Positions 1-62,674 of a DNA stretch of 62,674 nucleotides are shown one piece after another. The stretch is from the NCBI RefSeq assembly GCF_030908245.1, contig NZ_JAVFJJ010000020.1, positions 1 through 62,674 of the forward strand, given 5' to 3'. Within the stretch, counting starts at the first letter, position 1. Each line of letters begins with the position of its first letter. The DNA comes from Sinomonas sp. ASV322 (GTDB lineage Bacteria > Actinomycetota > Actinomycetes > Actinomycetales > Micrococcaceae). Position numbers and translations under genes: made by a program. A model generated the notes under the pieces. That model saw only the letters and a list, made by a program, of their open reading frames with translations, did not search any database and had not been told where the DNA came from.

Positions 1-1409
1 GGTGACAGTTCTGCCTCAGGACATCGGTGACGGTTCCGGGGTTCTTGGTGGTGACACTTCTTTCGCTCTGATGGGCTGGTGAAGAAGAACTCCACTGTCG
101 ATCCTCGTATCCGTCTCGCGATCTCTCAGTGGCCGGAGAACGCGCCTCGGGGTGCGGTGACGACGTTCTGCGCCGAGCATGGGATCTCGCGGAAGACGTT
201 CTATGCGATCCGCGCCCGGGTCGCCGCGGACGGGCCGGCCGCGGCGCTGGAGCCCAGGTCGCGGCGCCCGAAGAACAGCCCGGCCAGGCTCTCGGACGAT
301 GTGAGGCAGCAGGCCATCGGGGTGCGGGCGGCGCTGGAGCGCTCCGGGCTGGACCACGGTCCGATCAGCGTGCACGAGAAGATGCGTTCCATGGGCCTGG
401 CATCGGTGCCCTCGCCGGCGTCGCTGGCACGCATGTTCCGCCAGGCAGGGGTCGCTCGGGCCGAGCCGAGGAAGAAGCCGCGGGCCGCGTTCCGCCGGTT
501 CGTGTATCCGGCGCCGAACGCGTGCTGGCAGCTGGACGCGACGGAGTACGTGCTCGCCGGCGGGCGCAAGTGCGTGATCTTCCAGCTCATCGACGACCAC
601 TCCCGCTACGCGGTCTCATCGCACGTGGCCCGGTCGGAGACGGCGGAGGCGGCCATCGCCGTGACAAGGAAGGGGATAGCCGCCCACGGGGTGCCGCAGC
701 GGCTCCTGACCGACAACGGCAGTGCGCTGAACCCGATCCGCCGGGGCGTGATCGGCCAGCTGGTCATCTATGTGACCTCCCTCGGAGTCGAGCCGATCAC
801 GGGCAGGCCCAACAAGCCCACCACCCAGGGCAAGAACGAACGCTTCCACCAGACCCTCTTCCGCTGGCTGGACAAGCAGCCCCTCGCCGAGACGATCGAC
901 CAGCTCCAGGAACAGGTCGACGCGTTCGACATCATCTACAACACCCAGCGCCCGCATCAGGGCCTGCCCGGCAGGATCACCCCCCTGCAGGCCTGGGAAG
1001 CGACCCCGAAGGCCGAACCGCCCAGGCCGAGGCCCGCACCGCCCGAGCCCACAGTCCCGGGACGCGGCGCCGCCGCGGCAACACGCATCCGCCCGGGAGT
1101 GGAAGGGACGGCCACCCGCGTCGTGCCCGCCAACGGCGGCATCACGATCCGCGGCGTGAAGTTCCAGATCGGCAGCGCCAGGACCGGACTCCAAGTCCAC
1201 ATCGTCTGGGATCCCGAAGGGATCGCGTTCTTCGACCACCAGGGCACGCTACTGATCGAGCACCTATGGCCGGCCAAAGGAATCACCTACGTCAGCAACG
1301 GCCGCCCCGTCGGCACAAGGCCCCGCACCGACGAAACTGTCACCGATGTCCTGACACACGAACCGTCACCGATGTCCTGAGGCAGAACCGTCACCCATGT
1401 CCTGAGACA
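1..1409 (+). mobile_element. IS481-family insertion sequence, left tip outside window
   Basis: The element contains one transposase gene. Its right end (about 1338-1409) carries three spaced copies of a unit ending in GATGTCCTGA or CATGTCCTGAGACA. The reverse complement of that end matches the window start: both read CTGCCTCAGGACATC followed by GGTGACGGTTC. The right end finishes in TGAGACA at 1409. By comparison the outermost 15 or so bases of the left end (starting TGTCTCAGGAC) lie just before base 1. Any target duplication cannot be checked because the left junction is missing. Confidence 0.85.
79..1380 (+). CDS. IS481-family transposase (integrase catalytic core)
   Basis: DDE transposase of 433 aa. 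The first 130 residues form a helix-turn-helix region (HGISRKTFYAIRARV), followed by an rve-type catalytic core. Visible catalytic motifs are QLDATEYV (first Asp), LTDNGSALN (second Asp) and GKNERFHQTL (Glu). A proline-rich linker near residue 320 leads to a small C-terminal beta-rich domain. The start is GTG at 79, because the ATG at 71 hits a stop after three codons. The gene fills the element and the stop sits inside the right-end repeats. The length is normal for the family and the frame is intact, so it is probably functional. Confidence 0.9.
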   Translation: MKKNSTVDPRIRLAISQWPENAPRGAVTTFCAEHGISRKTFYAIRARVAADGPAAALEPRSRRPKNSPARLSDDVRQQAIGVRAALERSGLDHGPISVHEKMRSMGLASVPSPASLARMFRQAGVARAEPRKKPRAAFRRFVYPAPNACWQLDATEYVLAGGRKCVIFQLIDDHSRYAVSSHVARSETAEAAIAVTRKGIAAHGVPQRLLTDNGSALNPIRRGVIGQLVIYVTSLGVEPITGRPNKPTTQGKNERFHQTLFRWLDKQPLAETIDQLQEQVDAFDIIYNTQRPHQGLPGRITPLQAWEATPKAEPPRPRPAPPEPTVPGRGAAAATRIRPGVEGTATRVVPANGGITIRGVKFQIGSARTGLQVHIVWDPEGIAFFDHQGTLLIEHLWPAKGITYVSNGRPVGTRPRTDETVTDVLTHEPSPMS

Positions 1410-1469
1410 TCACAGCGCAGGACGTGGGGAGGTTGGCGGCAACGGTTCGGGCGCCAGGCACGGCCGAAC

Positions 1470-2219
1470 TTACGGCGTGAGCTTCGTGCCCCGGATCGTC
1501 TCCACGAGTTCGGGCGACGCCCCCGGGAACTCCCCGCGCCCCCACACCGCGAGATACAGCTCCCGGGCCGTCCCCGCGACGATCCCGAGTACCGGCCCGT
1601 CCTCGCCGCCGAAGGCGGGGGCATCGAGCGTGGCGACGGTCTCGCCGTCGTCCGTTCGCACCTCGAAGCGGACGACGGCGGGCAGCCCCGGCGTGCGCCC
1701 CAGCCGCACCTGCCGAGGGTAGAAGCCCGAGAGGACCTCGCGGAGGCCGTCGATCGCGAGGTCGTCGGGGATGGACCAGGGCACGGGATCGCCGGCGCCC
1801 GCGGCGAGGGCGGAGGCAAGGTCGAACTCGTGGACCGCCGTCTCGTGGAACTGCCGCCGCGCCCAGAAGGCCGCGACTCGATCGCCCCACAGCGTCCACG
1901 CCGGAGCCTCGGGGCCGGCCTCGCGCAGCGCGGCGAGAAGGGCCGAGGCGCGGCCGCGGTACCACTCGGGCAGGGGCGAGCCGTCGTTCTCGAAGGGCGG
2001 GTCCTCGGGCGCGTGGGCGGCCCCGATGGCGGACGCCGCCCACGTGTGGATGAGGCCGACATGGATTACGAGGGTCCGGGCGGTCCAGCCAGGGCACGTC
2101 GGGACGGGAGCGGACCAGTCGCGCACGCGGTCGGCGGCAGCGGCGAAGCGCTGGGTCGCGCGGTCGAGGCGGTCTAGGGCCGCGGAAAAGTCAAGGGGCG
2201 CGACGGGAAGCTGGCTCAC
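1470..2219 (-). CDS. Maleylpyruvate isomerase N-terminal / DinB-like family protein
   Basis: Protein of 249 aa from a GTG start at 2219. The N-terminal half shows the four-helix pattern of mycothiol-dependent maleylpyruvate isomerase-type proteins: CPGWTARTLVIHVGLIH near residues 42-58 and FHETAVHEFDLA near 127-138, the latter resembling the family's second metal-ligand helix (H-x4-H). A beta-rich C-terminal domain follows, as usual in these proteins. Family members bind a divalent metal and use mycothiol or act on unknown substrates; the specific reaction cannot be read here. It lies alone between the IS and the large membrane protein gene. Confidence 0.75.
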   Translation of the reverse strand: MSQLPVAPLDFSAALDRLDRATQRFAAAADRVRDWSAPVPTCPGWTARTLVIHVGLIHTWAASAIGAAHAPEDPPFENDGSPLPEWYRGRASALLAALREAGPEAPAWTLWGDRVAAFWARRQFHETAVHEFDLASALAAGAGDPVPWSIPDDLAIDGLREVLSGFYPRQVRLGRTPGLPAVVRFEVRTDDGETVATLDAPAFGGEDGPVLGIVAGTARELYLAVWGRGEFPGASPELVETIRGTKLTP

Positions 2220-2380
2220 GCAGCCACATTAGCCCGGGACAGCCCCGCCCGGCGCGCTCCGGCCCTTTTCTTCTGGCCTCCGACCGCGCCCCGCAGCGGC
2301 ACGCCGCGTTGCGGACCGATTGGGAACTCACAACCGGGCGGGAGCGCGGGTATGCGGCACGGACAGACCCCGCGGCCGCG

Positions 2381-5374
2381 CTACCAGCCCACGAGGAGGT
2401 CTTTGCGGGCCTGGGCGTAAGCGCGCGTCGGCAGGTAATTGGCGTGGGTCGCGACGCGAGCCATGTACGAGTCCGGCTCCATCTCGAGCACTAGCCGGTC
2501 GAGGTTGTTGGGCATGGCCGAATATGAATACCCCGGGAACCCGAGGTAGTCCGTGCGCCTCCACAGGTTGATCCACACGGGCTGCGGGCCGGTTGCGAGC
2601 GCGAACGCCCCGTGGGGGATGTCGAGGAGCGCGGTGAGCGGTGTCCCGCGCGACGCGCCCATGAGCGACGACGCGCCAACCCGCGGCGCCCCGGCCGCAA
2701 CCGGCCCAGTCGGCGCCGCAGCCGGCACAGCAGCCCGCCCAGACGGCACCGCAGCCGGCACGGCAGCCGGCCCAGACGGCACGGCGGCCGGCCCAGACGG
2801 CACCTCAGCCAGCACGGCGGCCGGCCCAGACGGCACCGCAGCCGGCCCAGCCGGCACCGCGGCCGGCCCAGCGGGCACCGCAGCCGGCCCAGCCGGCACC
2901 GCGGCCGGAGCCACAGCCGGCCGGACGCCGTCGTGCAGGTCCTTGCCTTTCCACGGGTCGGCGGACCAGAACGACGGCGCCGCGATCCCGGGCGTGCCAA
3001 GCACCTCCGGGCCGAAAATCTCCGGGAAGAACCGGCCGAAGTACGGCCTGAGCTGCATCCCGAACGTCAGGAGCCGCACACGCGGCATGAGGTCCGCGCG
3101 CCCGAGCGCCGCGAGGTGGAAGAGAGCCGCGACGGCGAGCACGGTCCCGAGGCTGTGGGCCGCGAGGAGGACGCGCCGCTGCGAGTCCGCGGCGCCGGCC
3201 GTACCCGCGGCGTCAGGAGCGCCCGCGCCAGGGGCCTCGGGACCGGCGTCGCCGCCGGGCTCGAGCCAGCGGATCATCCGGTCGGCGAGCTCCGGCACGG
3301 CGCGCTCGAAGAAGCACGCCGGCCCGAAGGGGTGGGCGGCGCGCGGGAGCCACGCGATGAGGTCCCACAGGAGGCCGAGCGGCCGAGAAGCCCCCGCCTG
3401 AGCGTTCGTGGCAGCGAGGCCGATGATCCCGAGCCCGCCGAGCACGACGCTCAGGAGCACGATCCCTTGGAGAAAGCCCGAGAACGCCGGAAAATTCGAC
3501 TCCCCGACGAGGCCCGCGAGCACGGACCGCACCCAGGCCCAGCGCCCGGTCGCACCCCGCGCGTGCTGCATGACGGTGAACGCGAGCGATACAGTGACCG
3601 CTACGCCGATCGCCCAGCTCACGGTGTGCAGGAGCGGCTCGATGCGCTGCACGAAGGCACTCGTGCGCCGAACGCTGTCGATGTCCCTCTCGAACCGTGT
3701 TTCGGTGGGGTCGACGGGCGGCTCCTCGATGATCGCCTTGCGGAGGCGGAACCACACGAGGGCGAGGAAGAGCCCCGCCACGAGGACGACCAGGAGCACG
3801 AGCACCCCGCCGAACGCCCAGAAGGCGGTCGGCATCGTGATGTCGTGCGCGGTGGTCGGAATCGAGATGACGCGGAAGAGGGGGTCGGTGCGGTCGGGCA
3901 GGGATTGGAGGCGCCCCGCGCGCAGGTACTCGCCGGTTCCGAGGACGACGGCGCTCGCAAGGTAGGCGCCGACAAGCAGCCCGAGGTACATGAACACGCC
4001 GGGCGCCGCCCCGTGCCACGCGTGCTCGAGCCGACGGCCGTCGCGCCCGCGCCGGAGGAGATACGGGATCGCGATCCCGAGCCCGCTCGCGATGACGACG
4101 GCGACCGCCGCGGCGTTGGCCCACCATCCGAGGGGGTCGAGCCAGCCACCCACCGCAAACACGAGCGCGCCGACGCCGACCGCGAGGACGAGCGTCGCAA
4201 GCCACTCGTTGTACCCCGTCCGCACGACGCAGCCGACGGTCGCAAGCAGCGTCAGGCCCACGAGCAGGACCGTCGGGGTGAGCTGGCCCGCCCGGAACGG
4301 CCCGGTCTCGTTCGTCGTGTTCGCTCCGCTCGCGACGAGGATGGCGGCGAAGTAGGTGGCCCCCGCCGTCCCGATGAGGACGGCGCCCCACACGTAGCGG
4401 CTCTTCCAGAAGTCGACGCGGGCCTCGGGCGCGCGCATCGAGCGCGCCCACAAGACGAGGAAGTATCCGATCACCGCGAGCTGCGCCCACGCGATCGAGA
4501 GGATCGACGTCGCGGCGCCGGTGGTGTCGCGGCTCGCGGTATCAGTCATGAGGAGGACGACGACGAGCTGCACGCTCGCCGCAAGGTGCAGGAGGCCCGT
4601 GGGCGAGTTGATGCGGCGGCGCACCCAGAGCATCGGCAGCGCGAGGGCGACGGCGCCGGGCCGGGGATCGGTGTTCGACGCGCGGGCGGCGTCGGCCTGC
4701 CGGGTGCGGAAGCGCACGTTGGTCACGAAGGCGAGGAGCGCGATGAGGGCGACGGCGGCGATCGGCGCGAGCGAGAGGGTCGCGAGGCGCTGACCCCGGG
4801 TGAGTTCGCGCAGCCCGTCGAACTGGGGCGGGAGGGCGTTGCAGATCTTCCACACGTTGGGCACACCGGTCGGCTCGAAGCACTGGACGGCGATGAAGTC
4901 GAACGCGACCGTGCTCACGGCGGAGACGAGCAGGAGCGTCAGCAGCAGCCCGTACAGGCGGACGACTCCCCCGCCCGGCCCGGTGCGGAGCCCATCCTCG
5001 CGACTCGGATCCGTGCGGAACGAACGCGCCCAGTACGCGGCGTTCGCGAGGCCGAACGGCGCGATGAGGAACCAGCCGAGGTTGTAGAGGACGCGGCCGA
5101 TCTTGCCGAGGAACGTCGTGCTGCGGTCGAAGCGGTCGAGGTTGCCCCAGCAGTACGCCTCGAGGCGGGTCGCGGCGTCCGGCTCTGGGGTCTTGACCGT
5201 GTAGAAGCCGGCGAGGGAATCGCCGAGGAGGACGCCGTCGTCGCGCACCAAGGTGACGTCATCCGCCGTCGTACACAGCATGTCCTGGGGCGGGACGTTC
5301 TTGACGCCATGGACGCGCAGCTCAAGGACCTCGAGGGGCGTGGCGCTGGACCCTGCGCCGAGTGCGGTGGGCAT
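2381..5374 (-). CDS. Very large polytopic membrane protein with lipase-like alpha/beta-hydrolase motif
   Basis: Protein of 997 aa. The start at 5374 opens MPTALGAGSS and the next residues (VLELRVHGVKN) look like a genuine soluble N-terminus; an upstream ATG at 5524 would overlap the divergent channel gene's promoter. Roughly ten or more membrane segments fill residues 110-690. Near residue 735 lies VLLAAHSLGT, a nucleophile elbow (A-H-S-L-G) typical of lipases and esterases. A Pro/Ala repeat insert follows (about 815-891), then a tail with WINLWRRTDYLG. It may be a membrane-anchored lipid hydrolase; the hydrolase motif is seen, the substrate is unknown. Confidence 0.7.
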   Translation of the reverse strand: MPTALGAGSSATPLEVLELRVHGVKNVPPQDMLCTTADDVTLVRDDGVLLGDSLAGFYTVKTPEPDAATRLEAYCWGNLDRFDRSTTFLGKIGRVLYNLGWFLIAPFGLANAAYWARSFRTDPSREDGLRTGPGGGVVRLYGLLLTLLLVSAVSTVAFDFIAVQCFEPTGVPNVWKICNALPPQFDGLRELTRGQRLATLSLAPIAAVALIALLAFVTNVRFRTRQADAARASNTDPRPGAVALALPMLWVRRRINSPTGLLHLAASVQLVVVLLMTDTASRDTTGAATSILSIAWAQLAVIGYFLVLWARSMRAPEARVDFWKSRYVWGAVLIGTAGATYFAAILVASGANTTNETGPFRAGQLTPTVLLVGLTLLATVGCVVRTGYNEWLATLVLAVGVGALVFAVGGWLDPLGWWANAAAVAVVIASGLGIAIPYLLRRGRDGRRLEHAWHGAAPGVFMYLGLLVGAYLASAVVLGTGEYLRAGRLQSLPDRTDPLFRVISIPTTAHDITMPTAFWAFGGVLVLLVVLVAGLFLALVWFRLRKAIIEEPPVDPTETRFERDIDSVRRTSAFVQRIEPLLHTVSWAIGVAVTVSLAFTVMQHARGATGRWAWVRSVLAGLVGESNFPAFSGFLQGIVLLSVVLGGLGIIGLAATNAQAGASRPLGLLWDLIAWLPRAAHPFGPACFFERAVPELADRMIRWLEPGGDAGPEAPGAGAPDAAGTAGAADSQRRVLLAAHSLGTVLAVAALFHLAALGRADLMPRVRLLTFGMQLRPYFGRFFPEIFGPEVLGTPGIAAPSFWSADPWKGKDLHDGVRPAVAPAAVPAGPAAVPAGPAAVPAGPAAVPSGPAAVLAEVPSGPAAVPSGPAAVPAAVPSGRAAVPAAAPTGPVAAGAPRVGASSLMGASRGTPLTALLDIPHGAFALATGPQPVWINLWRRTDYLGFPGYSYSAMPNNLDRLVLEMEPDSYMARVATHANYLPTRAYAQARKDLLVGW
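2692..2930 (-). repeat. GC-rich minisatellite coding for Pro/Ala-rich heptads
   Basis: About eleven imperfect tandem copies of a roughly 21-base unit resembling GCCGGCCCAGACGGCACCGC. On the coding strand it gives repeated VPAGPAA, VPSGPAA and VPAAVPSG blocks inside the large membrane protein, between its lipase-like elbow and its C-terminal tail. Units keep the reading frame. Copy number probably varies between strains by slippage. Confidence 0.9.
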
Positions 5375-5469
5375 GGCAGTCTCCGGTCGGACGACCCCAG
5401 CACGTGATCGATCGTACGACCTGGGTCGGGACGTGTCCACGAAAGCTGGGGCGGCGGTACCCTTCGGCC

Positions 5470-6240
5470 ATGACCCTTGAGCGGTGGAGGCGGCTGACCG
5501 AGTGGCCGACCCTCGCGGCGGCACTCGTGTTCCTCGGAGCGTATTCCGTGCAGGTCATCGCCAATCTGCGCGATGAAGAGGGGATGTGGGCCGAGGCCCT
5601 CGTCTGGGTCGCGTGGGGCGTGTTCGTCCTGGACTACGGGGGCCAGCTCGTCCTCGCTCCCCAGCGCGGCCGGTGGTTCGCGCGGAACCTGCACGAGCTC
5701 GCGATTCTCGCGCTTCCCGCGCTGCGGCCGCTCCGCCTACTGCGGCTCGTGACGTTCCTCCGCGTCGTGCACAACAAGGCGGGCTCCGCCCTGCGGGGGC
5801 GGCTGCTCCTCTACGTGGTCGGTTCGGCGGCGATGATCATCTACTGCGGGGCGCTCGCAGCCGAAGACGTCGAGCAGAACGAGCCGGGCGCGAACATCCG
5901 CTCGTTCGGGGACGCAATCTGGTGGGCGCTCGAGACCATCACGACGGTCGGCTACGGCGACCGCTATCCAGTGACCATCGCGGGCCGCTTCGTCGCAGCG
6001 GGGCTCATGATGGCGGGCATCGCGGTGCTCGGCGTCGTGACCGCGTCCATTGCCGCGTGGCTCGTCGAGAGCGTGTCCGCGCAGACCGCCGCCGAGGTCG
6101 AGGCCGAGGTCGCGGAGGTCGAGGCTGAGGTCGAGGCGATCGACGAGTCCCTCGAGGCGAAGGTCGAGGCGCTGACCGAACAGGTCGCGCGGCTCGCGGC
6201 GGCGCTCGAGGAGCGGCAGCGCAACTCCGAACCCGCATAG
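5470..6240 (+). CDS. Potassium channel family protein (voltage-gated-like, copy 1)
   Basis: Protein of 256 aa from ATG 5470; this start is fixed by the paralogue at 22287-23042, which also opens MTLERW. Membrane helices occupy the first 200 residues. An Arg-rich S4-like helix (LRPLRLLRLVTFLRVV) lies near residues 84-100, and the pore loop carries the potassium selectivity filter TVGYGD at about 159-164. The C-terminus is a Glu/Val/Ala coiled coil with EVEAEV repeats, probably an oligomerisation domain. It is divergent from the large membrane protein gene, 95 bp away. Family role: passive K+ flux across the plasma membrane. Confidence 0.9.
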   Translation: MTLERWRRLTEWPTLAAALVFLGAYSVQVIANLRDEEGMWAEALVWVAWGVFVLDYGGQLVLAPQRGRWFARNLHELAILALPALRPLRLLRLVTFLRVVHNKAGSALRGRLLLYVVGSAAMIIYCGALAAEDVEQNEPGANIRSFGDAIWWALETITTVGYGDRYPVTIAGRFVAAGLMMAGIAVLGVVTASIAAWLVESVSAQTAAEVEAEVAEVEAEVEAIDESLEAKVEALTEQVARLAAALEERQRNSEPA

Positions 6241-6312
6241 CCGGCCTTTCCCCGCATAACAGGCGCTGGGCAGCACCGATCATGCGGTTCTGGGCCTGCT
6301 CTGCGCAGCGGC

Positions 6313-6924
6313 TTATTCGGCCAGATACGAATCCACGGCCTGCTCGAGGGTTGGTCTGGCCGCGTCCCAGCCCTCGACCGGCGCGGCCACGATGAGCACG
6401 CTCCCGCCGCGCTTGCCCTCGACGAAGCACGCGATCTCGCGGTACTCGTGCGTGCGATCGCGGCTTCGATAGGTGTCCTCGACGCACGAGCCCATGCCGC
6501 CGCGGAAGGCCATCCCCGTCCGGCTCGCCCCTCGTGCAGCCGGCTCCCCGTTCTCGTCCTGGAGATGGTCGAGGCGGAAATCGGGCCACGTCGCGAGGGC
6601 TTCGTCGCCCTGCTCGGGCGTCGCGTTGAAGTACGCCACGAGCTCCCCGCCCGGCGATCTCGTCTCAGCGGTGACGCTTCCGGGATCGCTCTCGGCGGGC
6701 GCCGCCTCGGGCGGAGTGGACAGCTGGGCCGTTCCGTCCGGAAGCTCCGCAACGTTCCAGCCGGCCGGGGCGGGGCCCGCCCGGAACCAGGCAAAGGCAG
6801 GCGCGGGGGACGTCGTCGCGGGCGTCTCGGCGTGGCCCGCGGGGCCGCCGCACCCCGCGAGGAGGAGGACGGCAGCCCCGAACAAGGCGGCCAGTGACCC
6901 TGCGGGCGCCCTACTTGTTGCCAT
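6313..6924 (-). CDS. Putative lipoprotein
   Basis: Protein of 203 aa using ATG 6924. It opens with a lipoprotein signal (MATSRAPAG, hydrophobic stretch, lipobox LAGC). The mature part has an acidic, Pro/Ala-rich linker, then a globular region containing FRGGMGSCVED and YREIACFVEG; the two Cys could form an extracytoplasmic disulphide. No family recognised. The start overlaps the end of the upstream lipoprotein gene by 14 bases, so the two are probably co-translated. Confidence 0.75.
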   Translation of the reverse strand: MATSRAPAGSLAALFGAAVLLLAGCGGPAGHAETPATTSPAPAFAWFRAGPAPAGWNVAELPDGTAQLSTPPEAAPAESDPGSVTAETRSPGGELVAYFNATPEQGDEALATWPDFRLDHLQDENGEPAARGASRTGMAFRGGMGSCVEDTYRSRDRTHEYREIACFVEGKRGGSVLIVAAPVEGWDAARPTLEQAVDSYLAE

Positions 6925-7237
6925 CGCCGTCGTCCGGCCCGCCGCGGTCGTCGGCGTCGTGGTCACCCCCGCCCGGGTGGAGCGGGGGCGGGATCACGGG
7001 CCGCGGTGCGGGGGCGGGAGGCGGCATGACCGGCGGTGGCGTTTCCGTCGGAGGCGCGGGCGACGGCGTGACCGTCGGCGTGGGCGTTGGCGTCGGCGTC
7101 ATCGTGGGCGACGGCGTGACCGTGACCGACGGGCTCGTGCTCGGGGCGGGCGCTGCCGGGGATGGGGCGGTGCACCCTCCCGCCGCGAGGGCCGCGGCGC
7201 ATGCCGCGACGGCCAGCAGGGATCGAAGAGTGTTCAT
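6911..7237 (-). CDS. Small Thr/Pro-rich lipoprotein
   Basis: Protein of 108 aa from ATG 7237 (an in-frame ATG at 7249 is an alternative). It has a signal peptide MNTLRSLLAVAACAAALAAG with lipobox AGGC, then a long low-complexity mature chain of TPTPTPT and PPP runs and an acidic Gly/Asp tail. It is probably a cell-surface spacer or wall-spanning lipoprotein. It shares an overlapping arrangement with the next lipoprotein gene. Confidence 0.65.
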   Translation of the reverse strand: MNTLRSLLAVAACAAALAAGGCTAPSPAAPAPSTSPSVTVTPSPTMTPTPTPTPTVTPSPAPPTETPPPVMPPPAPAPRPVIPPPLHPGGGDHDADDRGGPDDGDGNK

Positions 7238-7249
7238 GGTGCCCTCCAC

Positions 7250-7564
7250 AGGGCCCGGCGGAAAGTCGAGACCTTGCCCCCTAAGACGACGCCGGCGTGA
7301 CCGGGGTTCACCCTGGCCGCAGACCCTTGCGCAAAGCCACCCCTACTCACCTAAAAATGTCACGCACGAACCGGCCAATAGAGCGTGACAATCTGCGAAG
7401 ACGACGCCCCGCCGCCGCCCTGCGGACACTCTCCGCTGATTGTTGACCCGGTCTGATCGCACAACCGTCCCGGAGCGACATGACCGTCCCGAAAACCGCG
7501 GCGCGAGGGACGGCTATGTCACCAACCGACGGTCATGTCACTAAGGGACGGTCAAGCGGCGCCC
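7250..7564. other. Intergenic region with repeated ATGTCA / ACCGTCCC elements
   Basis: No gene is supported in these 315 bases. The stretch 7465-7554 contains TGACCGTCCC at 7481-7490 and its exact inverse GGGACGGTCA at 7545-7554, with GGGACGG (about 7507) and CGACGGTCATGTCAC between them. GTCACG and GCGTGAC also occur near 7360-7390. The pattern could be a set of operators or a long hairpin. It lies downstream of the VOC gene (stop at 7565) and upstream of the lipoprotein pair. Confidence 0.5.
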
Positions 7565-7978
7565 TCACCCCACCGGCTTCGGCTGCGTGAGTCGCCAGTA
7601 GTTGCCGGACGGGTCGCGGAACGCGGCGTCGACCCCGTAGAAGCGCTCGTGCGGTTCCTCGGTGAACTCGACCCCGCGCGAGGCGAGCTCCGCGTAGGTC
7701 GCGCGGCAGTCGTCCGTCTTGAGGGCGCCGAGGCCGTAGTACCCGCGCGCGATGGCCTCGCGCATGTGCTCCGCCGAAGCCTCATCCATGAGCGGCGCGC
7801 CTGGCTCGACGAGCATCATCGGGGTCGGCGGCTCGCCCGGGATCGTGACGACGAGCCAGCGGAAGCCATCCATGACGGTGTCCATCGCGACGTCGAACCC
7901 GAGCTTCTCGACGTAGAACGTCTTCGCCTCGTCGAGGTCGAGAACCCGCAGGCACATGAGCGCGACGCCGTTGATCAT
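7565..7978 (-). CDS. VOC (glyoxalase/bleomycin resistance) family protein
   Basis: Protein of 137 aa, a typical single-module VOC length pair. Start at ATG 7978 is backed by GGGGAGA eight bases upstream. It opens MINGVALMCLRVLDLDEAKTFY, the classic first VOC strand-helix, and ends with RDPSGNYWRL, the last conserved strand. A putative metal-site Glu lies in VDAAFRDPSGN and PHERFYG. Substrate unknown; relatives include lactoylglutathione lyases and dioxygenases. Confidence 0.85.
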   Translation of the reverse strand: MINGVALMCLRVLDLDEAKTFYVEKLGFDVAMDTVMDGFRWLVVTIPGEPPTPMMLVEPGAPLMDEASAEHMREAIARGYYGLGALKTDDCRATYAELASRGVEFTEEPHERFYGVDAAFRDPSGNYWRLTQPKPVG

Positions 7979-8034
7979 GACTGGTCTCCCCTTCAGCAGG
8001 ACCGATGCCGGAATGCCCAAACACATGGTCGCGA

Positions 8035-8862
8035 CTATCCTGCGACGGTTCCCGCGTGGGAGGCGAGGCCCGCGACGAACTCGTGCACCGCCGTCGTGAG
8101 CATCTCTGGGTCGACGTCGTGGGTCTGGCCGTCGAGGATCGCGAAGCGCGCGCCGGGGATCGCGTCGGCCGCCGCGCGTGGGCCGGCCTGGAGGAAGGCG
8201 GGGCTCGCGCCGCCCCCGAGGACGAGCGTCGGCGTCGCGATCCGGGCGAAGAGCTCGGTGGGGATCACGCTGCCGGCGAGCGCGGCGTTGTCGTACGCGA
8301 GCGTCGGGGCGATGCGCACCGCCCCGGGCCAGTAGGGCGACTGCCGCATGCCCGCGATCGCCTCGTCCGGCATGCCGACGTAGCGGAGGAAGAGCTCGAA
8401 CGCGCCGTCGCGTTCGCCGGCCTCGAGGCGCGCGGTGAGCGCGTCGGTGTAGTCGCGCGCCCGGGCGAGGCCCGCGTCGTCGACCGCGAAGGGCGGCTCC
8501 CACATGATCAGCGCCCGCGTTGGAAGCTTCGCGGCGGCCCGCGCCGCAAGCGCGGCGCCCGAGGAGAAGCCGACGACGACGGCGCCGCCCGGGCTTCCCG
8601 TCGTCCCGGCCGCGTTGGCCACGTCGAGCAGGGCGGCGATGTCCTCGATTTCGCGGTCGACGGCGAAGGGCTGGGTATCGGTGCTGTCGCCGCGGCCGCG
8701 TCGGTCGTAGTTGTAGACGGTGAAGTGGCGCGCGAGTGCCTCCGCGTGGCGCGCGCTGCCCTGGCGGTCGCTCGTCGCGCCCGCGACGAGGATGAGCGGG
8801 GTTCCGGCGCCGAGCCGGTCGAAGGCGATGGTCGTGCCGTCTGCGGACGTTGTGGTTTCCAT
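8035..8862 (-). CDS. Alpha/beta hydrolase
   Basis: Protein of 275 aa from ATG 8862 (METTTSADGTTIAFDRLG). The oxyanion strand is ILVAGATSDR, followed by NYDRRGRGDS. The nucleophile elbow reads VVGFSSGAAL (G-F-S-S-G, Ser near 112), the acid is likely in LVLGGGASP or nearby, and the catalytic His in ILDGQTHDVDPEML. This is a complete cytosolic hydrolase fold of normal length. Substrate not predictable. Confidence 0.88.
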   Translation of the reverse strand: METTTSADGTTIAFDRLGAGTPLILVAGATSDRQGSARHAEALARHFTVYNYDRRGRGDSTDTQPFAVDREIEDIAALLDVANAAGTTGSPGGAVVVGFSSGAALAARAAAKLPTRALIMWEPPFAVDDAGLARARDYTDALTARLEAGERDGAFELFLRYVGMPDEAIAGMRQSPYWPGAVRIAPTLAYDNAALAGSVIPTELFARIATPTLVLGGGASPAFLQAGPRAAADAIPGARFAILDGQTHDVDPEMLTTAVHEFVAGLASHAGTVAG

Positions 8863-9065
8863 GCGTTCCACGCTAGGCGCGTGCGGCGGGCGGCGCTTCT
8901 CGAAAACTGCTCTTCTCGCCGCCGCCCGCCCGCACTGCCCGCCGAGCGCCGTCGAGCCGTCGAGCCGTCGAGCCCTCGAGCGAAGCCGCACGAGATCGCG
9001 CCGGTTGACAAATGTGATCTCCTCACGAGGCGCAATGTTCCCAATTGATGAACTAACGTGAGACT

Positions 9066-9665
9066 ATGTGGACCGCAAAACATCAGGATCCATCGTGGCC
9101 TCGCGGCATGAGAGTCGTCGTGTTACACAATAACCCGGAACTTCTTAGACTCCTCTACGTGAGGGATGCCTGGGCGCTGGAATGCGCGAAGACCTTGCCA
9201 CGGCTTACTCCGACGCCGCGCCGGGTTCAAGTTCCGAATCCGATTCGGATCCAAACCTGCGATGCATGGTGGCAGCGTTGGGACGAGATTCTCTCCTGGC
9301 TATCGGAGTTTCAGACGCAGACGCTGGACCCCAGGACGGGGCAAGCCACCTCACCGATGTCGGCGCCACTGCCAATTTGGCAGGATGTCGTTAGGGGCCC
9401 ACACTTTCCGGAAAGTGATTTCGATCAGTGGCTGGGATCCCTCGAACAACGGGCGGGAAGCCAGGTGAACGAGGCCCCCGAATCCAAGAGTCACGCCGCA
9501 GTCCGGCAGGCCTGGGAACACGGACTCACAATGATCATAGTTCTCCCTTATGAGGACCCCTATTCAAGTACGGACAAACCTGGAATTCTCGAGATCGACC
9601 AAGTCACTTACGAGGACATCAACCGATTTGAGAGCGCACTGAGATCCTTCCGCCCCGCCGGATAG
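9066..9665 (+). CDS. Hypothetical protein
   Basis: Protein of 199 aa with no recognised domain. It is soluble, rich in Trp (WWQRWDEILSWL) and ends in a charged segment (YEDINRFESALRSF). Base composition is visibly less GC-rich than the neighbouring hydrolase gene, suggesting acquisition. It is followed by a strong shared hairpin terminator. Confidence 0.6.
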   Translation: MWTAKHQDPSWPRGMRVVVLHNNPELLRLLYVRDAWALECAKTLPRLTPTPRRVQVPNPIRIQTCDAWWQRWDEILSWLSEFQTQTLDPRTGQATSPMSAPLPIWQDVVRGPHFPESDFDQWLGSLEQRAGSQVNEAPESKSHAAVRQAWEHGLTMIIVLPYEDPYSSTDKPGILEIDQVTYEDINRFESALRSFRPAG

Positions 9666-9722
9666 GACTTGCACCCGAAGATTCGCGCAACCGCCCCAAT
9701 TCAGCGCACATGGGTCAACGCG

Positions 9723-9763
9723 CCAAGAGCCTTGGTGGGACAAAGCCCCACCAAGGCTCTTGG
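9723..9763. terminator. Perfect 17-bp hairpin between convergent genes
   Basis: Left arm 9723-9739 and right arm 9747-9763 pair over 17 bp with no mismatch; the loop is ACAAAGC. It lies 58 bases after the plus-strand hypothetical gene and 8 bases after the minus-strand secreted protein gene, so it can terminate both. Confidence 0.85.
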
Positions 9764-9770
9764 ATTGCTA

Positions 9771-10385
9771 CTAACCGAAGAAGTCGATGGGTGCGTTCGA
9801 ATAGCAAACGCCCCCGTTGCTCAGGATGACGTGAGCGGTGAAGGGAACCACCGCGTAACCAGGCCCAACCACTGTCGCTCCCCCAGTACCCGACCATGTG
9901 GAAGGAGTAGAACCACCCTGGAAGTAGATGGTGTTCGAAGTGATGGCCCCAACACCGTTGACGTACCACGAACGATCAATCACGGTGCCGTAGACGCTGT
10001 AGCCCGTGCTTACGCCAAGCCAGTCGCCCGAGTACTTTTTCGCCGACACGAACGAAGATCCACAATTTCCTTCGGCCGAGCCAAACGGCTTGATTTCCCG
10101 GCCAGTTGATCTGGCGTCTTTTGCGGCAGCGGCTTCGGCATTGGACTGAACCGCCTTTGCCTCAGCGGTGACGGGAATCGACATTTCCTCCCCGCTTGCA
10201 CTGGTTTCAATTCGGAAACCATGAGCTTCCGCCACGGTACGATCAAAGGACTTGATGGTCATCGGAGCGACAACAGCGTCTTTCGGCTTCGCCGACGAGC
10301 TCCCTGCTGCCGCCTGCGCCCCTGCAACGGGACTGACCAACAGAAAGACGAGTGCAAAAAATCCAGACAGTACTCTTCTCAACAT
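9771..10385 (-). CDS. Secreted protein of unknown function
   Basis: Protein of 204 aa with a Sec signal peptide (MLRRVLSGFFALVFLLVSPV, cleavage likely after AGAQA). The mature chain has an Ala-rich helical propeptide-like part and then a Gly/Ser/Tyr-rich beta region (GYSVYGTVIDRSWYVNG) with two Cys, at EGNCGSS and GVCYSN. No family assigned. It is AT-richer than the flanking core genes and is followed immediately by the perfect hairpin. Confidence 0.65.
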   Translation of the reverse strand: MLRRVLSGFFALVFLLVSPVAGAQAAAGSSSAKPKDAVVAPMTIKSFDRTVAEAHGFRIETSASGEEMSIPVTAEAKAVQSNAEAAAAKDARSTGREIKPFGSAEGNCGSSFVSAKKYSGDWLGVSTGYSVYGTVIDRSWYVNGVGAITSNTIYFQGGSTPSTWSGTGGATVVGPGYAVVPFTAHVILSNGGVCYSNAPIDFFG

Positions 10386-10681
10386 TGCGGACCCCCAATT
10401 TGTCCAGCGTGCGAGAATCCACCCCGAGGGATTGGATACCGCAGCCTTGCTGGCTGCGATGACAAGACCGCCCCCCAGTCAGCTCCGCGTGTCAAGACCG
10501 GACGTACATCTGCGGAAGGCCCAGTCGCGAATTCATCAGCAAATCACCTAGGATCCCCGGGCGCAATATTCGCACTGAACAGTGAGCAAATGTGACGGAG
10601 TTGGGGTGGGCGGCCCGTCGGTGTCGCCATTCTTGCTGCAAGAAGAATACGTGCTTGCGCCAGCGCCACGATTGGCTCAGG
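10386..10681. other. Intergenic region, nothing recognised
   Basis: About 296 bases upstream of the secreted-protein gene and downstream of the Tat-signal protein gene. No gene, repeat or clear hairpin was recognised. Confidence 0.5.
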
Positions 10682-11452
10682 TCAGCCGTTCGGGTACGCG
10701 GCCTTGATCGCCTTCTCGCGCCACATCCCGAACTGGGCGAACATGTCGTGGATGAGGTACAGGTCGCGGCGGCGCGTCCAGGGCTGACCCGAAAGCGGGT
10801 CGTAGGTTCCGGGCATGTCGATGCCTTCGGGCGCGAAGGCGGTCATGCCGCGGCCCCGGGTGGTAAGGACACAGCGCTTGACGTGGTCCCGGAAACCGAC
10901 GACCCCCGCCGTGCCGGACGTTCCGCCGCGGAACGAGACGACCTGTGCCGCGACCCCGTCGGTGCTCAGGTACACGATGGTGCCGTCTGGCTTGATCACG
11001 GGCTCAATCGACGTCACGCCGTCCATCGAGTACTTGGACTTGAGGAAGCGGGCAATCTCCCACTGCGCGAAGACGGGGATGTCGCGGGTTGCGCGGACCT
11101 TCGCGATCGTATCCGCGAGCGCCTCGTTCACAGGCCCCGGCTCGTACATGACGCGCGACGGGTCGCCGCCGCCCGCCGGCGCACGGTTCCCGAAGGAGTA
11201 CGCCACGATGTAGTCGAGGCTCGCGATCGGCGCGACCGGCGGGTGCCAGTCGAAGCCGATGTCCTCGATGGCGGGCTCGACGACGGCGGCCGTCTCCGGG
11301 TCGTTCAGCTCGCGGGAGAGGGCCTTGAGCATGATCTCCTGCAGGGCGCGGCCCTGGTCATCGGAATCGGCAGCGTGGGCCGGGGCCGCGGCGAGGAGGG
11401 GCATCGATGCCGCGGCGACGGCGGCGGTCGAAACGAAGAAGCGGCGGTCCAT
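10682..11452 (-). CDS. Tat-exported protein of unknown function
   Basis: Protein of 256 aa starting at ATG 11452. MDRRFFVSTAAVAAASMP has twin arginines before a mild hydrophobic core and an AHA cleavage site, which suggests Tat export. The mature part contains FGNRAPAGGGDPSRVMYEPGP and RDIPVFAQWEIARFL, with two candidate Cys only in the second half. The upstream in-frame ATG at 11548 would overlap the AraC gene and is less likely. Function not recognised. Confidence 0.65.
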   Translation of the reverse strand: MDRRFFVSTAAVAAASMPLLAAAPAHAADSDDQGRALQEIMLKALSRELNDPETAAVVEPAIEDIGFDWHPPVAPIASLDYIVAYSFGNRAPAGGGDPSRVMYEPGPVNEALADTIAKVRATRDIPVFAQWEIARFLKSKYSMDGVTSIEPVIKPDGTIVYLSTDGVAAQVVSFRGGTSGTAGVVGFRDHVKRCVLTTRGRGMTAFAPEGIDMPGTYDPLSGQPWTRRRDLYLIHDMFAQFGMWREKAIKAAYPNG

Positions 11453-11544
11453 GGGAGGCCTTTCGGGCTGGGGAATGTCGTTCCCTCGGACCGTACGGGC
11501 GCGGAATGAACAACCGTCGAACTCGAGGCGAGCGCTGCGTGCCG

Positions 11545-11946
11545 TCACGGGGTGGGGCGGGAGAACATCTGGACGACGCAGGACGGGAGCGTCGCGAGGT
11601 CGTCCCCGCGCGGCCGGTCGCGGTAGCTCGTGGGGCTCTCGCCCACGAAGCGGCGGAACTGCGTGCTGAACGAACCGAGGCTCGTGAACCCGACGGCGAG
11701 GCAGACTTCCGTGACAGGGTACTCGGTGTCGCGGAGAAGCTGCATGGCCCGCTCCATGCGACGGCTCACGAGGTAGCGATGAGGCGTCTCGCCGAAACGC
11801 TTGCGGAATTCGCGGATGAAATGCGCCTCAGTGACGTAGGCGCTGCGCGCGAGGACCCTCGTGTCGAGCGGCTCGGCGTAGCCGCGGTCGATGAGGTCGC
11901 GGACGCGGAGGAGGTGGCGCGAGAGCGGGACGCGGGCTGCGGGCAT
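11545..11946 (-). CDS. AraC-family transcriptional regulator (DNA-binding domain only)
   Basis: Protein of 133 aa made almost entirely of the AraC double helix-turn-helix: RSAYVTEAHFIREFRKRFGE (first HTH) and TEVCLAVGFTSLGSFSTQFRR (second, the signature), ending in FVGESPTSYR. Start ATG 11946 follows GAGAGGAGGC; an ATG at 11979 would extend it by 11 residues. No effector-binding domain is present, as in MarA/SoxS-sized members. It sits 92 bases upstream of the Tat-signal protein gene on the same strand and may control it. Confidence 0.88.
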   Translation of the reverse strand: MPAARVPLSRHLLRVRDLIDRGYAEPLDTRVLARSAYVTEAHFIREFRKRFGETPHRYLVSRRMERAMQLLRDTEYPVTEVCLAVGFTSLGSFSTQFRRFVGESPTSYRDRPRGDDLATLPSCVVQMFSRPTP

Positions 11947-12069
11947 GGCGCCTCCTCTCGGCCGAGACTTCTGCTCCACAAATCATGAGCGAAAGTGGCA
12001 GTTGAGTGCTATGTTTTCCGCCAATGGGGGTGCGAGGGGTGCCCCCGACCGTTCGCTAGGGGGCATCGG

Positions 12070-12603
12070 ATGAGCGACAACTATCAGCCGGGCTATGGCC
12101 AGCCACAGGGCACCACTCCACCGCCGGCGGCACCGTGGCCGCCATCGACCGTTCCGCTGACGCTGGCCCTCAGCGAGCCGGACGCCAAGCGGTCGCGCCG
12201 ATGGCGCACCGTCATCGGCGTCGCCCTCATCCTGTCCGGCGCAGCCGCCGGTGGTCTCGCGGCGCTCCAGCTGCTCAACGTTGGCGGCCTCGGCGACGAC
12301 GATCCCCTTGTCGCCATGGCGGACGCCGGGTACGACATCGTCCTCGGCGTCGTCCTGATCGGATTCGGCGTGTGGAATCTCGTGGCCCGGCGGACGCTCC
12401 AGAGCGGGCCGCTCATCGCGGCCGCGATCGTCTCGGGGATCCAAATCGTGGTGGGCGCCTTCAACCTGATCGACCTTGCCGTGTCCTCTGGCCGTTTCCC
12501 GCCGCTCGGCGGGATCATCCTTCAGATCGTGATCCTGCGGCAAGCGATCACGCTGCTGCGGCTCAAGAGGAGAGCGATCACTGTGCCTGCGAGGACCCTC
12601 TAG
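12070..12603 (+). CDS. Small membrane protein with Pro/Gln-rich N-terminus
   Basis: Protein of 177 aa from ATG 12070. A disordered N-terminus (YQPGYGQPQGTTPPPAAPWP) leads into four predicted membrane helices. It shares the motif FGVWNL and the surrounding helix pair with the protein at 13315-13710, so the two look paralogous. Four bases separate it from the next gene, suggesting an operon of 12070-13710. Function unknown. Confidence 0.7.
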   Translation: MSDNYQPGYGQPQGTTPPPAAPWPPSTVPLTLALSEPDAKRSRRWRTVIGVALILSGAAAGGLAALQLLNVGGLGDDDPLVAMADAGYDIVLGVVLIGFGVWNLVARRTLQSGPLIAAAIVSGIQIVVGAFNLIDLAVSSGRFPPLGGIILQIVILRQAITLLRLKRRAITVPARTL

Positions 12604-12607
12604 CGTC

Positions 12608-13279
12608 ATGGCGGCCCAAACGAATGGCCTCACGAAAATCGGCCCTCGTGCGGCGTTGTCAGCCGCTTTTCAGTTGGGGCGGTTCATAGGCCAGACCCCG
12701 GTTGAGAAACTCGGGGTTGTCGCCGCATTCGCTCCCACTTTGATTCCCACCACAGCAGCGGGCCTCCTCGTTAAAGCAGATCGAGTGGTCCTGCTCAGGG
12801 GAACAGATCGACAACTCCCCGCCACGGCCCTGCTTTCAACGGTTCTGATATATGCGATATTCTCCATCCCGATTTTCGTTGGAATCGCCTTTGATCCAAG
12901 TGGGGTTACAGGCGGTGGCGCCATCGGATACGGAATCGTGCTTCTCCTGTTATTCGTTTATCTGTCGATCCTTCTGTACGCGAAGCGAGTGATCAGGCGT
13001 CGTCACCCCGAGGTTCCGCAGGCGATAACGCGCAGCCTGTCCCGGCGCGTGCAGAAGAAGCACGGGGTCCGGCGCGTTCTCTTCATCGACACGGTGGCGT
13101 TCCCTGACGACGTCCGCGACGACGAATTGCGGGATGCCTTCAGTCTCGCCCTTCCGCCGTCGGAACCCGGATGGGGCGTCGCCTCGCTGGCCGGAACCGA
13201 GCAAGAGGTCAGAGTATTGGAAGGACTAGGTTTCGAGCGCGACAAGCCCGGCTCAAGCCTCATGTGCCGGGCGGCCTAG
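12608..13279 (+). CDS. Membrane protein with cytosolic C-terminal domain
   Basis: Protein of 223 aa. Hydrophobic segments lie near residues 35-55, 75-95 and 105-122, followed by a basic stretch (AKRVIRRRHPEV) and a soluble C-terminal domain (VLFIDTVAFPDDVRDDELRDAF). No family recognised. Codon use in its first half is less GC-rich than in its neighbours. It sits between two mutually similar small membrane protein genes. Confidence 0.65.
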   Translation: MAAQTNGLTKIGPRAALSAAFQLGRFIGQTPVEKLGVVAAFAPTLIPTTAAGLLVKADRVVLLRGTDRQLPATALLSTVLIYAIFSIPIFVGIAFDPSGVTGGGAIGYGIVLLLLFVYLSILLYAKRVIRRRHPEVPQAITRSLSRRVQKKHGVRRVLFIDTVAFPDDVRDDELRDAFSLALPPSEPGWGVASLAGTEQEVRVLEGLGFERDKPGSSLMCRAA

Positions 13280-13314
13280 CGAGAGACGCCTCGGGAGGAC
13301 AAGGAGCGGGCACC

Positions 13315-13710
13315 ATGGGGTCGAGAATCATGCGGTTCGCGATCGGCGTCTTCCTGCTCCTGATCGGCGCCTTCGCCGCGGTCATCGCGGTGATCAGTCT
13401 CGGAGTCCGCGTGGCCCGCGACCAGCCCATCGACGCGCTCTTCCTGACCCAGTTCCTGCTGTACGCGGTGGTCGGCCTCGCGTACCTGACGTTCGGCGTG
13501 TGGAACCTCCTCACATTCGCGACCATGCGCAAGGCTCCCCTCGTGGCCGCGCTCGTCGAGGCCGTCGTCGGGCTCCTCTTCGGGGCGTTCTACGTCGCCA
13601 ACCTGCACGGCGCCGCGCAGCTCACCCAGGGTCTGGGCATTGGGATCAACCTCGCGATCATCGCCCTCGCTTGGGTCCTGCTGCGGAGAAAAGAGCCCGC
13701 CGACGAGTGA
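13315..13710 (+). CDS. Small four-helix membrane protein
   Basis: Protein of 131 aa from ATG 13315, with a GAGCGG-type ribosome site nearby. Four membrane helices fill the chain and it ends RRKEPADE. The stretch YLTFGVWNLL matches FGVWNLV of the gene at 12070-12603, with similar helix order, so it is a shorter paralogue lacking the Pro-rich N-terminus. Function unknown. Confidence 0.7.
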   Translation: MGSRIMRFAIGVFLLLIGAFAAVIAVISLGVRVARDQPIDALFLTQFLLYAVVGLAYLTFGVWNLLTFATMRKAPLVAALVEAVVGLLFGAFYVANLHGAAQLTQGLGIGINLAIIALAWVLLRRKEPADE

Positions 13711-13728
13711 CGGCACATGTGCGTGGAG

Positions 13729-13761
13729 CGTTACGGTCAAAACCACGTTTTGCCCGTAACG
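13729..13761 (+). terminator. 15-bp hairpin after the membrane-protein operon
   Basis: Left arm 13729-13743 and right arm 13747-13761 pair with one mismatch around a 3-base loop (CAC). It begins 18 bases after the stop of the last operon gene. No long T tract follows. A second GTGACAT/GTCACG-type pair follows at about 13774-13806. Confidence 0.7.
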
Positions 13762-13830
13762 TCCCGCAGAAACGTCACGCCCTCGACGCACTTTCGCGCG
13801 TGACATTCCTGCGAGCGCACGCGCCCCGCG

Positions 13831-15066
13831 TCACCCGCGGCGCGACGCGCCCAGCCCGTCCCGCACCGAAGGCCACGACTTGAGGACCCTGAGCAAATCC
13901 TCATGGGTTTCGGCGGCGAGTGCGCTCTCGTAGGACTCGCCCAGCACCTCGTCGATCGCGACCCGCCGCCCGAGGCGCGCGCTCCTCATCGCGGCCTCGA
14001 CCATCGCGAGGCTCACGACGTTCGAGTGCACACGACCCATGGGCTCGGCCCCCGTTCGCAGCGCGGCGACGAATTCGCGCAGGGACCCGGCGGTTTCCGT
14101 GCCGGGGTCGGGCACAGACGAGAGGGCGGGCAAGGACCCGGAGCCGGGCGCGGAGTCCGGATCACCCGCGACTGAAGGGCCGACGACGGCGGAGCCCACC
14201 CCCGCGGTCCCGTCGCCATGAGCCGGGCTGGCCCCCGAATCAGGCACGTCCGCCGTCGGCTCATGCTCCCCATCCCAGAGCACCGTGCCTCGCTCGCCCG
14301 AGATCCGCCACGAGCCGTTCCACGAGGTCTCGAATCCCGGACTCGCCCAGCTCCCCGTGAACGCGAAGCGCGCCCCGCCCTCGAACTCGAAGACGGCCGA
14401 CGCCGCCGCGTTCCCCGCGAACCAGCTCCACGCGGGGTTGTATTCTTCGCAGATCACGGAGACGGGATCGGCGTCGAGCAGGAAGCGCGCGGCGTCGAAT
14501 TGGTGGATCGCCATGTCGAGCAGGAGCGGGCTCTCCATGACCTCGCGGAATCCCCCGAATCGAGGCGCCTTGAAGAATTCAACGGAGAGGGCCCCGATCC
14601 GCCCGAGTGCCTGGGCCTGCCGCTTCGCGAGGAAGAGATTGCGGAAATAGCGGCGCGACTGGCTCACCATGAATAGCTGCCCCGTGAGCTCAGCGCACGC
14701 CGCGAGCGAGAGGCCCTCCGCGACCGTCGAGGCGACCGGCTTCTCGCCCAGCACCGGGTAGCCGGCGAGGAGCGCCGCCGTCGTCACGGGGTGGTGGGCG
14801 GCGGGAATCGTGACGTTGATGATGGCGTGCGTGTTCGTCCGGCGGGCCAGCTCGACGGCGTCGGGACCGGTCGGCAGCCCGGGGTGACCGGCGTCGTCGG
14901 CCGCCTGGTCAGCGACATGGACGGCGAGGTCGGCGATTCCGGCGAGTTCGACGTCGTCGTTCGCCGCGATGGTGCGCAGCCACGTGCGGCCCATCGGCCC
15001 CGCGCCGACGACGACGACGCGCAGCCGCCCGCCGTCGTCGGGCAGGGTCGCGAACCCGGCGCTCAT
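13831..15066 (-). CDS. Gfo/Idh/MocA-family NAD(P)-dependent oxidoreductase
   Basis: Protein of 411 aa. The N-terminal Rossmann motif is [15 protein letters not shown] (about 16-30). The family's EKP motif is present in [11 protein letters not shown], where the Lys normally takes part in catalysis; the third family motif region is [17 protein letters not shown] Gly/Ser/Asp/Pro-rich insert of about 60 residues lies near residue 285-330, unusual for the family. It is last in the sugar operon and overlaps the ThuA-like gene by four bases. Likely oxidises a sugar or sugar derivative imported by the neighbouring transporter. Confidence 0.9.
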
Positions 15067-15914
15067 GCGCTGGCTCCCGCGGGCGTGATGTCTGGCGCGG
15101 CGGACTCCGCGAAATCCGGGGTTACGGCCCTATGGGCCTCGGCGATATCGGGTGCCGCGTGCGAATAGTCCACACCGTGGAAGAACTCGCCCGTCTCGTA
15201 CCGCAGGAGCGTCGGGTACGCCCGCTCGGGCCGGTCCGTGAGAGCCCATTCGACGCCGTTCGCGATCACGCGGCGGACGTCGGGGTGGTGGTAGACGGGG
15301 TAGTCCTGGTCGCCGGGGCTGAAGAAGAAGATCTTGCCGTGGCCGCGGCGGAACGTGCAGCCCGAGCGGAACACCTCTCCCCCGCTGAACGAGCTCACGA
15401 ACACGAGCTCGTCGGGCGCGGGGATGTCGAAGAACTCGCCGTACATTTCCTGGGCCGGGATGTCGATGGGATGCGGGATGCCGCGGGCGATCGGGTGCGT
15501 CGGGTCGACGGTCCACACGAGTTCGCGGTCCTGCTCGCTGCGCCAGCGCAGGGTGCACGTGGTGCCCATGAGCTTCTGGAAGATCTTGGACCAGTGGCCC
15601 GAATGCAGCACCACGAGGCCCATGCCGGAAAGGATGTGCCGGTGGACGCGCTCGACGACGTCGTCGCTCACCTCGCCGTGGGCCATGTGGCCCCACCAGG
15701 TCAGGACGTCGGTCTCGGCGAGGACGTCCTCGGTGAGGCCGTGCTCGGGCTCGTCGAGGGTCGCGGTGCGCACGATCGCGCGGTCGCCGAGATTCTCGCG
15801 GATGCCGTCGGCGATGGTGTTGTGCATGCCATCGGGGTAGATGCGGGCGACATTCTCGTCGCGCCTTTCGTGACGATATTCGCCCCAGACGGTGACGCGG
15901 AGGGGTGGTGTCAT
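15063..15914 (-). CDS. ThuA-like trehalose-utilisation family protein
   Basis: Protein of 283 aa with the class-I amidotransferase-like fold of ThuA. Visible blocks are [10 protein letters not shown] at the start, [15 protein letters not shown] near 90-105, [14 protein letters not shown], the long [19 protein letters not shown]-type region, and [18 protein letters not shown]. Start ATG 15914 has AGGAGAAAG upstream. Family members occur with Gfo/Idh/MocA dehydrogenases in disaccharide catabolism, exactly the arrangement here. Confidence 0.9.
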
Positions 15915-15942
15915 TGGGCTTTCTCCTATTTCTGAGGTGAGG

Positions 15943-16833
15943 TCATTTCACGGCGCCGGACGCGGTGCCGGCGGCGACGAATTTCTGGGCGACGAGCAAG
16001 AGGACGACGGCAGGCAGCGAGGCGAGCACCGCCGTCGCCATCACGGAACTCCAGTCGGTGACGTACGAGCCGATGTATTGGTAAAGGCCGAGGGTGACGG
16101 GTCGGACGGCGTCGGTCGTGGTGAGGGTGAGGGCGAAGAGGAAGTCGCTCCACGCGAAGAGGAACGTGAAGAGGCCCGCCGTGATGAGCGCGTTCCGGCT
16201 CACGGGGAGCACGATCGACCAGAACACTCGCACGTGCCCGGCCCCGTCGACGCGCGCGGCCTCGATAATGGACGACTGCATGGACCCCATTAACGCCCGG
16301 ATGATGAGGATCGCGAACGGAATTCCGTGGGACGAATCCGCGAGAATGAGCCCGCCGATCGTGTTTAGCAGGCCCAGGTCGTTGTACGCGGTGTAGAGCG
16401 CATTGGCGACGACGATCCCCGGGATCATCTGGCTGATGAGGATTCCGAACAGCACGATATTCGTGCCCCGAACCTTGAAGTGGCTCAGCGCGTACGCCGC
16501 GGGGGCCGCGATCGCGAGGCTGACCACGACACTCCCGACCGCCACGATGAGGCTCGTGCCGAGGTTTTGGCCCTGCTGGGTTAATGCCGTCGCGTAGCCC
16601 GAGAAGTCGGGGTGGATCGGGAACCACGTGGCCTGGATCGTGGTGCCGTTGGGCTGGAGCGATGCGTTCACCATCCAGTAGACGGGGAACAGCATGATCG
16701 CGAGGAACAGAATGCCGAGGGCGGTGTTCGGGAGGCCGGAGGGCCTTCCGACGGGAACCCTTTCGGTGACGGGCTTCCTCGGGCGGAGTCTTCCCGCCGT
16801 GGGTGTCCCCTCGCGAATCGAAACGGTAGACAT
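15943..16833 (-). CDS. CUT1 ABC transporter permease (MalG type)
   Basis: Protein of 296 aa from ATG 16833, preceded by AAAGGAGGGGAC. Six membrane helices; after the first ([20 protein letters not shown]) comes the periplasmic loop, and the cytosolic EAA loop reads [20 protein letters not shown], the contact site for the ATPase. No ATPase is encoded in the operon, so a shared MsiK-like ATPase elsewhere is expected (established for actinobacterial CUT1 systems). Confidence 0.93.
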
Positions 16834-16844
16834 GTCCCCTCCTT

Positions 16845-17858
16845 TCAGTCTTCGACGCCGCGTCGGCTGGCCCGCAGATAAATCAGGGCGAACACGAGCG
16901 AAATGAGCACGAGGATATTGCCGAGCGCCGAGCCCTCGCCGAAGCGGAATTCCTGGAAGGAGAGCGCGTACGATTCGGTCGCGATGGTCTGGCTCGAATT
17001 GGCCGGCCCTCCCCCGGTCAGGGCGAGGATGATGTCGAGCACCTTGAGCGTGTACACGACTCCGAGGACCAGGACCACGTTCACGACCGGCCGCAGCAGG
17101 GGCCACGTAACGTGTCGGAACGCGCGCCAGCCGGTCGCGCCGTCGAGCGCCGCGGCCTCGTAGAGCTCGTCCGGGATGTCCTGGAGCCCGCCATACAGGA
17201 TCGTGACGTTGAACGGAATCCCGATCCAGACGTTCACGCCGACCACGGCGACGAGCGCGAGGGACGTGCTCGTGAGCCACGGGACGCCGTTCGGCACAAG
17301 GTGGAGCGCCTCGAGGAACTGGTTGAGCGCGCCGGAGTCCTTGTCGAGGATCCACTTCCACACGGCGCCGGACGCGATGAGCGGCAGCAGCCACGGGAGC
17401 AGGAGCAGAGAGCGCAGGAGCCCGCTCAGCGGAAACCGCTTCCGGAAGAACACCGCGAGCGCGAGGCCGATCACGAACTGCCCCGCGATCGAACCCGCCG
17501 TGAACAGCGCCGTGTTGAGCGCCGCCGTCGTAAATATCGAGGAGCCGAGCACCTTAGCGTAGTTCGCGAAGCCGACCCACGGGGCCTCGCCCGTGTAGAA
17601 GGTCGCGGTGCCGTAGTCCTGGAAGCTCACCACGAGGTTCTTGACCACGGGGTAGCCGAAGAACAGGATCAGGTACGCGACCGCCGGGACGAGGAACGCC
17701 CACTGGTAGACGCTCTCCCGGCGCCGCCTCCCACCACGTGGCCGCGCTTGCTCAGCCGACGCCTCGCCGCGGCCCGGCCCGCGGGAGGCGGGCGCCGTCG
17801 TCGTTCGCTGGGCCGCTGCTATCTCAGCCGCGGCCAGCTCACCCATTGCCCGGCTCAT
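16845..17858 (-). CDS. CUT1 ABC transporter permease (MalF type)
   Basis: Protein of 337 aa. The start at 17858 overlaps the binding-protein stop as ATGA. A basic, disordered N-terminus (about 45 residues) precedes six helices, the first AFLVPAVAYLILFFGYPVV. The EAA loop is YEAAALDGATGWRAFRHVTWP. It pairs with the MalG-type permease 11 bases downstream. Confidence 0.93.
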   Translation of the reverse strand: MSRAMGELAAAEIAAAQRTTTAPASRGPGRGEASAEQARPRGGRRRRESVYQWAFLVPAVAYLILFFGYPVVKNLVVSFQDYGTATFYTGEAPWVGFANYAKVLGSSIFTTAALNTALFTAGSIAGQFVIGLALAVFFRKRFPLSGLLRSLLLLPWLLPLIASGAVWKWILDKDSGALNQFLEALHLVPNGVPWLTSTSLALVAVVGVNVWIGIPFNVTILYGGLQDIPDELYEAAALDGATGWRAFRHVTWPLLRPVVNVVLVLGVVYTLKVLDIILALTGGGPANSSQTIATESYALSFQEFRFGEGSALGNILVLISLVFALIYLRASRRGVED

Positions 17859-19102
17859 CCGTTGTTTTGGGCCTGCTGGAGCGCGTCGCTCGGGCTCGCC
17901 TTGCCGGTGAGCGCGGTCTGGATCGCGGTGTAGATCTTGGTCGCGGCCTTGGGCCAGTCGGCGCCGAGCTCGCCCGTGCGGGCGCGGGCGGTCTTGATGA
18001 GATCGGTGAAGACGGCGAGCTTGGGGTTGTCGGCGGCGAACTGGGCGGCGAGCGTCGTCTTCGACGGGACGGTGTTGCGCTGCTTGGCCATGGAGAGCTG
18101 CAGCTCGTCGCTGTTCATGCAGCCGACGATCTCGGCGGCCTTGGCCTGCTTCGCCTTGTTGCCCGTCTGCGGGACGGTCCACGTCTCGCCGCCGAGGGGC
18201 GCGACCTCGGTGTCGGAGGCTTGCTTCACGGGGATCCGGACGATGCCGTAGTTGAGGCCCTGCACCTTGTCGAGGGTCGGGAGCTGCCACGGGCCGTTGA
18301 CCATCATCGCGGCCTTGCCGGCGACAAACTGGTCCTTGACGTCGGCCTGCTTCCAGTTGAGGACGCCCGACGACGCCGACCCGGACTTCACGAGGTCCGT
18401 CCAGAGCTGGAGGGCCTCGGCGGTCTGGGAGGTCGCGATGTTCTTCTCGTCGCCGCCGTTGCTCCACATGAACGGGAGGAACTGCCACGAGCCCTCGTAG
18501 GTGGCGTTGGCGTCGAAGGCGATGCCGTACTGGCCGCCCGAGGTGAGCTTTGCGGCCGCGGCCTTGAGCTCGTCCCACGTGGTGGGCGGCTGGACGCCGG
18601 CCTTCGCGAGGAGGTCCTTGTTGAAGAAGAGGGCAATCGTGTTGACCGTCGGGGCCAGGCCGTAGACCTTGCCGTTGTATGTGCCGGCCTGGAGCACCCC
18701 CGGCGCGAAGCCGTCGGTGCTGACGTTGAAGTCGCTCAGCGGGGCGAGCGCGCCGGTCGCGGCGATCTGCTGGACGTCGGGGTTGTCGAGCATGAGGACG
18801 TCCGGGAGCGTCTTCGACGACGCCTGCTGGAGGACCTTCTGGATGAGCGACGAGCCCGGGACCGTCTGGCGGTCGAGCGTGACGCCCGCCTTCGCGGCGC
18901 ACTTGGTGAGGGCGTCGCCGATGAAGGACTTGTCCGGCTCGTTGTTGTAGTAGTCGAGGACCGAGATGGTCTTCACGTCCGCGTTCGACGTCGCGCTCGT
19001 GCTGCCGCCGCAGCCCGTCAGGACGGCGGGGACCGCAAGGGCCGCGAGGGCGAGGCCGGTGCGGGCGATGCCTGCGCGGGCGATGAGGGAGGTTCGCTTC
19101 AT
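17855..19102 (-). CDS. Sugar ABC transporter substrate-binding lipoprotein
   Basis: Protein of 415 aa. Signal peptide with lipobox LTGC, then a family 1 extracellular solute-binding fold: ISVLDYYNNEPDKSFIGDAL near the N-terminus, LPDVLMLDNPDVQQIAATG, and the hinge segment AAMMVNGPWQLPTL. It starts the operon, 23 bases from a LacI-type operator. The sugar cannot be read from sequence; the ThuA and Gfo/Idh partners favour an oligosaccharide. Confidence 0.93.
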   Translation of the reverse strand: MKRTSLIARAGIARTGLALAALAVPAVLTGCGGSTSATSNADVKTISVLDYYNNEPDKSFIGDALTKCAAKAGVTLDRQTVPGSSLIQKVLQQASSKTLPDVLMLDNPDVQQIAATGALAPLSDFNVSTDGFAPGVLQAGTYNGKVYGLAPTVNTIALFFNKDLLAKAGVQPPTTWDELKAAAAKLTSGGQYGIAFDANATYEGSWQFLPFMWSNGGDEKNIATSQTAEALQLWTDLVKSGSASSGVLNWKQADVKDQFVAGKAAMMVNGPWQLPTLDKVQGLNYGIVRIPVKQASDTEVAPLGGETWTVPQTGNKAKQAKAAEIVGCMNSDELQLSMAKQRNTVPSKTTLAAQFAADNPKLAVFTDLIKTARARTGELGADWPKAATKIYTAIQTALTGKASPSDALQQAQNNG

Positions 19103-19124
19103 TGGGTTCTCCTGTTTTGGATTG

Positions 19125-19151
19125 TCGATGCGTATCGACGATGCGCATCGA
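19125..19151. promoter_or_regulatory. Tandem LacI-type operators before the sugar operon
   Basis: TCGATGCGTATCGA (19125-19138) is followed directly by the perfect palindrome CGATGCGCATCG (19139-19150). They lie 23-49 bases upstream of the binding-protein start. The first site is identical to one upstream of lacI, which supports them as the regulator's binding sites. Confidence 0.85.
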
Positions 19152-19194
19152 TTGGTGCTGTTTTTGCTGGGGGTGGGGCTTGGGGGTGGGGCTG

Positions 19195-20217
19195 TCAGCG
19201 CTGGGGGCGCAGACGGATGGTGCTCTTCCGGCGTTTGAGGACTGGCCGGATGAGCTCCAGGGCCTCGTGGGCCCTGGACGTGGTGTCGGTGAGGTCGCGG
19301 ACGATGCGGTGGACGGCCCGGCGCGAGACTTCGTCGGGCTCGAAGCCGATGGTGGTCAGCGGAATGCGCTGCCGTTCGGCGATGCGGTCGGAGCAATTGA
19401 CGACGACGGACGCGTCCTCCCCGAGGACGAGGCCCAGGTTGTGGAGAGCCTCGACGAGGAGATCCTGGTTAGCGGCTTCGGGGGCAATGAAGGCCGGGAT
19501 GCCGTTGGTCTCCTTGAGCGCCTTGGTGACGGCCTTCTCCATGCCGGCGATGGTGACGCGGCCGGGGACCTTGATGACCTTGGTGCCCGTCGCGGCCGCG
19601 GCCTTGTCGACGCCGCGGTGAAACCGCTTGACATAGTTGACGTGACGACGGACGACGGCGTCCTGCCAGTCCACGAGCGTCACGGTCTCGTGGCCCAACT
19701 GTGCTAGTTCCTCGACGCACATGGCTCCGGCGAGCTCGAAGTCGGCGTCGATGCACTCGAGGCCCTTCGAGTCTTCTGGGATGCCGATGAGGACGCTCGG
19801 GACGGGGAGTTTGCGGATGACGGGGACGCGAGCGTCGTCGCCCTCGACCTGCATAATGATGAGCCCGTCGACGAGTTGCTGGCCCACGACTCTCTCGAGG
19901 CCCTGCGGGCCCTCGTCGTCGGTGACGAGGAGGATGTCGTAGTCGCTCTGGCGGGCCGTGGCGGCGATGACGGAGATGAACTCCATGATCGAGCCCATGT
20001 GGAGGTCCGGCACGAACGGGATCGCGAGGCCGATGACCTGGCTGCGCCGGCTCGCGAGCGCTCGGGCGCCGGCGTTCGGCTGGAACGCGAGCTGCGCCAT
20101 GGCGTCCTCGACACGCTTACGAGTCTTCTCGGAGATGGGTCGCCTGCCGCTCATGACATACGAGACGGTGCTCTGCGAGACGCCCGCGAGGCGGGCCACG
20201 TCCTTGCTGGTCGGCAT
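19195..20217 (-). CDS. LacI-family transcriptional regulator
   Basis: Protein of 340 aa. N-terminal HTH SKDVARLAGVSQSTVSYVMSG plus hinge helix (AGARALASRRSQVIGLAIP) and a periplasmic-binding-like effector domain. The last region (TTIGFEPDEVSRRAVHRIV) is typical of the dimer interface. The gene precedes and probably represses the ABC operon and itself, through the shared operator. Inducer presumably the transported sugar. Confidence 0.93.
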   Translation of the reverse strand: MPTSKDVARLAGVSQSTVSYVMSGRRPISEKTRKRVEDAMAQLAFQPNAGARALASRRSQVIGLAIPFVPDLHMGSIMEFISVIAATARQSDYDILLVTDDEGPQGLERVVGQQLVDGLIIMQVEGDDARVPVIRKLPVPSVLIGIPEDSKGLECIDADFELAGAMCVEELAQLGHETVTLVDWQDAVVRRHVNYVKRFHRGVDKAAAATGTKVIKVPGRVTIAGMEKAVTKALKETNGIPAFIAPEAANQDLLVEALHNLGLVLGEDASVVVNCSDRIAERQRIPLTTIGFEPDEVSRRAVHRIVRDLTDTTSRAHEALELIRPVLKRRKSTIRLRPQR

Positions 20218-20250
20218 CGGTCACCTCCTCGTGCTCGTCGAACCGTATCG

Positions 20251-20264
20251 TCGATGCGTATCGA
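20251..20264. promoter_or_regulatory. LacI autoregulatory operator
   Basis: TCGATGCGTATCGA, the same 14 bases as at 19125-19138, placed 34 bases upstream of the lacI start. CGTATCG immediately before it may be a half site. Confidence 0.82.
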
Positions 20265-20444
20265 GGATGAGTATGGCATGGGTCACATCGGTGGGGCAAG
20301 GGTCTCAATCAGCAGGACGAACATGGCCGACTCAAGCTCGGGTTCGGGACATTGGAATGGGGTGTCTCGGGTCATCGGAATGGCGCTCGCCATACGAGCC
20401 CGCGGTCGTGAACGAGCCAGTTTCCGACAAAAGACAGTGATGGC

Positions 20445-20535
20445 CGGGGGAACAGAAGCGTCGAAACCAGCTGACATGGCATCGACCTCCAACGGTGAAG
20501 ATCTCCGACAGTCTCCGTTTAGGCGACGCTCAGGG
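20445..20535 (-). pseudogene. Remnant of a DHA2 exporter gene start with its operator
   Basis: On the minus strand an ATG at 20477 gives MSAGFDASVP, matching MSAAFDASVP of the intact exporter at 42394-44019. The upstream GGAGGTC ribosome-site region and the inverted repeat AACGGTGA...TCTCCGTT (20491-20519) are also kept. Similarity stops after about ten codons. It is a duplicated gene start whose body has been lost. Confidence 0.75.
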
Positions 20536-20623
20536 GCTGGGGCAACCCAGCTGCCAACGGGAACACGCCTACGTGGTGGCCGGCCGGGTTGACCTTGGAC
20601 CGACCACCACGATCCCTTCGAAT

Positions 20624-20845
20624 TCAGCGAGTCAGGGAAGCTTCATCAAGAGGCGTGTAGCTGAACTTGACCTTAGCCTCTCCCTTCGCAATCTTGTCCC
20701 TGAGGCCCTTGATCTCGGCCCCATTTAGCTTCTGCTCCGTTCGGAGCTTGTCCTTTGCGTCCATCGGGGGAGCGCCGGCCTCAGAGCTCGGAGTCGCGCC
20801 CTTCAGAAGCTCCTCTGACTCTGTGAGCGGCGACTGGAGTGCCAT
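20624..20845 (-). CDS. Small ORF or displaced C-terminus of the upstream secreted protein
   Basis: In a frame different from the secreted-protein gene upstream, ATG 20845 opens a 73-residue chain (MALQSPLTESEELLKGATPS) with plausible lysine-rich composition (DKLRTEQKLNGAEIKGLRDK). It overlaps the last 43 bases of that gene. Either it is a translationally coupled small protein, or the two frames were once one protein separated by an indel near 20830-20850. No family recognised. Confidence 0.4.
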   Translation of the reverse strand: MALQSPLTESEELLKGATPSSEAGAPPMDAKDKLRTEQKLNGAEIKGLRDKIAKGEAKVKFSYTPLDEASLTR

Positions 20846-21378
20846 TTGTACGGGTTGTCCTTCCCCGGGTAGAGGATGCTGTACGTCACCCAGTCTGGAC
20901 ACTTCCACGCACCGCCCGGATTCTGGCAGTAGGCCGTACGCATGCCCATCAAGCCACCGACCGGCCATCCGTACCATGTGTCGTAGGTACGCCCATCGTG
21001 AATCCCGATGAGCTCCCTGCTGTCCTTCACGCTGCACTTCCCGCTCGAACAATCGATCAAGTAGGCATACCCACGGAGTGCGTAGTTCCCATTCGCTTGC
21101 TTCGACCAATTCGGCGACTGCATGAGCTTGGCCATCGCTGCAACTGACCATATGTTGTGTTTGTTCCAGGCCTTATCGACGCCAAATCCCTGATCTGTGG
21201 ACCCGTCCCAGAAGCCTCTGTGAAGAGGGATTGGCCCGAGCGTCGCATGATTAGCCGTGGCCAATACCTGCGATGTCGGATACCCGGGAGGCGGTAGGGC
21301 TGCCGTGGCGGCACTGCCGGTTCCAACCAGGAGGAGTAGTGCTAGTAGGATTGAGGCAACACTTCTGATTCTTCTCAC
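20803..21378 (-). CDS. Secreted protein of unknown function
   Basis: Protein of 191 aa from a GTG start at 21378. The Sec signal (MRRIRSVASILLALLLLVGT) is followed by ATAALPPPG. The mature chain is Trp/Tyr/Gly-rich (HNIWSVAAMAKLM, DTWYGWPVGGLMGM) with Cys pairs at LIDCSSGKCS and AYCQNPGGAWKCP, suggesting disulphides. The last 14 residues (WHSSRRSQSQRSF) look out of character, consistent with a frameshift into the ORF at 20624-20845. Confidence 0.6.
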   Translation of the reverse strand: MRRIRSVASILLALLLLVGTGSAATAALPPPGYPTSQVLATANHATLGPIPLHRGFWDGSTDQGFGVDKAWNKHNIWSVAAMAKLMQSPNWSKQANGNYALRGYAYLIDCSSGKCSVKDSRELIGIHDGRTYDTWYGWPVGGLMGMRTAYCQNPGGAWKCPDWVTYSILYPGKDNPYKWHSSRRSQSQRSF

Positions 21379-21442
21379 ACAAAGCCCCCATCTTTTGATG
21401 TATATGAATTATTTTGGCAAGAATAGGAATGGAGCCCGGACC

Positions 21443-21793
21443 ATGAACGACGCCGAGATCGTGATTCGAGCCATGTTGCAGACGTTGGCGAATTGGCAGG
21501 ATCACGACGTCCTGATCCATGAGGCATGGACGGACTCCCCCAATAGCGCTTGCGTCGTGTTCGAACATAGCAGGGCCGATTACGGACCCATTGGGTACCG
21601 AGTTGCGTTTCCTCCGCACGCGGTCGACGAGAACCCATGCTCGACAGGGGAAGCATGGGCGCTCGAGCTCATCGAACCGCTCGGCGCGCTGGCCGAGAAT
21701 CCACGTCGAGACAGTCTCGGCATTGCTTGGGTTGCAGGCACAATCCCCGGAATGCCGCCGCCGATTCCTCCAACGTGGCGCCCGAAGAACTAA
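21443..21793 (+). CDS. Hypothetical protein
   Basis: Protein of 116 aa from ATG 21443 (a GGAGC site lies 11 bases upstream); an earlier in-frame ATG near 21401 is possible. Soluble, acidic, with NDAEIVIRAMLQTLANWQDH and a Pro-rich tail (GMPPPIPPTWRP). Divergent from the secreted-protein gene. No family recognised. Confidence 0.5.
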   Translation: MNDAEIVIRAMLQTLANWQDHDVLIHEAWTDSPNSACVVFEHSRADYGPIGYRVAFPPHAVDENPCSTGEAWALELIEPLGALAENPRRDSLGIAWVAGTIPGMPPPIPPTWRPKN

Positions 21794-22025
21794 GGGTCCC
21801 TCATCATCTCCCAGCCGACATTCGCGCATCAAGACGATGCCCGATTGCACCTTCGTCAGCTGCCGCAATATAGTCGGGCCTTTCGGTCCAATTGTCGCTG
21901 ATCGTCTATAGGTCGAGCTCGCCTGTCGCTCCCAGCTGGCACTGGAGCCAAGAATCCGTGACCCAATCCCGAATTCGGAAGGCAGCGATTCATCTAGCCC
22001 AACCGGGCGGCGGTGGCGGCACACG

Positions 22026-22238
22026 GCACATCACACTCGAGACGGCCTCCGGCTCTCCAGGGCACTCGGCCTCAGCGAATGCTATTGGATCAATATCCAA
22101 GCCGACTACGACCTCGAGCTTGAACACGAAACTCACCAAGACGCGATCGACCGCGTAGAGAGACTCGTAGACCAAGTTTCATCTTTTGGGCGTCGCGGGA
22201 CTCGTCGGCCCACGCGGCAGATCGCAGCGACGGGTTAG
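22026..22238 (+). pseudogene. HigA/XRE antitoxin C-terminal remnant
   Basis: The frame from 22044 reads LRLSRALGLSECYWINIQ and continues ADYDLELEHETH, then a helical tail to TAG at 22236. This is the conserved C-terminal half of HigA-type antitoxins (ALRLxxxLGxSxxxWLNLQxxYDL). Just upstream a different frame gives HITLETA, matching the preceding family residues, so a frameshift lies near 22045. No HTH or HigB toxin is readable upstream. Remnant of a toxin-antitoxin locus. Confidence 0.65.
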
Positions 22239-22286
22239 CAGCGCCGTCGACCGCTTCACCGCCGCGGACGACGGCGGGCTGCGACC

Positions 22287-23042
22287 TTACCGCCCCTTCA
22301 GGTCCATCGCCTCGAGCATCGCCGTGAGCCTGGCGACCTGTTCGTTCAGCGAACGGATCTGCTGCTCGAGAGGCTCATCAAGGGCCTCAATGGCGTCCAG
22401 CGCGCGTTCTGTAGTTCTAGCTGCCGTCTCGGCGGAGACGTTTTCCACCAGCCACGACGCAATCGAGGCGGTGACGACGCCGAGCACGGCAATCCCGGCA
22501 ACCATGAGGCCAGCGGCCGCGAAGCGTCCGATCGTGGTGACAGGGTAGTGATCGCCGTACCCGACGGTGGTGATGGTCGTGAGTGCCCACCACATCGCAT
22601 CTCCGAAATTCTTGATGTTGGCGCCCGGCTCATTCTGCTCAGCGTCCAATACCGCCAGGGCGCCGCAATAGATCAGCATCGCGGCCGATCCGAGCACGTA
22701 CATCAGCAGCTTTCCTCGTAGCGCATTCCCCGCGCGGCTGTGAACGACCTTCAGGAGAGTGACGAGCCGCAGTAGACGCAGAGGTCGCAGCGCGGGAAGG
22801 GCGAGAATGGGAAGCTCATAGAGGTTACGTACGAACCACCGTCCGCGGCTCGGCGCCAGCCAGAGACGCACCACATAGTCCACGAGGAATATCGCCCACG
22901 CGACCCAGACCAACTCATCGGCCCAGATCCCTTCATTGTCTGGCAGGTCGGCGATGACTTGGACCGAGTAAGCCCCCAAGAACAGAAGTGCCGCACCGAT
23001 CATCGGCCATTCTGAAACCTTCTGCCAGCGTTCAAGCGTCAT
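22287..23042 (-). CDS. Potassium channel family protein (copy 2)
   Basis: Protein of 251 aa, closely related to copy 1: same start (MTLERW), same S4-like helix (LRPLRLLRLVTLLKVV) and same filter TTVGYGDHYPVT. The C-terminal coiled coil differs: copy 2 has LEQQIRSLNEQVARLTAMLE instead of the EVEAEV repeat. It has a normal length and looks intact. Confidence 0.9.
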   Translation of the reverse strand: MTLERWQKVSEWPMIGAALLFLGAYSVQVIADLPDNEGIWADELVWVAWAIFLVDYVVRLWLAPSRGRWFVRNLYELPILALPALRPLRLLRLVTLLKVVHSRAGNALRGKLLMYVLGSAAMLIYCGALAVLDAEQNEPGANIKNFGDAMWWALTTITTVGYGDHYPVTTIGRFAAAGLMVAGIAVLGVVTASIASWLVENVSAETAARTTERALDAIEALDEPLEQQIRSLNEQVARLTAMLEAMDLKGR

Positions 23043-23128
23043 GGAGGAACGCTATCGAAGAAGAGGGATTGCCAGCATTTCCGCTGGATTCCGAGACGCT
23101 GAACCGGTCGGGGCGCCGTCGAACCTTG

Positions 23129-23470
23129 TCAGCTGGCGGGATCGTACATGAACGCACGGACCTCTTGTGCGCACCGGCAGGCAACCGCCATCTTCGCGGC
23201 CCATTCCAATGCCGCCTCGTGGGAGGGCAACTCGAGTATGGTGTACCCGCCTTCGAGCTGCTTCGTCTGCGGGTACGTGCCCTCGGTCACCGTGCCATCC
23301 CCGTCGACCAGGACGGGCGGAATACTTTCGTCGATTCCACCGCCGAACACCCAGACGCCGGCGTCCTTCGCCTCCGCCGCCACCGCGTGCGCCGCATCCG
23401 AAACTGCCTGCAGATCCTCGGCGGGAAAGTCCATGGCGCCGCTCGGGAACGAGATCAGGTATTTCGTCAT
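23129..23470 (-). CDS. YciI-family protein
   Basis: Protein of 113 aa from ATG 23470. It opens MTKYLISFPSGAMDF and carries GVWVFGGGID and GGYTILELPSHEAALEWAAK, the ferredoxin-like pattern of YciI/DGPF-type proteins commonly found near ECF sigma factors in actinobacteria. Here no sigma gene is adjacent. Role unknown. Confidence 0.8.
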   Translation of the reverse strand: MTKYLISFPSGAMDFPAEDLQAVSDAAHAVAAEAKDAGVWVFGGGIDESIPPVLVDGDGTVTEGTYPQTKQLEGGYTILELPSHEAALEWAAKMAVACRCAQEVRAFMYDPAS

Positions 23471-23738
23471 TGCGTCGACTCCTTCTCCCCGCGTCATGGA
23501 CCCCACCCATGGTTGCCGACGCGGCGCGCCGTTCACAAGGTTCGGGCCCACGGCAAACGTGCGGGATACGCCGGCGTCACCGTCGACTGGCAGCTAGACG
23601 TCAACTGACGTTCGGGTGCCCCAACGTCCGATGGCGTCACCAGCCTCCGCGCGTTGGCGCGCGTCCTTTCCGGGCGCGTCCTAGCGAGACAGACCGGCTA
23701 GGGCGACAAGACGCCGCCGTGCGCGTTTCACTGGCCGC

Positions 23739-24470
23739 TCAACTCTGAGAGCGCTTCCCTGCCGAGCGGGTCGGCGGGTCGCTGAGATTCGGCTCGCGAT
23801 GGCGAACTGCGGATTCCTGGTTGTGCAGGATGGTGAGCGCGGCGGCAGCCGCGGCTGTCTGATCCTGATCGCGGATCGCGGAGAGAAGCTCTTCGTGGTC
23901 GCAGAGCAGGGTGCCGCTGCCCGGCGCGAAGCAGTCGGTCAGCTCGACCGTAGAGCTGATCACCTCCGAGATGCCCCTGTACATGTCGCGCAGGATCCGG
24001 TTGTGCGACGCGTCGGCCACGCCCACGTGGTAATCGAGATCGGCCTGAACGAACGCCGTTTCGTCGCCCCGGTCGGCCGCTTGCCGGCGTAGCTGCAGGA
24101 TATCGGCGAGCCGGTCGAGGTCGGTCGAGGTGCGGCGGGCCGCGGCCGCCCTGGCGACGGCGATGTCCAGCCCGCGGCGCGCCTCGATCACGTCCATCAC
24201 TTCGGCTGCGCCAAGCTGGCGGCGCAACGCCGCATCCGACTCGTCAGCCGCGATGACGAAGGTGCCAGCACCCTGTCGGGAGGCCAGCAGCCCCACGTGT
24301 ACCAACGCTCGGGTGGCCTCTCGCACAGGTGCCCGGCTCATGCCCAGCTCCTCGGCCAGCTTGGCCTCGGCGGGTAGCCTGTGCCCGATCGGCCAGCTGC
24401 CCGAACCGATCTGCTCGCGGAGCTGGTCGATTGCCTGGTCGACGAGCGACTTGCGGGAGACTGAACGCAT
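23739..24470 (-). CDS. GntR-family regulator (FadR/FCD subfamily)
   Basis: Protein of 243 aa from ATG 24470, with GGAGGGATCA just before it. The winged HTH (LPAEAKLAEELGMSRAPVREATRALVHVGLL) is followed by an FCD effector domain. Metal-ligand positions typical of FCD are visible: FVQADLDYHVGVADASHN, then LLCDHEELLSAI and ALTILHNQ (Asp/His/His set). It is divergent from the cyclic amide hydrolase gene and probably controls that operon in response to a carboxylate or ring-opened product. Confidence 0.9.
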   Translation of the reverse strand: MRSVSRKSLVDQAIDQLREQIGSGSWPIGHRLPAEAKLAEELGMSRAPVREATRALVHVGLLASRQGAGTFVIAADESDAALRRQLGAAEVMDVIEARRGLDIAVARAAAARRTSTDLDRLADILQLRRQAADRGDETAFVQADLDYHVGVADASHNRILRDMYRGISEVISSTVELTDCFAPGSGTLLCDHEELLSAIRDQDQTAAAAAALTILHNQESAVRHREPNLSDPPTRSAGKRSQS

Positions 24471-24592
24471 TGATCCCTCCAGCACACCAATAGCGCCGTT
24501 ATTGGTTGCCTTCAGCGGATTCGCGACGGACCACCGGCGTGTGCGAACGACGTTGTCGACACGGCACCGACGCCACTCTAGCCATCTGACTG

Positions 24593-24654
24593 ATGACCTG
24601 ACAACCGTTGACACCCGAGTCAACAGGTCATAAGGTCCCCAGACATCAGGTCAT
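24593..24654. promoter_or_regulatory. Putative GntR operator cluster
   Basis: ATGACCTGA (24593-24601) is repeated in inverse as ACAGGTCAT (24623-24631) and exactly as TCAGGTCAT (24646-24654). GTTGAC and its inverse GTCAAC lie between (about 24607-24624). The cluster sits in the divergent region between the GntR gene and the hydrolase operon. Confidence 0.65.
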
Positions 24655-24718
24655 ATAGTCATCAGACCTCTCATGGGTAGCAAGCTAGTCCGTTCTTGGT
24701 CTCAAGGAGGAGACGCGA

Positions 24719-25831
24719 GTGGCGCACAATCCAGAGGCAGTTCAGCTAGTGGCGGCAACGTTGGAGCACGAGTCGGACACGTCCGCGCTCGGCCGGTTGG
24801 TCGCCGATGGCCGACTACGGCCGGACGAGATCTGCGCGGTCACCGGCAAGACGGAGGGCAACAGCCCTGGTGAGAGCAGCCGGGCGGCCGCCATCGCGGC
24901 CGTCCGCGGATTTCTCGCCGAACACGGCGGGTTGTCGGACGAGCGGATCGGGGCCATCCCGATGGTGTTCTCCAGCGGCGGCGTAGGGATCTTGGCACCT
25001 CACGTGACCATCTACACCAAGCGACCGTGGACGGGACCAGTCGACCGCGAGCCGAGGCTGACCGTCGGTACGGCCAAGTCAGTGCGGATCATGCCGGAGT
25101 GGGTCGGGCATGCCGAGATGATCGAGGCCGTGGCGGATGCGGTGCGGGCCGCCGCTCGAGACGCCAACATTGAACCGGCACAGGCCGAGTACGTCCTCAC
25201 CAAGAGCCGTGGTCTGCAGGCAGAGGACATCGAGGAGGCCCGGACCAGAGGAATAGAGCTCTCGCCGTTCCCCAAGGGCCTTGCGACACCGAAGACGAGC
25301 GGGACGACGGCTCTCGGGGTCGCGGCGGCGGTCGACGGTCTCGCCATCCCGCCCGACGAGGAGATCGGGACCAATCTGAACCTGTGGACCGGCAAGGTCT
25401 CCTCCTCGGCAGGTCGCGAGGACCCCGAGGCCCAGGTCATCCTTCTGGGCAACTCCACCCGGGCCGGCGGCCACCTTCGCGTCGGCCACGCCGTGATGAA
25501 CGACGTGCTGGACATCTCCTCATTCATCCGGGCGGCGGAAGCGGCCGGTCTCGCAGACGTCTGCCTCACGCTCACCCCCGAGCAGCGCAGACGGATCGTG
25601 TCGGTCTACGTCAAGATCGGCACTCCGGTCGATGCCCGCCTCCGCGGGCGTCGGCAGGTCCACCAGGAGCAAAACCCGGGCTACATGAACGAGTTGAAGG
25701 CGGCGGTGGCTGGGATGTTCTCGGCCGTCCTGCAGGACACCGTTCTCTACATCTCGTCGGGGGCCGTGCACCAGGGTCCGGCCGGTGGCGGCACGGTGGC
25801 AGTGATCGTAGATCACTCGCCGGACCTCTGA
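24719..25831 (+). CDS. Ring-opening cyclic amide hydrolase (cyanuric acid hydrolase / barbiturase family)
   Basis: Protein of 370 aa with a GTG start at 24719 behind AAGGAGGAGACGCGA. The three repeated units of the AtzD/barbiturase fold each show their Lys/Ser pair: K44 (TGKTEGNS) with S85/86 (VFSSGGVG), K162 (LTKSRG) with S246 (LGNSTRAGG), and K299 (VYVKIGTP) with S347/348 (YISSGAVHQGPAGGG). These match the known positions of the family closely. The reaction is hydrolysis of a cyclic imide/ureide ring: barbiturate, cyanurate or a related compound. Substrate choice is not decidable here. It is divergent from a GntR regulator and followed by an ABC importer. Confidence 0.9.
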   Translation: MAHNPEAVQLVAATLEHESDTSALGRLVADGRLRPDEICAVTGKTEGNSPGESSRAAAIAAVRGFLAEHGGLSDERIGAIPMVFSSGGVGILAPHVTIYTKRPWTGPVDREPRLTVGTAKSVRIMPEWVGHAEMIEAVADAVRAAARDANIEPAQAEYVLTKSRGLQAEDIEEARTRGIELSPFPKGLATPKTSGTTALGVAAAVDGLAIPPDEEIGTNLNLWTGKVSSSAGREDPEAQVILLGNSTRAGGHLRVGHAVMNDVLDISSFIRAAEAAGLADVCLTLTPEQRRRIVSVYVKIGTPVDARLRGRRQVHQEQNPGYMNELKAAVAGMFSAVLQDTVLYISSGAVHQGPAGGGTVAVIVDHSPDL

Positions 25832-25985
25832 GCCTTTCTTGATGCACCGCAGTTGATCCGACGCCTTACCCAAGAGGCGAGCGGAAATCGGTCGCGCACC
25901 GGAACTCCCCATGGTCCACAGGATCCGGGCGGTCGAGACCGTGCACCACCTTGTCACCCGAAAACCTCCGATCGAGGGGATACAC

Positions 25986-27440
25986 ATGGAACTGCGCAAT
26001 TCTGAACTGGCACGCCGCACCTTCGTCCGCGGCGCCGCGGCGTTCGCGTCCCTGGCCGCACTGGGCGGTGCGGCCGCCTGCACCAGTGACAACAGCAGGG
26101 GCACCTCCACGGCGATCACCAAGGGTCCCGGCCCGGGTGGGTACAAGATCGATCTGGGCGGCTATCAGGGCCCAGAGCTCACCACCGAGCAAATCACCCT
26201 GAAGTTCTTGCGGCAGAGCTACAGCGACGCGATGAATGCCCGCTTCGTCGAGCTGTACGCACAGTTTAACAAGGCCTACCCCAACATCAAGATCGCAGAA
26301 GAACTCATTCCGTACGGCAACCTGCCGCAGAAGATCCAGATCTACACCCAGTCCGGCGACGCACCAGACATCATGATGTCGCGTCTCGACTTCACGACCT
26401 ACATGGCGCGGTCCGGGACAGCCCTGGACCTCACCGGCTATTTCAGCGACAAGTACCTATCGGATCTCTTCAAGCCCATCCGAGACGCCGCCTCGCTCGA
26501 CGGGAAGATGTTCCTGATGCCCTGGGAGGGCTACGTCCCGGTGATCCTGTACAACCGCGACATCTTCAAGAAGGCGGGCGTGGCGACGCCCCCGCAGATC
26601 ACGGACATCGACCACGGCTGGACGGCCGACCAGATGATCGAGACGATGATCGAGCTGACCCACAACCTGCGCAAAAAAGGTGACACCGCGACTTGGGCGC
26701 TAGAGTCCTCGATCCTCGGCAACGGCGGTCCGGGGTCGAACTACACCCAATGCGAGAGCATCTGGATCCGGAGCATGGGCAGCCGAAACGCAGCCAGGGG
26801 CTCGTCGCTGCACAACACCTGGCAGGGTGTCAGCGACGACGGGCTGTCCGTCACCGGGTACATCAACACGCCCGAAGCGATCGCCGGTATGCGCAACTAC
26901 CAGCGCCTTTTCACCGAGGGCCTGACCCCGAAGTCCGCCATCCCGGCACAGTTCCAAGGCCAGCAGGCCGCCATGAGCATGAACTCCACCCGGCAGATCC
27001 TGCAGCGAGATCAGCCGGGCGGCAAGGCGCCGTTCGACGTCGGCATGACCCTGGATCCCACCGGGAACATGCTGTTCGGCTGCAACAGCGGCGACGCCCC
27101 GTTCGTCTGGGCCAAGACCAAACACCCGAACGAGGCCGCTGCGCTGCTAGGGTTCCTGTGCTCGGACGCGAACCAGCCCACGTACTTCCGTACTCGAGGC
27201 GCGTTCATCACCCGCCGGTCGCTGGCCGACAACATGGAGGAGTACCACACGCCGGACGGGCAGCTCTCGATGAAGATCGCGGACAACTGTGACGGCGCCC
27301 CGCGCACCGTCGGCTGGAGCGAGTACTACTCGGCAATGAACCCAGCGGTGAAGAATATCGCGTTGGGTGCCGACCCTGAGAAGACCCTGAACGAGACCGC
27401 AAAGGCGATCGACGATCAGTTGAAGAAGTTCAAGTCATGA
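25986..27440 (+). CDS. ABC transporter substrate-binding lipoprotein (family 1)
   Basis: Protein of 484 aa from ATG 25986 with GAGGGGA upstream. The N-terminus combines a Tat-like motif (ARRTFVRG) and a lipobox (GAAAC). Family-1 binding-protein features: FNKAYPNIKIAEELIPYG, SGDAPDIMMSRLD, and PWEGYVPVILYNRDIFKKAG. It ends LKKFKS. It forms an operon with two permeases (4- and 8-base overlaps) and lies 154 bases after the cyclic amide hydrolase, suggesting uptake of that enzyme's substrate or a conjugate. Confidence 0.92.
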   Translation: MELRNSELARRTFVRGAAAFASLAALGGAAACTSDNSRGTSTAITKGPGPGGYKIDLGGYQGPELTTEQITLKFLRQSYSDAMNARFVELYAQFNKAYPNIKIAEELIPYGNLPQKIQIYTQSGDAPDIMMSRLDFTTYMARSGTALDLTGYFSDKYLSDLFKPIRDAASLDGKMFLMPWEGYVPVILYNRDIFKKAGVATPPQITDIDHGWTADQMIETMIELTHNLRKKGDTATWALESSILGNGGPGSNYTQCESIWIRSMGSRNAARGSSLHNTWQGVSDDGLSVTGYINTPEAIAGMRNYQRLFTEGLTPKSAIPAQFQGQQAAMSMNSTRQILQRDQPGGKAPFDVGMTLDPTGNMLFGCNSGDAPFVWAKTKHPNEAAALLGFLCSDANQPTYFRTRGAFITRRSLADNMEEYHTPDGQLSMKIADNCDGAPRTVGWSEYYSAMNPAVKNIALGADPEKTLNETAKAIDDQLKKFKS

Positions 27441-28414
27441 CGTCTGCAGTCACAACCACCGGAGAAGCTCGCTCCGGGGCTGCACCCGCGACGAAACGGC
27501 GGCGCCCTATCCGCCGCGGGCCGACAGCCAAGAAGGAGCAGCGAAGTGCTGTCCGCCGCGGGCCGGCACCGTGGCTCATGATTGCTCCCGCCGTCGTCGG
27601 CATCATGGTCTTCCAGTACTACCCGGTGCTGGTCGCGGTGGTACACAGCATGCAACGGTTCGATCCGTTCACCCACGCTCCAATCGAGTTCGCCGGGCTG
27701 GACAACTACATCCGGATGTTCACCGGCGCGGACTTCCAGACGTCGTTGTGGAACACCCTGCTGTATGTCGTGATCTCCCTGTTGATCGAGATCCCGCTGA
27801 GCCTAGGGCTGGCCGTCCTGATCGATCGGAAACTGCCGGGAACGAGGTTCGTGAGGATCGCGGTGATCGCGACCTTGGCGGCCTCGGAGACGGTCGCGGC
27901 GATCGTATGGGCGCAGATGTACAGCCCGGATCAGGGTTTATTGAACGGCATTCTCGGCGTCTTCGGGCTTCCGCCCCAGTCCTTCCTGAGCAGTTCGGGG
28001 CAGTCACTGATCTCCGTGGTCGTCATGTCCAGCTGGAAGAACATCGGCATTCCGACGCTGATCTTCCTGACCGGGCTGCAGGCTATCCCGCGGGACTACT
28101 ACGAAGCGGCCGCGATCGACGGCGCGGGCAATTTCCGGCAATTCACCAAGATCACGGTTCCGCTGTTGCGGGGCAGCAGCGTGGTGGTGCTGTTCATGTC
28201 GACCCTTGCCGCGACCCGCATCTTCGTCCCGATCGTGCTGATGACCCAGGGCGGGCCGAACGGCGCCACGAGCAACTTGGTCTACTACTCCTACGAGCAG
28301 GCCTTCCAGTACAACTCAGCCGGAACGGCCTCCGCTGCAGCGATCTTCATGCTGGCGTTCCTCGGGGTGATCATCGCGATCCAGTTCAAAGTGTTGGGAG
28401 CAAAGGATGAGTAG
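27437..28414 (+). CDS. CUT1-type ABC permease (MalF type)
   Basis: Protein of 325 aa starting with an ATGA overlap on the binding-protein stop. A basic N-terminus (KRRRPIRRGPTAKKEQRSAV) precedes six helices. The EAA loop is YEAAAIDGAGNFRQFTKITVP. Partner of the next permease. No ATPase gene nearby. Confidence 0.92.
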   Translation: MTSAVTTTGEARSGAAPATKRRRPIRRGPTAKKEQRSAVRRGPAPWLMIAPAVVGIMVFQYYPVLVAVVHSMQRFDPFTHAPIEFAGLDNYIRMFTGADFQTSLWNTLLYVVISLLIEIPLSLGLAVLIDRKLPGTRFVRIAVIATLAASETVAAIVWAQMYSPDQGLLNGILGVFGLPPQSFLSSSGQSLISVVVMSSWKNIGIPTLIFLTGLQAIPRDYYEAAAIDGAGNFRQFTKITVPLLRGSSVVVLFMSTLAATRIFVPIVLMTQGGPNGATSNLVYYSYEQAFQYNSAGTASAAAIFMLAFLGVIIAIQFKVLGAKDE

Positions 28415-29282
28415 AGCAACGGTCGATTCCCCCGGTCGCCCGGTGGCACGGCGCTCCACACGGTTCGCCGCTTGGACCGTCGCGATGGTGATTGCCGGGA
28501 TGGTATTCGCCTTCCCGATCCTGTGGTTGACCTCGACCTCGTTCAAGTCGACCACGGCGTTCCTGTCCGAGGCCTTTCCGCTGAGCTGGAAGTCGTTCCT
28601 GCCGAGCGAACCGACGCTCGCGAATTTCCTCAGCATCTTCGAGAATTTCCATTTCGAACGGAATCTGCTGAACACCGCGATCGTGTCCGGCGGCCAAATC
28701 CTGGGATCGATGGCCGTCTGCAGCCTCGCCGGCTACGCCTTCGCAGTCCGGGACTTCCGGTTCAAGAGGATGTTGTTCGCGTTGTGCATGGTGCCGGCGT
28801 TCCTACCAGCCGAGGCCCTCATCGTGCCGCTGTACGACGTGGTCAAGAGCCTTGGTCTGGTCTCGACCTACTGGGGGCTGTTCCTGCCCTTCGTGTGCAA
28901 TCCCTTCGGCATCCTGCTGATGCGGCAGGCTTTCAAGGAGGTGCCGAGCTCGATCTTCGACGCTGCCCAGATCGACGGGGCATCGGAGGCGCGGACGTTC
29001 CTGCTCATCGGCCTGCCCAACGTCAAGCCGGCGTTGGCGACACTTGCCCTGCTCCAATTCATCTGGTCATGGAGCTCGTTCTTCTGGCCGTTGGTCGCGA
29101 TGCAGGACCCGGCCAAGCAAGTCGCCCAAGTCGGCATGGCGAACTTTGCCACCGCTGCGAACACCCCGCTTTACGGCGAGATGTTCGCAGCTGCAACGGT
29201 CCTCACGGTGCCCGTGGTGCTCTTGTCAATCATGCTGCAGCGCTACTACGTCAACGGCATGATGAGTTCCAGCGTCAAGTAG
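28407..29282 (+). CDS. CUT1-type ABC permease (MalG type)
   Basis: Protein of 291 aa, overlapping the previous gene by 8 bases. Six helices, first FAFPILWLTSTSFKS. EAA loop FDAAQIDGASEARTFLLIGLP. It ends the operon, with 11 bases to the convergent RpiR gene. An ATPase must be supplied from elsewhere. Confidence 0.92.
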   Translation: MSRATVDSPGRPVARRSTRFAAWTVAMVIAGMVFAFPILWLTSTSFKSTTAFLSEAFPLSWKSFLPSEPTLANFLSIFENFHFERNLLNTAIVSGGQILGSMAVCSLAGYAFAVRDFRFKRMLFALCMVPAFLPAEALIVPLYDVVKSLGLVSTYWGLFLPFVCNPFGILLMRQAFKEVPSSIFDAAQIDGASEARTFLLIGLPNVKPALATLALLQFIWSWSSFFWPLVAMQDPAKQVAQVGMANFATAANTPLYGEMFAAATVLTVPVVLLSIMLQRYYVNGMMSSSVK

Positions 29283-29293
29283 GCGCTGCCCAC

Positions 29294-30157
29294 CTACCGC
29301 AAATCCCCGTCGTCGATCTCCCCCAACGCCTCGAACGACTGCGCGATCCGCATGACGCTGCGCTTTCCCTTCGAGCCGAGGTACTCGAGCGCGGCGTCGG
29401 TGATCTGGGTCGCGGCGCTCATCGCAGCGGCGTAGCTGTCGAAGGCACCCACGCCGTCGATCGGGCAATCCACCCACATGTCCGCATACTGCGCGTAACG
29501 GCGCGCAGTCGAGTCGGCGATGAGGATAATCGTCGCGCCGGTCGTGGGCAGGAGCCGCATGATGTCGCCGAACGCCGAAACGCGGCGGCGGAAGCCGACG
29601 ACCATGACGACGTCGCCCTCACCCACGTGTGCGAATTCCTCGCCGAGCGACTGGCCCGGCTGGGGAGCGAGGACGACGCGCGGGCGCACCTGGGCGAGCG
29701 ACTCCCGCAGGCGCATGGCCACCGGATAGCTGCTCCGCATGCCGACCATCAGGACCGTGCCAGCAGTACAGAGAGCCTCGCTCATCCGCTCAAGCAATTC
29801 GCCGTGAAGCTGCTCGCTGACCCGCCGGATGTTGTCGAGCTCGACGCGGAAGCGCTCGCTCTCGTCGACGGGAGAGGGCGCCGCCCCAAGCGGGACGCCG
29901 CCGCCGCGCAGCGCGCGCACGTGATTCTTGACCTCGGCGAAGTCCTGGAATCCGAGCGACGAGAAGAGCCGGCTGACCGTCGCCGCGGACGTCCCGCTCA
30001 GCTGGGCGAGCTCGGCCACGCTGTACGTCGCGATGTCCCCCAAGTGGTCCAGGACGGTATCGGCCACGCGCTGCGCACGCGGCGGCAAGGTCGGATAGAT
30101 GGCGTCGATCCGGTCGTAGATCGGCCCCCGGTCGGCCTCGACCGCTGCATTCTCCAT
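29294..30157 (-). CDS. RpiR-family transcriptional regulator
   Basis: Protein of 287 aa from ATG 30157 (ATG 30166 is an alternative). N-terminal HTH_6 domain with SVAELAQLSGTSAATVSRLFSSLGF, then a SIS sugar-phosphate-binding domain (VLMVGMRSSYPVAMRLRESL, FAHVGEGDVVMVVG). It lies between the ABC operon and the MFS-led operon, divergent from the latter, which it probably controls. A 60-bp piece of a similar gene occurs near 39.9 kb. Confidence 0.9.
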   Translation of the reverse strand: MENAAVEADRGPIYDRIDAIYPTLPPRAQRVADTVLDHLGDIATYSVAELAQLSGTSAATVSRLFSSLGFQDFAEVKNHVRALRGGGVPLGAAPSPVDESERFRVELDNIRRVSEQLHGELLERMSEALCTAGTVLMVGMRSSYPVAMRLRESLAQVRPRVVLAPQPGQSLGEEFAHVGEGDVVMVVGFRRRVSAFGDIMRLLPTTGATIILIADSTARRYAQYADMWVDCPIDGVGAFDSYAAAMSAATQITDAALEYLGSKGKRSVMRIAQSFEALGEIDDGDLR

Positions 30158-30398
30158 TGCCTTCATCTCCCTGCTGGCCCCTGTGCCGAAAACGATAGCC
30201 CAGCCCGACGGCGGCATCCGTGATCTCGGCCGAAGGGGGTTGCGCGATCCGAACAGCCCTGCGAGACTGTTGAAACAATTCTTCCATGCACTTCACAGAT
30301 GAAAGAAACCATTCATCTGCCGGAGGGACGGCACGGCGACGAAGCCAGCCGCCACTCCGACCACACCACCCGGCGTGAATGACACCCCAGGAGAAGCG

Positions 30399-31751
30399 AT
30401 GTCCCAGCCCGCCTCCGCAGTCACCTCGACCATCGAGGAGCGGAACAGAACTTTCCGACGAATCGCCCTGCGCATCCTCCCGTTCGCCACGATCGTGTAC
30501 GTCATCGCGTGGATCGACCGAGTCAATGTCGGCTTCGCCAAGCTCACGATGCTCAACGACTTGGGCTGGAACGAGGCCATCTACGGCGCAGGCGCGGGGA
30601 TCTTCTTCCTCGGCTATTTCCTGTTCGAGGTCCCCAGCAACCTGCTCCTCCAGAAGATCGGAGCCCCCAAGACGATCATGCGCATCGCCCTCGGCTGGGG
30701 CATCGTCTCCGTGCTCATGGCGTTCTGCACGCAGCCGTGGCACTTCTACACACTGCGCTTCCTCCAGGGAGCCTTCGAAGCCGGCCTCCATCCGGGCCTC
30801 ATCCTGTACCTCACGTTTTGGCTCCCGGCCCATCGCCGATCGCAGGCCATCGCCGTCTTCATGTCCGCGTCGCCGATCGCCCTCCTCGTGGGAAGCCCGC
30901 TCGCGGCCTACATCATGACAGGCACCAAGGGCCTTCTGGGCGCGCACGACTGGCAATGGCTCTTCCTGATCGAAGGCTTCCCCTCGATCATCCTCGGCAT
31001 CGTCGCGGTCTTCGTCATGACGGCCACGCCGGCCGTCGCGAAATGGCTGAGCCCCGCTGAAAAGGCGCACGTTGCCTACGAGCTCGACGCCGAGGCCGCC
31101 ACCCAAGGCGGACGGCAGCACAAGTTCGGCGCGGCCCTCCGAACCCCAACGGTCTGGGTCCTCATCCTGACCCTCTTCTGCATCATCACGGGCAACGCGA
31201 CGCTCTCCTTCTACGGCCCGAGCCTTGTGACGGCCGCGGGCATCAAGGACATCACCGCGGTCGGCTGGATCATGTCGGGCATCTTCCTCTTCGGCTGGGG
31301 CGGCATGATGCTCAACGGCTGGCTCTCCGGCCGCCGTCGTGATTCTCGGTGGCACACGGCGTGCGCCGCGGGCCTCGGGGCGCTCGGCCTCATCCTCGCG
31401 GCCGTCGCCCAGCAGGCCGGAAGCTCCGTCGGCGTCATCCTCGCCCTCGCCCTCTCAGCCGCAGGAACGATGGGATCGATTCCCGTGTTCTGGAGCCTCC
31501 CGCCGCGCTTCATGTCCGGGACGGCCCTCGCCGCGGGACTCGCCCTCATCAATTCGATCGCGAACCTCGCCGGCTATTTCGCGCCGCAATTCCTCGGCGC
31601 CGTCAAGGACGCCACGGGCGTCTACTCGATCGGCCTCTACGTGATCGCCGCCGTCGAATTCGTGGCCGTCGCGCTCGTCCTGCTGTTCATCCGGAAGGAA
31701 CCCGCCCCCACCGAGGCAGTTCCGATCACCGACGCCAGCCCCGCTCTGTAA
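30399..31751 (+). CDS. MFS transporter, anion:cation symporter (ACS) type
   Basis: Protein of 450 aa from ATG 30399, behind AGGAGAAGC. Twelve helices; ACS features include IAWIDRVNVGFAKLTM in helix 1, GYFLFEVPSNLLLQKIGA (motif A region) and ARG-rich central loop. ACS members import organic anions such as tartrate, phthalate or hydroxyphenylacetate. First gene of the catabolic operon opposite RpiR. Confidence 0.9.
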   Translation: MSQPASAVTSTIEERNRTFRRIALRILPFATIVYVIAWIDRVNVGFAKLTMLNDLGWNEAIYGAGAGIFFLGYFLFEVPSNLLLQKIGAPKTIMRIALGWGIVSVLMAFCTQPWHFYTLRFLQGAFEAGLHPGLILYLTFWLPAHRRSQAIAVFMSASPIALLVGSPLAAYIMTGTKGLLGAHDWQWLFLIEGFPSIILGIVAVFVMTATPAVAKWLSPAEKAHVAYELDAEAATQGGRQHKFGAALRTPTVWVLILTLFCIITGNATLSFYGPSLVTAAGIKDITAVGWIMSGIFLFGWGGMMLNGWLSGRRRDSRWHTACAAGLGALGLILAAVAQQAGSSVGVILALALSAAGTMGSIPVFWSLPPRFMSGTALAAGLALINSIANLAGYFAPQFLGAVKDATGVYSIGLYVIAAVEFVAVALVLLFIRKEPAPTEAVPITDASPAL

Positions 31752-31855
31752 ACCCTCTGAGCCGCCGGGCGACGTCGTCGTCGTCCGGTCCGCGCCGAAG
31801 CGGCAGCCGCACTCTGCCGCCCCGGTGCGACCCCACCATTTCGGAAGGATTCGAG

Positions 31856-33313
31856 ATGTCAGAAACAACCTTGCCCAAATCGGGCGACGACCCTCGCACC
31901 ACACCGACAACCGCCAACAGCTCCCGCACGGCCGCGCTCCTCGCCGCGGCGATGGACCGGATCGGCGTGACCCGCTGCCACAAGGTGGTCCTCTTCCTCG
32001 TGACGTTCGGCGCGTTCTTCGATGTCATTGAGCAGAACACCGTCGGCATGGCCGGCCCCGCGCTCACTGCGCAATGGGGCATTTCGTCGGCCCAAGTCGG
32101 CCTCCTCGCCTCGGCCACGTTCGGCGCAATGTATCTCGGCGCCGTCGCGGGCGGCTGGATGGCGGACCGCTGGGGACGCAAGACGATGTTCTCCTTCAAC
32201 CTCGCCGTCTACAGCCTGGGCGGCCTCATCTGCGCCTTCGCGGCCAACTACGCAATGATGGTGGCCGGCCGCATCGTCGTCGGCCTCGGGCTGGGAGGCG
32301 AATTCGTTGTCGGGCTCGCCCTGCTCGCCGAGCTCACCTCGACGAAGTTCCGCGGCACGGCTGTCTCGCTCCTTCAGGTCGGGGCGGGCGGGCTCGGCAA
32401 CCCGGCAGCGAACCTTTTCGGGTTCCTCGTCATCGGCGTGCTCGGCCCCATACTCCCCCTCGTCCTCGGCGGGCCTGACACGGCGTGGCGTTGGCTTTAC
32501 ATCTTCCTTGCTCTCCCCGCACTGCTCGTCCTCTACCTCCGCCGCCACTTCCCGGAGACCCCGCGCTTCCTGGTCATGCGCGGCCGCATCGCGGAGGCCA
32601 ACAAGACCCTGAGCGTGCTCGCGTCGGGACGCATGAACCCGCGTGGAGTCACCGTGACGGAGTACTTGCCCGACGACGCGAGCTTCGACGGCGCCGAGAA
32701 CTCACGCTGGACGGACATCCTCCGCGGGCGCCTCGGCCGGAACTCGGCCGTCCTCGCGACCTGCACATCGATGCTGTTCGGCGCCCAGTTCGTGATGCTC
32801 ACGTTCTGGCCGATCATCCTCATCAGCCGTGGCTACGAGGTGGTCACGAGCCTCGTCTTCACGATGGTGATCGACCTCGGAGCACTCCTCGGCGCGAGCG
32901 CCGCGTCCTTCTTCAACACCAAATTCAAGCGCCGCCCGACGGTCGCTGCCGGCGCGGTGCTTTCGGCGGCAGCGGCCCTTGTTCTGGCCTTCGGCGGCAA
33001 CGACGTCGCCACGATCCTGATCGTCGGCTTCCTCTTCGAATTCTTCTCGTGGTGGACCAACACGGCCATCTCCGCATGGGCCCCCGAACTGTACCCGACG
33101 CGGGTCCGGGCCTTCGGCATCGGCGCCGTCTCCAACCTCGGCCTCATCGGCGGGGCCATCCTCCCCCCGGTCGCGGGCGCGCTCCTGGGCTCGCTCGGCT
33201 CGTCCGCCCTCCTCGGGCTCGTCGGAGTCATGTGCCTCCTCGTCCTCGTGGCCGTTCCCTTCGGCCCCGAGACGTTCGGCCGGTCCCTCGAAGAGATCCA
33301 CGGCGAAGCCTGA
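31856..33313 (+). CDS. MFS transporter, metabolite:H+ symporter (AAHS/SP-like)
   Basis: Protein of 485 aa from ATG 31856. Motif A is GGWMADRWGRKTMF, and helix 4-5 contains GLGLGGEFVVGLALLAELTSTKFRGTA split over the typical sugar-porter/AAHS signature. The second-half signature PELYPTRVRAFGIG is also typical. It is a second importer in the same operon, 105 bases after the first, so two related acids or amides may be taken up. Confidence 0.88.
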   Translation: MSETTLPKSGDDPRTTPTTANSSRTAALLAAAMDRIGVTRCHKVVLFLVTFGAFFDVIEQNTVGMAGPALTAQWGISSAQVGLLASATFGAMYLGAVAGGWMADRWGRKTMFSFNLAVYSLGGLICAFAANYAMMVAGRIVVGLGLGGEFVVGLALLAELTSTKFRGTAVSLLQVGAGGLGNPAANLFGFLVIGVLGPILPLVLGGPDTAWRWLYIFLALPALLVLYLRRHFPETPRFLVMRGRIAEANKTLSVLASGRMNPRGVTVTEYLPDDASFDGAENSRWTDILRGRLGRNSAVLATCTSMLFGAQFVMLTFWPIILISRGYEVVTSLVFTMVIDLGALLGASAASFFNTKFKRRPTVAAGAVLSAAAALVLAFGGNDVATILIVGFLFEFFSWWTNTAISAWAPELYPTRVRAFGIGAVSNLGLIGGAILPPVAGALLGSLGSSALLGLVGVMCLLVLVAVPFGPETFGRSLEEIHGEA

Positions 33314-33332
33314 ATCAGAGAAAGGAAACCGA

Positions 33333-34406
33333 ATGCGCATCGGCGTTGACGGCAAGAAGATCCCCGAGGCAACGAAGCGAGGCCCGATCGGCAGCCTCGA
33401 ACACGCCCACGAGCTCGGGCTGGGTGGAATGTTCTTCCGCACGGTCCTTGAAATGAGCCCCGATTTGGATGTGGGTGAGCTCGCCGCGATCCGGCGACGA
33501 GCCGACGAACTCGGAATGTACCTCGAAACGGGGCTTGGGAAGGTCAATCCCTTCGCGATCCCCGAGGCGCCCGAGCTTCGGGCAGCGGGCGACGGCGACA
33601 CTCTCCTGGGCTTCCGGCGCATGATGGAGGCGTGTGCGGCCATCGATTGCCGCGAACTGTGGGCGTCAACGGCGTATTACAAGCCGATGTTCCCGGGGAA
33701 GCTCGCGGGGGACCGGTTCCGCACCGACGTCACGTGGCCCGAGCAGCTCGTGGCCACCGAGCGGTTCCTCCAGCGCCTCGCCCCCATCGCCCGCGACCTC
33801 GGCATCCACATCAACCTTGAGACGCACGAGGAGATCACGTCGTTCGAACTAGTCCGCCTCGTCGAGGCGGTCGGCCCGGACGTCGTCGGCATCGTCTACG
33901 ACACCGCCAATCCCCTGCACCGCCTCGAGCATCCCGTGAGGACGGCCGAACGCGTGGCGCCGTATGTGCGCCAGACCCATATGAAAGACGCCCATCTCGC
34001 GCACGGTGAGGGCGGCCTCTATTACCAATTGCGCCCGTGCGGAACGGGTGTCGTGGATTTCGCCGAAGTCCTGGCCGTCATTGCCAGAGCGAACCCGGAC
34101 GTCAATCTGACCATCGAAAACGACGAATCGCAGGACGACCGTCCGCGGCCCGCCGAGAAGTGGCTCATCGAGGTCTACGACAAGGATTTCCTCGCCGCCC
34201 ACCCCGACCTTACCGTCGAGGAATTCGCGGAATACCTCGACTTGATCCGGAGCTATGAGGCCAGAATTGCCGGCGGCGACGTGCCCAGCCTTGACGACTA
34301 TGCGGCCCAGCCGTTCGGGTACCGCGAGACGGTGGACTCGATCCTCGCGAGCGCGGACCTCCTGCGCACCGTGTGCGCCGAGCTGAGCCTTCCGCTTGAG
34401 GCATAG
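33333..34406 (+). CDS. Sugar phosphate isomerase/epimerase-like TIM-barrel protein
   Basis: Protein of 357 aa, 19 bases after the MFS gene. It has the xylose-isomerase-like (AP endonuclease 2) pattern: GIHINLETHEEITSFELVRL (Glu ligand), DVVGIVYDTANPLHRLEHP (Asp/His), RQTHMKDAHLAHGEG (His and Asp) and VNLTIENDES (Glu), which fits a divalent metal site. Likely an isomerase or epimerase on the pathway's carbon skeleton; the substrate is unknown. Confidence 0.85.
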   Translation: MRIGVDGKKIPEATKRGPIGSLEHAHELGLGGMFFRTVLEMSPDLDVGELAAIRRRADELGMYLETGLGKVNPFAIPEAPELRAAGDGDTLLGFRRMMEACAAIDCRELWASTAYYKPMFPGKLAGDRFRTDVTWPEQLVATERFLQRLAPIARDLGIHINLETHEEITSFELVRLVEAVGPDVVGIVYDTANPLHRLEHPVRTAERVAPYVRQTHMKDAHLAHGEGGLYYQLRPCGTGVVDFAEVLAVIARANPDVNLTIENDESQDDRPRPAEKWLIEVYDKDFLAAHPDLTVEEFAEYLDLIRSYEARIAGGDVPSLDDYAAQPFGYRETVDSILASADLLRTVCAELSLPLEA

Positions 34407-34449
34407 GCCAGGTCTTGAACACACCGAAGTACGAAAGGAGGTTGATCGA

Positions 34450-35124
34450 GTGCGCCCGCTCCTCCTGATCAACCCGAACACGAGCGAATCGACCACCTTG
34501 GAAATGCTCAGCGTGGCCCGCGCATCGGCCCCTCCCCTTCAAGAGGTGGTAGGCCTGACCGCTGCGCACGGCGCTGCGCTGATCGACGACGAAGCAAAGC
34601 TGGAGACGAGCGCTGAAGCCGTGGTCGACGTCGTCCGTTCCGTCGATCTCGCGGGCTATCGCGGAGTCATCGTCTCGGCGTTCGGCGACCCGGGCCTCGA
34701 GGCGCTGCGCCTCCTCTCCCCCGTCCCTGTGACCGGGATCGCGGAAGCAGGGATCATCGAAGCGGCGCGCGATGGCCGCCGGTTCTCGATCGTCACGACG
34801 ACGCCGAAGCTTGCCTCCGCCATCAACAAGAAGGTGATCCAGTGCGGCTTCGGGCACCTCTACGCGGGGCTCAGGCTCACGGAGGGGCCGGCCGAGGAAG
34901 TCATGAAAGACCCTGACCTTCTCGAGGCGAGCCTCGCTCGCGCGTGCGAGGACGCCGTCTCCCAGGACGCGACCGAGGCGATCGTCATCGGGGGCGGGCC
35001 CCTCGCCGTCTCGGCTGCCTCATTGCGCTGGCGCTTCCCGGTGCCCATCATCGAGCCAGTACCAGCCGCCGTGCGCCTTGCGCTGACGAGAGCGGACGAC
35101 GGCGACCTCCCGCGCGCGTCGTAG
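34450..35124 (+). CDS. Asp/Glu/hydantoin racemase family protein
   Basis: Protein of 224 aa from GTG 34450, with AAAGGAGGTTGATCGA upstream. It opens PLLLINPNTSESTT, the classic hydantoin-racemase start. The two catalytic-Cys regions of the family read VIVSAFGDPGLEAL and AIVIGGGPLAVSA here: the positions normally occupied by Cys (A-F/C-x-D and G-C-x-G) appear to be Ala/Phe and Gly. A racemase mechanism is therefore uncertain; maleate isomerase or decarboxylase-like use of the fold is possible. Confidence 0.8.
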   Translation: MRPLLLINPNTSESTTLEMLSVARASAPPLQEVVGLTAAHGAALIDDEAKLETSAEAVVDVVRSVDLAGYRGVIVSAFGDPGLEALRLLSPVPVTGIAEAGIIEAARDGRRFSIVTTTPKLASAINKKVIQCGFGHLYAGLRLTEGPAEEVMKDPDLLEASLARACEDAVSQDATEAIVIGGGPLAVSAASLRWRFPVPIIEPVPAAVRLALTRADDGDLPRAS

Positions 35125-35192
35125 CGGAAAGCACCGCCATGGCTCGCCTCCGAGACGAATACCTTCCGAAACGAAATAAGGAGATACCAGCA

Positions 35193-36248
35193 GTGACTAT
35201 CGCGAGCGAAACCCTTCCAAGCGAGGCCTTGGAGCTTCCGCGCGAGACCTTCTCCCACCGGTCCATGGATCTCCCGGACGAACTGATCCGGGGCACGAGC
35301 GACCTCCACATCCACAGCGGACCGTGGCTGCAGTCCTGCCCCGGCCGGCTCGACCCCTTCCAGATCGCCGAGCAGGCGAGGGACGCGGGGATGAGGGCGC
35401 TCGTGTTCTACGACCACACGCTTGGCATCAGCAGCGGCACGGCGCAGCTCGCGAGCCGCCAAGTTCCCGGCATCGAGATCTTCGGCGGAATCATCCTCAC
35501 GAGCGTCCTGGGCGGCATGAATCCGCGCGCGGTAAAGACAGCACTGAATTACGGCTCCGGGGCGAAATTCGTGCATTTCGGCGCGCACTGCACGCATTAC
35601 ATGGTGAGCAACGAGGGCAGCTTCGTCGACGGCAAGCCAGTGCGCTTTGTGGACCAGTACCCGAAGTTCGCGAGGGACGAGCTGCCTCGGTCTATCCGGA
35701 TCCCGCTCGACGGTTCGGTTCCCGAAGAGCTCGCGGAGATCCTCACGCTCATCGCCGAGCGCCCCCACGTCCACCTCAATACGGGCCATGTCTCGGTCGA
35801 GGAGGCCATCCGGCTCGCCGATCTCGCTCTCGACTTCGGTATCGAGAAGATCGTTGTGGCTCACCCGTGCCGCGCCCGCATGACGACCGAGCAGCAGAAA
35901 TCGCTGGCCCAGAAGGGCGTCCTGCTCGAGGGCGCCGTCTCCGACTGGATGTTCCACCGCGGCCTCCGCCGGACCAACTACTACGTCGAGCGGGAGCTGG
36001 CCGACGAGATCGCCGGCATCGCGAGCACGCCCGAACTCGCCGGCGGCGTCGTTCCGTGGGCTCGGCAGATCCGCGAGATCGGCATCGAGCACTTCGTGCT
36101 CGGGACTGACTACGGGATCCGCTCTGGGCCCACTCCGCTTGAGGGGATGCGCACCCTTATCAGTACGCTGCTGGACCTCGAATTCACATCTGAGGAAATC
36201 CACACCCTGACTGTTTCCAACGCGGATCGGCTGCTGGGCCTCGACTGA
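35193..36248 (+). CDS. DUF6282-like metal-dependent hydrolase
   Basis: Protein of 351 aa from GTG 35193 behind AAGGAGATACCAGCA; ATG 35139 would add 18 residues without a good ribosome site. Metal-site motifs of the amidohydrolase superfamily are visible: SDLHIHSGPW (HxH), FGAHCTHYM, HLNTGHVSVE, IVVAHPC and FVLGTDYG (terminal Asp). It is last in the operon with the racemase-family protein. Probable role: hydrolysis of an amide or lactone intermediate. DUF6282 assignment is from memory of the family's pattern. Confidence 0.75.
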   Translation: MTIASETLPSEALELPRETFSHRSMDLPDELIRGTSDLHIHSGPWLQSCPGRLDPFQIAEQARDAGMRALVFYDHTLGISSGTAQLASRQVPGIEIFGGIILTSVLGGMNPRAVKTALNYGSGAKFVHFGAHCTHYMVSNEGSFVDGKPVRFVDQYPKFARDELPRSIRIPLDGSVPEELAEILTLIAERPHVHLNTGHVSVEEAIRLADLALDFGIEKIVVAHPCRARMTTEQQKSLAQKGVLLEGAVSDWMFHRGLRRTNYYVERELADEIAGIASTPELAGGVVPWARQIREIGIEHFVLGTDYGIRSGPTPLEGMRTLISTLLDLEFTSEEIHTLTVSNADRLLGLD

Positions 36249-36259
36249 CCTTTTGGTCG

Positions 36260-36286
36260 GGTGCCGCGGGCTCGACCCGCGGCACC
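36260..36286. terminator. Perfect 11-bp hairpin between convergent genes
   Basis: GGTGCCGCGGG (36260-36270) and CCCGCGGCACC (36276-36286) around loop CTCGA. It starts 12 bases after the hydrolase stop and ends 6 bases before the dinB stop on the other strand, so it can serve both. Confidence 0.85.
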
Positions 36287-36291
36287 TCGCC

Positions 36292-37365
36292 TTACCATCC
36301 GCCGCGCGTCGGCGTGTGTCCTTTGCGGGCATCGTCGGGCATTGCCATTTCGGCTCGCAGGCCGAGGAGTCGGATCGGACGGCCAGGTTCTATTGCGGCC
36401 GCGAGGTCCAAGGCCCGCGCGAGGATATCGTCCTGATCGAATGTCTCGGGGATCTTCCGCGCGTGGGTCTTGGTGAGGAACGGCGCATAGCGAACCTTGA
36501 GGGTCAGCCCGATCACCGGCCGTCCGTCCGCCACCACGTCCTCGAGGACATGCGCCGTCAGCTCCCTCACGGCGCCGTCCACCTGGGAAGGCTCGGTCAG
36601 GTCGCGCTGGAAGGTGGTCTCCCGGCTATGCCCGCGGGCAACCCACGGGGTGTCATCCACAACGCTGGCGCCGTCCCCGCGCCCGAGCTCCGCGTACCAC
36701 GGGCCCATCTTGGGGCCGAACTCCGGGACCAGGTCTTGGGGGTCAGACGCGGCGAGCTCGGCGACAGTGTTGATGCCGAGCTTGGTCAGCCGGGCCGACA
36801 CTCTGGCTCCGACGCCCCACAGGTCCTTGGTGGGCCGACCTCCCATGACGTCGAGCCAGTTCTCAGCAGTGAGCCGGAAGACCCCGGCCGGCTTGCCGAA
36901 ACCGGTGGCGACCTTGGCCCGGACCAGGGTGTCGCCAATGCCCACGCTGCAATGCAGCTGTGTCCGTTCCAGGACAGCGGCCTGCACCTGCCGGGCGTAC
37001 GCCTCCGGATCCTCCGTCTCAACGCCAACAAAGGCCTCATCCCAGCCCAGCACCTGCACCGTGGCGCCGGGCTGCGCGCGAAGGGTGGCCATCACCTCTT
37101 CAGACGCTACGAGGTACGCCTCGTGATCGACGGGCAGGATCACGGCGTCGGGCACTTTCCGGGCCGCAATTCGCAGGGGCATTCCGGAACCAACGCCGAA
37201 CGCCCTGGCTTCGTAGGACGCGGTCGACACCACGGCCCGTTCCGTTGGGTCGCCCCTCCCGCCGACGATGATCGGCTTGCCCGCAAGCTCCGGCCGCCTC
37301 AGCACCTCGACCGCTGCGATGAACTGGTCGAGATCGACGTGCAGCACCCATCGGGTTCGGCTCAC
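36292..37365 (-). CDS. dinB: DNA polymerase IV (Y family)
   Basis: Protein of 357 aa with a GTG start at 37365. Y-family motifs: WVLHVDLDQFIAAVE (first catalytic Asp), ASYEARAFGVGSGMP, VQVLGWDEAFVGV (motif with Asp-Glu, normally S-x-D-E), LHCSVGIGDTLVRAKVA. The helix-hairpin-helix region is DLWGVGARVSARLTKLGI, followed by the little-finger domain. Error-prone translesion synthesis; the gene stands alone. The usual S-[IL]-D-E is G-W-D-E here, a mild deviation. Confidence 0.9.
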   Translation of the reverse strand: MSRTRWVLHVDLDQFIAAVEVLRRPELAGKPIIVGGRGDPTERAVVSTASYEARAFGVGSGMPLRIAARKVPDAVILPVDHEAYLVASEEVMATLRAQPGATVQVLGWDEAFVGVETEDPEAYARQVQAAVLERTQLHCSVGIGDTLVRAKVATGFGKPAGVFRLTAENWLDVMGGRPTKDLWGVGARVSARLTKLGINTVAELAASDPQDLVPEFGPKMGPWYAELGRGDGASVVDDTPWVARGHSRETTFQRDLTEPSQVDGAVRELTAHVLEDVVADGRPVIGLTLKVRYAPFLTKTHARKIPETFDQDDILARALDLAAAIEPGRPIRLLGLRAEMAMPDDARKGHTPTRGGW

Positions 37366-37611
37366 GCCACCAGTGTGCCCTAAACGTGTCTGGCAGGCAT
37401 CGACTCACCACCGAGCTTAGCTGTGGAGGCTGCAGCCCCTGACCCCTCCGAGGCCAAAAATCGAGCTGCTCGGCTCATTGATTGCACTCGGCAGATACGA
37501 TACGACGCCCGACGTGGGGTGCCGATCGAGCTGCTTGGGGAGCCGCGAGCCGAAGAAGGGGCCGGGAGCAATTCGCTCTCGCGAACCACTCTCGGCACCC
37601 GTCATCCGAGG

Positions 37612-37854
37612 CTAGGACTCGGACCGCTTGGCCCGGGCGGCTGCGTCGTGGATAACCCACCGCCTGACAAGGATCGTGTCAATGATTGCCTCGAGTATAA
37701 CAATTGACCAGAAGACCCAAATTTGCACCACTGCCCAAATCGTGCCGACTAGCAAAGATATTAGAATCACCGCTGTCGCATACCCATAAATCCGTCGCGG
37801 CCATGTTGCGTTTCTCGCCTCCGCATATTCTCGGAGTACGTGGAGGATCTTCAC
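37612..37854 (-). CDS. Small two-helix membrane protein
   Basis: Protein of 80 aa from GTG 37854, preceded by GGGAGCCTGAC. It opens KILHVLREYAEARNATWPRR, has two membrane segments (TAVILISLLVGTIWAVV and IWVFWSIVILEAIIDTIL) and a basic tail. It follows the frameshifted secreted-protein gene by 17 bases and is probably co-transcribed. Function unknown. Confidence 0.6.
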   Translation of the reverse strand: MKILHVLREYAEARNATWPRRIYGYATAVILISLLVGTIWAVVQIWVFWSIVILEAIIDTILVRRWVIHDAAARAKRSES

Positions 37855-37871
37855 GTCAGGCTCCCACCGTC

Positions 37872-38788
37872 CTAACTGCAGTAGCCGCCAGTGTAACGGA
37901 AGGCCATGGCACCAATAGGGGCAGGAGCCAGCTGAATGCATTCACGGTTCGCGTTCGCGATGATCGCTTGGATCGCAATCTGGCCGGAGGACAGACCGCA
38001 CATCGCGTACGTAACGGGCATCCAGGACGTGAACTTGGCACAGACCTTCAGAACTCCGATCCAAGTTGTCGATGTCATCGTCTCAAACCTGTTCAGCTTC
38101 ACCACAGGGAAGAACCCGAGCCAGCCAAACTGTGGATCTGCCACGATCGGATAGGAGCCGCCACTCGAAGTCGAGACAGTCTGCGTCAGGCGGTTACCCT
38201 TCACTGTGAAGTTGGTCGAGACGTCGCGTCCGGTCGCATCCCGCGCCCACGGCACGTCAACGTAATTGCGGGCATCTCCGTTCGAATCAGACACGAGGAC
38301 AGCACCGCTCGATCCGACCGCCAGCTGAGCAGGCTTCCCGTCGATCGTGATGTCGAAGGAAACGAATGCGCTGCTGATCTTGACTCTATGACCGCGAATC
38401 CAGCTGGCGCGGTGTCTGGCTTCTCGGCAAACACCACCATTAGGCCCTCAGATAGCTTGATCTCCGAAGACGATAGGTCCTTGATTGAGGATTTCTTCGC
38501 CTTCTTCTGGCCAGTTGATACAGGCAGAACGGTCATCGTTCCGCTCTCAGGCCCACTAATGGTCATCGAGCCATCCTGCGCATACTTGACTTGCTGAGAC
38601 TTGTCTTTCGCACGCGTCGACGTGCTGAGGCGCTCAGCACCTTGGAACGGCGACGACTTCTCAACCTGCTCAGTCGGACTCAAACCAGAGTTTCGGCCCT
38701 CGTTCGCCTCAGCCGGCGCAATCGCGCTGATGGCTAGGAACGCAACCGCCGCGAACGACGTCGCCAGCCTTACAAATCGCTTGGACAT
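37872..38788 (-). pseudogene. Secreted protein gene broken by a frameshift
   Basis: From ATG 38788 a Sec signal (MSKRFVRLATSFAAVAFLAI, then APAEA) and mature chain run to about GFAV near 38405. The natural continuation, VKISSAFVSFDITIDGKPAQ, is in another frame and reaches the stop at 37872 through SYPIVADPQFGWLG, a motif seen in many actinobacterial secreted proteins. The first frame instead reads arginine/serine-rich shadow to 38201. A 1- or 2-base indel near 38370-38405 explains both. It could also be a sequencing error. Confidence 0.7.
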
Positions 38789-38915
38789 GTTTCCCCCATT
38801 CCTACGATCGTTCGCTCCTAGGAGCGACCCCGAGGAGTGCTCCCCCTCGCGTGAAGCTCATCCAAACAGTCAGGCCAGACGTTGTCAAACAGTAGGTAAC
38901 GAATAAAGAAGCAAT

Positions 38916-38947
38916 GTTAGGCAATTCTTAGGCGGATTTTAGGCACC
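38916..38947. repeat. Spaced TTAGGC repeats, also present at 48.5 kb
   Basis: GTTAGGCAATTCTTAGGCG (38916-38934) matches GTTAGGCATTTCTTAGGCA (48473-48491) at 17 of 19 bases. Each is followed by TTAGGCACC (38939-38947; 48538-48546). Both copies sit upstream of minus-strand islet genes and beside a decayed gene end. Regulatory direct repeats or recombination scar. Confidence 0.6.
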
Positions 38948-38969
38948 GCTCCTGGCCTGCGCACCGTCG

Positions 38970-39215
38970 CTAGCTTCTCCCGCTTCCTCGAGCCTCAAGC
39001 ACAGCTGTGAGCCTTGCCACCTGCTCGCTGAGAGAACGAATCTGATCCTCGAGCGGCTCCTCGAAGCCCTCGATGACCGCGCCCACCTGTTTGGACGTCC
39101 TTGCCGCAGTCTCCGCGGACACACTCTCCACGAGCCACGAGGCGATCGACGCCGTCATCACGCCGAGCACGGCGATGCCCGCCACCATCAGGCCAGCGGC
39201 GAAGCGCCCGACTGC
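38970..39215 (-). pseudogene. 3' remnant of a third potassium channel gene
   Basis: The frame ending at 38970 encodes GRFAAGLMVAGIAVLGVMTA, then SIASWLVESVSAETAART and LEDQIRSLSEQVARLTAVLE, nearly the same as the end of copy 2 (22287-23042). Pore and filter are missing: similarity stops about 39215, just at the position following the filter. No start codon or upstream channel sequence remains. Confidence 0.85.
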
Positions 39216-39275
39216 TGACCGGGATCGGACGCGTCGCTTCCCCGGTCCCCCGATTGCACGGGAGACAATCGACCC

Positions 39276-39854
39276 ATGGGCGGAACGATGTATGGAGCGC
39301 ATGGTCCTGACGGTCGAGCAGCGACGCGGCGACAACGCTCGCTCGCTGCGGCCGAAGACTTCGGCTTGTTCGCGGCACGCGTGTCTTCGTTGGGGATTCG
39401 TCAAGGATCGGTGGAGGGACCGTCATCGTCCCGTCGCGGCAAGACGGTAGTGACCCGGTTCGTCCGGGTAGGCGGTAGTGCCGGGGGCAGCGGGGCCTCG
39501 GAGTGTCTGGTAACGCTGAAGCCGCCAACCGCCGCTGGGCTGACCCCCGTGCAAATACTCGAATCTCTCGCGACGGAGATGTCAGCCTTTGCACAACGTG
39601 CACTGGGAGCCGAGGACTTTTCTATCGCGCGGGTGCTTGCGCATGCAGCCGGGGAACCCGCCTCCCTCCGGATTGACGGGAGCCCGCGGGAGGGCTGGTC
39701 ACTCCGAGCCGGACATATCAGCGGCGTCGCGTGTCGCCACGCCGATCGGATAGTGATGTGGCTGGGTGTGGAAAGCGCGCCACCCCGGCTGATAGACACC
39801 GAAGATTTGGCCGATGCGCTCCGTAGAATATCGCCGTCGAGAGTGGTCGACTAA
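39276..39854 (+). CDS. Hypothetical protein
   Basis: Protein of 192 aa (ATG 39276, or ATG 39288). N-terminal half is Arg/Ser-rich and may be unstructured; the C-terminal half looks globular (LTPVQILESLATEMSAFAQ, GEPASLRIDGSPREGWSL, DRIVMWLGVESAPPRLI). No family recognised. It lies between a potassium-channel remnant and an RpiR remnant. Confidence 0.5.
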   Translation: MGGTMYGAHGPDGRAATRRQRSLAAAEDFGLFAARVSSLGIRQGSVEGPSSSRRGKTVVTRFVRVGGSAGGSGASECLVTLKPPTAAGLTPVQILESLATEMSAFAQRALGAEDFSIARVLAHAAGEPASLRIDGSPREGWSLRAGHISGVACRHADRIVMWLGVESAPPRLIDTEDLADALRRISPSRVVD

Positions 39855-39916
39855 CGCCGACTATGACGACGTCGTCCTCGCCGACGTGCGCGAGCTCCTC
39901 GCCGAGCGCTTGGCCT
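39854..39916 (-). pseudogene. Internal fragment of an RpiR-type regulator gene
   Basis: The minus strand encodes GQALGEELAHVGEDDVVIVG, matching PGQSLGEEFAHVGEGDVVMV of the SIS domain of the RpiR gene at 29294-30157. Only about 60 bases are left, ending abruptly at the VOC gene's downstream side. No frame extends either way. Confidence 0.75.
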
Positions 39917-39920
39917 TATC

Positions 39921-40331
39921 TCACCCCTGCAGACTTAGCTGCCACGACACCCCGAACCGGTCGTTGACCCACCCGAACTTGGCGCCGAAGCCGTAGCTTC
40001 CCAACGGCATGAGTTCCGTTCCCTGCTCGGCGAGGGCCGCGTAGAGGCGGTCGATCTCGGCCTCGTCCTGGCACTGGACGAAGAGCGAGACCGACGGGGT
40101 GAAGGTGAAGTCGTGCGCGACGGGGCTGTCGATGCACATATATCGCTGGCCAGCGAGCGAGAACGATGCGTGCTGCACGGTCCCCTCCCTGCCCGGACCA
40201 TCCGGGCCGTAGAGGCTCACGGTGATGATCTCGGCGTCGTCGAAGAGCGAAGTGTAGAAGGTCATTGCTTCCTCGGCGTTGCCTTCGAACATCAGGAATG
40301 TCGTGATCTTCTGCGGGGTTTCGATCTCCAT
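39921..40331 (-). CDS. PhnB-like VOC family protein
   Basis: Protein of 136 aa. It opens KITTFLMFEGNAEEAMTFY and ends KFGWVNDRFGVSWQLS, the hallmark first and last strands of PhnB/3-demethylubiquinone-methyltransferase-like VOC proteins. FSLAGQRYMCIDSP and VSLFVQCQDEAEIDRLYAAL lie between. Complete single module; substrate unknown. Confidence 0.9.
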   Translation of the reverse strand: MEIETPQKITTFLMFEGNAEEAMTFYTSLFDDAEIITVSLYGPDGPGREGTVQHASFSLAGQRYMCIDSPVAHDFTFTPSVSLFVQCQDEAEIDRLYAALAEQGTELMPLGSYGFGAKFGWVNDRFGVSWQLSLQG

Positions 40332-40461
40332 GCCACGTACTCCTCAGGGGTGCGATTGACGGTGGACACGTCGCTATCGTAGAACGCCCGTGCCGACGGG
40401 AGGCCGGAGCGCCTGCGCCCACACCGGCGACCGGAGCCAGCAAGCAGGCGATGATGGAACC

Positions 40462-40827
40462 ATGAGCGACGACACGGAAATGGTTCGACGCGGCATAGGG
40501 ATCCTCACGGCGACCCTGAATTGGGAACCGGATGATCCGGCGGCAACTCAAATGTTCAAGGAATCCTTGAAGGCACTCGTGCGGGTCGATGAGAGCGTAT
40601 CTGTCTCATTCGCGGGCGGAAATCCCGAACAGGCTGCCGTGCTCCGAGAGGTTCTCCCCCAGGTGGTCGCACGAGTCATCGAAGCACTCGCCCCTGACTA
40701 CACGCGCCTGCTTCTGGGGATGGCCGCCGGGTTCAAGACCGTTGCAGACTCGTACCGGCGCGACGTTCCAGACGCCAACATCGAAGGTCTGCTCCAGAAC
40801 GCCGCCCTGCATTTGGCAGAGGAGTAG
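40462..40827 (+). CDS. Hypothetical protein
   Basis: Protein of 121 aa from ATG 40462. Acidic, all-helical by composition (SDDTEMVRRGIGILTATLNW, QAAVLREVLPQVVARVIEAL, NIEGLLQNAALHLAEE). No domain recognised. Convergent with the next gene, 13 bases apart. Confidence 0.55.
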   Translation: MSDDTEMVRRGIGILTATLNWEPDDPAATQMFKESLKALVRVDESVSVSFAGGNPEQAAVLREVLPQVVARVIEALAPDYTRLLLGMAAGFKTVADSYRRDVPDANIEGLLQNAALHLAEE

Positions 40828-40840
40828 CCGGCAGGCGCTC

Positions 40841-41611
40841 TCAACTACGCCAGACCTCCCGGTCTTCCGCCCGGAGCGGAGCGAAGAACTTCCCCGTCTG
40901 CCCGCGCCGGACGGAACCTTCGCCGACCACGCGTGGCGCGATCGCCCAATGGCAGGAATGGCGGTAGTCGAGCTCTTCGTCGTCGTCGGCTTTCCATTCC
41001 TCGAGCTGTTGGCGGGCGCTGCCCTCGTCGGGATGGAGCGACGTGTGGATGACCCCGTTCTTCTGGTCCGAGATCACCAGGGTCCAGAGCATGGCCGATG
41101 TCTTGTCCCGCGCGAGCCTCGCGCGGATATCGACAAGCCCTCCCGGGGTGCAACCGAGGCGGTCGACGACGGCGACCGTTGCGTCTGCGATGCCCAGTCG
41201 GATCAGGCGAGCGGCAATCTGATCCTCGCGCATCTCGAGCTGCTCTGCCAGCGCGGGCATCGCCGGCTCGCGAGCCTCCCAGGCTGTTTGGAGAAGGGCG
41301 TCCGCCGTTTCGTCCCACCAGGGAAGCCCCCTGCCCTTGTGAGTGAGCCGGGCTCGTTCCATCCATTCGGTCTCCGACTCGGCGTCGATGAATTCCCGGA
41401 AGACGTCGAAACCCCCCTTGCGGACTGAACGTGAATCGTCACCCATGCCGGTGGCGTAGAGGAGCCGGAGCCTTGAGGCGATGGCAGACGGGCTGCGGCC
41501 AACGAGCGAGGCGACCTCTTCGTCTACGAGACCGAGCCTGAATCCTTCGTAGATGCGTTGGTAGTCCACGGACTCCCACATGAGACTGTGCCTCGTCTCG
41601 TTCGGCGTCAT
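40841..41611 (-). CDS. Hypothetical protein with helix-turn-helix-like segments
   Basis: Protein of 256 aa from ATG 41611, preceded by GGGGGAAC. The N-terminus holds EGFRLGLVDEEVASLVGRSP, continuing SAIASRLRLLY, which resembles a resolvase-type HTH; a second similar unit is PALAEQLEMREDQIAARLIR. The C-terminal part has TSAMLWTLVISDQKNGVIH. Possibly DNA-binding; no known family. Confidence 0.6.
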   Translation of the reverse strand: MTPNETRHSLMWESVDYQRIYEGFRLGLVDEEVASLVGRSPSAIASRLRLLYATGMGDDSRSVRKGGFDVFREFIDAESETEWMERARLTHKGRGLPWWDETADALLQTAWEAREPAMPALAEQLEMREDQIAARLIRLGIADATVAVVDRLGCTPGGLVDIRARLARDKTSAMLWTLVISDQKNGVIHTSLHPDEGSARQQLEEWKADDDEELDYRHSCHWAIAPRVVGEGSVRRGQTGKFFAPLRAEDREVWRS

Positions 41612-41644
41612 AGTTCCCCCAAGAAGTCGTATCGAAGGCAGCTC

Positions 41645-42193
41645 TCACACATGCGCGAGCGTTCTGTCCGGAAGGCGGCGCCACGCACGTGCCATGCTGT
41701 CCCGGAATGTCAATTCGGCACAGAAGTCACGGTTCTTGAAAATCGGTTCGAGTTCCGCGCGCGAAACTGCCTTAGGCATCTCGGGAATCCCCTTGTGGGG
41801 CTTCACAAAATAGAGCCCAGGCGGTACCACTTTGAGGGTCACATTGATCGCATCGATGTCGATTCCGCCCTGCGTCACCGAATGCGAGCGCGTCACAGCG
41901 ACGTCATAGATGGGGCCATTGGAAACGTTGGCGATTGCGACGCCCCACGGTCCGTCGCTCCCGAGACGTCGGGCTGGCCAGGTCGAGACCTGATGAGCCT
42001 GCGCCCGCGACAGCTCCTGGCGCCTCTCCTCATCCCGAACGCGTTCGACGTTCAGCTGCTGCTCTGCCGCCTCCGCGGCCTTCTTGGCGTGCGCCGTGGA
42101 GAGAGCCACGTAGAACAGCGCGATCGCGGTCGCAACGCTTCCGATCGCCGTCGCAACGCTTCCGAGGCCCTGCAATATGTCAACCCAATTCAT
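41645..42193 (-). CDS. Membrane-anchored protein of unknown function
   Basis: Protein of 182 aa from ATG 42193 behind AGGGGGAATG. One N-terminal membrane helix (LGSVATAIGSVATAIALFYV) contains a duplicated 7-residue GSVATAI, matched by a DNA direct repeat. A coiled coil (KKAAEAAEQQLNVERVRDEE) and a soluble domain follow. The arrangement resembles small anchored proteins of prophage and defence islands, but nothing specific is shown. Confidence 0.55.
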   Translation of the reverse strand: MNWVDILQGLGSVATAIGSVATAIALFYVALSTAHAKKAAEAAEQQLNVERVRDEERRQELSRAQAHQVSTWPARRLGSDGPWGVAIANVSNGPIYDVAVTRSHSVTQGGIDIDAINVTLKVVPPGLYFVKPHKGIPEMPKAVSRAELEPIFKNRDFCAELTFRDSMARAWRRLPDRTLAHV

Positions 42194-42393
42194 GACATTC
42201 CCCCTGATATTCCTGACTTTGGTTGCGCGAGCACTATGGCCCGACCTCGCGTCACAATGCAAGTCAATGACGGCGCATACAGCTCCATTCGCGACAAATT
42301 GATCGTCGAATTCGGCACGATTGTCAAGCACGGACGTGAGCAGTCGTGACAAAGGCGACCTGCACTGGGCCCTATTTGCACTGCCCCTTGGCG

Positions 42394-44019
42394 TCAAGTC
42401 CTCTCGCGAGGCCTCGTTCCAAGACGGCCAGCGTCGGTTCGCACGTGGCGCCCGCGGTGACGCTCATGACTCGAGCCCGCCCCCGCCGTCGTCCGCTCCT
42501 GACCCTCCGGCCCGCGCAACGGGACCTCGCGCAGGGTCAGAACAAGGACGAAGGCGACGGCGATGATCGGGATCGCGTAGACGAACATCCCGGTCAGCGC
42601 GTTCGAGAACGCGATCTCGAACCCCTGCCGTAGCGCCGCGGGCAGGCGCGAGACCAGCGCCGGGGTGATCGAATCCGTGCTCGGCAGACGGGACGCAACC
42701 CCCGCAGGGAGGTGCTGGGCGAGCTGGTCGGTGAGCCGGCTCGTGAAGATCGAGCCGAAGATCGACACCCCGAGGGAGCCGCCCACCAGCCGGCCCAGGG
42801 TCACCGTCGACGTCGCCGTCCCGACGTCCGGGATCGCCGCCGCGTTCTGGGCGATGACTACCATCACCTGCATCGTGAGCCCGATCCCGAGCCCGAGCAC
42901 CACCATGTACAACCCCGACGTGAGCCGGTCCGTGTCCACGCCCATCGTCGAGAGCAGGTAGAACGCCGCCCCCACCACGAGCGCGCCCACAATCGGCGAC
43001 CATTTGTAATGCCCCGTCCGGCTGATGATCTGCCCCGAGACTCCCGCGGACACGATGAGCCCGGCCATCATCGGCACGAGCAGCAGCCCCGAATTCGCCG
43101 CACTCGCCCCGGACACGATCTGCAGGAACAGCGGCAAGAACGCTATCCCGCCGAACATCGCAAAGCCGATGATGAAGCTCACGGAAGCGGCGACGTCGAA
43201 CGCCGGCAGCCGGAACAGCCGCAGCGGGATGATCGGCACGGCGGCGGCCCGCTCGGCGAAGACGAAGCCGACGAGGAGCAGAACCCCAGCCGCCCCGAGG
43301 ACGTAGATGGTCGGCGAGTCCCAGGCGACGGTCCTGCCGCCCCACGTCGTCAGGAGCACGATGCAGGTCAGGGCCGCGCCGAGCAGGACGGCGCCGAGGA
43401 AGTCGATCCGCCGCTCCCCTCCGCGGCGGGGCACCTTGAGCACCTTGCCGACGACGGCGAGTGCCACCGCGCCGATCGGTAGGTTGATGTAGAAGATCCA
43501 TCGCCAGGAGACGTAGTCGGTCAGGTAGCCGCCGATGAGCGGCCCGGCGACCGACGCGAGGCCGAACACGGCACCCATGTAGCCCTGGTATCGGCCGCGT
43601 TCGCGGGGCGTCACGATGTCCGCGATCGTCGCCTGCGCGCCGACCATGAGCCCGCCGCCGCCCACGCCCTGCAAGGCCCGGAACGCGATGAGCTGCCCCA
43701 TGCTCTGGGAGATCCCCGACGCCGCCGAGCCGATGAGGAAGATGACAATCGCGATGAGGAACAGCGGCTTGCGTCCGTAGAGGTCGCCGAGCTTGCCGTA
43801 CAGCGGCATCACGACCGACGACGCAAGGATGTACGCCGTCACGACCCACGAGAGTTCTTGGAGCCCGTTGAGCTCGCCGACGATCGTCGGCAGGGCCGTG
43901 GCCACGATCGTCTGGTCCATCGCTGCGAGGAGCATCCCGAGCATGAGCCCCGACATCGCCGTGAGGACCTGACGGTAAGTGCGCGGCGCGGGAACGGAAG
44001 CGTCGAAAGCGGCTGACAT
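42394..44019 (-). CDS. DHA2-family MFS drug exporter
   Basis: Protein of 541 aa, 14 membrane helices. The start is ATG 44019, fixed by TTTGGAGGTC just before it and by the remnants at 20.4 and 46.8 kb that keep the same leader. Motifs: AAMDQTIVATALPTIVGEL (motif D1), YGKLGDLYGRKPLF (motif A) and GGLMVGAQATIAD / VFGLASVAGPLIGGYLTD (motif C). Proton-driven multidrug efflux at the membrane. An operator-like inverted repeat lies 15 bases upstream, so a repressor such as TetR or MarR is expected. Confidence 0.92.
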   Translation of the reverse strand: MSAAFDASVPAPRTYRQVLTAMSGLMLGMLLAAMDQTIVATALPTIVGELNGLQELSWVVTAYILASSVVMPLYGKLGDLYGRKPLFLIAIVIFLIGSAASGISQSMGQLIAFRALQGVGGGGLMVGAQATIADIVTPRERGRYQGYMGAVFGLASVAGPLIGGYLTDYVSWRWIFYINLPIGAVALAVVGKVLKVPRRGGERRIDFLGAVLLGAALTCIVLLTTWGGRTVAWDSPTIYVLGAAGVLLLVGFVFAERAAAVPIIPLRLFRLPAFDVAASVSFIIGFAMFGGIAFLPLFLQIVSGASAANSGLLLVPMMAGLIVSAGVSGQIISRTGHYKWSPIVGALVVGAAFYLLSTMGVDTDRLTSGLYMVVLGLGIGLTMQVMVVIAQNAAAIPDVGTATSTVTLGRLVGGSLGVSIFGSIFTSRLTDQLAQHLPAGVASRLPSTDSITPALVSRLPAALRQGFEIAFSNALTGMFVYAIPIIAVAFVLVLTLREVPLRGPEGQERTTAGAGSSHERHRGRHVRTDAGRLGTRPRERT

Positions 44020-44033
44020 GACCTCGACCTCCA

Positions 44034-44060
44034 AACGGTGAGGATCTCCGTCTCTCCGTT
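44034..44060. promoter_or_regulatory. Inverted-repeat operator before the DHA2 exporter
   Basis: AACGGTGAG (44034-44042) and CTCTCCGTT (44052-44060), an inverted repeat with one mismatch and a 9-base spacer. The same architecture is kept at 20491-20519 and, with AACGGCGAG and again a 9-base spacer, at 46865-46891. Confidence 0.7.
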
Positions 44061-44114
44061 CAGGCTACGCCCGGGGGCCGGGGGATCCGAGCCCGGAGCC
44101 CCAATTCGGAATCG

Positions 44115-44351
44115 CTATCGGTTCCCCAAGTCATCCGCGACCTGGCGCAGGTCTTGGACCCATCCGGACGAGCGGTTGGCGGTCGGCGATGCAGCCTCAA
44201 AGTTCAGGAGTGCATCCGCGATGGAGTCGAGGGCGATCGAGAGGTTTGCCTTCACTGCGCTGTAGCCTTCCTCGGACCGCGGATCGGCGGATTCAACGGC
44301 CAGAAGCTCCGCTCCGGCCCTCAAGATCAGCGAGGCTTCGAATTCATTCAC
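44115..44351 (-). CDS. Small helical protein
   Basis: Protein of 78 aa from GTG 44351, with AAGGAGGCCAGGC upstream; it overlaps the previous gene's end by 8 bases, so translation is probably coupled. Sequence NEFEASLILRAGAELLAVES and LSIALDSIADALLNFEAASP suggests a helical bundle. Unknown function; possible small partner of the upstream protein. Confidence 0.6.
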   Translation of the reverse strand: MNEFEASLILRAGAELLAVESADPRSEEGYSAVKANLSIALDSIADALLNFEAASPTANRSSGWVQDLRQVADDLGNR

Positions 44352-44829
44352 GCCTGGCCTCCTTGGGGGGTGCGTCGCGGGAGCTCGCCTTCCGAGCCGC
44401 GGCATAGGCCGTGGTGATCGCTGGGCCTGTGGCCTGGAAGACGGTGGCGCCGCCGGGCATGACCATATAGGCGAGAAATTCCTCGTCGAAAGTGACGATC
44501 CCTTTGGCGACGGCATCGAGTTTTGCCCGAATCAGCACGGCCAGCTGCCACCAGTTCTTGCGCGCCGCCTCTTGCATGGTCTTGGATTCGTGGCCGGTGC
44601 TGTGCGGCTGCAGCGGATCGTATTCCGGTTCCAGCCGAGAATCAGCCGATCCGGGCTGCGACAGAACCAGACGAAACTGGCGGTCGCCGGCGGAGAAGGC
44701 AATCGCGGCCTTGCCCTGTTCTGAAGCGAGACGGAATCCCGAGGCCCCGGATTCGACAAGCATCTCCTGGATTTCCGCCTGGAGTGCGGAGCAGCTCATG
44801 GAAGCGCCCCGCACATAGTTGCTTCTCAT
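44344..44829 (-). CDS. Hypothetical protein
   Basis: Protein of 161 aa (ATG 44829; ATG 44799 is an alternative). SALQAEIQEMLVESGASGFR, QFRLVLSQPGSADSRLEPEY and FDEEFLAYMVMPGGATVFQA are visible. Overlaps the next small gene. The two-gene, translationally coupled layout is reminiscent of toxin-antitoxin or effector-partner pairs but no family was recognised. Confidence 0.6.
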   Translation of the reverse strand: MRSNYVRGASMSCSALQAEIQEMLVESGASGFRLASEQGKAAIAFSAGDRQFRLVLSQPGSADSRLEPEYDPLQPHSTGHESKTMQEAARKNWWQLAVLIRAKLDAVAKGIVTFDEEFLAYMVMPGGATVFQATGPAITTAYAAARKASSRDAPPKEARRE

Positions 44830-45025
44830 AGCTCAGAGTACGCCTGGCGCGGTCAAGCGGGCGCTCGGCGCCGAGTCGCCAGATGGTCCGCTGTGCCCGC
44901 CGGCCAAAGGCAGCTCCGGCCTCCAGCGCATCCGGTTCGGCACCGCGCTGACGTGCGGACTGCTCGATCGATGCTCTGGGCCGGGCTCCTCTGGGGAGGG
45001 TGACGCCGTGACCTGAGCCAGGCCA

Positions 45026-46135
45026 TCATGCGCGCCGGTATCGGGCGGTGATGGGGCACTCGAAGGGATCGCGCGCCGCGAGTCCGACCCTGTTCAGGTA
45101 GCCGACGACGATGCCATAGGAGCGCCAGATGCTCGTTTCCGTGTACGGGACGTCTAGCCTTGCGCACTGCTCGCGCACGATCCCGCGGGTTCTCGCCAGA
45201 TGGGGTCGGGGCATGCTCGGGAAAAGGTGATGCTCGATCTGGTAGTTCAGGCCACCCATGAGCCACGTGGCCCACCAGCCGCCCGAGATGTTCCGGGACG
45301 TGCGCACCTGCTTGGAGAAGAAGTCGAGCTTCGCGTCCCGGGCGATCACGGGCATGCCCTTGTGATTCGGGGCGAAGGTGGCACCCATGTAGAGGCCGAA
45401 CACTCCGAGCTGGACCCCGAGGAACGCAAACCCCATTCCGGGCGGGAGCAGCAGGAAGAGCGGAAGAAGGACGACGGCGAAGCGCAGCGCGAGCAGGCTC
45501 AGCTCAGCCCAGCGGCCCTTGACAGGTCCACGCGAGAACAGATGGCGGAAGCTGAGGTAGTGCAGGTTGAGGCCCTCGAGGGTCAGCAGTGGGAAGAACA
45601 GCCATCCTTGGCGGCGGGTGATCACGGCACGGATGCCTCTGGCCTTTGCTGCGTCTTCTTCGAGGAAGGAGATCGTGTCGATTTCGATGTCTGGGTCGCG
45701 GCCGACTCTGTTCGGGTTCGCGTGGTGGCGGCTGTGCTTGGAGTCCCACCACGAGTAGCTCATTCCCGCGGCGGCGCCGAGAAACCGCGCAAGGAGGTCG
45801 TTCGCGGGCCCCGTTGTGAGGATCTGCCGATGCCCGGCCTCATGCGCCATGAAGGCCACCTGGGTGAACAGGATGCCGAGGGCTGCGGCGATCAGAAGTT
45901 GGAACCAACTGTGCCCAAGCAGGATCGATCCGGCGACGCAGCCGGCGAGCCCCGCCACGAGGACACCGCCGACGAGCGCGTAGAACCATGGGGTCCGGCG
46001 CAGCAGGCCCTTCTCGCGGATCGTCTGGGACAGCTGGAGGTACGCCTTGGTCAGGGGAGGGAACGTCTCCTCGCCCGCGTAGACCTGACGGCCGGGAGTG
46101 ATTGGGAGTGCGGGGCTGGACAGCGTCGTGATCAG
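45026..46135 (-). CDS. Fatty acid desaturase (membrane di-iron type)
   Basis: About 369 aa if translated from 46135. All three His boxes are present: HEAGH, HSRHH (SKHSRHHANP) and HHLFP (QIEHHLFPSMPRPH), with four membrane helices. Actinobacterial DesA-like enzymes put double bonds in phospholipid acyl chains, often in cold adaptation. The first ATG/GTG in frame (45958) would remove a clearly coding 59-codon stretch (YAGEETFPPLTKAYLQLSQT). No ATG, GTG or TTG precedes it before the coding signal fades, so the true start is uncertain; CTG 46135 is a placeholder. Next to a cold-shock gene. Confidence 0.88.
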   Translation of the reverse strand: MITTLSSPALPITPGRQVYAGEETFPPLTKAYLQLSQTIREKGLLRRTPWFYALVGGVLVAGLAGCVAGSILLGHSWFQLLIAAALGILFTQVAFMAHEAGHRQILTTGPANDLLARFLGAAAGMSYSWWDSKHSRHHANPNRVGRDPDIEIDTISFLEEDAAKARGIRAVITRRQGWLFFPLLTLEGLNLHYLSFRHLFSRGPVKGRWAELSLLALRFAVVLLPLFLLLPPGMGFAFLGVQLGVFGLYMGATFAPNHKGMPVIARDAKLDFFSKQVRTSRNISGGWWATWLMGGLNYQIEHHLFPSMPRPHLARTRGIVREQCARLDVPYTETSIWRSYGIVVGYLNRVGLAARDPFECPITARYRRA

Positions 46136-46186
46136 AGCACCGTTTTCAGAATAGGCGCCCAGGGCGCGGTCGGGGGGCGGCGGTGT

Positions 46187-46225
46187 CCGTGCGGGCAGGT
46201 GGCAGGACGCGACCTGCCCGCACGG
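46187..46225 (-). terminator. Hairpin after the cold-shock gene
   Basis: Arms 46187-46200 and 46212-46225 pair perfectly over 14 bp with an 11-base loop. It starts 10 bases after the csp stop on the minus strand. No T tract follows. Confidence 0.75.
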
Positions 46226-46234
46226 CTCTATGAA

Positions 46235-46438
46235 TCAGAGAGGACGAATGTTCGCCGCTTGCGGGCCCTTGGGGCCGCGCTCGGCGTCGTACTCGACCTT
46301 CTGGCCATCTTCGAGGGAACGGTAGCCCTGCGTCGCGATCGCGCTGTAGTGGGCGAAAACGTCGGGAGTGCCGTCGCTGGGCTCGATGAACCCGAAGCCC
46401 TTCTCGGAGTTGAACCATTTGACGGTGCCAGTGGCCAT
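46235..46438 (-). CDS. Cold-shock protein
   Basis: Protein of 67 aa, the normal CspA size. RNP1 KGFGFIEP and RNP2-like DVFAHYSAI motifs, start [12 protein letters not shown]. Start ATG 46438 has AGAAGGAAAACGAC upstream. A nucleic-acid chaperone, likely highly expressed; about 200 bases upstream are free of genes and could hold a cold-responsive leader. Confidence 0.95.
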
Positions 46439-46990
46439 GTCGTTTTCCTTCTGGTGGGGTGGGCCGCTGAACGACCGCGGTGAACCGTGCCGACGGCGCC
46501 GGCGCGGACAGGAGTGGGGTGGATGAGCGAGCTGAGTGTGCGGGGGCGTCCTCGATGAGAGGGCCGGGGCGGGCTCTGAGAGCCGCTGTGCAAGAGACAT
46601 GGCGTGGCCTTGGGCTGTGACGCCCCTTCAGCTACAGAACCTTGCATTATGCAGCGGCGACCGCCGGAGGTCTCGAGGTAGACAGCTGCAGAGAATATGC
46701 GAGGCATTCGAATCGTTTGCCTCAGCCGGACGACCATCTGGGCAGTCCGCGTTCGTTCAACTCTACACGATCCGGCCAAAGGGCTACGCCGGAGGGTTGG
46801 GTGGGAGCCTCGTCTTCCAGATCCCCACTGCCGTCGAACGCGGCCGACATTGCCTCGACCTCCGAACGGCGAGGAACCCAGTCTCTCCGTTCAGGCTACG
46901 CCAGGAGCTGCCGTGGGGAACCCACATCCGGGTTGGGCGGGAGGCTTGCAAGGGGCGGACGGCGGGCGGCACCACGCTGGCCGTGAAGCG
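46439..46990. other. Region upstream of csp with an exporter-leader remnant
   Basis: No gene is supported over these 550 bases. 46439-46640 is probably the csp leader and promoter (a CATAAT box lies near 46650 on the minus strand). 46830-46905 holds the decayed exporter start described separately. The short ORFs here do not resemble proteins. Confidence 0.5.
46830..46905 (-). pseudogene. Second remnant of a DHA2 exporter gene start
   Basis: On the minus strand ATG 46850 opens MSAAFDGS (intact gene: MSAAFDAS). Upstream the bases CTCGACCTCCGAACGGCGAGG and the conserved inverted repeat at 46865-46891 match the exporter leader at 44019-44070, continuing into CAGGCTACGCC. The body diverges within eight codons. 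Confidence 0.7.
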
Positions 46991-47362
46991 TTAGTTCCTG
47001 CCTGAACTGGACGGATCCAACGCCTGATTCTTCGGCCCCCTACGGAATTCACTAACTACGTAGCAAATTGCGGGAACAGGGAGAAGAGATGTGAGAATTA
47101 TGGCCAACAGCATCCGCTTCCGACCTTGAACCCATAATCTCACACCGAGGAGAATCACTGACACTGAAGCGGCACCCCTGAATATCCGCAAATTCAGGGA
47201 CAGATTATCGGACGGCGGGAGACCCTCCGTGATGAACTTCCGCACCATCTCAGCGTAATCCGGAATCACGAAGATGAGTGAGACTAGGTAGCCCACCAGC
47301 GACGACGCAATCAACCACAGCCATATGCGGCTCTTTGATTTCTGAGCCGCGTCTGACAGCAT
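46991..47362 (-). CDS. Membrane protein of unknown function
   Basis: Protein of 123 aa from ATG 47362 (MLSDAAQKSKSRIWLWLIAS); the ORF can begin at 47434 but that would overlap the preceding gene. About four membrane segments, ending VVSEFRRGPK. Last of three small membrane-protein genes on the minus strand. AT-richer than core genes. Confidence 0.55.
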   Translation of the reverse strand: MLSDAAQKSKSRIWLWLIASSLVGYLVSLIFVIPDYAEMVRKFITEGLPPSDNLSLNLRIFRGAASVSVILLGVRLWVQGRKRMLLAIILTSLLPVPAICYVVSEFRRGPKNQALDPSSSGRN

Positions 47363-47408
47363 TGCTGTCAGCCAAACCTTCAAGCGAATCAAAAGCAAGG
47401 CTGTTTCC

Positions 47409-47855
47409 TTACACGCGAGAGACGTTGGTCTCAATGATGGCGGCTATAGTTAGCAGAACAATCGCGACCAGGTTTGTCAGCAGGAATGCTGACAGAGAAC
47501 CCAATGGATGGGCGCCACCGAGGCTCCCTTGCCTGAATTCGCGCCTAAGCTGACTGACACCTGCTGCCGCCAGAAGGTACGCCGCAATCTCCGGTGCAAA
47601 ATGAGGCGCAATGCCGGACAGAATGCTGGACCATACACCTTCGCGCGCAGCGGATCCAACCGCCAGACCTACCGATAGCCCATTGATCGTCACGACAGCG
47701 CCGGTCCAATACACTCCTGCAATGACCCCGACGTCCAGGATTGCCAAGACAATCAGGTTGTGAACCAATAATGAATCGAATTGGATATCATTCGTAGGAT
47801 TAATGGGCTCCCGCATCGTGAGCGCAACGACCCCCGACGATACTGCGGCGCCCAT
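47409..47855 (-). CDS. SpoIIM-like (stage II sporulation protein M family) membrane protein
   Basis: 148 aa from ATG 47855. Four to five helices with VVTINGLSVGLAVGSAAREG and SGIAPHFAPEIAAYLLAAAG, the pattern of SpoIIM/DUF95 proteins (family form: PHGxxELxAIxxAGAAG). Coding potential continues upstream in frame (LALDRQLSRIRGLAKSSARF) to the previous gene's stop region without an ATG, GTG or TTG, so the N-terminus is uncertain or was cut. Role in actinobacteria unknown; often linked to membrane remodelling. Confidence 0.6.
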   Translation of the reverse strand: MGAAVSSGVVALTMREPINPTNDIQFDSLLVHNLIVLAILDVGVIAGVYWTGAVVTINGLSVGLAVGSAAREGVWSSILSGIAPHFAPEIAAYLLAAAGVSQLRREFRQGSLGGAHPLGSLSAFLLTNLVAIVLLTIAAIIETNVSRV

Positions 47856-47923
47856 GTACAGAAGCGCGAACCTTGCTGACGATTTAGCGAGCCCACGGAT
47901 CCTGGACAGCTGGCGGTCCAGAG

Positions 47924-48253
47924 CTAGTTGGCTGCAGCAGCGCTTGGGCCAAATTCCTGAATGTAGAAGGCAACAAGATCAAGGAGCCAGGAGTCGCGGG
48001 GCAAAATCCAGGAGACCCTGCCCCAAAACAGGATCATCGCAACGAGCCACGCAGCAAACGACTGGCTCATGCCAAAGCGCGCGGCAAGGTTATGGGTAGC
48101 GGCATTTGAAAGCGTGGTCATGACGAAAACGCATGGGATCGCCAGCACGGCGACCGCGCGAATGTATCGGTCACCCACCCAAGACATACCGGGTGACTTC
48201 ACAGCTTCCCCCTTCAAGGAGGGCTCGGGTGAGGAGATTGGTGCGAGTGCCAT
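47924..48253 (-). CDS. Small membrane protein
   Basis: Protein of 109 aa from ATG 48253. Two to three hydrophobic segments (AVAVLAIPCVFVMTTL and FAAWLVAMILFWGRVSWILP). It ends SAAAAN. First of the three-gene membrane islet; spaced TTAGGC repeats lie about 220 bases upstream. No family recognised. Confidence 0.55.
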   Translation of the reverse strand: MALAPISSPEPSLKGEAVKSPGMSWVGDRYIRAVAVLAIPCVFVMTTLSNAATHNLAARFGMSQSFAAWLVAMILFWGRVSWILPRDSWLLDLVAFYIQEFGPSAAAAN

Positions 48254-48472
48254 GAGGCCTCCTTGTTCTAGTTCCCCGTTGATAGCTGATTCGGCTCTTC
48301 AAGCAGCTAAGCGTGCATGCGCAATCGCGACCGACCAAACATGCAGAGCCTCGCAGTCGGCGCCGACCTACGGTCCCGATGGTTCGCTTGGCCCGCAAGA
48401 CGCCGCCTGTTCCTTCATCGAAGCGACGATCTGTCGAGCTGTCAAGCATCGCTTGGTGACATTTGAACTAAA

Positions 48473-48546
48473 GTTAGGCATTTCTTAGGCACGTTGCCCC
48501 TACTCGCCCGGAATGACGGGCATCTGAGCGAGCAAAGTTAGGCACC
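48473..48546. repeat. Spaced TTAGGC repeats (second copy)
   Basis: GTTAGGCATTTCTTAGGCA (48473-48491), then TTAGGCACC (48538-48546); near copy of 38916-38947. Between them lies an imperfect GCCCGG...CGGGC hairpin (about 48505-48521). Confidence 0.6.
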
Positions 48547-48554
48547 ATCCGTCG

Positions 48555-48641
48555 GACCGCGCTGCCCGGACACCCGAGTGGCGGGACAGCCCGGCGTAGC
48601 CTTGCGCGCGGGCATCTCATCCGACACGGGCATTCGGTGAA
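48555..48641 (+). pseudogene. 3' remnant of the carboxypeptidase-regulatory-like lipoprotein gene
   Basis: The plus strand encodes PRCPDTRVAGQPGVALRAGI, then SSDTGIR and TGA. The intact lipoprotein at 51820-52365 ends PRCPETRVAVQPGVAVRADI, SCDTGIR, stop. About 85 bases are shared, including the stop codon and GTGAAG after it. It sits right upstream of the tyrS leader. Confidence 0.85.
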
Positions 48642-48853
48642 GTGGGGCTGGTATGGTCGACCTGTGATTGCGCGTCTGTTCGTGTATCCGCCGGCTCTGG
48701 GGAGAGCCGGCGTGATGTAGCGCGCCACTTTTTCGCTCGAGCCAGAGCCTCAGGCGGGGATCCTTCGGATCCTCGCCTTTCTTGTTCCCTACGGGAGGTC
48801 CTGGCCCAACGCAAGTGTCCTCCCGAAGCCCACCTTGAAAGGACGTTGTCGGG
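48642..48853 (+). promoter_or_regulatory. tyrS leader with stacked hairpins, probable attenuator
   Basis: Three hairpins precede tyrS. First, 48690-48711: 9-bp perfect stem, GGGG loop. Second, a terminator (listed separately). Third, CGGGAGG (48792-48798) pairing with CCTCCCG (48819-48825). The order anti-structure, terminator, then RBS suggests conditional read-through. No T-box consensus (GGTGGNACCGCG) was found. Confidence 0.55.
48752..48786 (+). terminator. Intrinsic terminator inside the tyrS leader
   Basis: Arms 48752-48763 and 48767-48778 form a 12-bp stem (one G-U pair) with a TTC loop, followed by TTTCTTGTT. It is 68 bases before the tyrS start codon and would stop transcription unless the leader refolds. 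Confidence 0.75.
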
Positions 48854-50056
48854 ATGACAGATGTGGATGCAGTACTTGCGCCAATGTGGCGCACGATCGA
48901 CCGAGTTGTCGGGGAAGGAGATCTCCGGAAGATGTTGGCCTCGGGTCGGCAGCTTCGGATCAAGTACGGGGTCGACTGCACCGCCCCAGACCTTCATTTG
49001 GGCCACGCGGTGAATCTGTGGCTCATGCGGCATCTGCAAGACCATGGGCACCGGGTCCTGTTCCTGCTCGGGGATCTGACAACACGAGTCGGCGACCCGA
49101 CGGGCAAGAGCCAGACTAGGCCAGTGCTCTCTCCAGAGGAGATCGAGGCGAACGCGGCCGCTTTCCTCGGGCAGGTTGGCCTTGTGCTGAATACGAACCC
49201 GTCCGTGTTCGAAGTACGTCGGAACTCGGAATGGTACGACCGGATGTCGGTCGCGGAGATGCTGAGCCTTTTCAGCATGACCACTCATGCGCAGCTGATG
49301 GAGCGGGACATGTTCCGCCAGCGGGAGGCCGAGGGACGCGAGATCGCCTTCCACGAACTCGCCTACCCCGTACTGCAGGGCTACGACAGCGTCGCTCTGG
49401 AAAGTGATCTGACAATCGTGGGGTCCGATCAGCTCTTCAACGAGCTCATGGGCCGCACTCTCCAGCAGCGCCACGGCAGGGACGGTCAGGTCGTTGTCAC
49501 GACACGCATCACCCCAGGGCTCGACGGCGGGCCGAAACAGTCGAAGTCGCTCGGGAACTACGTTGCCCTGACCGACTCGCCCGGGGAGAAGTTCGGCAAG
49601 ATCATGAGTCTGCCCGACCATCTCGTCAGCGAATGGGCACAAGCGTACTCAGAGTTGTCTGACGACGCGGTCGAGGCGCTCAAGGAGGCAGCAACAGCTG
49701 GCGGCGCCGCTGCCCGTGACGCGAAACTCGACCTTGCCGAAGCGATAGTGTGGCGCTACCACGGAAACGGTGAGGCACGCCTCCAGCGCGATTCGTTTCT
49801 TGCCGTGTTCTCGGACCGGGCAGTTCCCACGGACATCCCGGAACTCGCCATCCCACAGCATCCGCTCACCGTCTTGGAGCTGGTGGCGCTGGCCCAGCCA
49901 GCTCTGAGCATCACCGCTGCCCGGCGGCTCGTCGCGGAGGGCGCAGTCCGGCTCGACGGGGACCGGCTTTCTGACCCCCAAGACGCCATCAACCCCACCT
50001 CTGGAGCAGTCCTGCGTATCGGAAAGCGATACTGGCTACGCCTGGTCCGGGGATAG
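48854..50056 (+). CDS. tyrS: Tyrosyl-tRNA synthetase (TyrZ/TyrS2-like)
   Basis: Protein of 400 aa. Class I signature LHLGH at 47-51 and KQSKS (for KMSKS) at 228-232. VGSDQLFNELMGRTLQ and YPVLQGYDS are conserved tyrosine/tRNA-site blocks. A C-terminal S4-like RNA-binding domain (ITAARRLVAEGAVRLDGDRL) ends the chain. The style (DCTAPDLHLGHAVNLWLMRH, GDPTGKSQTRP) fits the TyrZ group rather than the housekeeping TyrS usual in actinobacteria, so it is probably a second enzyme. Start ATG 48854 has AAAGGACG upstream. Confidence 0.93.
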   Translation: MTDVDAVLAPMWRTIDRVVGEGDLRKMLASGRQLRIKYGVDCTAPDLHLGHAVNLWLMRHLQDHGHRVLFLLGDLTTRVGDPTGKSQTRPVLSPEEIEANAAAFLGQVGLVLNTNPSVFEVRRNSEWYDRMSVAEMLSLFSMTTHAQLMERDMFRQREAEGREIAFHELAYPVLQGYDSVALESDLTIVGSDQLFNELMGRTLQQRHGRDGQVVVTTRITPGLDGGPKQSKSLGNYVALTDSPGEKFGKIMSLPDHLVSEWAQAYSELSDDAVEALKEAATAGGAAARDAKLDLAEAIVWRYHGNGEARLQRDSFLAVFSDRAVPTDIPELAIPQHPLTVLELVALAQPALSITAARRLVAEGAVRLDGDRLSDPQDAINPTSGAVLRIGKRYWLRLVRG

Positions 50057-50060
50057 CCGA

Positions 50061-50092
50061 GTATCCCTCACCGGCTGTCAGGTGAGGGATAC
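50061..50092 (+). terminator. tyrS terminator
   Basis: GTATCCCTCACC (50061-50072) and GGTGAGGGATAC (50081-50092) form a perfect 12-bp stem with an 8-base loop, followed by CCTTCTTC, four bases after the tyrS stop. Confidence 0.88.
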
Positions 50093-50232
50093 CCTTCTTC
50101 GTCGGCCGGACTCGCAGGTCAACCTCGGCAACCTCAGCGCCGGGCTTCGAGGACCATCATCTTCCGGCCTTGCCAAACCCGCGATTCCCGAACGCCGGCC
50201 GCACGGATGCGGGTGCTGGCCAGCTGACCGAT

Positions 50233-50661
50233 TCAGGCGTAGAAGCCTGAAACAACCCGCTCAATGAGAGTCCGCGACGCGAGCGGATCAGATCCGGAAC
50301 GGGGTGCAGTGTTCAGAGCCTCCCTCAAAGCGATGAGGAAGGAATCGGGCGAGTCCCAACCGTCAGGGATGCGGAGGAACCATCGACACTGGCGGGGTCG
50401 AGGAGGCATCCCAGCGTCAACGAGAACCTCGTCGATGGAGTCGTCAATGATCTTCTGATCTCGCTCGCCGCGTCGCTCCTCGTAGACCTCAACAAATTCA
50501 CCCCGTTGGGTTGTAACTCGCACGAGACGTCCTTGTTCGACGCCTGGTGCGCGACGCAGATTTCGCGCACCTGCCGCCCAGGCGATGAGAGCGTCCCACG
50601 CGGTCTCTTCAAGTTGGACCCAGTGCCCATCTGGTTCGGCAATCTCCACGTCATCCCACAT
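50233..50661 (-). CDS. Hypothetical protein
   Basis: Protein of 142 aa from ATG 50661, with GGAGGAGGCAGGCG upstream. Acidic and soluble: MWDDVEIAEPDGHWVQLEET, LVRVTTQRGEFVEVYEERRG, FLRIPDGWDSPDSFLIALRE. Its size and composition resemble immunity-type proteins but no toxin is adjacent. Convergent with tyrS. Confidence 0.6.
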   Translation of the reverse strand: MWDDVEIAEPDGHWVQLEETAWDALIAWAAGARNLRRAPGVEQGRLVRVTTQRGEFVEVYEERRGERDQKIIDDSIDEVLVDAGMPPRPRQCRWFLRIPDGWDSPDSFLIALREALNTAPRSGSDPLASRTLIERVVSGFYA

Positions 50662-50791
50662 CGCCTGCCTCCTCCGCCACGGGCCGGACGGGCCAACCGG
50701 GGAGCGGCCGGCCCATGGACACGCTCCGATCATGGAAGGCAATAGTTGTCCGATTCAAAACAGCTGAGCCACGCCCTTTCGTTCCGGCCAC

Positions 50792-50986
50792 CTATGACCG
50801 CCGCCCTCGCAGAACGCGAACCGTGGAATATAACAAGAGAGCTTCCCACAGGCCCAGCAATGCCCAGGCAGGCCAAGACCAGGCAGGTAATTCCCCCTTG
50901 ATGACCAGGCCCGCCGCCACGAGTATGAGCGCGCACTGCTGAACGATAAGGACAACCGGACGATCGGTGCGCCTGCTCTGAGCCAT
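50792..50986 (-). CDS. Small two-helix membrane protein
   Basis: Protein of 64 aa from ATG 50986, behind TAGGAGGAATGTG. A polar start (MAQSRRTDRP) leads into two helices (LIVQQCALILVAAGLVI and WALLGLWEALLLYSTV) and an RGRRS tail. It follows the 41-residue ORF by 10 bases. Function unknown. Confidence 0.65.
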   Translation of the reverse strand: MAQSRRTDRPVVLIVQQCALILVAAGLVIKGELPAWSWPAWALLGLWEALLLYSTVRVLRGRRS

Positions 50987-50996
50987 CACATTCCTC

Positions 50997-51122
50997 CTAG
51001 GGACAGCTGACAACCACGCCGTAAGCCGACGCAAGAACACCAATGCCGTGCCGCGCCCAGCCAATTGCACCAACCAGTAGGATCGCAGTGGCCGCCACGA
51101 TCGCGAGCAATCGCTTGCACAT
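50997..51122 (-). CDS. 41-residue membrane or secreted microprotein
   Basis: ATG 51122 follows GGAGGGGGATGGAATC, a strong ribosome site. The peptide opens MCKRLLAIVAATAILLVGAI and ends GVVVSCP. It has one N-terminal hydrophobic helix and may be exported or anchored. It is translationally close to the next small gene. Too short for standard ORF thresholds. Confidence 0.55.
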   Translation of the reverse strand: MCKRLLAIVAATAILLVGAIGWARHGIGVLASAYGVVVSCP

Positions 51123-51219
51123 GATTCCATCCCCCTCCGGATGCGTTGGGTGTCCTGACTAACCGAATCCAGTACGGCAGGTCAACACTTAGACGCTTCG
51201 GAGGGCAGATGGCAGAAAA

Positions 51220-51393
51220 TTAGGTGGTGGCGTCCGCAGATTTACGTGGTCCCTCCCCTTGAAACTCAGTGGTCGAGCCCGGATATAATGCGTCCGCCTC
51301 AGCGCGTACGGAAGCCGATATCTCCGTATCCAGCTCGCTCTCGTGACATTCGTACGTACAGAGCGACATCGAATGTGTCCTCACGGTGGGCAT
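51220..51393 (-). CDS. Short hypothetical ORF
   Basis: 57 residues from ATG 51393, preceded by GGGGGGAG and eight bases. Reads SMSLCTYECHESELDTEISA, then an acidic helix and a charged tail. Two Cys close together. Only the ribosome site and composition support it. Confidence 0.4.
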   Translation of the reverse strand: MPTVRTHSMSLCTYECHESELDTEISASVRAEADALYPGSTTEFQGEGPRKSADATT

Positions 51394-51512
51394 AAATTTG
51401 ACTCCCCCCGATCCTTCCATAAGGGAAGAGATTCAGCACGCGCCGCATCAGTGGCGGCATTCACAGCCCAAGCGTGTTAGCCTGCGAATACGCACACCGG
51501 GGGGAGCATGAA

Positions 51513-51707
51513 ATGGACGGCCTACCAGCGGCATTAATCGTGATCGCGTTCGTGGGATGGTGCGCTTTACTCGTCAAAGCCACGACCGACATCATGAGCA
51601 CACAGCAAAGCCAATAAGCTAAGGTGGCGTGGGCCATCATTGTCTGGGCTATGCCACTTGTAGGGCTGATCGCCTGGGCATACTTACGCAGACGTCCAAA
51701 GAAATGA
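51513..51707 (+). pseudogene. PLDc_N-domain membrane protein gene with an in-frame TAA
   Basis: ATG 51513 follows GGGGGGAG. Codons 1-34 give one membrane helix (LPAALIVIAFVGWCALLVKA) and end STQQSQ at TAA 51615-51617. The same frame then continues AKVAWAIIVWAMPLVGLIAW and AYLRRRPKK to TGA at 51705. Together these are one PLDc_N-type two-helix domain (family second half: AKxxWxxxxLxxPxxGPxxYxxxGR). A single CAA-to-TAA change would explain the break. GTG 51624 could restart the second helix alone. Confidence 0.75.
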
Positions 51708-51819
51708 CCTTTGACCCAGCGGCACCGCCCCCCGGTCAGCGGTCGATGCCCACCGAGCCAGGCTCCGCCGTCATCCGCCTCTCCTCGACGCTGCCCTCAC
51801 CCCGTGGAACCATGAGGCC

Positions 51820-52365
51820 ATGAGACCGGGTACAGCACTCGGCACCGCGATCATCGCCGCCGCTCTGCTCCTTGCGTCGTGCGGCAACGGCACCCCGGGC
51901 GGCGGCGGCACCGGGGCGTCGGGAGGCGGCAGTGCGACGGCGACCTCGGCGACAGTCAGCGCGGGGACGATCAGGCCCGGCACCGCTCCGCCCTCCCCGC
52001 CGCCATCGAGCACGACGACGCCGCTCCCCACCGCGACGAGCACGCCGCCGCTCGAGCCGCCGTCGGGCGCCGGAGCCTACGGCTACGTCACCGCGGGGCC
52101 GACGTGTCCGGTCGAACGGCCGGACCAGCCCTGTCCCCCACGGCCGGTCTCGGCGGCCATCGACGCCCGCGATTCGAACGGCACCACCGTGGCGTCAACC
52201 CACAGCGACTCCTTCGGCAGATACACGCTCGGCCTCTCCCCCGGGAGCTACGTACTCGTCGTCGTCACCTCGAACGGATGGCCCCGCTGCCCCGAAACCC
52301 GAGTGGCGGTGCAGCCCGGCGTAGCCGTGCGCGCGGATATCTCGTGCGACACGGGCATTCGGTGA
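51820..52365 (+). CDS. Lipoprotein with carboxypeptidase-regulatory-like domain
   Basis: Protein of 181 aa. Signal MRPGTALGTAIIAAALLLAS with lipobox LASC; a Gly/Ser/Thr/Pro-rich spacer; then a beta-sandwich with VSAAIDARDSNGTTVASTHS, FGRYTLGLSPGSYVLVV and a Cys pair (GWPRCPETR, ISCDTG). Surface-exposed, function unknown. Its last 85 bases are duplicated upstream of tyrS. Confidence 0.8.
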   Translation: MRPGTALGTAIIAAALLLASCGNGTPGGGGTGASGGGSATATSATVSAGTIRPGTAPPSPPPSSTTTPLPTATSTPPLEPPSGAGAYGYVTAGPTCPVERPDQPCPPRPVSAAIDARDSNGTTVASTHSDSFGRYTLGLSPGSYVLVVVTSNGWPRCPETRVAVQPGVAVRADISCDTGIR

Positions 52366-52471
52366 AGCTAGCAGGACCCCCACGCAGCTCCGGAGCCATA
52401 GACCACAGAACCCCGAAGCTTTGAGGAGACGCCGTGTACCTGGCCCCGCAGTCCCGCTACTTCCAGAGCCC

Positions 52472-53395
52472 TCACCGCCGGGACAAAGCGATCTCCGACT
52501 CGACCCGGGTCAGCTTCTCCGGGTTGCGCACGTAGTAGGCGCCCGTGACTCTGCCCTGCTCGACTCGGACCGTGAGGACGCCGTCGAGCTCGCCGTTGAG
52601 GCGGAACACGAGCGCCGGGCTGCCGTTGACCGTGGTCGGCTCGGTGGTGACCGTAGCCCGGGTCTTGGCGAAGCCGCCGACGAGCATGCGCACGACCTTG
52701 TCGGCCCCGACGATGGGCCGTCGCGCCGCCTGCCGCAGCCCGCCGCCGTCGCCCATGTACACGACGTCGGGAGCAAGCACGTCAAGGAGTCTCCGAAGGT
52801 CACCGGTCTCGACGGCGTGCTGCATCGACGCAAGGGCCGCTCTCGTCTCGCGAGCTGAGACCGCTTGGCGGGGCCGTCGGGCATCCACGTGCGCACGGGC
52901 GCGGTGGGCGATCTGGCGGACGGCCGCCGGGCTCTTGTCGACGGCGGCAGCGATCTCGTCATAGCCAGTGTCGAACACCTCGCGCAGCACGAACACGGCG
53001 CGCTCAGTCGGCGACAGCGTCTCAAGGACCACCATCAGGGCCGTCGACAGACTGTCGGCCAGCTCGACATCCTCGGCCACATCCGGGGAGGTGAGCATCG
53101 GCTCCGGAAGCCACGGACCCACGTAGGTCTCCTTGCGCCGGGTCAGGGTGCGCAGGCGATTGAGTGCCTGGCGCGTGGTGATCCGGACGAGGTAGGCGCG
53201 CTCGTCGCGCACCTCGCCGAGGTCGACGCCGACCCACCGAAGCCACGTCTCCTGGAGGACGTCCTCGGCGTCGGCCGCCGAGCCGAGCATCTCGTAGGCG
53301 ACAGTGAAGAGCAGGTTGCGGTGGGACACGAAGGCCTCTGTCGAGGCGTCCATCGCGGAGCCGCTCACCGGCGTGCTTCCCTCAGCGTTTGTCAT
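52472..53395 (-). CDS. ECF41-type RNA polymerase sigma factor (SigJ-like)
   Basis: Protein of 307 aa from ATG 53395. Sigma region 2 (NLLFTVAYEMLGSAADAEDV, LQETWLRW), the linker motif GPWLPEP characteristic of ECF41, region 4 (LSPTERAVFVLREVFDTGYD, EIAAAVDKSPAAVRQIAHRA) and a C-terminal SnoaL-like domain (VYMGDGGGLRQAARRPIVGA, NPEKL) that modulates activity in this group. It lies 11 bases after a FAD oxidoreductase gene; this pairing is the family's standard context. Confidence 0.93.
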   Translation of the reverse strand: MTNAEGSTPVSGSAMDASTEAFVSHRNLLFTVAYEMLGSAADAEDVLQETWLRWVGVDLGEVRDERAYLVRITTRQALNRLRTLTRRKETYVGPWLPEPMLTSPDVAEDVELADSLSTALMVVLETLSPTERAVFVLREVFDTGYDEIAAAVDKSPAAVRQIAHRARAHVDARRPRQAVSARETRAALASMQHAVETGDLRRLLDVLAPDVVYMGDGGGLRQAARRPIVGADKVVRMLVGGFAKTRATVTTEPTTVNGSPALVFRLNGELDGVLTVRVEQGRVTGAYYVRNPEKLTRVESEIALSRR

Positions 53396-53406
53396 CGCCG
53401 CCCAAC

Positions 53407-54606
53407 TTAGCCTGCCCGTCCGGAGACCACCAGCCCGGCTGCCCGCTGGGCCGCAACGCGCTCGACGCGCCTGGAATCCTTCACGATCCACGAATGCGAG
53501 CCGGGCTTGTGCGCCTCCTTCGCGAGCTGATCGATTGGGCTCGCACACGCAGCCTCCTTGAGGACTGCGCCGGGCCGCCCCGGCACGTGGAGCCTGATCG
53601 CCGTATCATCGAACCGTGCCAGCTGGAAGACGCCGGCGCTACGTCCAAGGCTCACGCACATCGCGGCGATCCCTCGGGTGAACTCCGCTGGGCTCTCACC
53701 GGCGATTCGGGACAGGACCGTGTCCGCGGCGTGCGATCCGAGCGGCAATGCGGCCTGACAGCTCATCCTCAACGGCATGCCCGACGGCGACGCGGCGTCG
53801 CCCGTGGCCACGATGCGCTCGTCGTCGACGCTCGTGAGGGTCTCGTCGGCAAGAAGACGGCCGACGACGTCGACGCTCAGGCCGCTGCGTGCCGCGAGGT
53901 CAGAGGCGGCGAAGCCCGCGGCCCAGATCGTCACCGCGCTCGCGAGCTCCCGCCCGTCGGCCAGACGGACGGCCTCGGCCGTCACTTCGACAACCTTCGC
54001 GCCCGGGCCGTCGAGGACCCGCACCCCCAGCCTTGCGAGGGCCTTGGCCACCGAGCGCCGACCGCTGGGATGCAGATATGGACCCAGCTGCCCGCCGCAC
54101 ACGAGGGTAACGGCACGGCCGCGTTCGCCGAGTTCGGCGGCCATTTCGATGCCGAGCGGGCCTCCGCCCACCACCGTAATTGGCGCCGCGGCAGGCAAAG
54201 AGTCGACGACGGCGCGCAACTCGCGTGCGTCCTCGAGGCTGGCCATCGTGCGGGCGAATTCGGCCGCCCCGGGCACGCGGGCAGCGGCTTTGTCGCTTCC
54301 GACGGCGTAGACGAGGTAGTCGTAGGAGATGGTGCCGCCCGACGCCAGCTCGAGAGCGCACTCGGCCGCGTCGATCCTCGTCACGGTGTCGATGACGAGC
54401 CGGACGCTTTCGGCGAGGACCTCGCGGAAGTCGCGGACGGCGTCGTGCGTGCGCCCGACCAGCTGGTGGAGGCGGACCCTCTCGACGAACTCCGGGCGCG
54501 GATTGACCAGAGTTACGGCCACGTCAGCGCGCTGCGTCAGGCGGTTCGCCGCCATCACGCCGGAATACCCGCCGCCGATCAGGACGACGTTGATGCTCTC
54601 AGTCAC
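53407..54606 (-). CDS. NAD(P)/FAD-dependent oxidoreductase (NDH-2-like)
   Basis: Protein of 399 aa from GTG 54606, with AAAGGAGACACC upstream. FAD-binding VVLIGGGYSGVMAANRL, NAD-binding ITVVGGGPLGIEMAAELGER, and the second FAD motif RIVATGDAA. Type II NADH dehydrogenase-like family without an obvious membrane anchor. It is the partner gene of the downstream ECF41 sigma factor and probably its regulatory target. Confidence 0.92.
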   Translation of the reverse strand: MTESINVVLIGGGYSGVMAANRLTQRADVAVTLVNPRPEFVERVRLHQLVGRTHDAVRDFREVLAESVRLVIDTVTRIDAAECALELASGGTISYDYLVYAVGSDKAAARVPGAAEFARTMASLEDARELRAVVDSLPAAAPITVVGGGPLGIEMAAELGERGRAVTLVCGGQLGPYLHPSGRRSVAKALARLGVRVLDGPGAKVVEVTAEAVRLADGRELASAVTIWAAGFAASDLAARSGLSVDVVGRLLADETLTSVDDERIVATGDAASPSGMPLRMSCQAALPLGSHAADTVLSRIAGESPAEFTRGIAAMCVSLGRSAGVFQLARFDDTAIRLHVPGRPGAVLKEAACASPIDQLAKEAHKPGSHSWIVKDSRRVERVAAQRAAGLVVSGRAG

Positions 54607-54656
54607 GGTGTCTCCTTTGGGTTTCAGGTCCCGCGTTGAGCGGATTCCGACCACAA

Positions 54657-54683
54657 GACACCAGTCAATCGATGGTTGTGACA
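54657..54683 (-). promoter_or_regulatory. ECF41-type promoter of the oxidoreductase-sigma operon
   Basis: On the minus strand TGTCACA (54683-54677) is followed by exactly 16 bases and TGTC (54660-54657). The published ECF41 consensus, as I recall it, is TGTCACA-N16-CGTC. It lies about 50 bases upstream of the GTG start, implying autoregulation. Confidence 0.8.
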
Positions 54684-54717
54684 AATCCTCCTCGGTGCCC
54701 CGCTCGCGCCTTGATCG

Positions 54718-55164
54718 ATGACGGCGTGTCAGACTGCTCTCGTGAAGGGCGTTCGAATCGCGACCGCTTGTCTGATGGCTCTGGCCCCAACCGGATGCTC
54801 CGAGGCCGTGCCCACGTCAATCGAGCCGAGGCCTTGGCCGTCCGCGACTCTCACCGCGGCCCAAGGACCGGCCTCACTGTCCCCGCTACACCTATGCAAC
54901 GCACGCGTCCCGGCCCCCAACACGACAAAGCGGTCGGACCTTCCAGACGCCCCCGCGGGGGCCGATCTGCTCTGGTTCCCCGGAGTCAATGCCGGGACCT
55001 CGAACGGGCTTCAGCCCTGCGGAACACTGCACACCCACATCAGCAGTGATCAAGCCCGCGCGCTGGTCGCCGGGATCAAGGCACTCCCCGGCCCCGCCCA
55101 AGGAGGGGTTAACTGCCCGGCCGACGACGGCGCCTTTGTTCAGCTCGGGTTCCCGACCCTGTGA
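54718..55164 (+). CDS. Putative lipoprotein
   Basis: 148 aa from ATG 54718, or 140 from GTG 54742. GVRIATACLMALAPTGC looks like a lipoprotein signal with a weak lipobox. The mature chain holds ADLLWFPGVNAGTSNGLQPC, THISSDQARALVAGIKAL and VNCPADDGAFVQLGF with a likely Cys pair. Divergent from the ECF41 operon. No family recognised. Confidence 0.65.
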   Translation: MTACQTALVKGVRIATACLMALAPTGCSEAVPTSIEPRPWPSATLTAAQGPASLSPLHLCNARVPAPNTTKRSDLPDAPAGADLLWFPGVNAGTSNGLQPCGTLHTHISSDQARALVAGIKALPGPAQGGVNCPADDGAFVQLGFPTL

Positions 55165-55285
55165 GGAGACATCAGCTTCCGCCTGGCGCTACACGGATGT
55201 GCATTCGACGTTCCACGCGACATCGGTGACCTCGGACCGTGGCCCACCGACATGGGCCCAGAACCCCGCCTGTGACATCTCACCT

Positions 55286-55783
55286 CTAAATGAGGACATC
55301 ACAAGCATGAACACCCGGCAGGGTTCCCAACCCGATTACGGCCTGAGCCACGCGCTGCAACCACGTGCCCGAAAGATCAATCAATGGTCGTAGGGCTTCC
55401 CGGGTTCTCGGGTTCTCGGCCAATGCTCCTTCGAAGTCCGCTCGCGACTGGAGAACACAGAAGTGGTTTCCGCCGGGATCGGCCATCATTGTCCAGCCTT
55501 CTTGACCGGTCTGCCCAATATCGACCAGAGAAGCCCCGAGCTCGAGCGCACGATCGACGCAGGCGCGCTGGTCTTCGGGGCGGAGGTCGAGATGGATCGC
55601 ACTGTCGGCGGGCGGCAGCACAGAGGGCTGGATGAGCAGCGCCGGACCGTAGTCCCCGACGAGCATCACAGAATCGCTGCGGTTCGGGGCGACGCGGTAA
55701 CCAAGCAAATCACGCCAGAACCGTGCAACTTCTTTTGGACGATCGGTCTTGAGCGTGACCGTCGCAATGCTGACCTCGACCAT
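55286..55783 (-). CDS. VOC family protein
   Basis: Protein of 165 aa from ATG 55783 (MVEVSIATVTLKTDRPKEVA). RFWRDLLGYRVAPNRSDSVM, AIHLDLRPEDQRACVDRALE and MMADPGGNHFCVLQ are the expected VOC blocks (Glyoxalase_6 type), with His and Asp at metal-ligand-like positions. A helical C-terminal extension of about 40 residues is atypical and may be readthrough of an altered 3' end. Confidence 0.85.
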   Translation of the reverse strand: MVEVSIATVTLKTDRPKEVARFWRDLLGYRVAPNRSDSVMLVGDYGPALLIQPSVLPPADSAIHLDLRPEDQRACVDRALELGASLVDIGQTGQEGWTMMADPGGNHFCVLQSRADFEGALAENPRTREALRPLIDLSGTWLQRVAQAVIGLGTLPGVHACDVLI

Positions 55784-55878
55784 AGAACCAATTCTTCCGG
55801 AGGCCTGAAAGAGAACGCCAACATACATGGCGCTCACGGCTGAGGAATCAGGTCCTCGAGAACCAGAACATCCTCGCG

Positions 55879-56313
55879 TTGGCGGTCGATCAAGACGTGG
55901 CACCCGCTTTCGAGGAGTACATCGGTGCGTATACGGCTTGGGGAACCCAGATGTTCGGCGTCTTCGACCAGGGCGTGAACACCATGCTCACCGCCATCAC
56001 GACCCAGGAAGCTACCGACCAGCCCCACCTTTACAAGAACGCGATTGGCGTCACCGTGGCCGACGCGACGGAAGAGCTTTCCCTTGCCAATACCGCGAAA
56101 GCCGGGGCTGACCAGGACGCCGCCTATTGCACCCAGTCAGCGAACGGCTTGCAGTCACAGCTCGACGCCCTGAGAGCCGATGCAACCAAGTTCAACCTCG
56201 GGGCCGTGCCCGGCACGATCGGGGAAATCGCAACCGTCGTCGGAGCGGTAATCGCCGCCATCCCGTTGGGTGAGTGCCCTCGCCGGGGCCGCCGTGCCTC
56301 AGCCAGACCATGA
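55879..56313 (+). CDS. Hypothetical protein, N-terminus probably frameshifted
   Basis: 144 aa from TTG 55879. Sequence VDQDVAPAFEEYIGAYTAWG, FGVFDQGVNTMLTAITTQEA and LQSQLDALRADATKF is helical and looks like a small structural or secreted helical-hairpin protein. In the same frame coding continues upstream (LRNQVLENQNILALA), while ATG 55827 opens MALTAEE in another frame. An indel near 55840 would join them into one protein. No family recognised. Confidence 0.5.
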   Translation: MAVDQDVAPAFEEYIGAYTAWGTQMFGVFDQGVNTMLTAITTQEATDQPHLYKNAIGVTVADATEELSLANTAKAGADQDAAYCTQSANGLQSQLDALRADATKFNLGAVPGTIGEIATVVGAVIAAIPLGECPRRGRRASARP

Positions 56314-56537
56314 GGTGCGCCCCCGCGCCGGAACAAGGAACGGCGCGGGGCGCTCGCCCAGCATGCCACGAGTCGCTGACAAATCATCTCGACCTAGAGA
56401 TCCGACCTCGGCCGCTGCCGAGTTGAGGCCGCAAGCAGCTCGGCCGAGCATTGCCCAGTTACTCGATGAGCCGTTCCGGGGCGCCTGTTCGATAGCATTG
56501 CCGGCACGTGCCCAATCCGTGCCATGATTGTCAGGTT

Positions 56538-56975
56538 TCACTCTTCTATTGGCCCGTTGAGGGTCACCACGTACCGATCATCGCCACTTATCTCGTCGGC
56601 GGCAATCGATCCTAGATCGAGGTAGTCCACCGAGATCCAGTACGTGCCCGGGGCGACCTCGATCGTGCCCCCGCTGGCGCCGTTGTCCGACACTCCGGAA
56701 ACAACCAGCGTTCCGGAGGGAACGGCGAGAACGCCGCGCGATGTTCGATCCGACCGTCCCAGCAGTGGTTCGCCGCCACCGAGCCTTATGACGACGGGGA
56801 CGTGGAAGGCCCGCATAGTGCCCACTGCTATGTAGCCGTCCCCTTGGACGAACATCTCCTCAATGGTCTCTGGGGTCCACTTCTCGTAGAGGTCCCCCCA
56901 GTCGGCGAGAGAGTCGAAGACGAGGAACTGTTTGAAATCCGTGTCGACATTGAACTCGAACTCCACCGTGGCCAT
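56538..56975 (-). CDS. Hypothetical protein, possible second immunity protein
   Basis: Protein of 145 aa from ATG 56975 (AAGGTGAGGTCG upstream; ATG 56993 is an alternative overlapping the previous gene). Beta-rich: FNVDTDFKQFLVFDSLADWG, WTPETIEEMFVQGDGYIAVG, GTIEVAPGTYWISVDYLDLG. The first half loosely recalls ComJ-type nuclease inhibitors. Third gene of the Rhs operon. Confidence 0.55.
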   Translation of the reverse strand: MATVEFEFNVDTDFKQFLVFDSLADWGDLYEKWTPETIEEMFVQGDGYIAVGTMRAFHVPVVIRLGGGEPLLGRSDRTSRGVLAVPSGTLVVSGVSDNGASGGTIEVAPGTYWISVDYLDLGSIAADEISGDDRYVVTLNGPIEE

Positions 56976-56985
56976 CGACCTCACC

Positions 56986-57234
56986 TTATTCATGGCGTCG
57001 GTCTGCCAAAACCGCGTTGAGGATCCCCCAGGGTGCGCCGTCTATGTCGTGAAACTCCTCGTGTTCGAGCCGCGCATAGCGCTCATCCGTCATCCACGGC
57101 GGCCGCTCGGTGGCAATCTGCAGCTCCGGGTACAGTGCGAGGATCTCCTCGGCGGATCTTGCAAAGATGATCCCCCACAAGCCACCCATGCCGTAGTCGT
57201 AGGCAACAAGGAACGATTTCTTGCTATCGGCCAT
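56986..57234 (-). CDS. Candidate immunity protein of the Rhs toxin
   Basis: Protein of 82 aa from ATG 57234 behind GGAGGGCC, 12 bases after the Rhs stop. SFLVAYDYGMGGLWGIIFAR, SAEEILALYPELQIATERPP and GAPWGILNAVLADRR. Small acidic protein directly downstream of a polymorphic toxin: the standard place for the cognate immunity gene. Similar YDYGMGGLW proteins are, to my recollection, common next to actinobacterial toxins. Confidence 0.7.
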   Translation of the reverse strand: MADSKKSFLVAYDYGMGGLWGIIFARSAEEILALYPELQIATERPPWMTDERYARLEHEEFHDIDGAPWGILNAVLADRRHE

Positions 57235-57246
57235 GGCCCTCCACTC

Positions 57247-60200
57247 TCAGAATCTTACGAATTGAAGTCCGCCGACATCGATCGGGAACTGTGTGGTCAC
57301 CTCCGTGCCCCCGCCAGGCTGGCCGTAGAGGGGCTGGACCGTCGATGGCGTCGATGGGCATTGAACACGACAGGCAGGAATCTCAAAGTACCCGTCCGGA
57401 GTCCTGTTCAACGCAAGTTTCGCTTGTGCCTCGGCTCCAGTTGCAAACTTGTCCGGAGTAAGCCAGATTTTGCCCGACGACAGGCCCGGCAAGATCTCTC
57501 CGCCCTTGGAGATCGCGTCAGCAGCCTCCTGCGTGGTGTAGTGCCGGAGCGCGGAGGCCGCTCCCGTTTCGAGAGCTCCGGCAGCTTTCCCGCCGACACC
57601 GAATTTCCCGAATGCGAAGACCATCGCCCCGCTGACGATTGCCTGGTCGCATGCTCCGTGACCCGATAGGCATGAGCTGGTCTGGTCGCTGGTTGCGACT
57701 TCGACTGCCGAGGCCGCGAAGGAGAGCCCGCCGAGGATGGGAGCGGCTTCGATGCAGACCACGGCGACGGTGCCGGCGACGGTGGAGATGCCGTTGGCGA
57801 GGCTGTTGACCATCTTTCGCCAGTCGTATTCGCTGAGCCCGCTCGGGTCGATGAATGCCAAGGGATTCCCGGCGGCGTAGGTGTAGCCGCGGCCGGGGAC
57901 GCCGGCGGGGTCGGGTATGAGGAATCGGCCGTCCACGGGGCTGTAGTCGCGGGCCCCCATTCTGTAGAGGGGCGTGGTGAGGTAGGAGCCGGCGAACTGG
58001 AGCGGGTTCTGCGGCGGGTTCTTTCCCGAAGCTGTTGAGGACCGGGCGTCGCCGTAGGGGTTGTAGCTGTAGCCGAGGACGAGGGCCCCTGTGGGATCGG
58101 TGACTCCCCTGACCGAGCCGAGGGCGTCGGTGAGGTAGCTGTAGGCGTTGCTTCCGGTCGTCATGCTGACCAGGCCGATGCCGTAGTCGTACTTCCGGAC
58201 CGTGGTGTTCTTGTTGCCCTGCTGTTCGAGGGCGAGTTTGCCGTTGATCGGGTCGTAGGTGCTGGTGGTGGTTGTGGTGCCTGCGGTGGTTCCAGTGCGG
58301 TGGCTGTCGCCGTCGTAGGCGTAGCTGGTGGTGGCTGTTCCTGTGGTGACGGAGGTGAGCTGGCTGGCGGCGTTCCAGTTGTAGCTGGACGTGCCGTCAC
58401 TGGTGGTGTTGCCGTCGGCGTCGTACTGGTATGCAGCGGTTCCCTTGAGCCCTGACCTTCCGGTGACGCGCCCCGCGGTGTCGTAGGTGTAGTTGGTGGT
58501 CCCGGCGGGCTGGACTACTGAGGCGATGTTGCCGTCGCCGTCGTAGCTGTACCTGAAATTGGCGTTGGCAGCGGTCGAGGAGCAGGTGCTTGCCGCGTAG
58601 CAGGCAGCCTGGAGTCGGCTCAGCGGGCTGTAGGCGTAACTGTCGGTGGTGCCGTCGATGTTGGCGATCTGGGTGGGGTTGCCGAGTTCGTCCAGCGTGT
58701 ACTGGCTCTTGGTGAGGACCGTGGTGCTCTTCTGCGACTGCACGGACATCGGGCGCCGTGCGGCGTCGATCTGGAGGGTGCTGGTGACCCCGCCTTGCAG
58801 GCTTGTGGTGACCGTGCCTGTCGTGGGGTCGTAGGCGTAGGCGGCGAGGGTGGTGGTGCCAGAGGTGACGGCGGTGAGCCGGCCGTCCTTGTCGTAGGCG
58901 TACTGGGTGGGGGTGCTTCCGTCGGGGAGTTGCCTCGAGATCGGCTCCCCTGCTTCGTCGTACGCGTACTTGTACGTGTTCGAGACGTTGACGAATATGA
59001 CCGAGGCGAGCTGGTTGATGGCGTTGTACGTGTAATAGCTCGTGCCGCGGCCGTCGGTCATGGTGTACCGGTTGCCGTTTTGGTCGTAGGTGAAGCTGAC
59101 CGGGGGCGTGGCGTCGCTGTAGGCGAGCTTGGAGACGAGGCCCTTGGGCGTGCGGGTCATGGTGACGGACCGGCCGCTGGGTGCGGTGGCCTTGGAGATC
59201 CGGCCGGCGGCGTCGTGGTCGTAGGTCCAGGTTCCGGTGCCCGTGGAGGAGATCGTGTTGACGGCGTTGTTGCTGGTGTAGGTGTACGTCGTGACGACCC
59301 CGGCCGGGGATGTGGCGGTGGCGACGTTGCCGTCGACGTCGTAGGTGTATTTCTGCGGCCCGACGCTCGGGTCGGGGCCTTGGACGGACCGTGGCCTGGT
59401 GGTGGTCCCGGAGGTGTAGGCGGTGGTTCCGCCCTTGGCATCGACGAGGTGGTCGATGCGTCCGGTGGGGTCGTAGAACGTTGCCGTGGTGTGGCCGAGC
59501 GGGTCCTTGGTGCTGGTGACCCGGTCCAGGTTGTCCCAGGTCATGGTCGTGCGGTAGGTGTCGGGGTTGGCTCCGGTGACGTTGCCGCGTGGCTCGACGG
59601 TAGAGGTGGCCCTTCCCGCGGCGTCGACGGTGTCGGTGGTGATCTGCCCGCCGGGGCTGGTGACCGAGACGAGGTCGCCCTGCGTTGTGTAGCCGTACTG
59701 GGTGGTTCGGCTGAGGGCGTCGGTCGCCGATTTGAGGGTGCCGTCCGCGTTGTAGGTGTACTGCATCGCAGTGACGGTGCCAGGGGCGCAGGTGATGCTC
59801 GCCCGGGTCACCGTGGCGAGGTTGCCGTACGAGTCGTAAGTGTAGGTGGTCTTGTTCCCGCTGAAGTCGACGAACTGGGTGAGGTCGTTTCGTCCGTTGT
59901 ACGTGTATTGCTCGCTGTAGTTGTCGGAGCCCGCCCGCGAGGTCAGGTTCCCGGCGCTGTCATAGCTGAAGTAGGTGGAGTTCTTGAGCGGGTCGGTGTA
60001 GCTGGTCAGCGTGGCGTTTCCGTCCCAGGCGAACTGCGAGACGTTGCCGTCCGCGTCCGTCTGCGAGTAGAGGTACCCGCCGCTGTAGGTGTGCGTGATG
60101 GTCTTCCCGCGCGGGTCCGTCACCGTCGCCGTGCCGGTCCCGGTGTCAGCTCCCGTCTGGGTCCAGCCGAAGGTGGTGGTGTTCCCATCGGGGTCCAGCT

Positions 60201-61266
60201 GCTTTGTGACACGGTGGGACGTGGGGTCGTAGGTGAGGCGGATTGGATAGTTCAGGTTGGGGTCCTGCACCGAGGCGAGCAGGCCGTTCGCGTCGTAGGC
60301 GTGGGTGGTCTTGAATCCGGCGGCGTCCGTGACTGTCTGGAGCCGCCCCGACGTGTCGTACAGGTAGGCCACGGTCCGCCCGTCGGAGCCGGTGAGCCCG
60401 CTGACGAGCCCGGCCGTGTTGTAGGCGAGGGTGATGGTCCGGCCCGATGCGAAGGCGGAGGAGAGCTTGCCAGCGCTCCAGTTCAGGGTTGTGCCTTGGC
60501 CGTTGCGCTCGAGGACGCTGGTGAGAAGCCCGTTCGCGTCGAAGGTGTCGACGGTTTGGTCCTTGAATGTCAGGGTCCATCCGCCGCCCGATGCCGCGGC
60601 GAGAACGGAGTGGATCCCGATGGGCGCGGAGTAGGTGGTGCCGGACTTGGTGAACACCTGTATTGACCCGCTCGGGTCGTGGTAGGTGACGTTTCCTGTT
60701 GTCGCGTCGACGGTGAGGGCCGCGTCGTACGAGTCGGACCAGCCGGGCCCGAAGCGGTTCGAGCGGGATGCGTCGGACGAGTAGCTGCGGGCGAAGGCCA
60801 GTCCGCCGCCTCTGGCGGCGTAGCCGAGGTCGGCCCGGTCGGGGTGGTAGGTGAAGGCGCCTGTCAGCGAGTCGACGGGGTCGCCGGCTGTGGCATGGTT
60901 GGGGTGTCCCGCGGCATCGGTCGGGTAGACGACTGCGCAGATGAAGAACTGTCGGCCCTGCAAGAGGTTCATGGATCCGGCGTTGCCATTGCAGATGTAG
61001 CCGATAGGGCCGGCGTACTGGATGCTCTCGAAGGTCCTGTCCAGATACGGCGATCCGGTCGCGGCGGCCGGCGCCGCAGTGCTCGAAGTGCCCGCGCCTT
61101 CGCCCTTGCCCTGGGGCCCGGTCACCTTCGGGATCACCGTCTTGGGCGGAAGAGGGGCCGGCGGGTCAATGGCTGCGGCAACGTGAGTCTCGGCGCTGCG
61201 ACCAGGGGGCGATGCCTGGGCCGTCAGTGCCACACCCGCAACTGATATGGAGTAGTCCGCTGTCAA
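57247..61266 (-). CDS. Rhs/YD-repeat polymorphic toxin, N-terminus truncated
   Basis: 1339 aa from a TTG codon at 61266. Order: residual signal-like SISVAGVALTAQA (about 6-18), a linker, a DUF6531-like block (GDPVDSLTGAFTYHPDRADL), more than 20 YD repeats (about 250-1090), the Rhs core end (ARDYSPVDGRFLIPDPAGV, YAAGNPLAFIDPSG, about 1100-1140), a hydrophobic pre-toxin region and a C-terminal toxin from LRHYTTQEAADAISKGGEI (about 1240) with GKIWLTP. The HYT start resembles HYD1-type ADP-ribosyltransferase toxins; this is tentative. The shell encapsulates the toxin for delivery to competitors. Confidence 0.88.
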   Translation of the reverse strand: MTADYSISVAGVALTAQASPPGRSAETHVAAAIDPPAPLPPKTVIPKVTGPQGKGEGAGTSSTAAPAAATGSPYLDRTFESIQYAGPIGYICNGNAGSMNLLQGRQFFICAVVYPTDAAGHPNHATAGDPVDSLTGAFTYHPDRADLGYAARGGGLAFARSYSSDASRSNRFGPGWSDSYDAALTVDATTGNVTYHDPSGSIQVFTKSGTTYSAPIGIHSVLAAASGGGWTLTFKDQTVDTFDANGLLTSVLERNGQGTTLNWSAGKLSSAFASGRTITLAYNTAGLVSGLTGSDGRTVAYLYDTSGRLQTVTDAAGFKTTHAYDANGLLASVQDPNLNYPIRLTYDPTSHRVTKQLDPDGNTTTFGWTQTGADTGTGTATVTDPRGKTITHTYSGGYLYSQTDADGNVSQFAWDGNATLTSYTDPLKNSTYFSYDSAGNLTSRAGSDNYSEQYTYNGRNDLTQFVDFSGNKTTYTYDSYGNLATVTRASITCAPGTVTAMQYTYNADGTLKSATDALSRTTQYGYTTQGDLVSVTSPGGQITTDTVDAAGRATSTVEPRGNVTGANPDTYRTTMTWDNLDRVTSTKDPLGHTTATFYDPTGRIDHLVDAKGGTTAYTSGTTTRPRSVQGPDPSVGPQKYTYDVDGNVATATSPAGVVTTYTYTSNNAVNTISSTGTGTWTYDHDAAGRISKATAPSGRSVTMTRTPKGLVSKLAYSDATPPVSFTYDQNGNRYTMTDGRGTSYYTYNAINQLASVIFVNVSNTYKYAYDEAGEPISRQLPDGSTPTQYAYDKDGRLTAVTSGTTTLAAYAYDPTTGTVTTSLQGGVTSTLQIDAARRPMSVQSQKSTTVLTKSQYTLDELGNPTQIANIDGTTDSYAYSPLSRLQAACYAASTCSSTAANANFRYSYDGDGNIASVVQPAGTTNYTYDTAGRVTGRSGLKGTAAYQYDADGNTTSDGTSSYNWNAASQLTSVTTGTATTSYAYDGDSHRTGTTAGTTTTTSTYDPINGKLALEQQGNKNTTVRKYDYGIGLVSMTTGSNAYSYLTDALGSVRGVTDPTGALVLGYSYNPYGDARSSTASGKNPPQNPLQFAGSYLTTPLYRMGARDYSPVDGRFLIPDPAGVPGRGYTYAAGNPLAFIDPSGLSEYDWRKMVNSLANGISTVAGTVAVVCIEAAPILGGLSFAASAVEVATSDQTSSCLSGHGACDQAIVSGAMVFAFGKFGVGGKAAGALETGAASALRHYTTQEAADAISKGGEILPGLSSGKIWLTPDKFATGAEAQAKLALNRTPDGYFEIPACRVQCPSTPSTVQPLYGQPGGGTEVTTQFPIDVGGLQFVRF

Positions 61267-61534
61267 GTGGGCATGGCGAGGCGCCGCCGGGAGGGAGTCC
61301 TGGCGGCGCCTCTGTGCTTCGCGTGGCGGGCGCCGGCGAGCGTGTCGTTGGGCGACGCGCGGTCAGGCTGATATGCGCGGGTTGGCTACCGCAGGGCGGT
61401 GGTTCGGCTGGAGTCGGTCCGCGTGTCTAGGAGCGAACGTTGGCCCCAGGAGGGGGTCTGTTCATAGTTGCGCCGCGGGTGGCTCCACGCGCTGCCGCCG
61501 GCACCTTGCGCCGTGGCGAAGCGGCCTTCGGGAG
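61267..61534. other. Non-coding end of the IS110 element / junction with rhs
   Basis: No gene. GGCGCCGCC and GGCGGCGCC (about 61281-61311) form a perfect 9-bp hairpin arm pair; further GC-rich potential stems follow to 61530. IS110-family elements encode a structured bridge RNA in a non-coding end; this end lies downstream of the transposase, as in the IS1111 subgroup. Confidence 0.45.
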
Positions 61535-62629
61535 TCAGTCGTCGTCCATGACTGCCAGGGACCAGCACCAGCCGGCCAGCTCGCGGGCGACGGCGACGTT
61601 GGCCACGGTCGGGCGCTTGCGCCGCTCGAGGAACCGCACCCACCGGGCGTGCAGGCGCTGGTTGCCCTCGTCGCCGCGGGCCCGTGCCGCGGCCGGGGCG
61701 AGCTCCCACCGGTCCCGAAGGGTCTTCCCGACCGCGTAGCGGGCACGGTGGTGCCAGGCGGCCTCGACCAGGAGGCGGCGGACGTGGGCGTTGCCGGTCT
61801 TGGTGATCGGCCCCTGCGCCCGGGACGCGCCCGAGGAATGCTCGGACGGGGTCAGCCCGACGAAGGAGCCGATGGTGGCCCCGGTGAACCGGTGCCAGTC
61901 TCCGATCTCTACCGCGAGGGCGAACCCGGTCAGCGTGCTGACCCCGCGCAGGCAGCCCAGGCGGTGTACGGCCGGGGCGAACTCGCTGCCCGCAGCGAGC
62001 TCCTCGATCGCGCGGTCGAGCCGGTCGCGGCGGGCTTTGACCGTCAGCACGGCCTCGTAGTCGGAGTCGAACGCCATCCGGGTCGCCCTCGAGCCCAGCG
62101 CCGGGGCCGCGTCCCTGCGCAGCCACGTGTCATGGGCCCCGGTCCAGGCATCGCCTCCGTCGTAGACGATCCCGTGCCGCAGCAGCAGCTTCGAGAGCCG
62201 GTGCCGGGCCCGCATCAGGTCCCCGCGGCAGTCCTCCCGCGCCCGCACCAGGTCACGCGCGGACTCCTGCTCCACGGTCGGGACCGCCACCGGGGTGACC
62301 TCGTCCAGGCGCAGCAGCCTCGCCAGGTGCACCGCGTCCCGGGCATCGGTCTTCACCCGGTCCCCCGACGGGCGCTGGAGCCGGGACGGGGCCGCAACCA
62401 CGCACCTGACCCCCCGTGAGGTCAAGGCCCGCCAAAGCCCGAACCCCGTCGGGCCGGCCTCATAGACCACGGCGACCGGGCCTGGCAAGCAGGCCAGCCA
62501 TGACCTGATCGCCTGCTCCGACGGGGCAAGCCTGGCCTGCACCAGCTCGCCGGTCACGCCGTCGATCGCCGCCGCGGCAACCGAACGGGCGTGCACATCC
62601 AGCCCAACACTCGTACGCTCAATGAACAC
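61535..62629 (-). CDS. IS110-family transposase
   Basis: Protein of 364 aa. The N-terminal RuvC-like DEDD domain is visible: SVGLDVHARSVAAAAIDG (first Asp), VAVVYEAGPTGFGLWRAL (Glu) and DRVKTDARDAVHLARLLR (paired Asp). The C-terminal Transposase_20 domain has LGCLRGVSTLTGFALAVEIG, FTGATIGSFVGLTPSEHSSG with its conserved Ser, and TGNAHVRRLLVEAAWHH. Intact and of normal length. Start ATG 62629. Confidence 0.93.
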   Translation of the reverse strand: MFIERTSVGLDVHARSVAAAAIDGVTGELVQARLAPSEQAIRSWLACLPGPVAVVYEAGPTGFGLWRALTSRGVRCVVAAPSRLQRPSGDRVKTDARDAVHLARLLRLDEVTPVAVPTVEQESARDLVRAREDCRGDLMRARHRLSKLLLRHGIVYDGGDAWTGAHDTWLRRDAAPALGSRATRMAFDSDYEAVLTVKARRDRLDRAIEELAAGSEFAPAVHRLGCLRGVSTLTGFALAVEIGDWHRFTGATIGSFVGLTPSEHSSGASRAQGPITKTGNAHVRRLLVEAAWHHRARYAVGKTLRDRWELAPAAARARGDEGNQRLHARWVRFLERRKRPTVANVAVARELAGWCWSLAVMDDD

Positions 62630-62674
62630 CGGGGCCTCCCACGCATGTCGGATAGGCCGGGCAGGGGACTCTGC

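Follow-up and report, generated by a model that had tools for sequence, protein, structure and literature searches.

What compound would be broken down by a locus in which a ring-opening amidohydrolase of the AtzD/TrzD/barbiturase family (the ring opener) lies among sugar-type transport genes and an isomerase-like protein? The locus occupies part of a 62,674-nt stretch of DNA, here called the window (Table 1). We propose, with about an even chance of being right, that it is a modular island, put together by horizontal transfer, for the catabolism of an N-heterocycle of the cyclic imide/ureide type or related compounds, neither barbiturate nor cyanurate. A sequence-only reading had described three adjacent transcription units under GntR and RpiR. 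Profile matches bore out the genes that it named, all of which were found in 24593..36248 except that of the GntR/FCD regulator, which starts outside it (longest frame 23739-24623, likely start at the ATG at 24470). The genes of the three units were thus present, but their number is less firm, since the 79-bp gap between the ring opener and the binding-protein gene permits two. The likely starts of the GntR, racemase-fold and DUF6282 genes were picked by eye from ribosome-binding-like sequence.

Table 1. Features of the island and its regulatory region (coordinates of the window).
Feature	Position	Strand	Basis
GntR/FCD-family regulator	23739..24470	-	PF00392 + PF07729; divergent from ring opener
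Three CAGGTCAT boxes, candidate GntR operators	24593..24654 (24593-, 24624+, 24647+)		Predicted function
Ring opener, AtzD/TrzD/barbiturase-family ring-opening amidohydrolase	24719..25831	+	PF09663, TIGR02714
Solute-binding protein, CUT1-type ABC importer	25911..27440	+	PF01547 (SBP_bac_1), 90 bits
Two CUT1-type permeases	27437..29282 (27437-28414, 28407-29282)	+	PF00528
RpiR/SIS-family regulator	29294..30217	-	PF01418, PF01380
MFS transporter, anion:cation symporter (ACS) type	30375..31751	+	TIGR00893, 281 bits, below cut-off 395
MFS transporter, AAHS-like	31856..33313	+	TIGR00895, 187 bits, below cut-off 419
Xylose-isomerase-like TIM barrel, ketose 3-epimerase fold	33333..34406	+	
Asp/Glu/hydantoin-racemase-fold protein	34450..35124	+	PF01177, 147 bits; longest frame from 34396
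DUF6282 protein, amidohydrolase-superfamily metal hydrolase	35193..36248	+	35193 = likely start

The ring opener passed the family profiles TIGR02714 (231.1 bits; cut-off, 153.1) and PF09663 (253; cut-off, 25), and it carries all three Ser-Lys pairs (AtzD 85/42, 233/162 and 344/296). At AtzD positions 195/321/325/345/346 it reads S,M,K,S,G, matching the barbiturase signature (N195,H321,K325,V345,S/A346) at K325 only and the cyanuric acid hydrolase signature (R195,T321,R325,G345,G346) at G346 only. In a phylogenetic tree it fell into a clade of four members near barbiturase with support of 100/100; the tree has long branches, and the clade was retained when the tree was rebuilt twice without some long rows. 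The protein is 45-48% identical to its three clade-mates, as compared with 35-38% to barbiturase-type proteins. Judged by this tree, the ring opener is a member of a new, well-supported clade near barbiturase. Ser344, Lys42, Lys162, Lys296 and Arg54 are conserved in 4/4 clade members, so that the lysines of all three pairs are retained across the clade, and the three members other than the window protein show Ser233 replaced by Ala, with Ser85 replaced by Thr in two of these. The metal ligand Glu298 is absent in all four (Gly in the window protein; Ser, Ser and Gln in the others), as compared with a metal site conserved in 90% of homologues according to the accessible text of PMC3758960. Glu298 is common in the AtzD/TrzD/barbiturase family and is not needed for membership. 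A contig scan with the ring opener alone returned 60 pattern matches and 0 relatives.

The nearest characterised relative by sequence is Rhodococcus barbiturase (37%, 211 bits; PDB 5hwe; group VI of Peat 2013, PMC3758960), which shares the family, the three Ser-Lys pairs and Lys325, whereas the ring opener is without the other four specificity residues, the acidic residue at 89 and the metal Glu298. AtzD/TrzD belong to the same family, but the ring opener does not possess Arg195/Thr321/Arg325/Gly345 and falls under the cyanuric acid hydrolase equivalog NF052395 (248.8 bits; cut-off, 360). The relatives' clusters, like atzDGEHF-type loci, join a ring opener to aminohydrolases of the chlorohydrolase kind; unlike those loci, the island genes include no biuret or allophanate hydrolase. 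The genomic context also differed: in a control, 0/20 barbiturase-type loci (20 kb each) contained importer, isomerase, DUF6282, MFS or racemase-family partners at E <= 1e-8 over at least 120 residues with identity floors of 20-35%, so that the context was unlike the island in 20/20. This control replaced 40 loci, mostly of ~4 kb, which were too short for fairness. A plain barbiturate or cyanurate locus was rejected on the signature residues and the control context, and the substrate is probably neither compound, in line with the earlier suggestion of a non-classical substrate, as far as signature residues indicate. That reading had also stated that classical loci use no sugar-type ABC system, which held for the 20 barbiturase-type loci; on a Polaromonas plasmid, however, an ABC importer (SBP_bac_8) adjoins a cyanurate-like ring opener.

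The grouping of the island genes exceeds chance, because homologues are linked again in other genomes and none of the 20 barbiturase-type loci has the partners. Gene calls in these loci came from a simple GC-frame script and include some wrong frames (e.g., L099 and L185); the key ones were checked by tblastn. In the Rhizobiales genome AFS059704, a ring opener (49%), GntR/FCD, a sugar-type importer (45-51%) and a TIM barrel (59%) lie within ~10.5 kb, together with two aminohydrolases, an M24 gene and an ATPase; the ring opener is ~3.8 kb from the TIM barrel, and two DUF6282 genes lie near by on the cluster's other side. In that genome this TIM barrel alone matched at E <= 1e-40 (7/7 candidates scored), and the binding protein alone at E <= 1e-60 among the best 5 of 37 candidates. 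A TIM barrel (65%) and a ring opener are 1.4 kb apart in Arthrobacter terricola, where the RpiR (72-74%)/ACS/racemase-fold/DUF6282 core lies on a different contig from the ring opener. In Rhizobium sp. S152, the importer, TIM barrel, DUF6282 and racemase-fold protein occur together, and in Kribbella an AAHS-like transporter (67%) adjoins a TIM barrel (77%) and a DUF6282 gene (76%). Within the order of G665, 297 genomes were sampled and the best 5 or 6 candidates scored in each; the ring-opener clade was found in G665 and G870 only, as were binding proteins at E <= 1e-60; the two 297-genome samples appear to be the same draw, centred in both cases on G665, and only G870 is independent. The relatives' clusters further include creatinase-like genes besides the aminohydrolases.

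The island is also modular, as indicated by the 13 loci with a DUF6282 protein of at least 67% identity, none of which had a ring opener within the fetched flank, and by the genomes of these loci, 9 of which have no ring opener, 3 a ring opener of 31-36%, and only A. terricola one of the new clade. ACS-type copies of 75-81% identity adjoin DUF6282 in 6/13 of these loci. The ACS/DUF6282 core, in most cases accompanied by the racemase-fold protein, stands by itself, with neither ring opener nor importer, for example in Shinella zoogloeoides Teo12 (on a plasmid), S. zoogloeoides PQ7, Pararhizobium and Arthrobacter. A role of the Teo12 copy in a TRIS pathway was set aside, as the accessible text of PMC10848231 places the TRIS genes on another plasmid, p2. 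G870 has its ring opener 0.55 Mb away from the importer/TIM-barrel cluster, with 0 partners in the surrounding 40 kb, and a further importer copy in this genome (L238) has 0 partners within 20 kb. The complete set was found together in no other genome examined. The proposed catabolic grouping around the ring opener stood insofar as the control loci had neither importer nor isomerase, but not as one fixed unit; separate conservation of the units, named in advance as evidence against it, was seen for the third-unit core, whereas linkages across units recurred in other genomes. Within the genus, a dinB-like neighbour gene was kept and the island was absent in 6/6 stretches, taken from 10 genomes with the dinB-like gene; an exact empty-site border was not found in these six, in which the left side differs. 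The host is probably an actinobacterium, going by its nearest module relatives, which are Arthrobacter, and by the Rhodococcus-like barbiturases of its class.

The CUT1 importer resembles sugar/glycerophosphate ABC importers in its SBP_bac_1 binding protein and its two permeases, identified by profile matches, of which the UgpA-like and GlcU-like matches were both under cut-off. Unlike those systems, the island operon has no ATPase of its own: no MalK-type ATPase was found among the ORFs of the window. Elsewhere in the host genome there are 12 MalK-type matches at E <= 1e-40 (best, 53%), and an ATPase adjoins the importer in the relatives G665 and G653. The closest binding proteins found (44-50% identical) are mostly near TIM barrels or aminohydrolases, those in G665, G653 and G870 near TIM barrels, and plasmid matches were only 22-27% identical among the best 25 of 325 records.

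The TIM barrel fits the ketose 3-epimerase family fold, and E163, D190, H216 and E262, the putative equivalents of the Glu-Asp-His-Glu metal ligands of these enzymes, are invariant in 8/8 rows. It is 14-17% identical to D-tagatose/D-psicose 3-epimerases and ~60 residues longer, and, unlike them, occurs in several loci with aminohydrolase, M24 or ring-opener genes; a sequence search of the PDB gave two weak matches only. The racemase-fold protein shares the Asp/Glu racemase fold of hydantoin/allantoin racemases (3qvj, 5lfd) and scored 90 bits to 3qvk. The cysteines of 3qvj, both presumably catalytic, are replaced by Ala and Gly, whereas 5lfd keeps the second, presumably catalytic as well. Ala and Gly also occupy these positions in 12/14 aligned relatives, the exceptions being L060, which keeps the second cysteine, and L061, whose second position is outside coverage. 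A racemase role was rejected on this account, and the earlier label of a hydantoin-racemase-family protein was misleading. The DUF6282 protein fits the TIM-barrel hydrolase fold of the amidohydrolase superfamily; H18, H20, H111, H178 and D285 are invariant in 26/26 rows and are predicted to bind metal. It gave a single match in the PDB by sequence (E 0.83), and DUF6282 was not named in any paper of the literature searched.

The CAGGTCAT box occurs 8 times in the window, as compared with 1.28 expected, and three of these copies cluster at the ring-opener promoter with a 23-nt direct repeat. Clustered candidate operators were confined to this promoter, and one operator common to all units was rejected for this reason. 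The box was not enriched at GntR genes of the relatives' loci. In the Rhizobium S152 locus L110, the box appears four times, once between the ATPase gene and the DUF6282 gene. The GntR/FCD regulator is 51% identical to a GntR adjoining a TIM-barrel/aminohydrolase cluster in G105.

In the pathway that we propose, which would be an undescribed one, the CUT1 importer, energised by a MalK-type ATPase that is shared and encoded outside the island, and the two MFS symporters would take up the compound or partly degraded forms of it. The new-clade ring opener may then cleave a ring amide bond by Ser-Lys chemistry. Further steps on the opened product may fall to the TIM-barrel enzyme (isomerase/epimerase), the racemase-fold protein that lacks the cysteines and the metal hydrolase of the DUF6282 kind. 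GntR/FCD would govern the ring-opener/importer unit at the CAGGTCAT boxes, and RpiR the second unit. An N-heterocycle is supported as the substrate because the relatives' clusters add aminohydrolases and creatinase-like genes; the aminohydrolase part of this argument comes from the relatives, the island lacking such a gene. A narrower version, which we regard as rather unlikely, is an undescribed pathway spread horizontally between Actinobacteria and Alphaproteobacteria, in which a sugar- or polyol-linked amino-N-heterocycle (for example, plant pyrimidine glycosides) would be imported, deaminated in some hosts, opened by a Toblerone-fold clade without the metal Glu, and passed to a racemase-fold enzyme lacking the cysteines and to a DUF6282 hydrolase of new activity. 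In this version, Ser344-Lys296 is the only Ser-Lys pair retained by all four clade members found.

The most serious competitor, possible although clearly less probable than the N-heterocycle island, is that two unrelated units happen to adjoin, one (ring opener and importer) acting on an N-heterocycle and the other (the MFS/TIM/racemase-fold/DUF6282 genes under RpiR) on a sugar acid or a comparable organic acid. Sugar acids are typical substrates of ACS carriers, the regulators are separate with no operator in common, and both the solitary ACS/DUF6282 cores and the nine genomes with close DUF6282 but no ring opener fit this view. It is countered by linkage across the two units, as the second-unit TIM barrel lies near ring openers in A. 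terricola and AFS059704, and Rhizobium S152 has the first-unit importer together with the TIM barrel, DUF6282 and the racemase-fold protein.

We consider it unlikely, more so than the sugar-linked pathway, that the ring opener is simply a barbiturase or cyanuric acid hydrolase of the ordinary kind whose sequence has drifted and which was recruited beside a sugar operon. Its clear family membership, the Rhodococcus enzyme as best solved relative, the barbiturase-like Lys325 and the three intact Ser-Lys pairs would be expected of such an enzyme; the higher identity within the clade (45-48%, against 35-38% to the barbiturase type), the deviating signature, the loss of Glu298 in 4/4, the cyanurate equivalog score (249 of 360 bits) and the absence of its neighbours from the control loci would not. 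Least probable of all, we consider, is a clade that has lost hydrolase activity or performs other chemistry (e.g., binding or a lyase step), in an island that opens no rings. The substitutions at Ser233 in 3/4 members, a serine called "absolutely conserved", and at Ser85 in two, with the metal ligand lost in all, are what this would predict, but the window protein retains Ser85, Ser233 and Ser344 with the lysines, and Ser344, Lys42, Lys162, Lys296 and Arg54 are present throughout the clade.

In the literature consulted, cyanurate and barbiturate are the only established substrates of this enzyme fold, and groups IV and V of Peat 2013 (PMC3758960) already hint at others. The catalytic pair is disputed between Ser85-Lys42 (PMC3758960) and Ser226-Lys156, called absolutely conserved in PMC4051656; three clade members without the serine of the latter pair bear on this dispute. 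The transporters and likely downstream enzymes that accompany the clade make its substrate accessible to growth tests. The DUF6282 and cysteine-less racemase-fold proteins, both uncharacterised subfamilies, gain a genomic context.

The window is the whole of contig C13 (62,674 bases) in a 4.34-Mb genome. In the frames chosen, the intergenic gaps within the units of the island are −4, −8, 104, 19, −11 and 14 bp, and 79 bp separate the ring opener from the binding protein. The island holds no ATPase gene for its CUT1 ABC system; MalK-type matches in the same genome number 12 at E ≤ 1e-40, the best being 53% identical. Three CAGGTCAT boxes were found between the GntR gene and the ring opener, two of them within a 23-nt direct repeat. 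The window contains 8 copies as compared with 1.28 expected, a number reached in 0 of 100 shuffles, and one of the 8 is located inside the ring-opener gene. A scan of the window revealed no box upstream of the binding-protein gene, nor any in the RpiR/ACS intergenic region, and the box is not enriched at the GntR genes of the relatives' loci.

Features of the window and of the related locus L187 in the Rhizobiales genome AFS059704 (percentages, identity to the island protein)
Feature	Position	Strand	Basis of label
Integrase-core (rve) protein	79-1380 (left contig end)		
Gfo/Idh/MocA oxidoreductase, ThuA-domain protein, ABC permease domain, LacI regulator	13831-20217	-	
GntR/FCD regulator	left end of island (23.7-36.3 kb)	-	profile match
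Ring-opening amidohydrolase	next to GntR/FCD regulator		profile match
CUT1 binding protein and two permeases	after ring opener		
RpiR/SIS regulator	after CUT1 permeases	-	
ACS-type MFS carrier, then AAHS-like MFS carrier	after RpiR/SIS regulator		
Xylose-isomerase-like TIM barrel, Asp/Glu-racemase-family protein, DUF6282 protein (in order)	after AAHS-like carrier		
dinB-like polymerase gene	beyond DUF6282, right of island		reading of the sequence
IS110-type transposase	61535-62629 (right contig end)		
GntR/FCD regulator, two aminohydrolases, TIM barrel (59%), M24 creatinase-like gene	L187		
Both permeases (45%, 51%), binding protein (46%)	L187		
MalK-type ATPase, second TIM barrel, arylmalonate-decarboxylase-like gene	L187, further on		

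The oxidoreductase-to-LacI genes make up another catabolic cluster, of sugar type, which lies 3.5 kb to the left of the island. With the integrase-core and IS110-type genes at its two ends, the contig may terminate in repeated elements. Elsewhere in the genome, L067 (C8:20000-39999) and L065 (C12:305000-324999) are paralogous clusters that each contain two TIM barrels, together with Dpp-type transport genes; L067 additionally carries a berberine-bridge-type FAD oxidase, an M24 gene, an ornithine-cyclodeaminase-family gene and aminohydrolases.

The ring opener scored above the TIGR02714 family cut-off (231 vs 153 bits) and under the cyanurate equivalog cut-off (249 vs 360 bits), its best solved relative being Rhodococcus barbiturase (211 bits). 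In the alignment it is 35-38% identical to barbiturase-type proteins, 31% to AtzD and 45-48% to the three closer relatives named below. Scoring the best five candidates per genome, we found ring-opener matches in 83 of 394 genomes of the class, its own included, and no full-length protein more than 39% identical beyond its own genome. By search, three closer relatives occur in AFS059704 and G870, a second genome of the same order (about 50% each), and in Arthrobacter terricola (about 47%). In a 55-row tree, these three and the window protein group together as one clade with a support of 100/100, unchanged without the sequences of loci L176 and L182, and 100/99 with L176 as the sole remaining partner.

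In passages of Peat 2013 (PMC3758960), AtzD positions 195, 321, 325, 345 and 346 are given as specificity residues, reading R,T,R,G,G in cyanurate hydrolases and N,H,K,V,S/A in barbiturase. By alignment, they read S,M,K,S,G in the window protein, S,G,K,G,S in AFS059704, S,V,K,A,G in G870 and S,I,K,A,A in A. terricola. The metal ligand Glu298, described there as part of a site found in 90% of homologues, is replaced by Gly in the window and by Ser, Ser and Gln in the other members. Lys42, Arg54, Lys162, Lys296 and Ser344 are conserved in all four. A passage of PMC4051656 assigns Ser226, which we equated with Ser233 in AtzD numbering, to the only absolutely conserved pair. Because this position is Ser in the window protein and Ala in the other three, and Ser85 is Thr in two of the four, Ser344-Lys296 is the sole Ser-Lys pair present throughout the clade; the neighbouring serine 235 remains. 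As judged from the alignment, these losses raise a question about the catalytic mechanism.

As controls, we used 20 barbiturase-type loci of the class (20 kb each), hand-picked from ring-opener loci with sufficient contig on both sides and all carrying the barbiturase signature. At E ≤ 1e-8, at least 120 residues and identity floors of 20-35%, none held a homologue of the importer, TIM barrel, DUF6282, MFS, racemase-fold or RpiR proteins, nor of the aminohydrolase, HMGL or M24 genes; GntR was present in one. Among plasmid loci, L196 (Citrobacter freundii pE51_002) has a ring opener with a cyanurate-type signature adjoining a nucleobase:cation symporter-2 protein, FdrA, DUF1116 and carbamate kinase. 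In L198 (Polaromonas sp. E10S), a cyanurate-like ring opener with Ser at position 321 adjoins an ABC importer (SBP_bac_8), RpiR, ureidoglycolate lyase and dihydropyrimidinase; thus, some loci of the family do include an ABC importer and RpiR.

The sequence-only reading had proposed a catabolic island for a cyclic amide or ureide, and noted that classical barbiturate and cyanurate loci are not known to use a sugar-type importer or such an isomerase. The grouping holds better than that reading itself had doubted: importer, isomerase and ring opener occur together again in AFS059704, which would belong to a different phylum if the window comes, as is probable, from an actinobacterium. Its locus L187 (table) adjoins L127, and its genes from the GntR/FCD regulator to the binding protein lie within about 10.5 kb of the ring-opener start. 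Among 297 genomes of the order of AFS059704 (best five or six candidates each), the ring-opener clade was found in AFS059704 and G870 only, as was the binding protein at E ≤ 1e-60; two further genomes hold family proteins at 36-38%. Since AFS059704 was picked for having both, only G870 counts as new. There, importer, TIM barrel (50%) and relatives of both aminohydrolases are clustered, and the ring opener lies 0.55 Mb away without those partners; for an extra importer copy (L238), 20 kb of sequence contain none of these partners, which counts against linkage. In A. terricola, the TIM barrel (65%) and the ring opener are 1.4 kb apart. The same stretch also contains an M24 gene, a Dpp-type binding protein, HMGL-like genes and an OHCU-decarboxylase domain, and the RpiR/ACS/racemase-fold/DUF6282 core is on a different contig.

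A serious rival is that two independent units lie side by side. We retrieved 72 loci from named genomes by alignment of DUF6282 proteins, 13 of them with DUF6282 at 67% identity or more, and scored the partners around these 13 by tblastn (E ≤ 1e-8). The racemase-fold protein was near DUF6282 in 9, the RpiR family in 8 (72% in one, 28-31% in seven), the ACS carrier (75-81%) in 6, the TIM barrel (at least 45%) in 4, and the AAHS carrier (at least 60%) and the CUT1 set in one each. The ring opener was in none of the 13 fetched flanks; anywhere in these genomes, one had a new-clade protein (A. terricola), three had proteins at 31-36% and nine had none. In Shinella, Pararhizobium and Arthrobacter, the core of unit 3 (ACS carrier, racemase-fold protein, DUF6282) occurs without importer or ring opener, again counting against linkage. 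On the other side, a Rhizobium sp. S152 locus joins RpiR (29%), TIM barrel (58%), importer (45-52%), ATPase, DUF6282 (71%) and racemase-fold protein (44%), and one in Kribbella jiaozuonensis joins AAHS (67%), TIM barrel (77%), DUF6282 (76%) and racemase-fold protein (38%). One of the 72 flanks, L127 of AFS059704, contains a ring opener; this protein belongs to the new clade, and its gene is separated by 6.4 kb from two DUF6282 genes with 50% identity. In L127 and in L100 (Qingshengfaniella), adjacent DUF6282 pairs are accompanied by a GAF sensor kinase and Dpp-type transport genes; paired genes were also seen in Devosia and Kaistia, a second recurring context of DUF6282.

Outside the window's own genome, no DUF6282 at E ≤ 1e-30 was found in 296 sampled genomes of the class. 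The same-genus genome G010 (L095, C34:83000-102999) has an interrupted copy (about 40-49%, E 1.5e-35) whose matched pieces contain stop codons; relatives reach 76-78% in Rhizobiales and 81-84% in Arthrobacter. The ring opener was found in 0 of 14 same-genus genomes searched, and the island was absent next to the dinB-like gene in all six same-genus stretches taken. This patchy distribution points to acquisition of the island by horizontal transfer. The ~2.5 kb at 37405-39921, which follow the dinB-like gene and extend to the next conserved one, are missing in two same-genus stretches (G006, G009) and may represent a further insertion at this site.

As to the substrate, the first L187 aminohydrolase scored 657 bits to chlorohydrolase family PRK06151 (cut-off 416), and the second fell under all cut-offs, its nearest models being N-ethylammeline chlorohydrolase and 5'-deoxyadenosine deaminase. 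Since the relatives' clusters hold aminohydrolases and creatinase-like genes, which lay beyond the view of the earlier reading, the N-heterocycle assignment is strengthened. A sugar-linked substrate is an idea drawn from the transporter and isomerase families. The reading we favour is that the island is a mosaic of interchangeable modules for one class of N-heterocycles.
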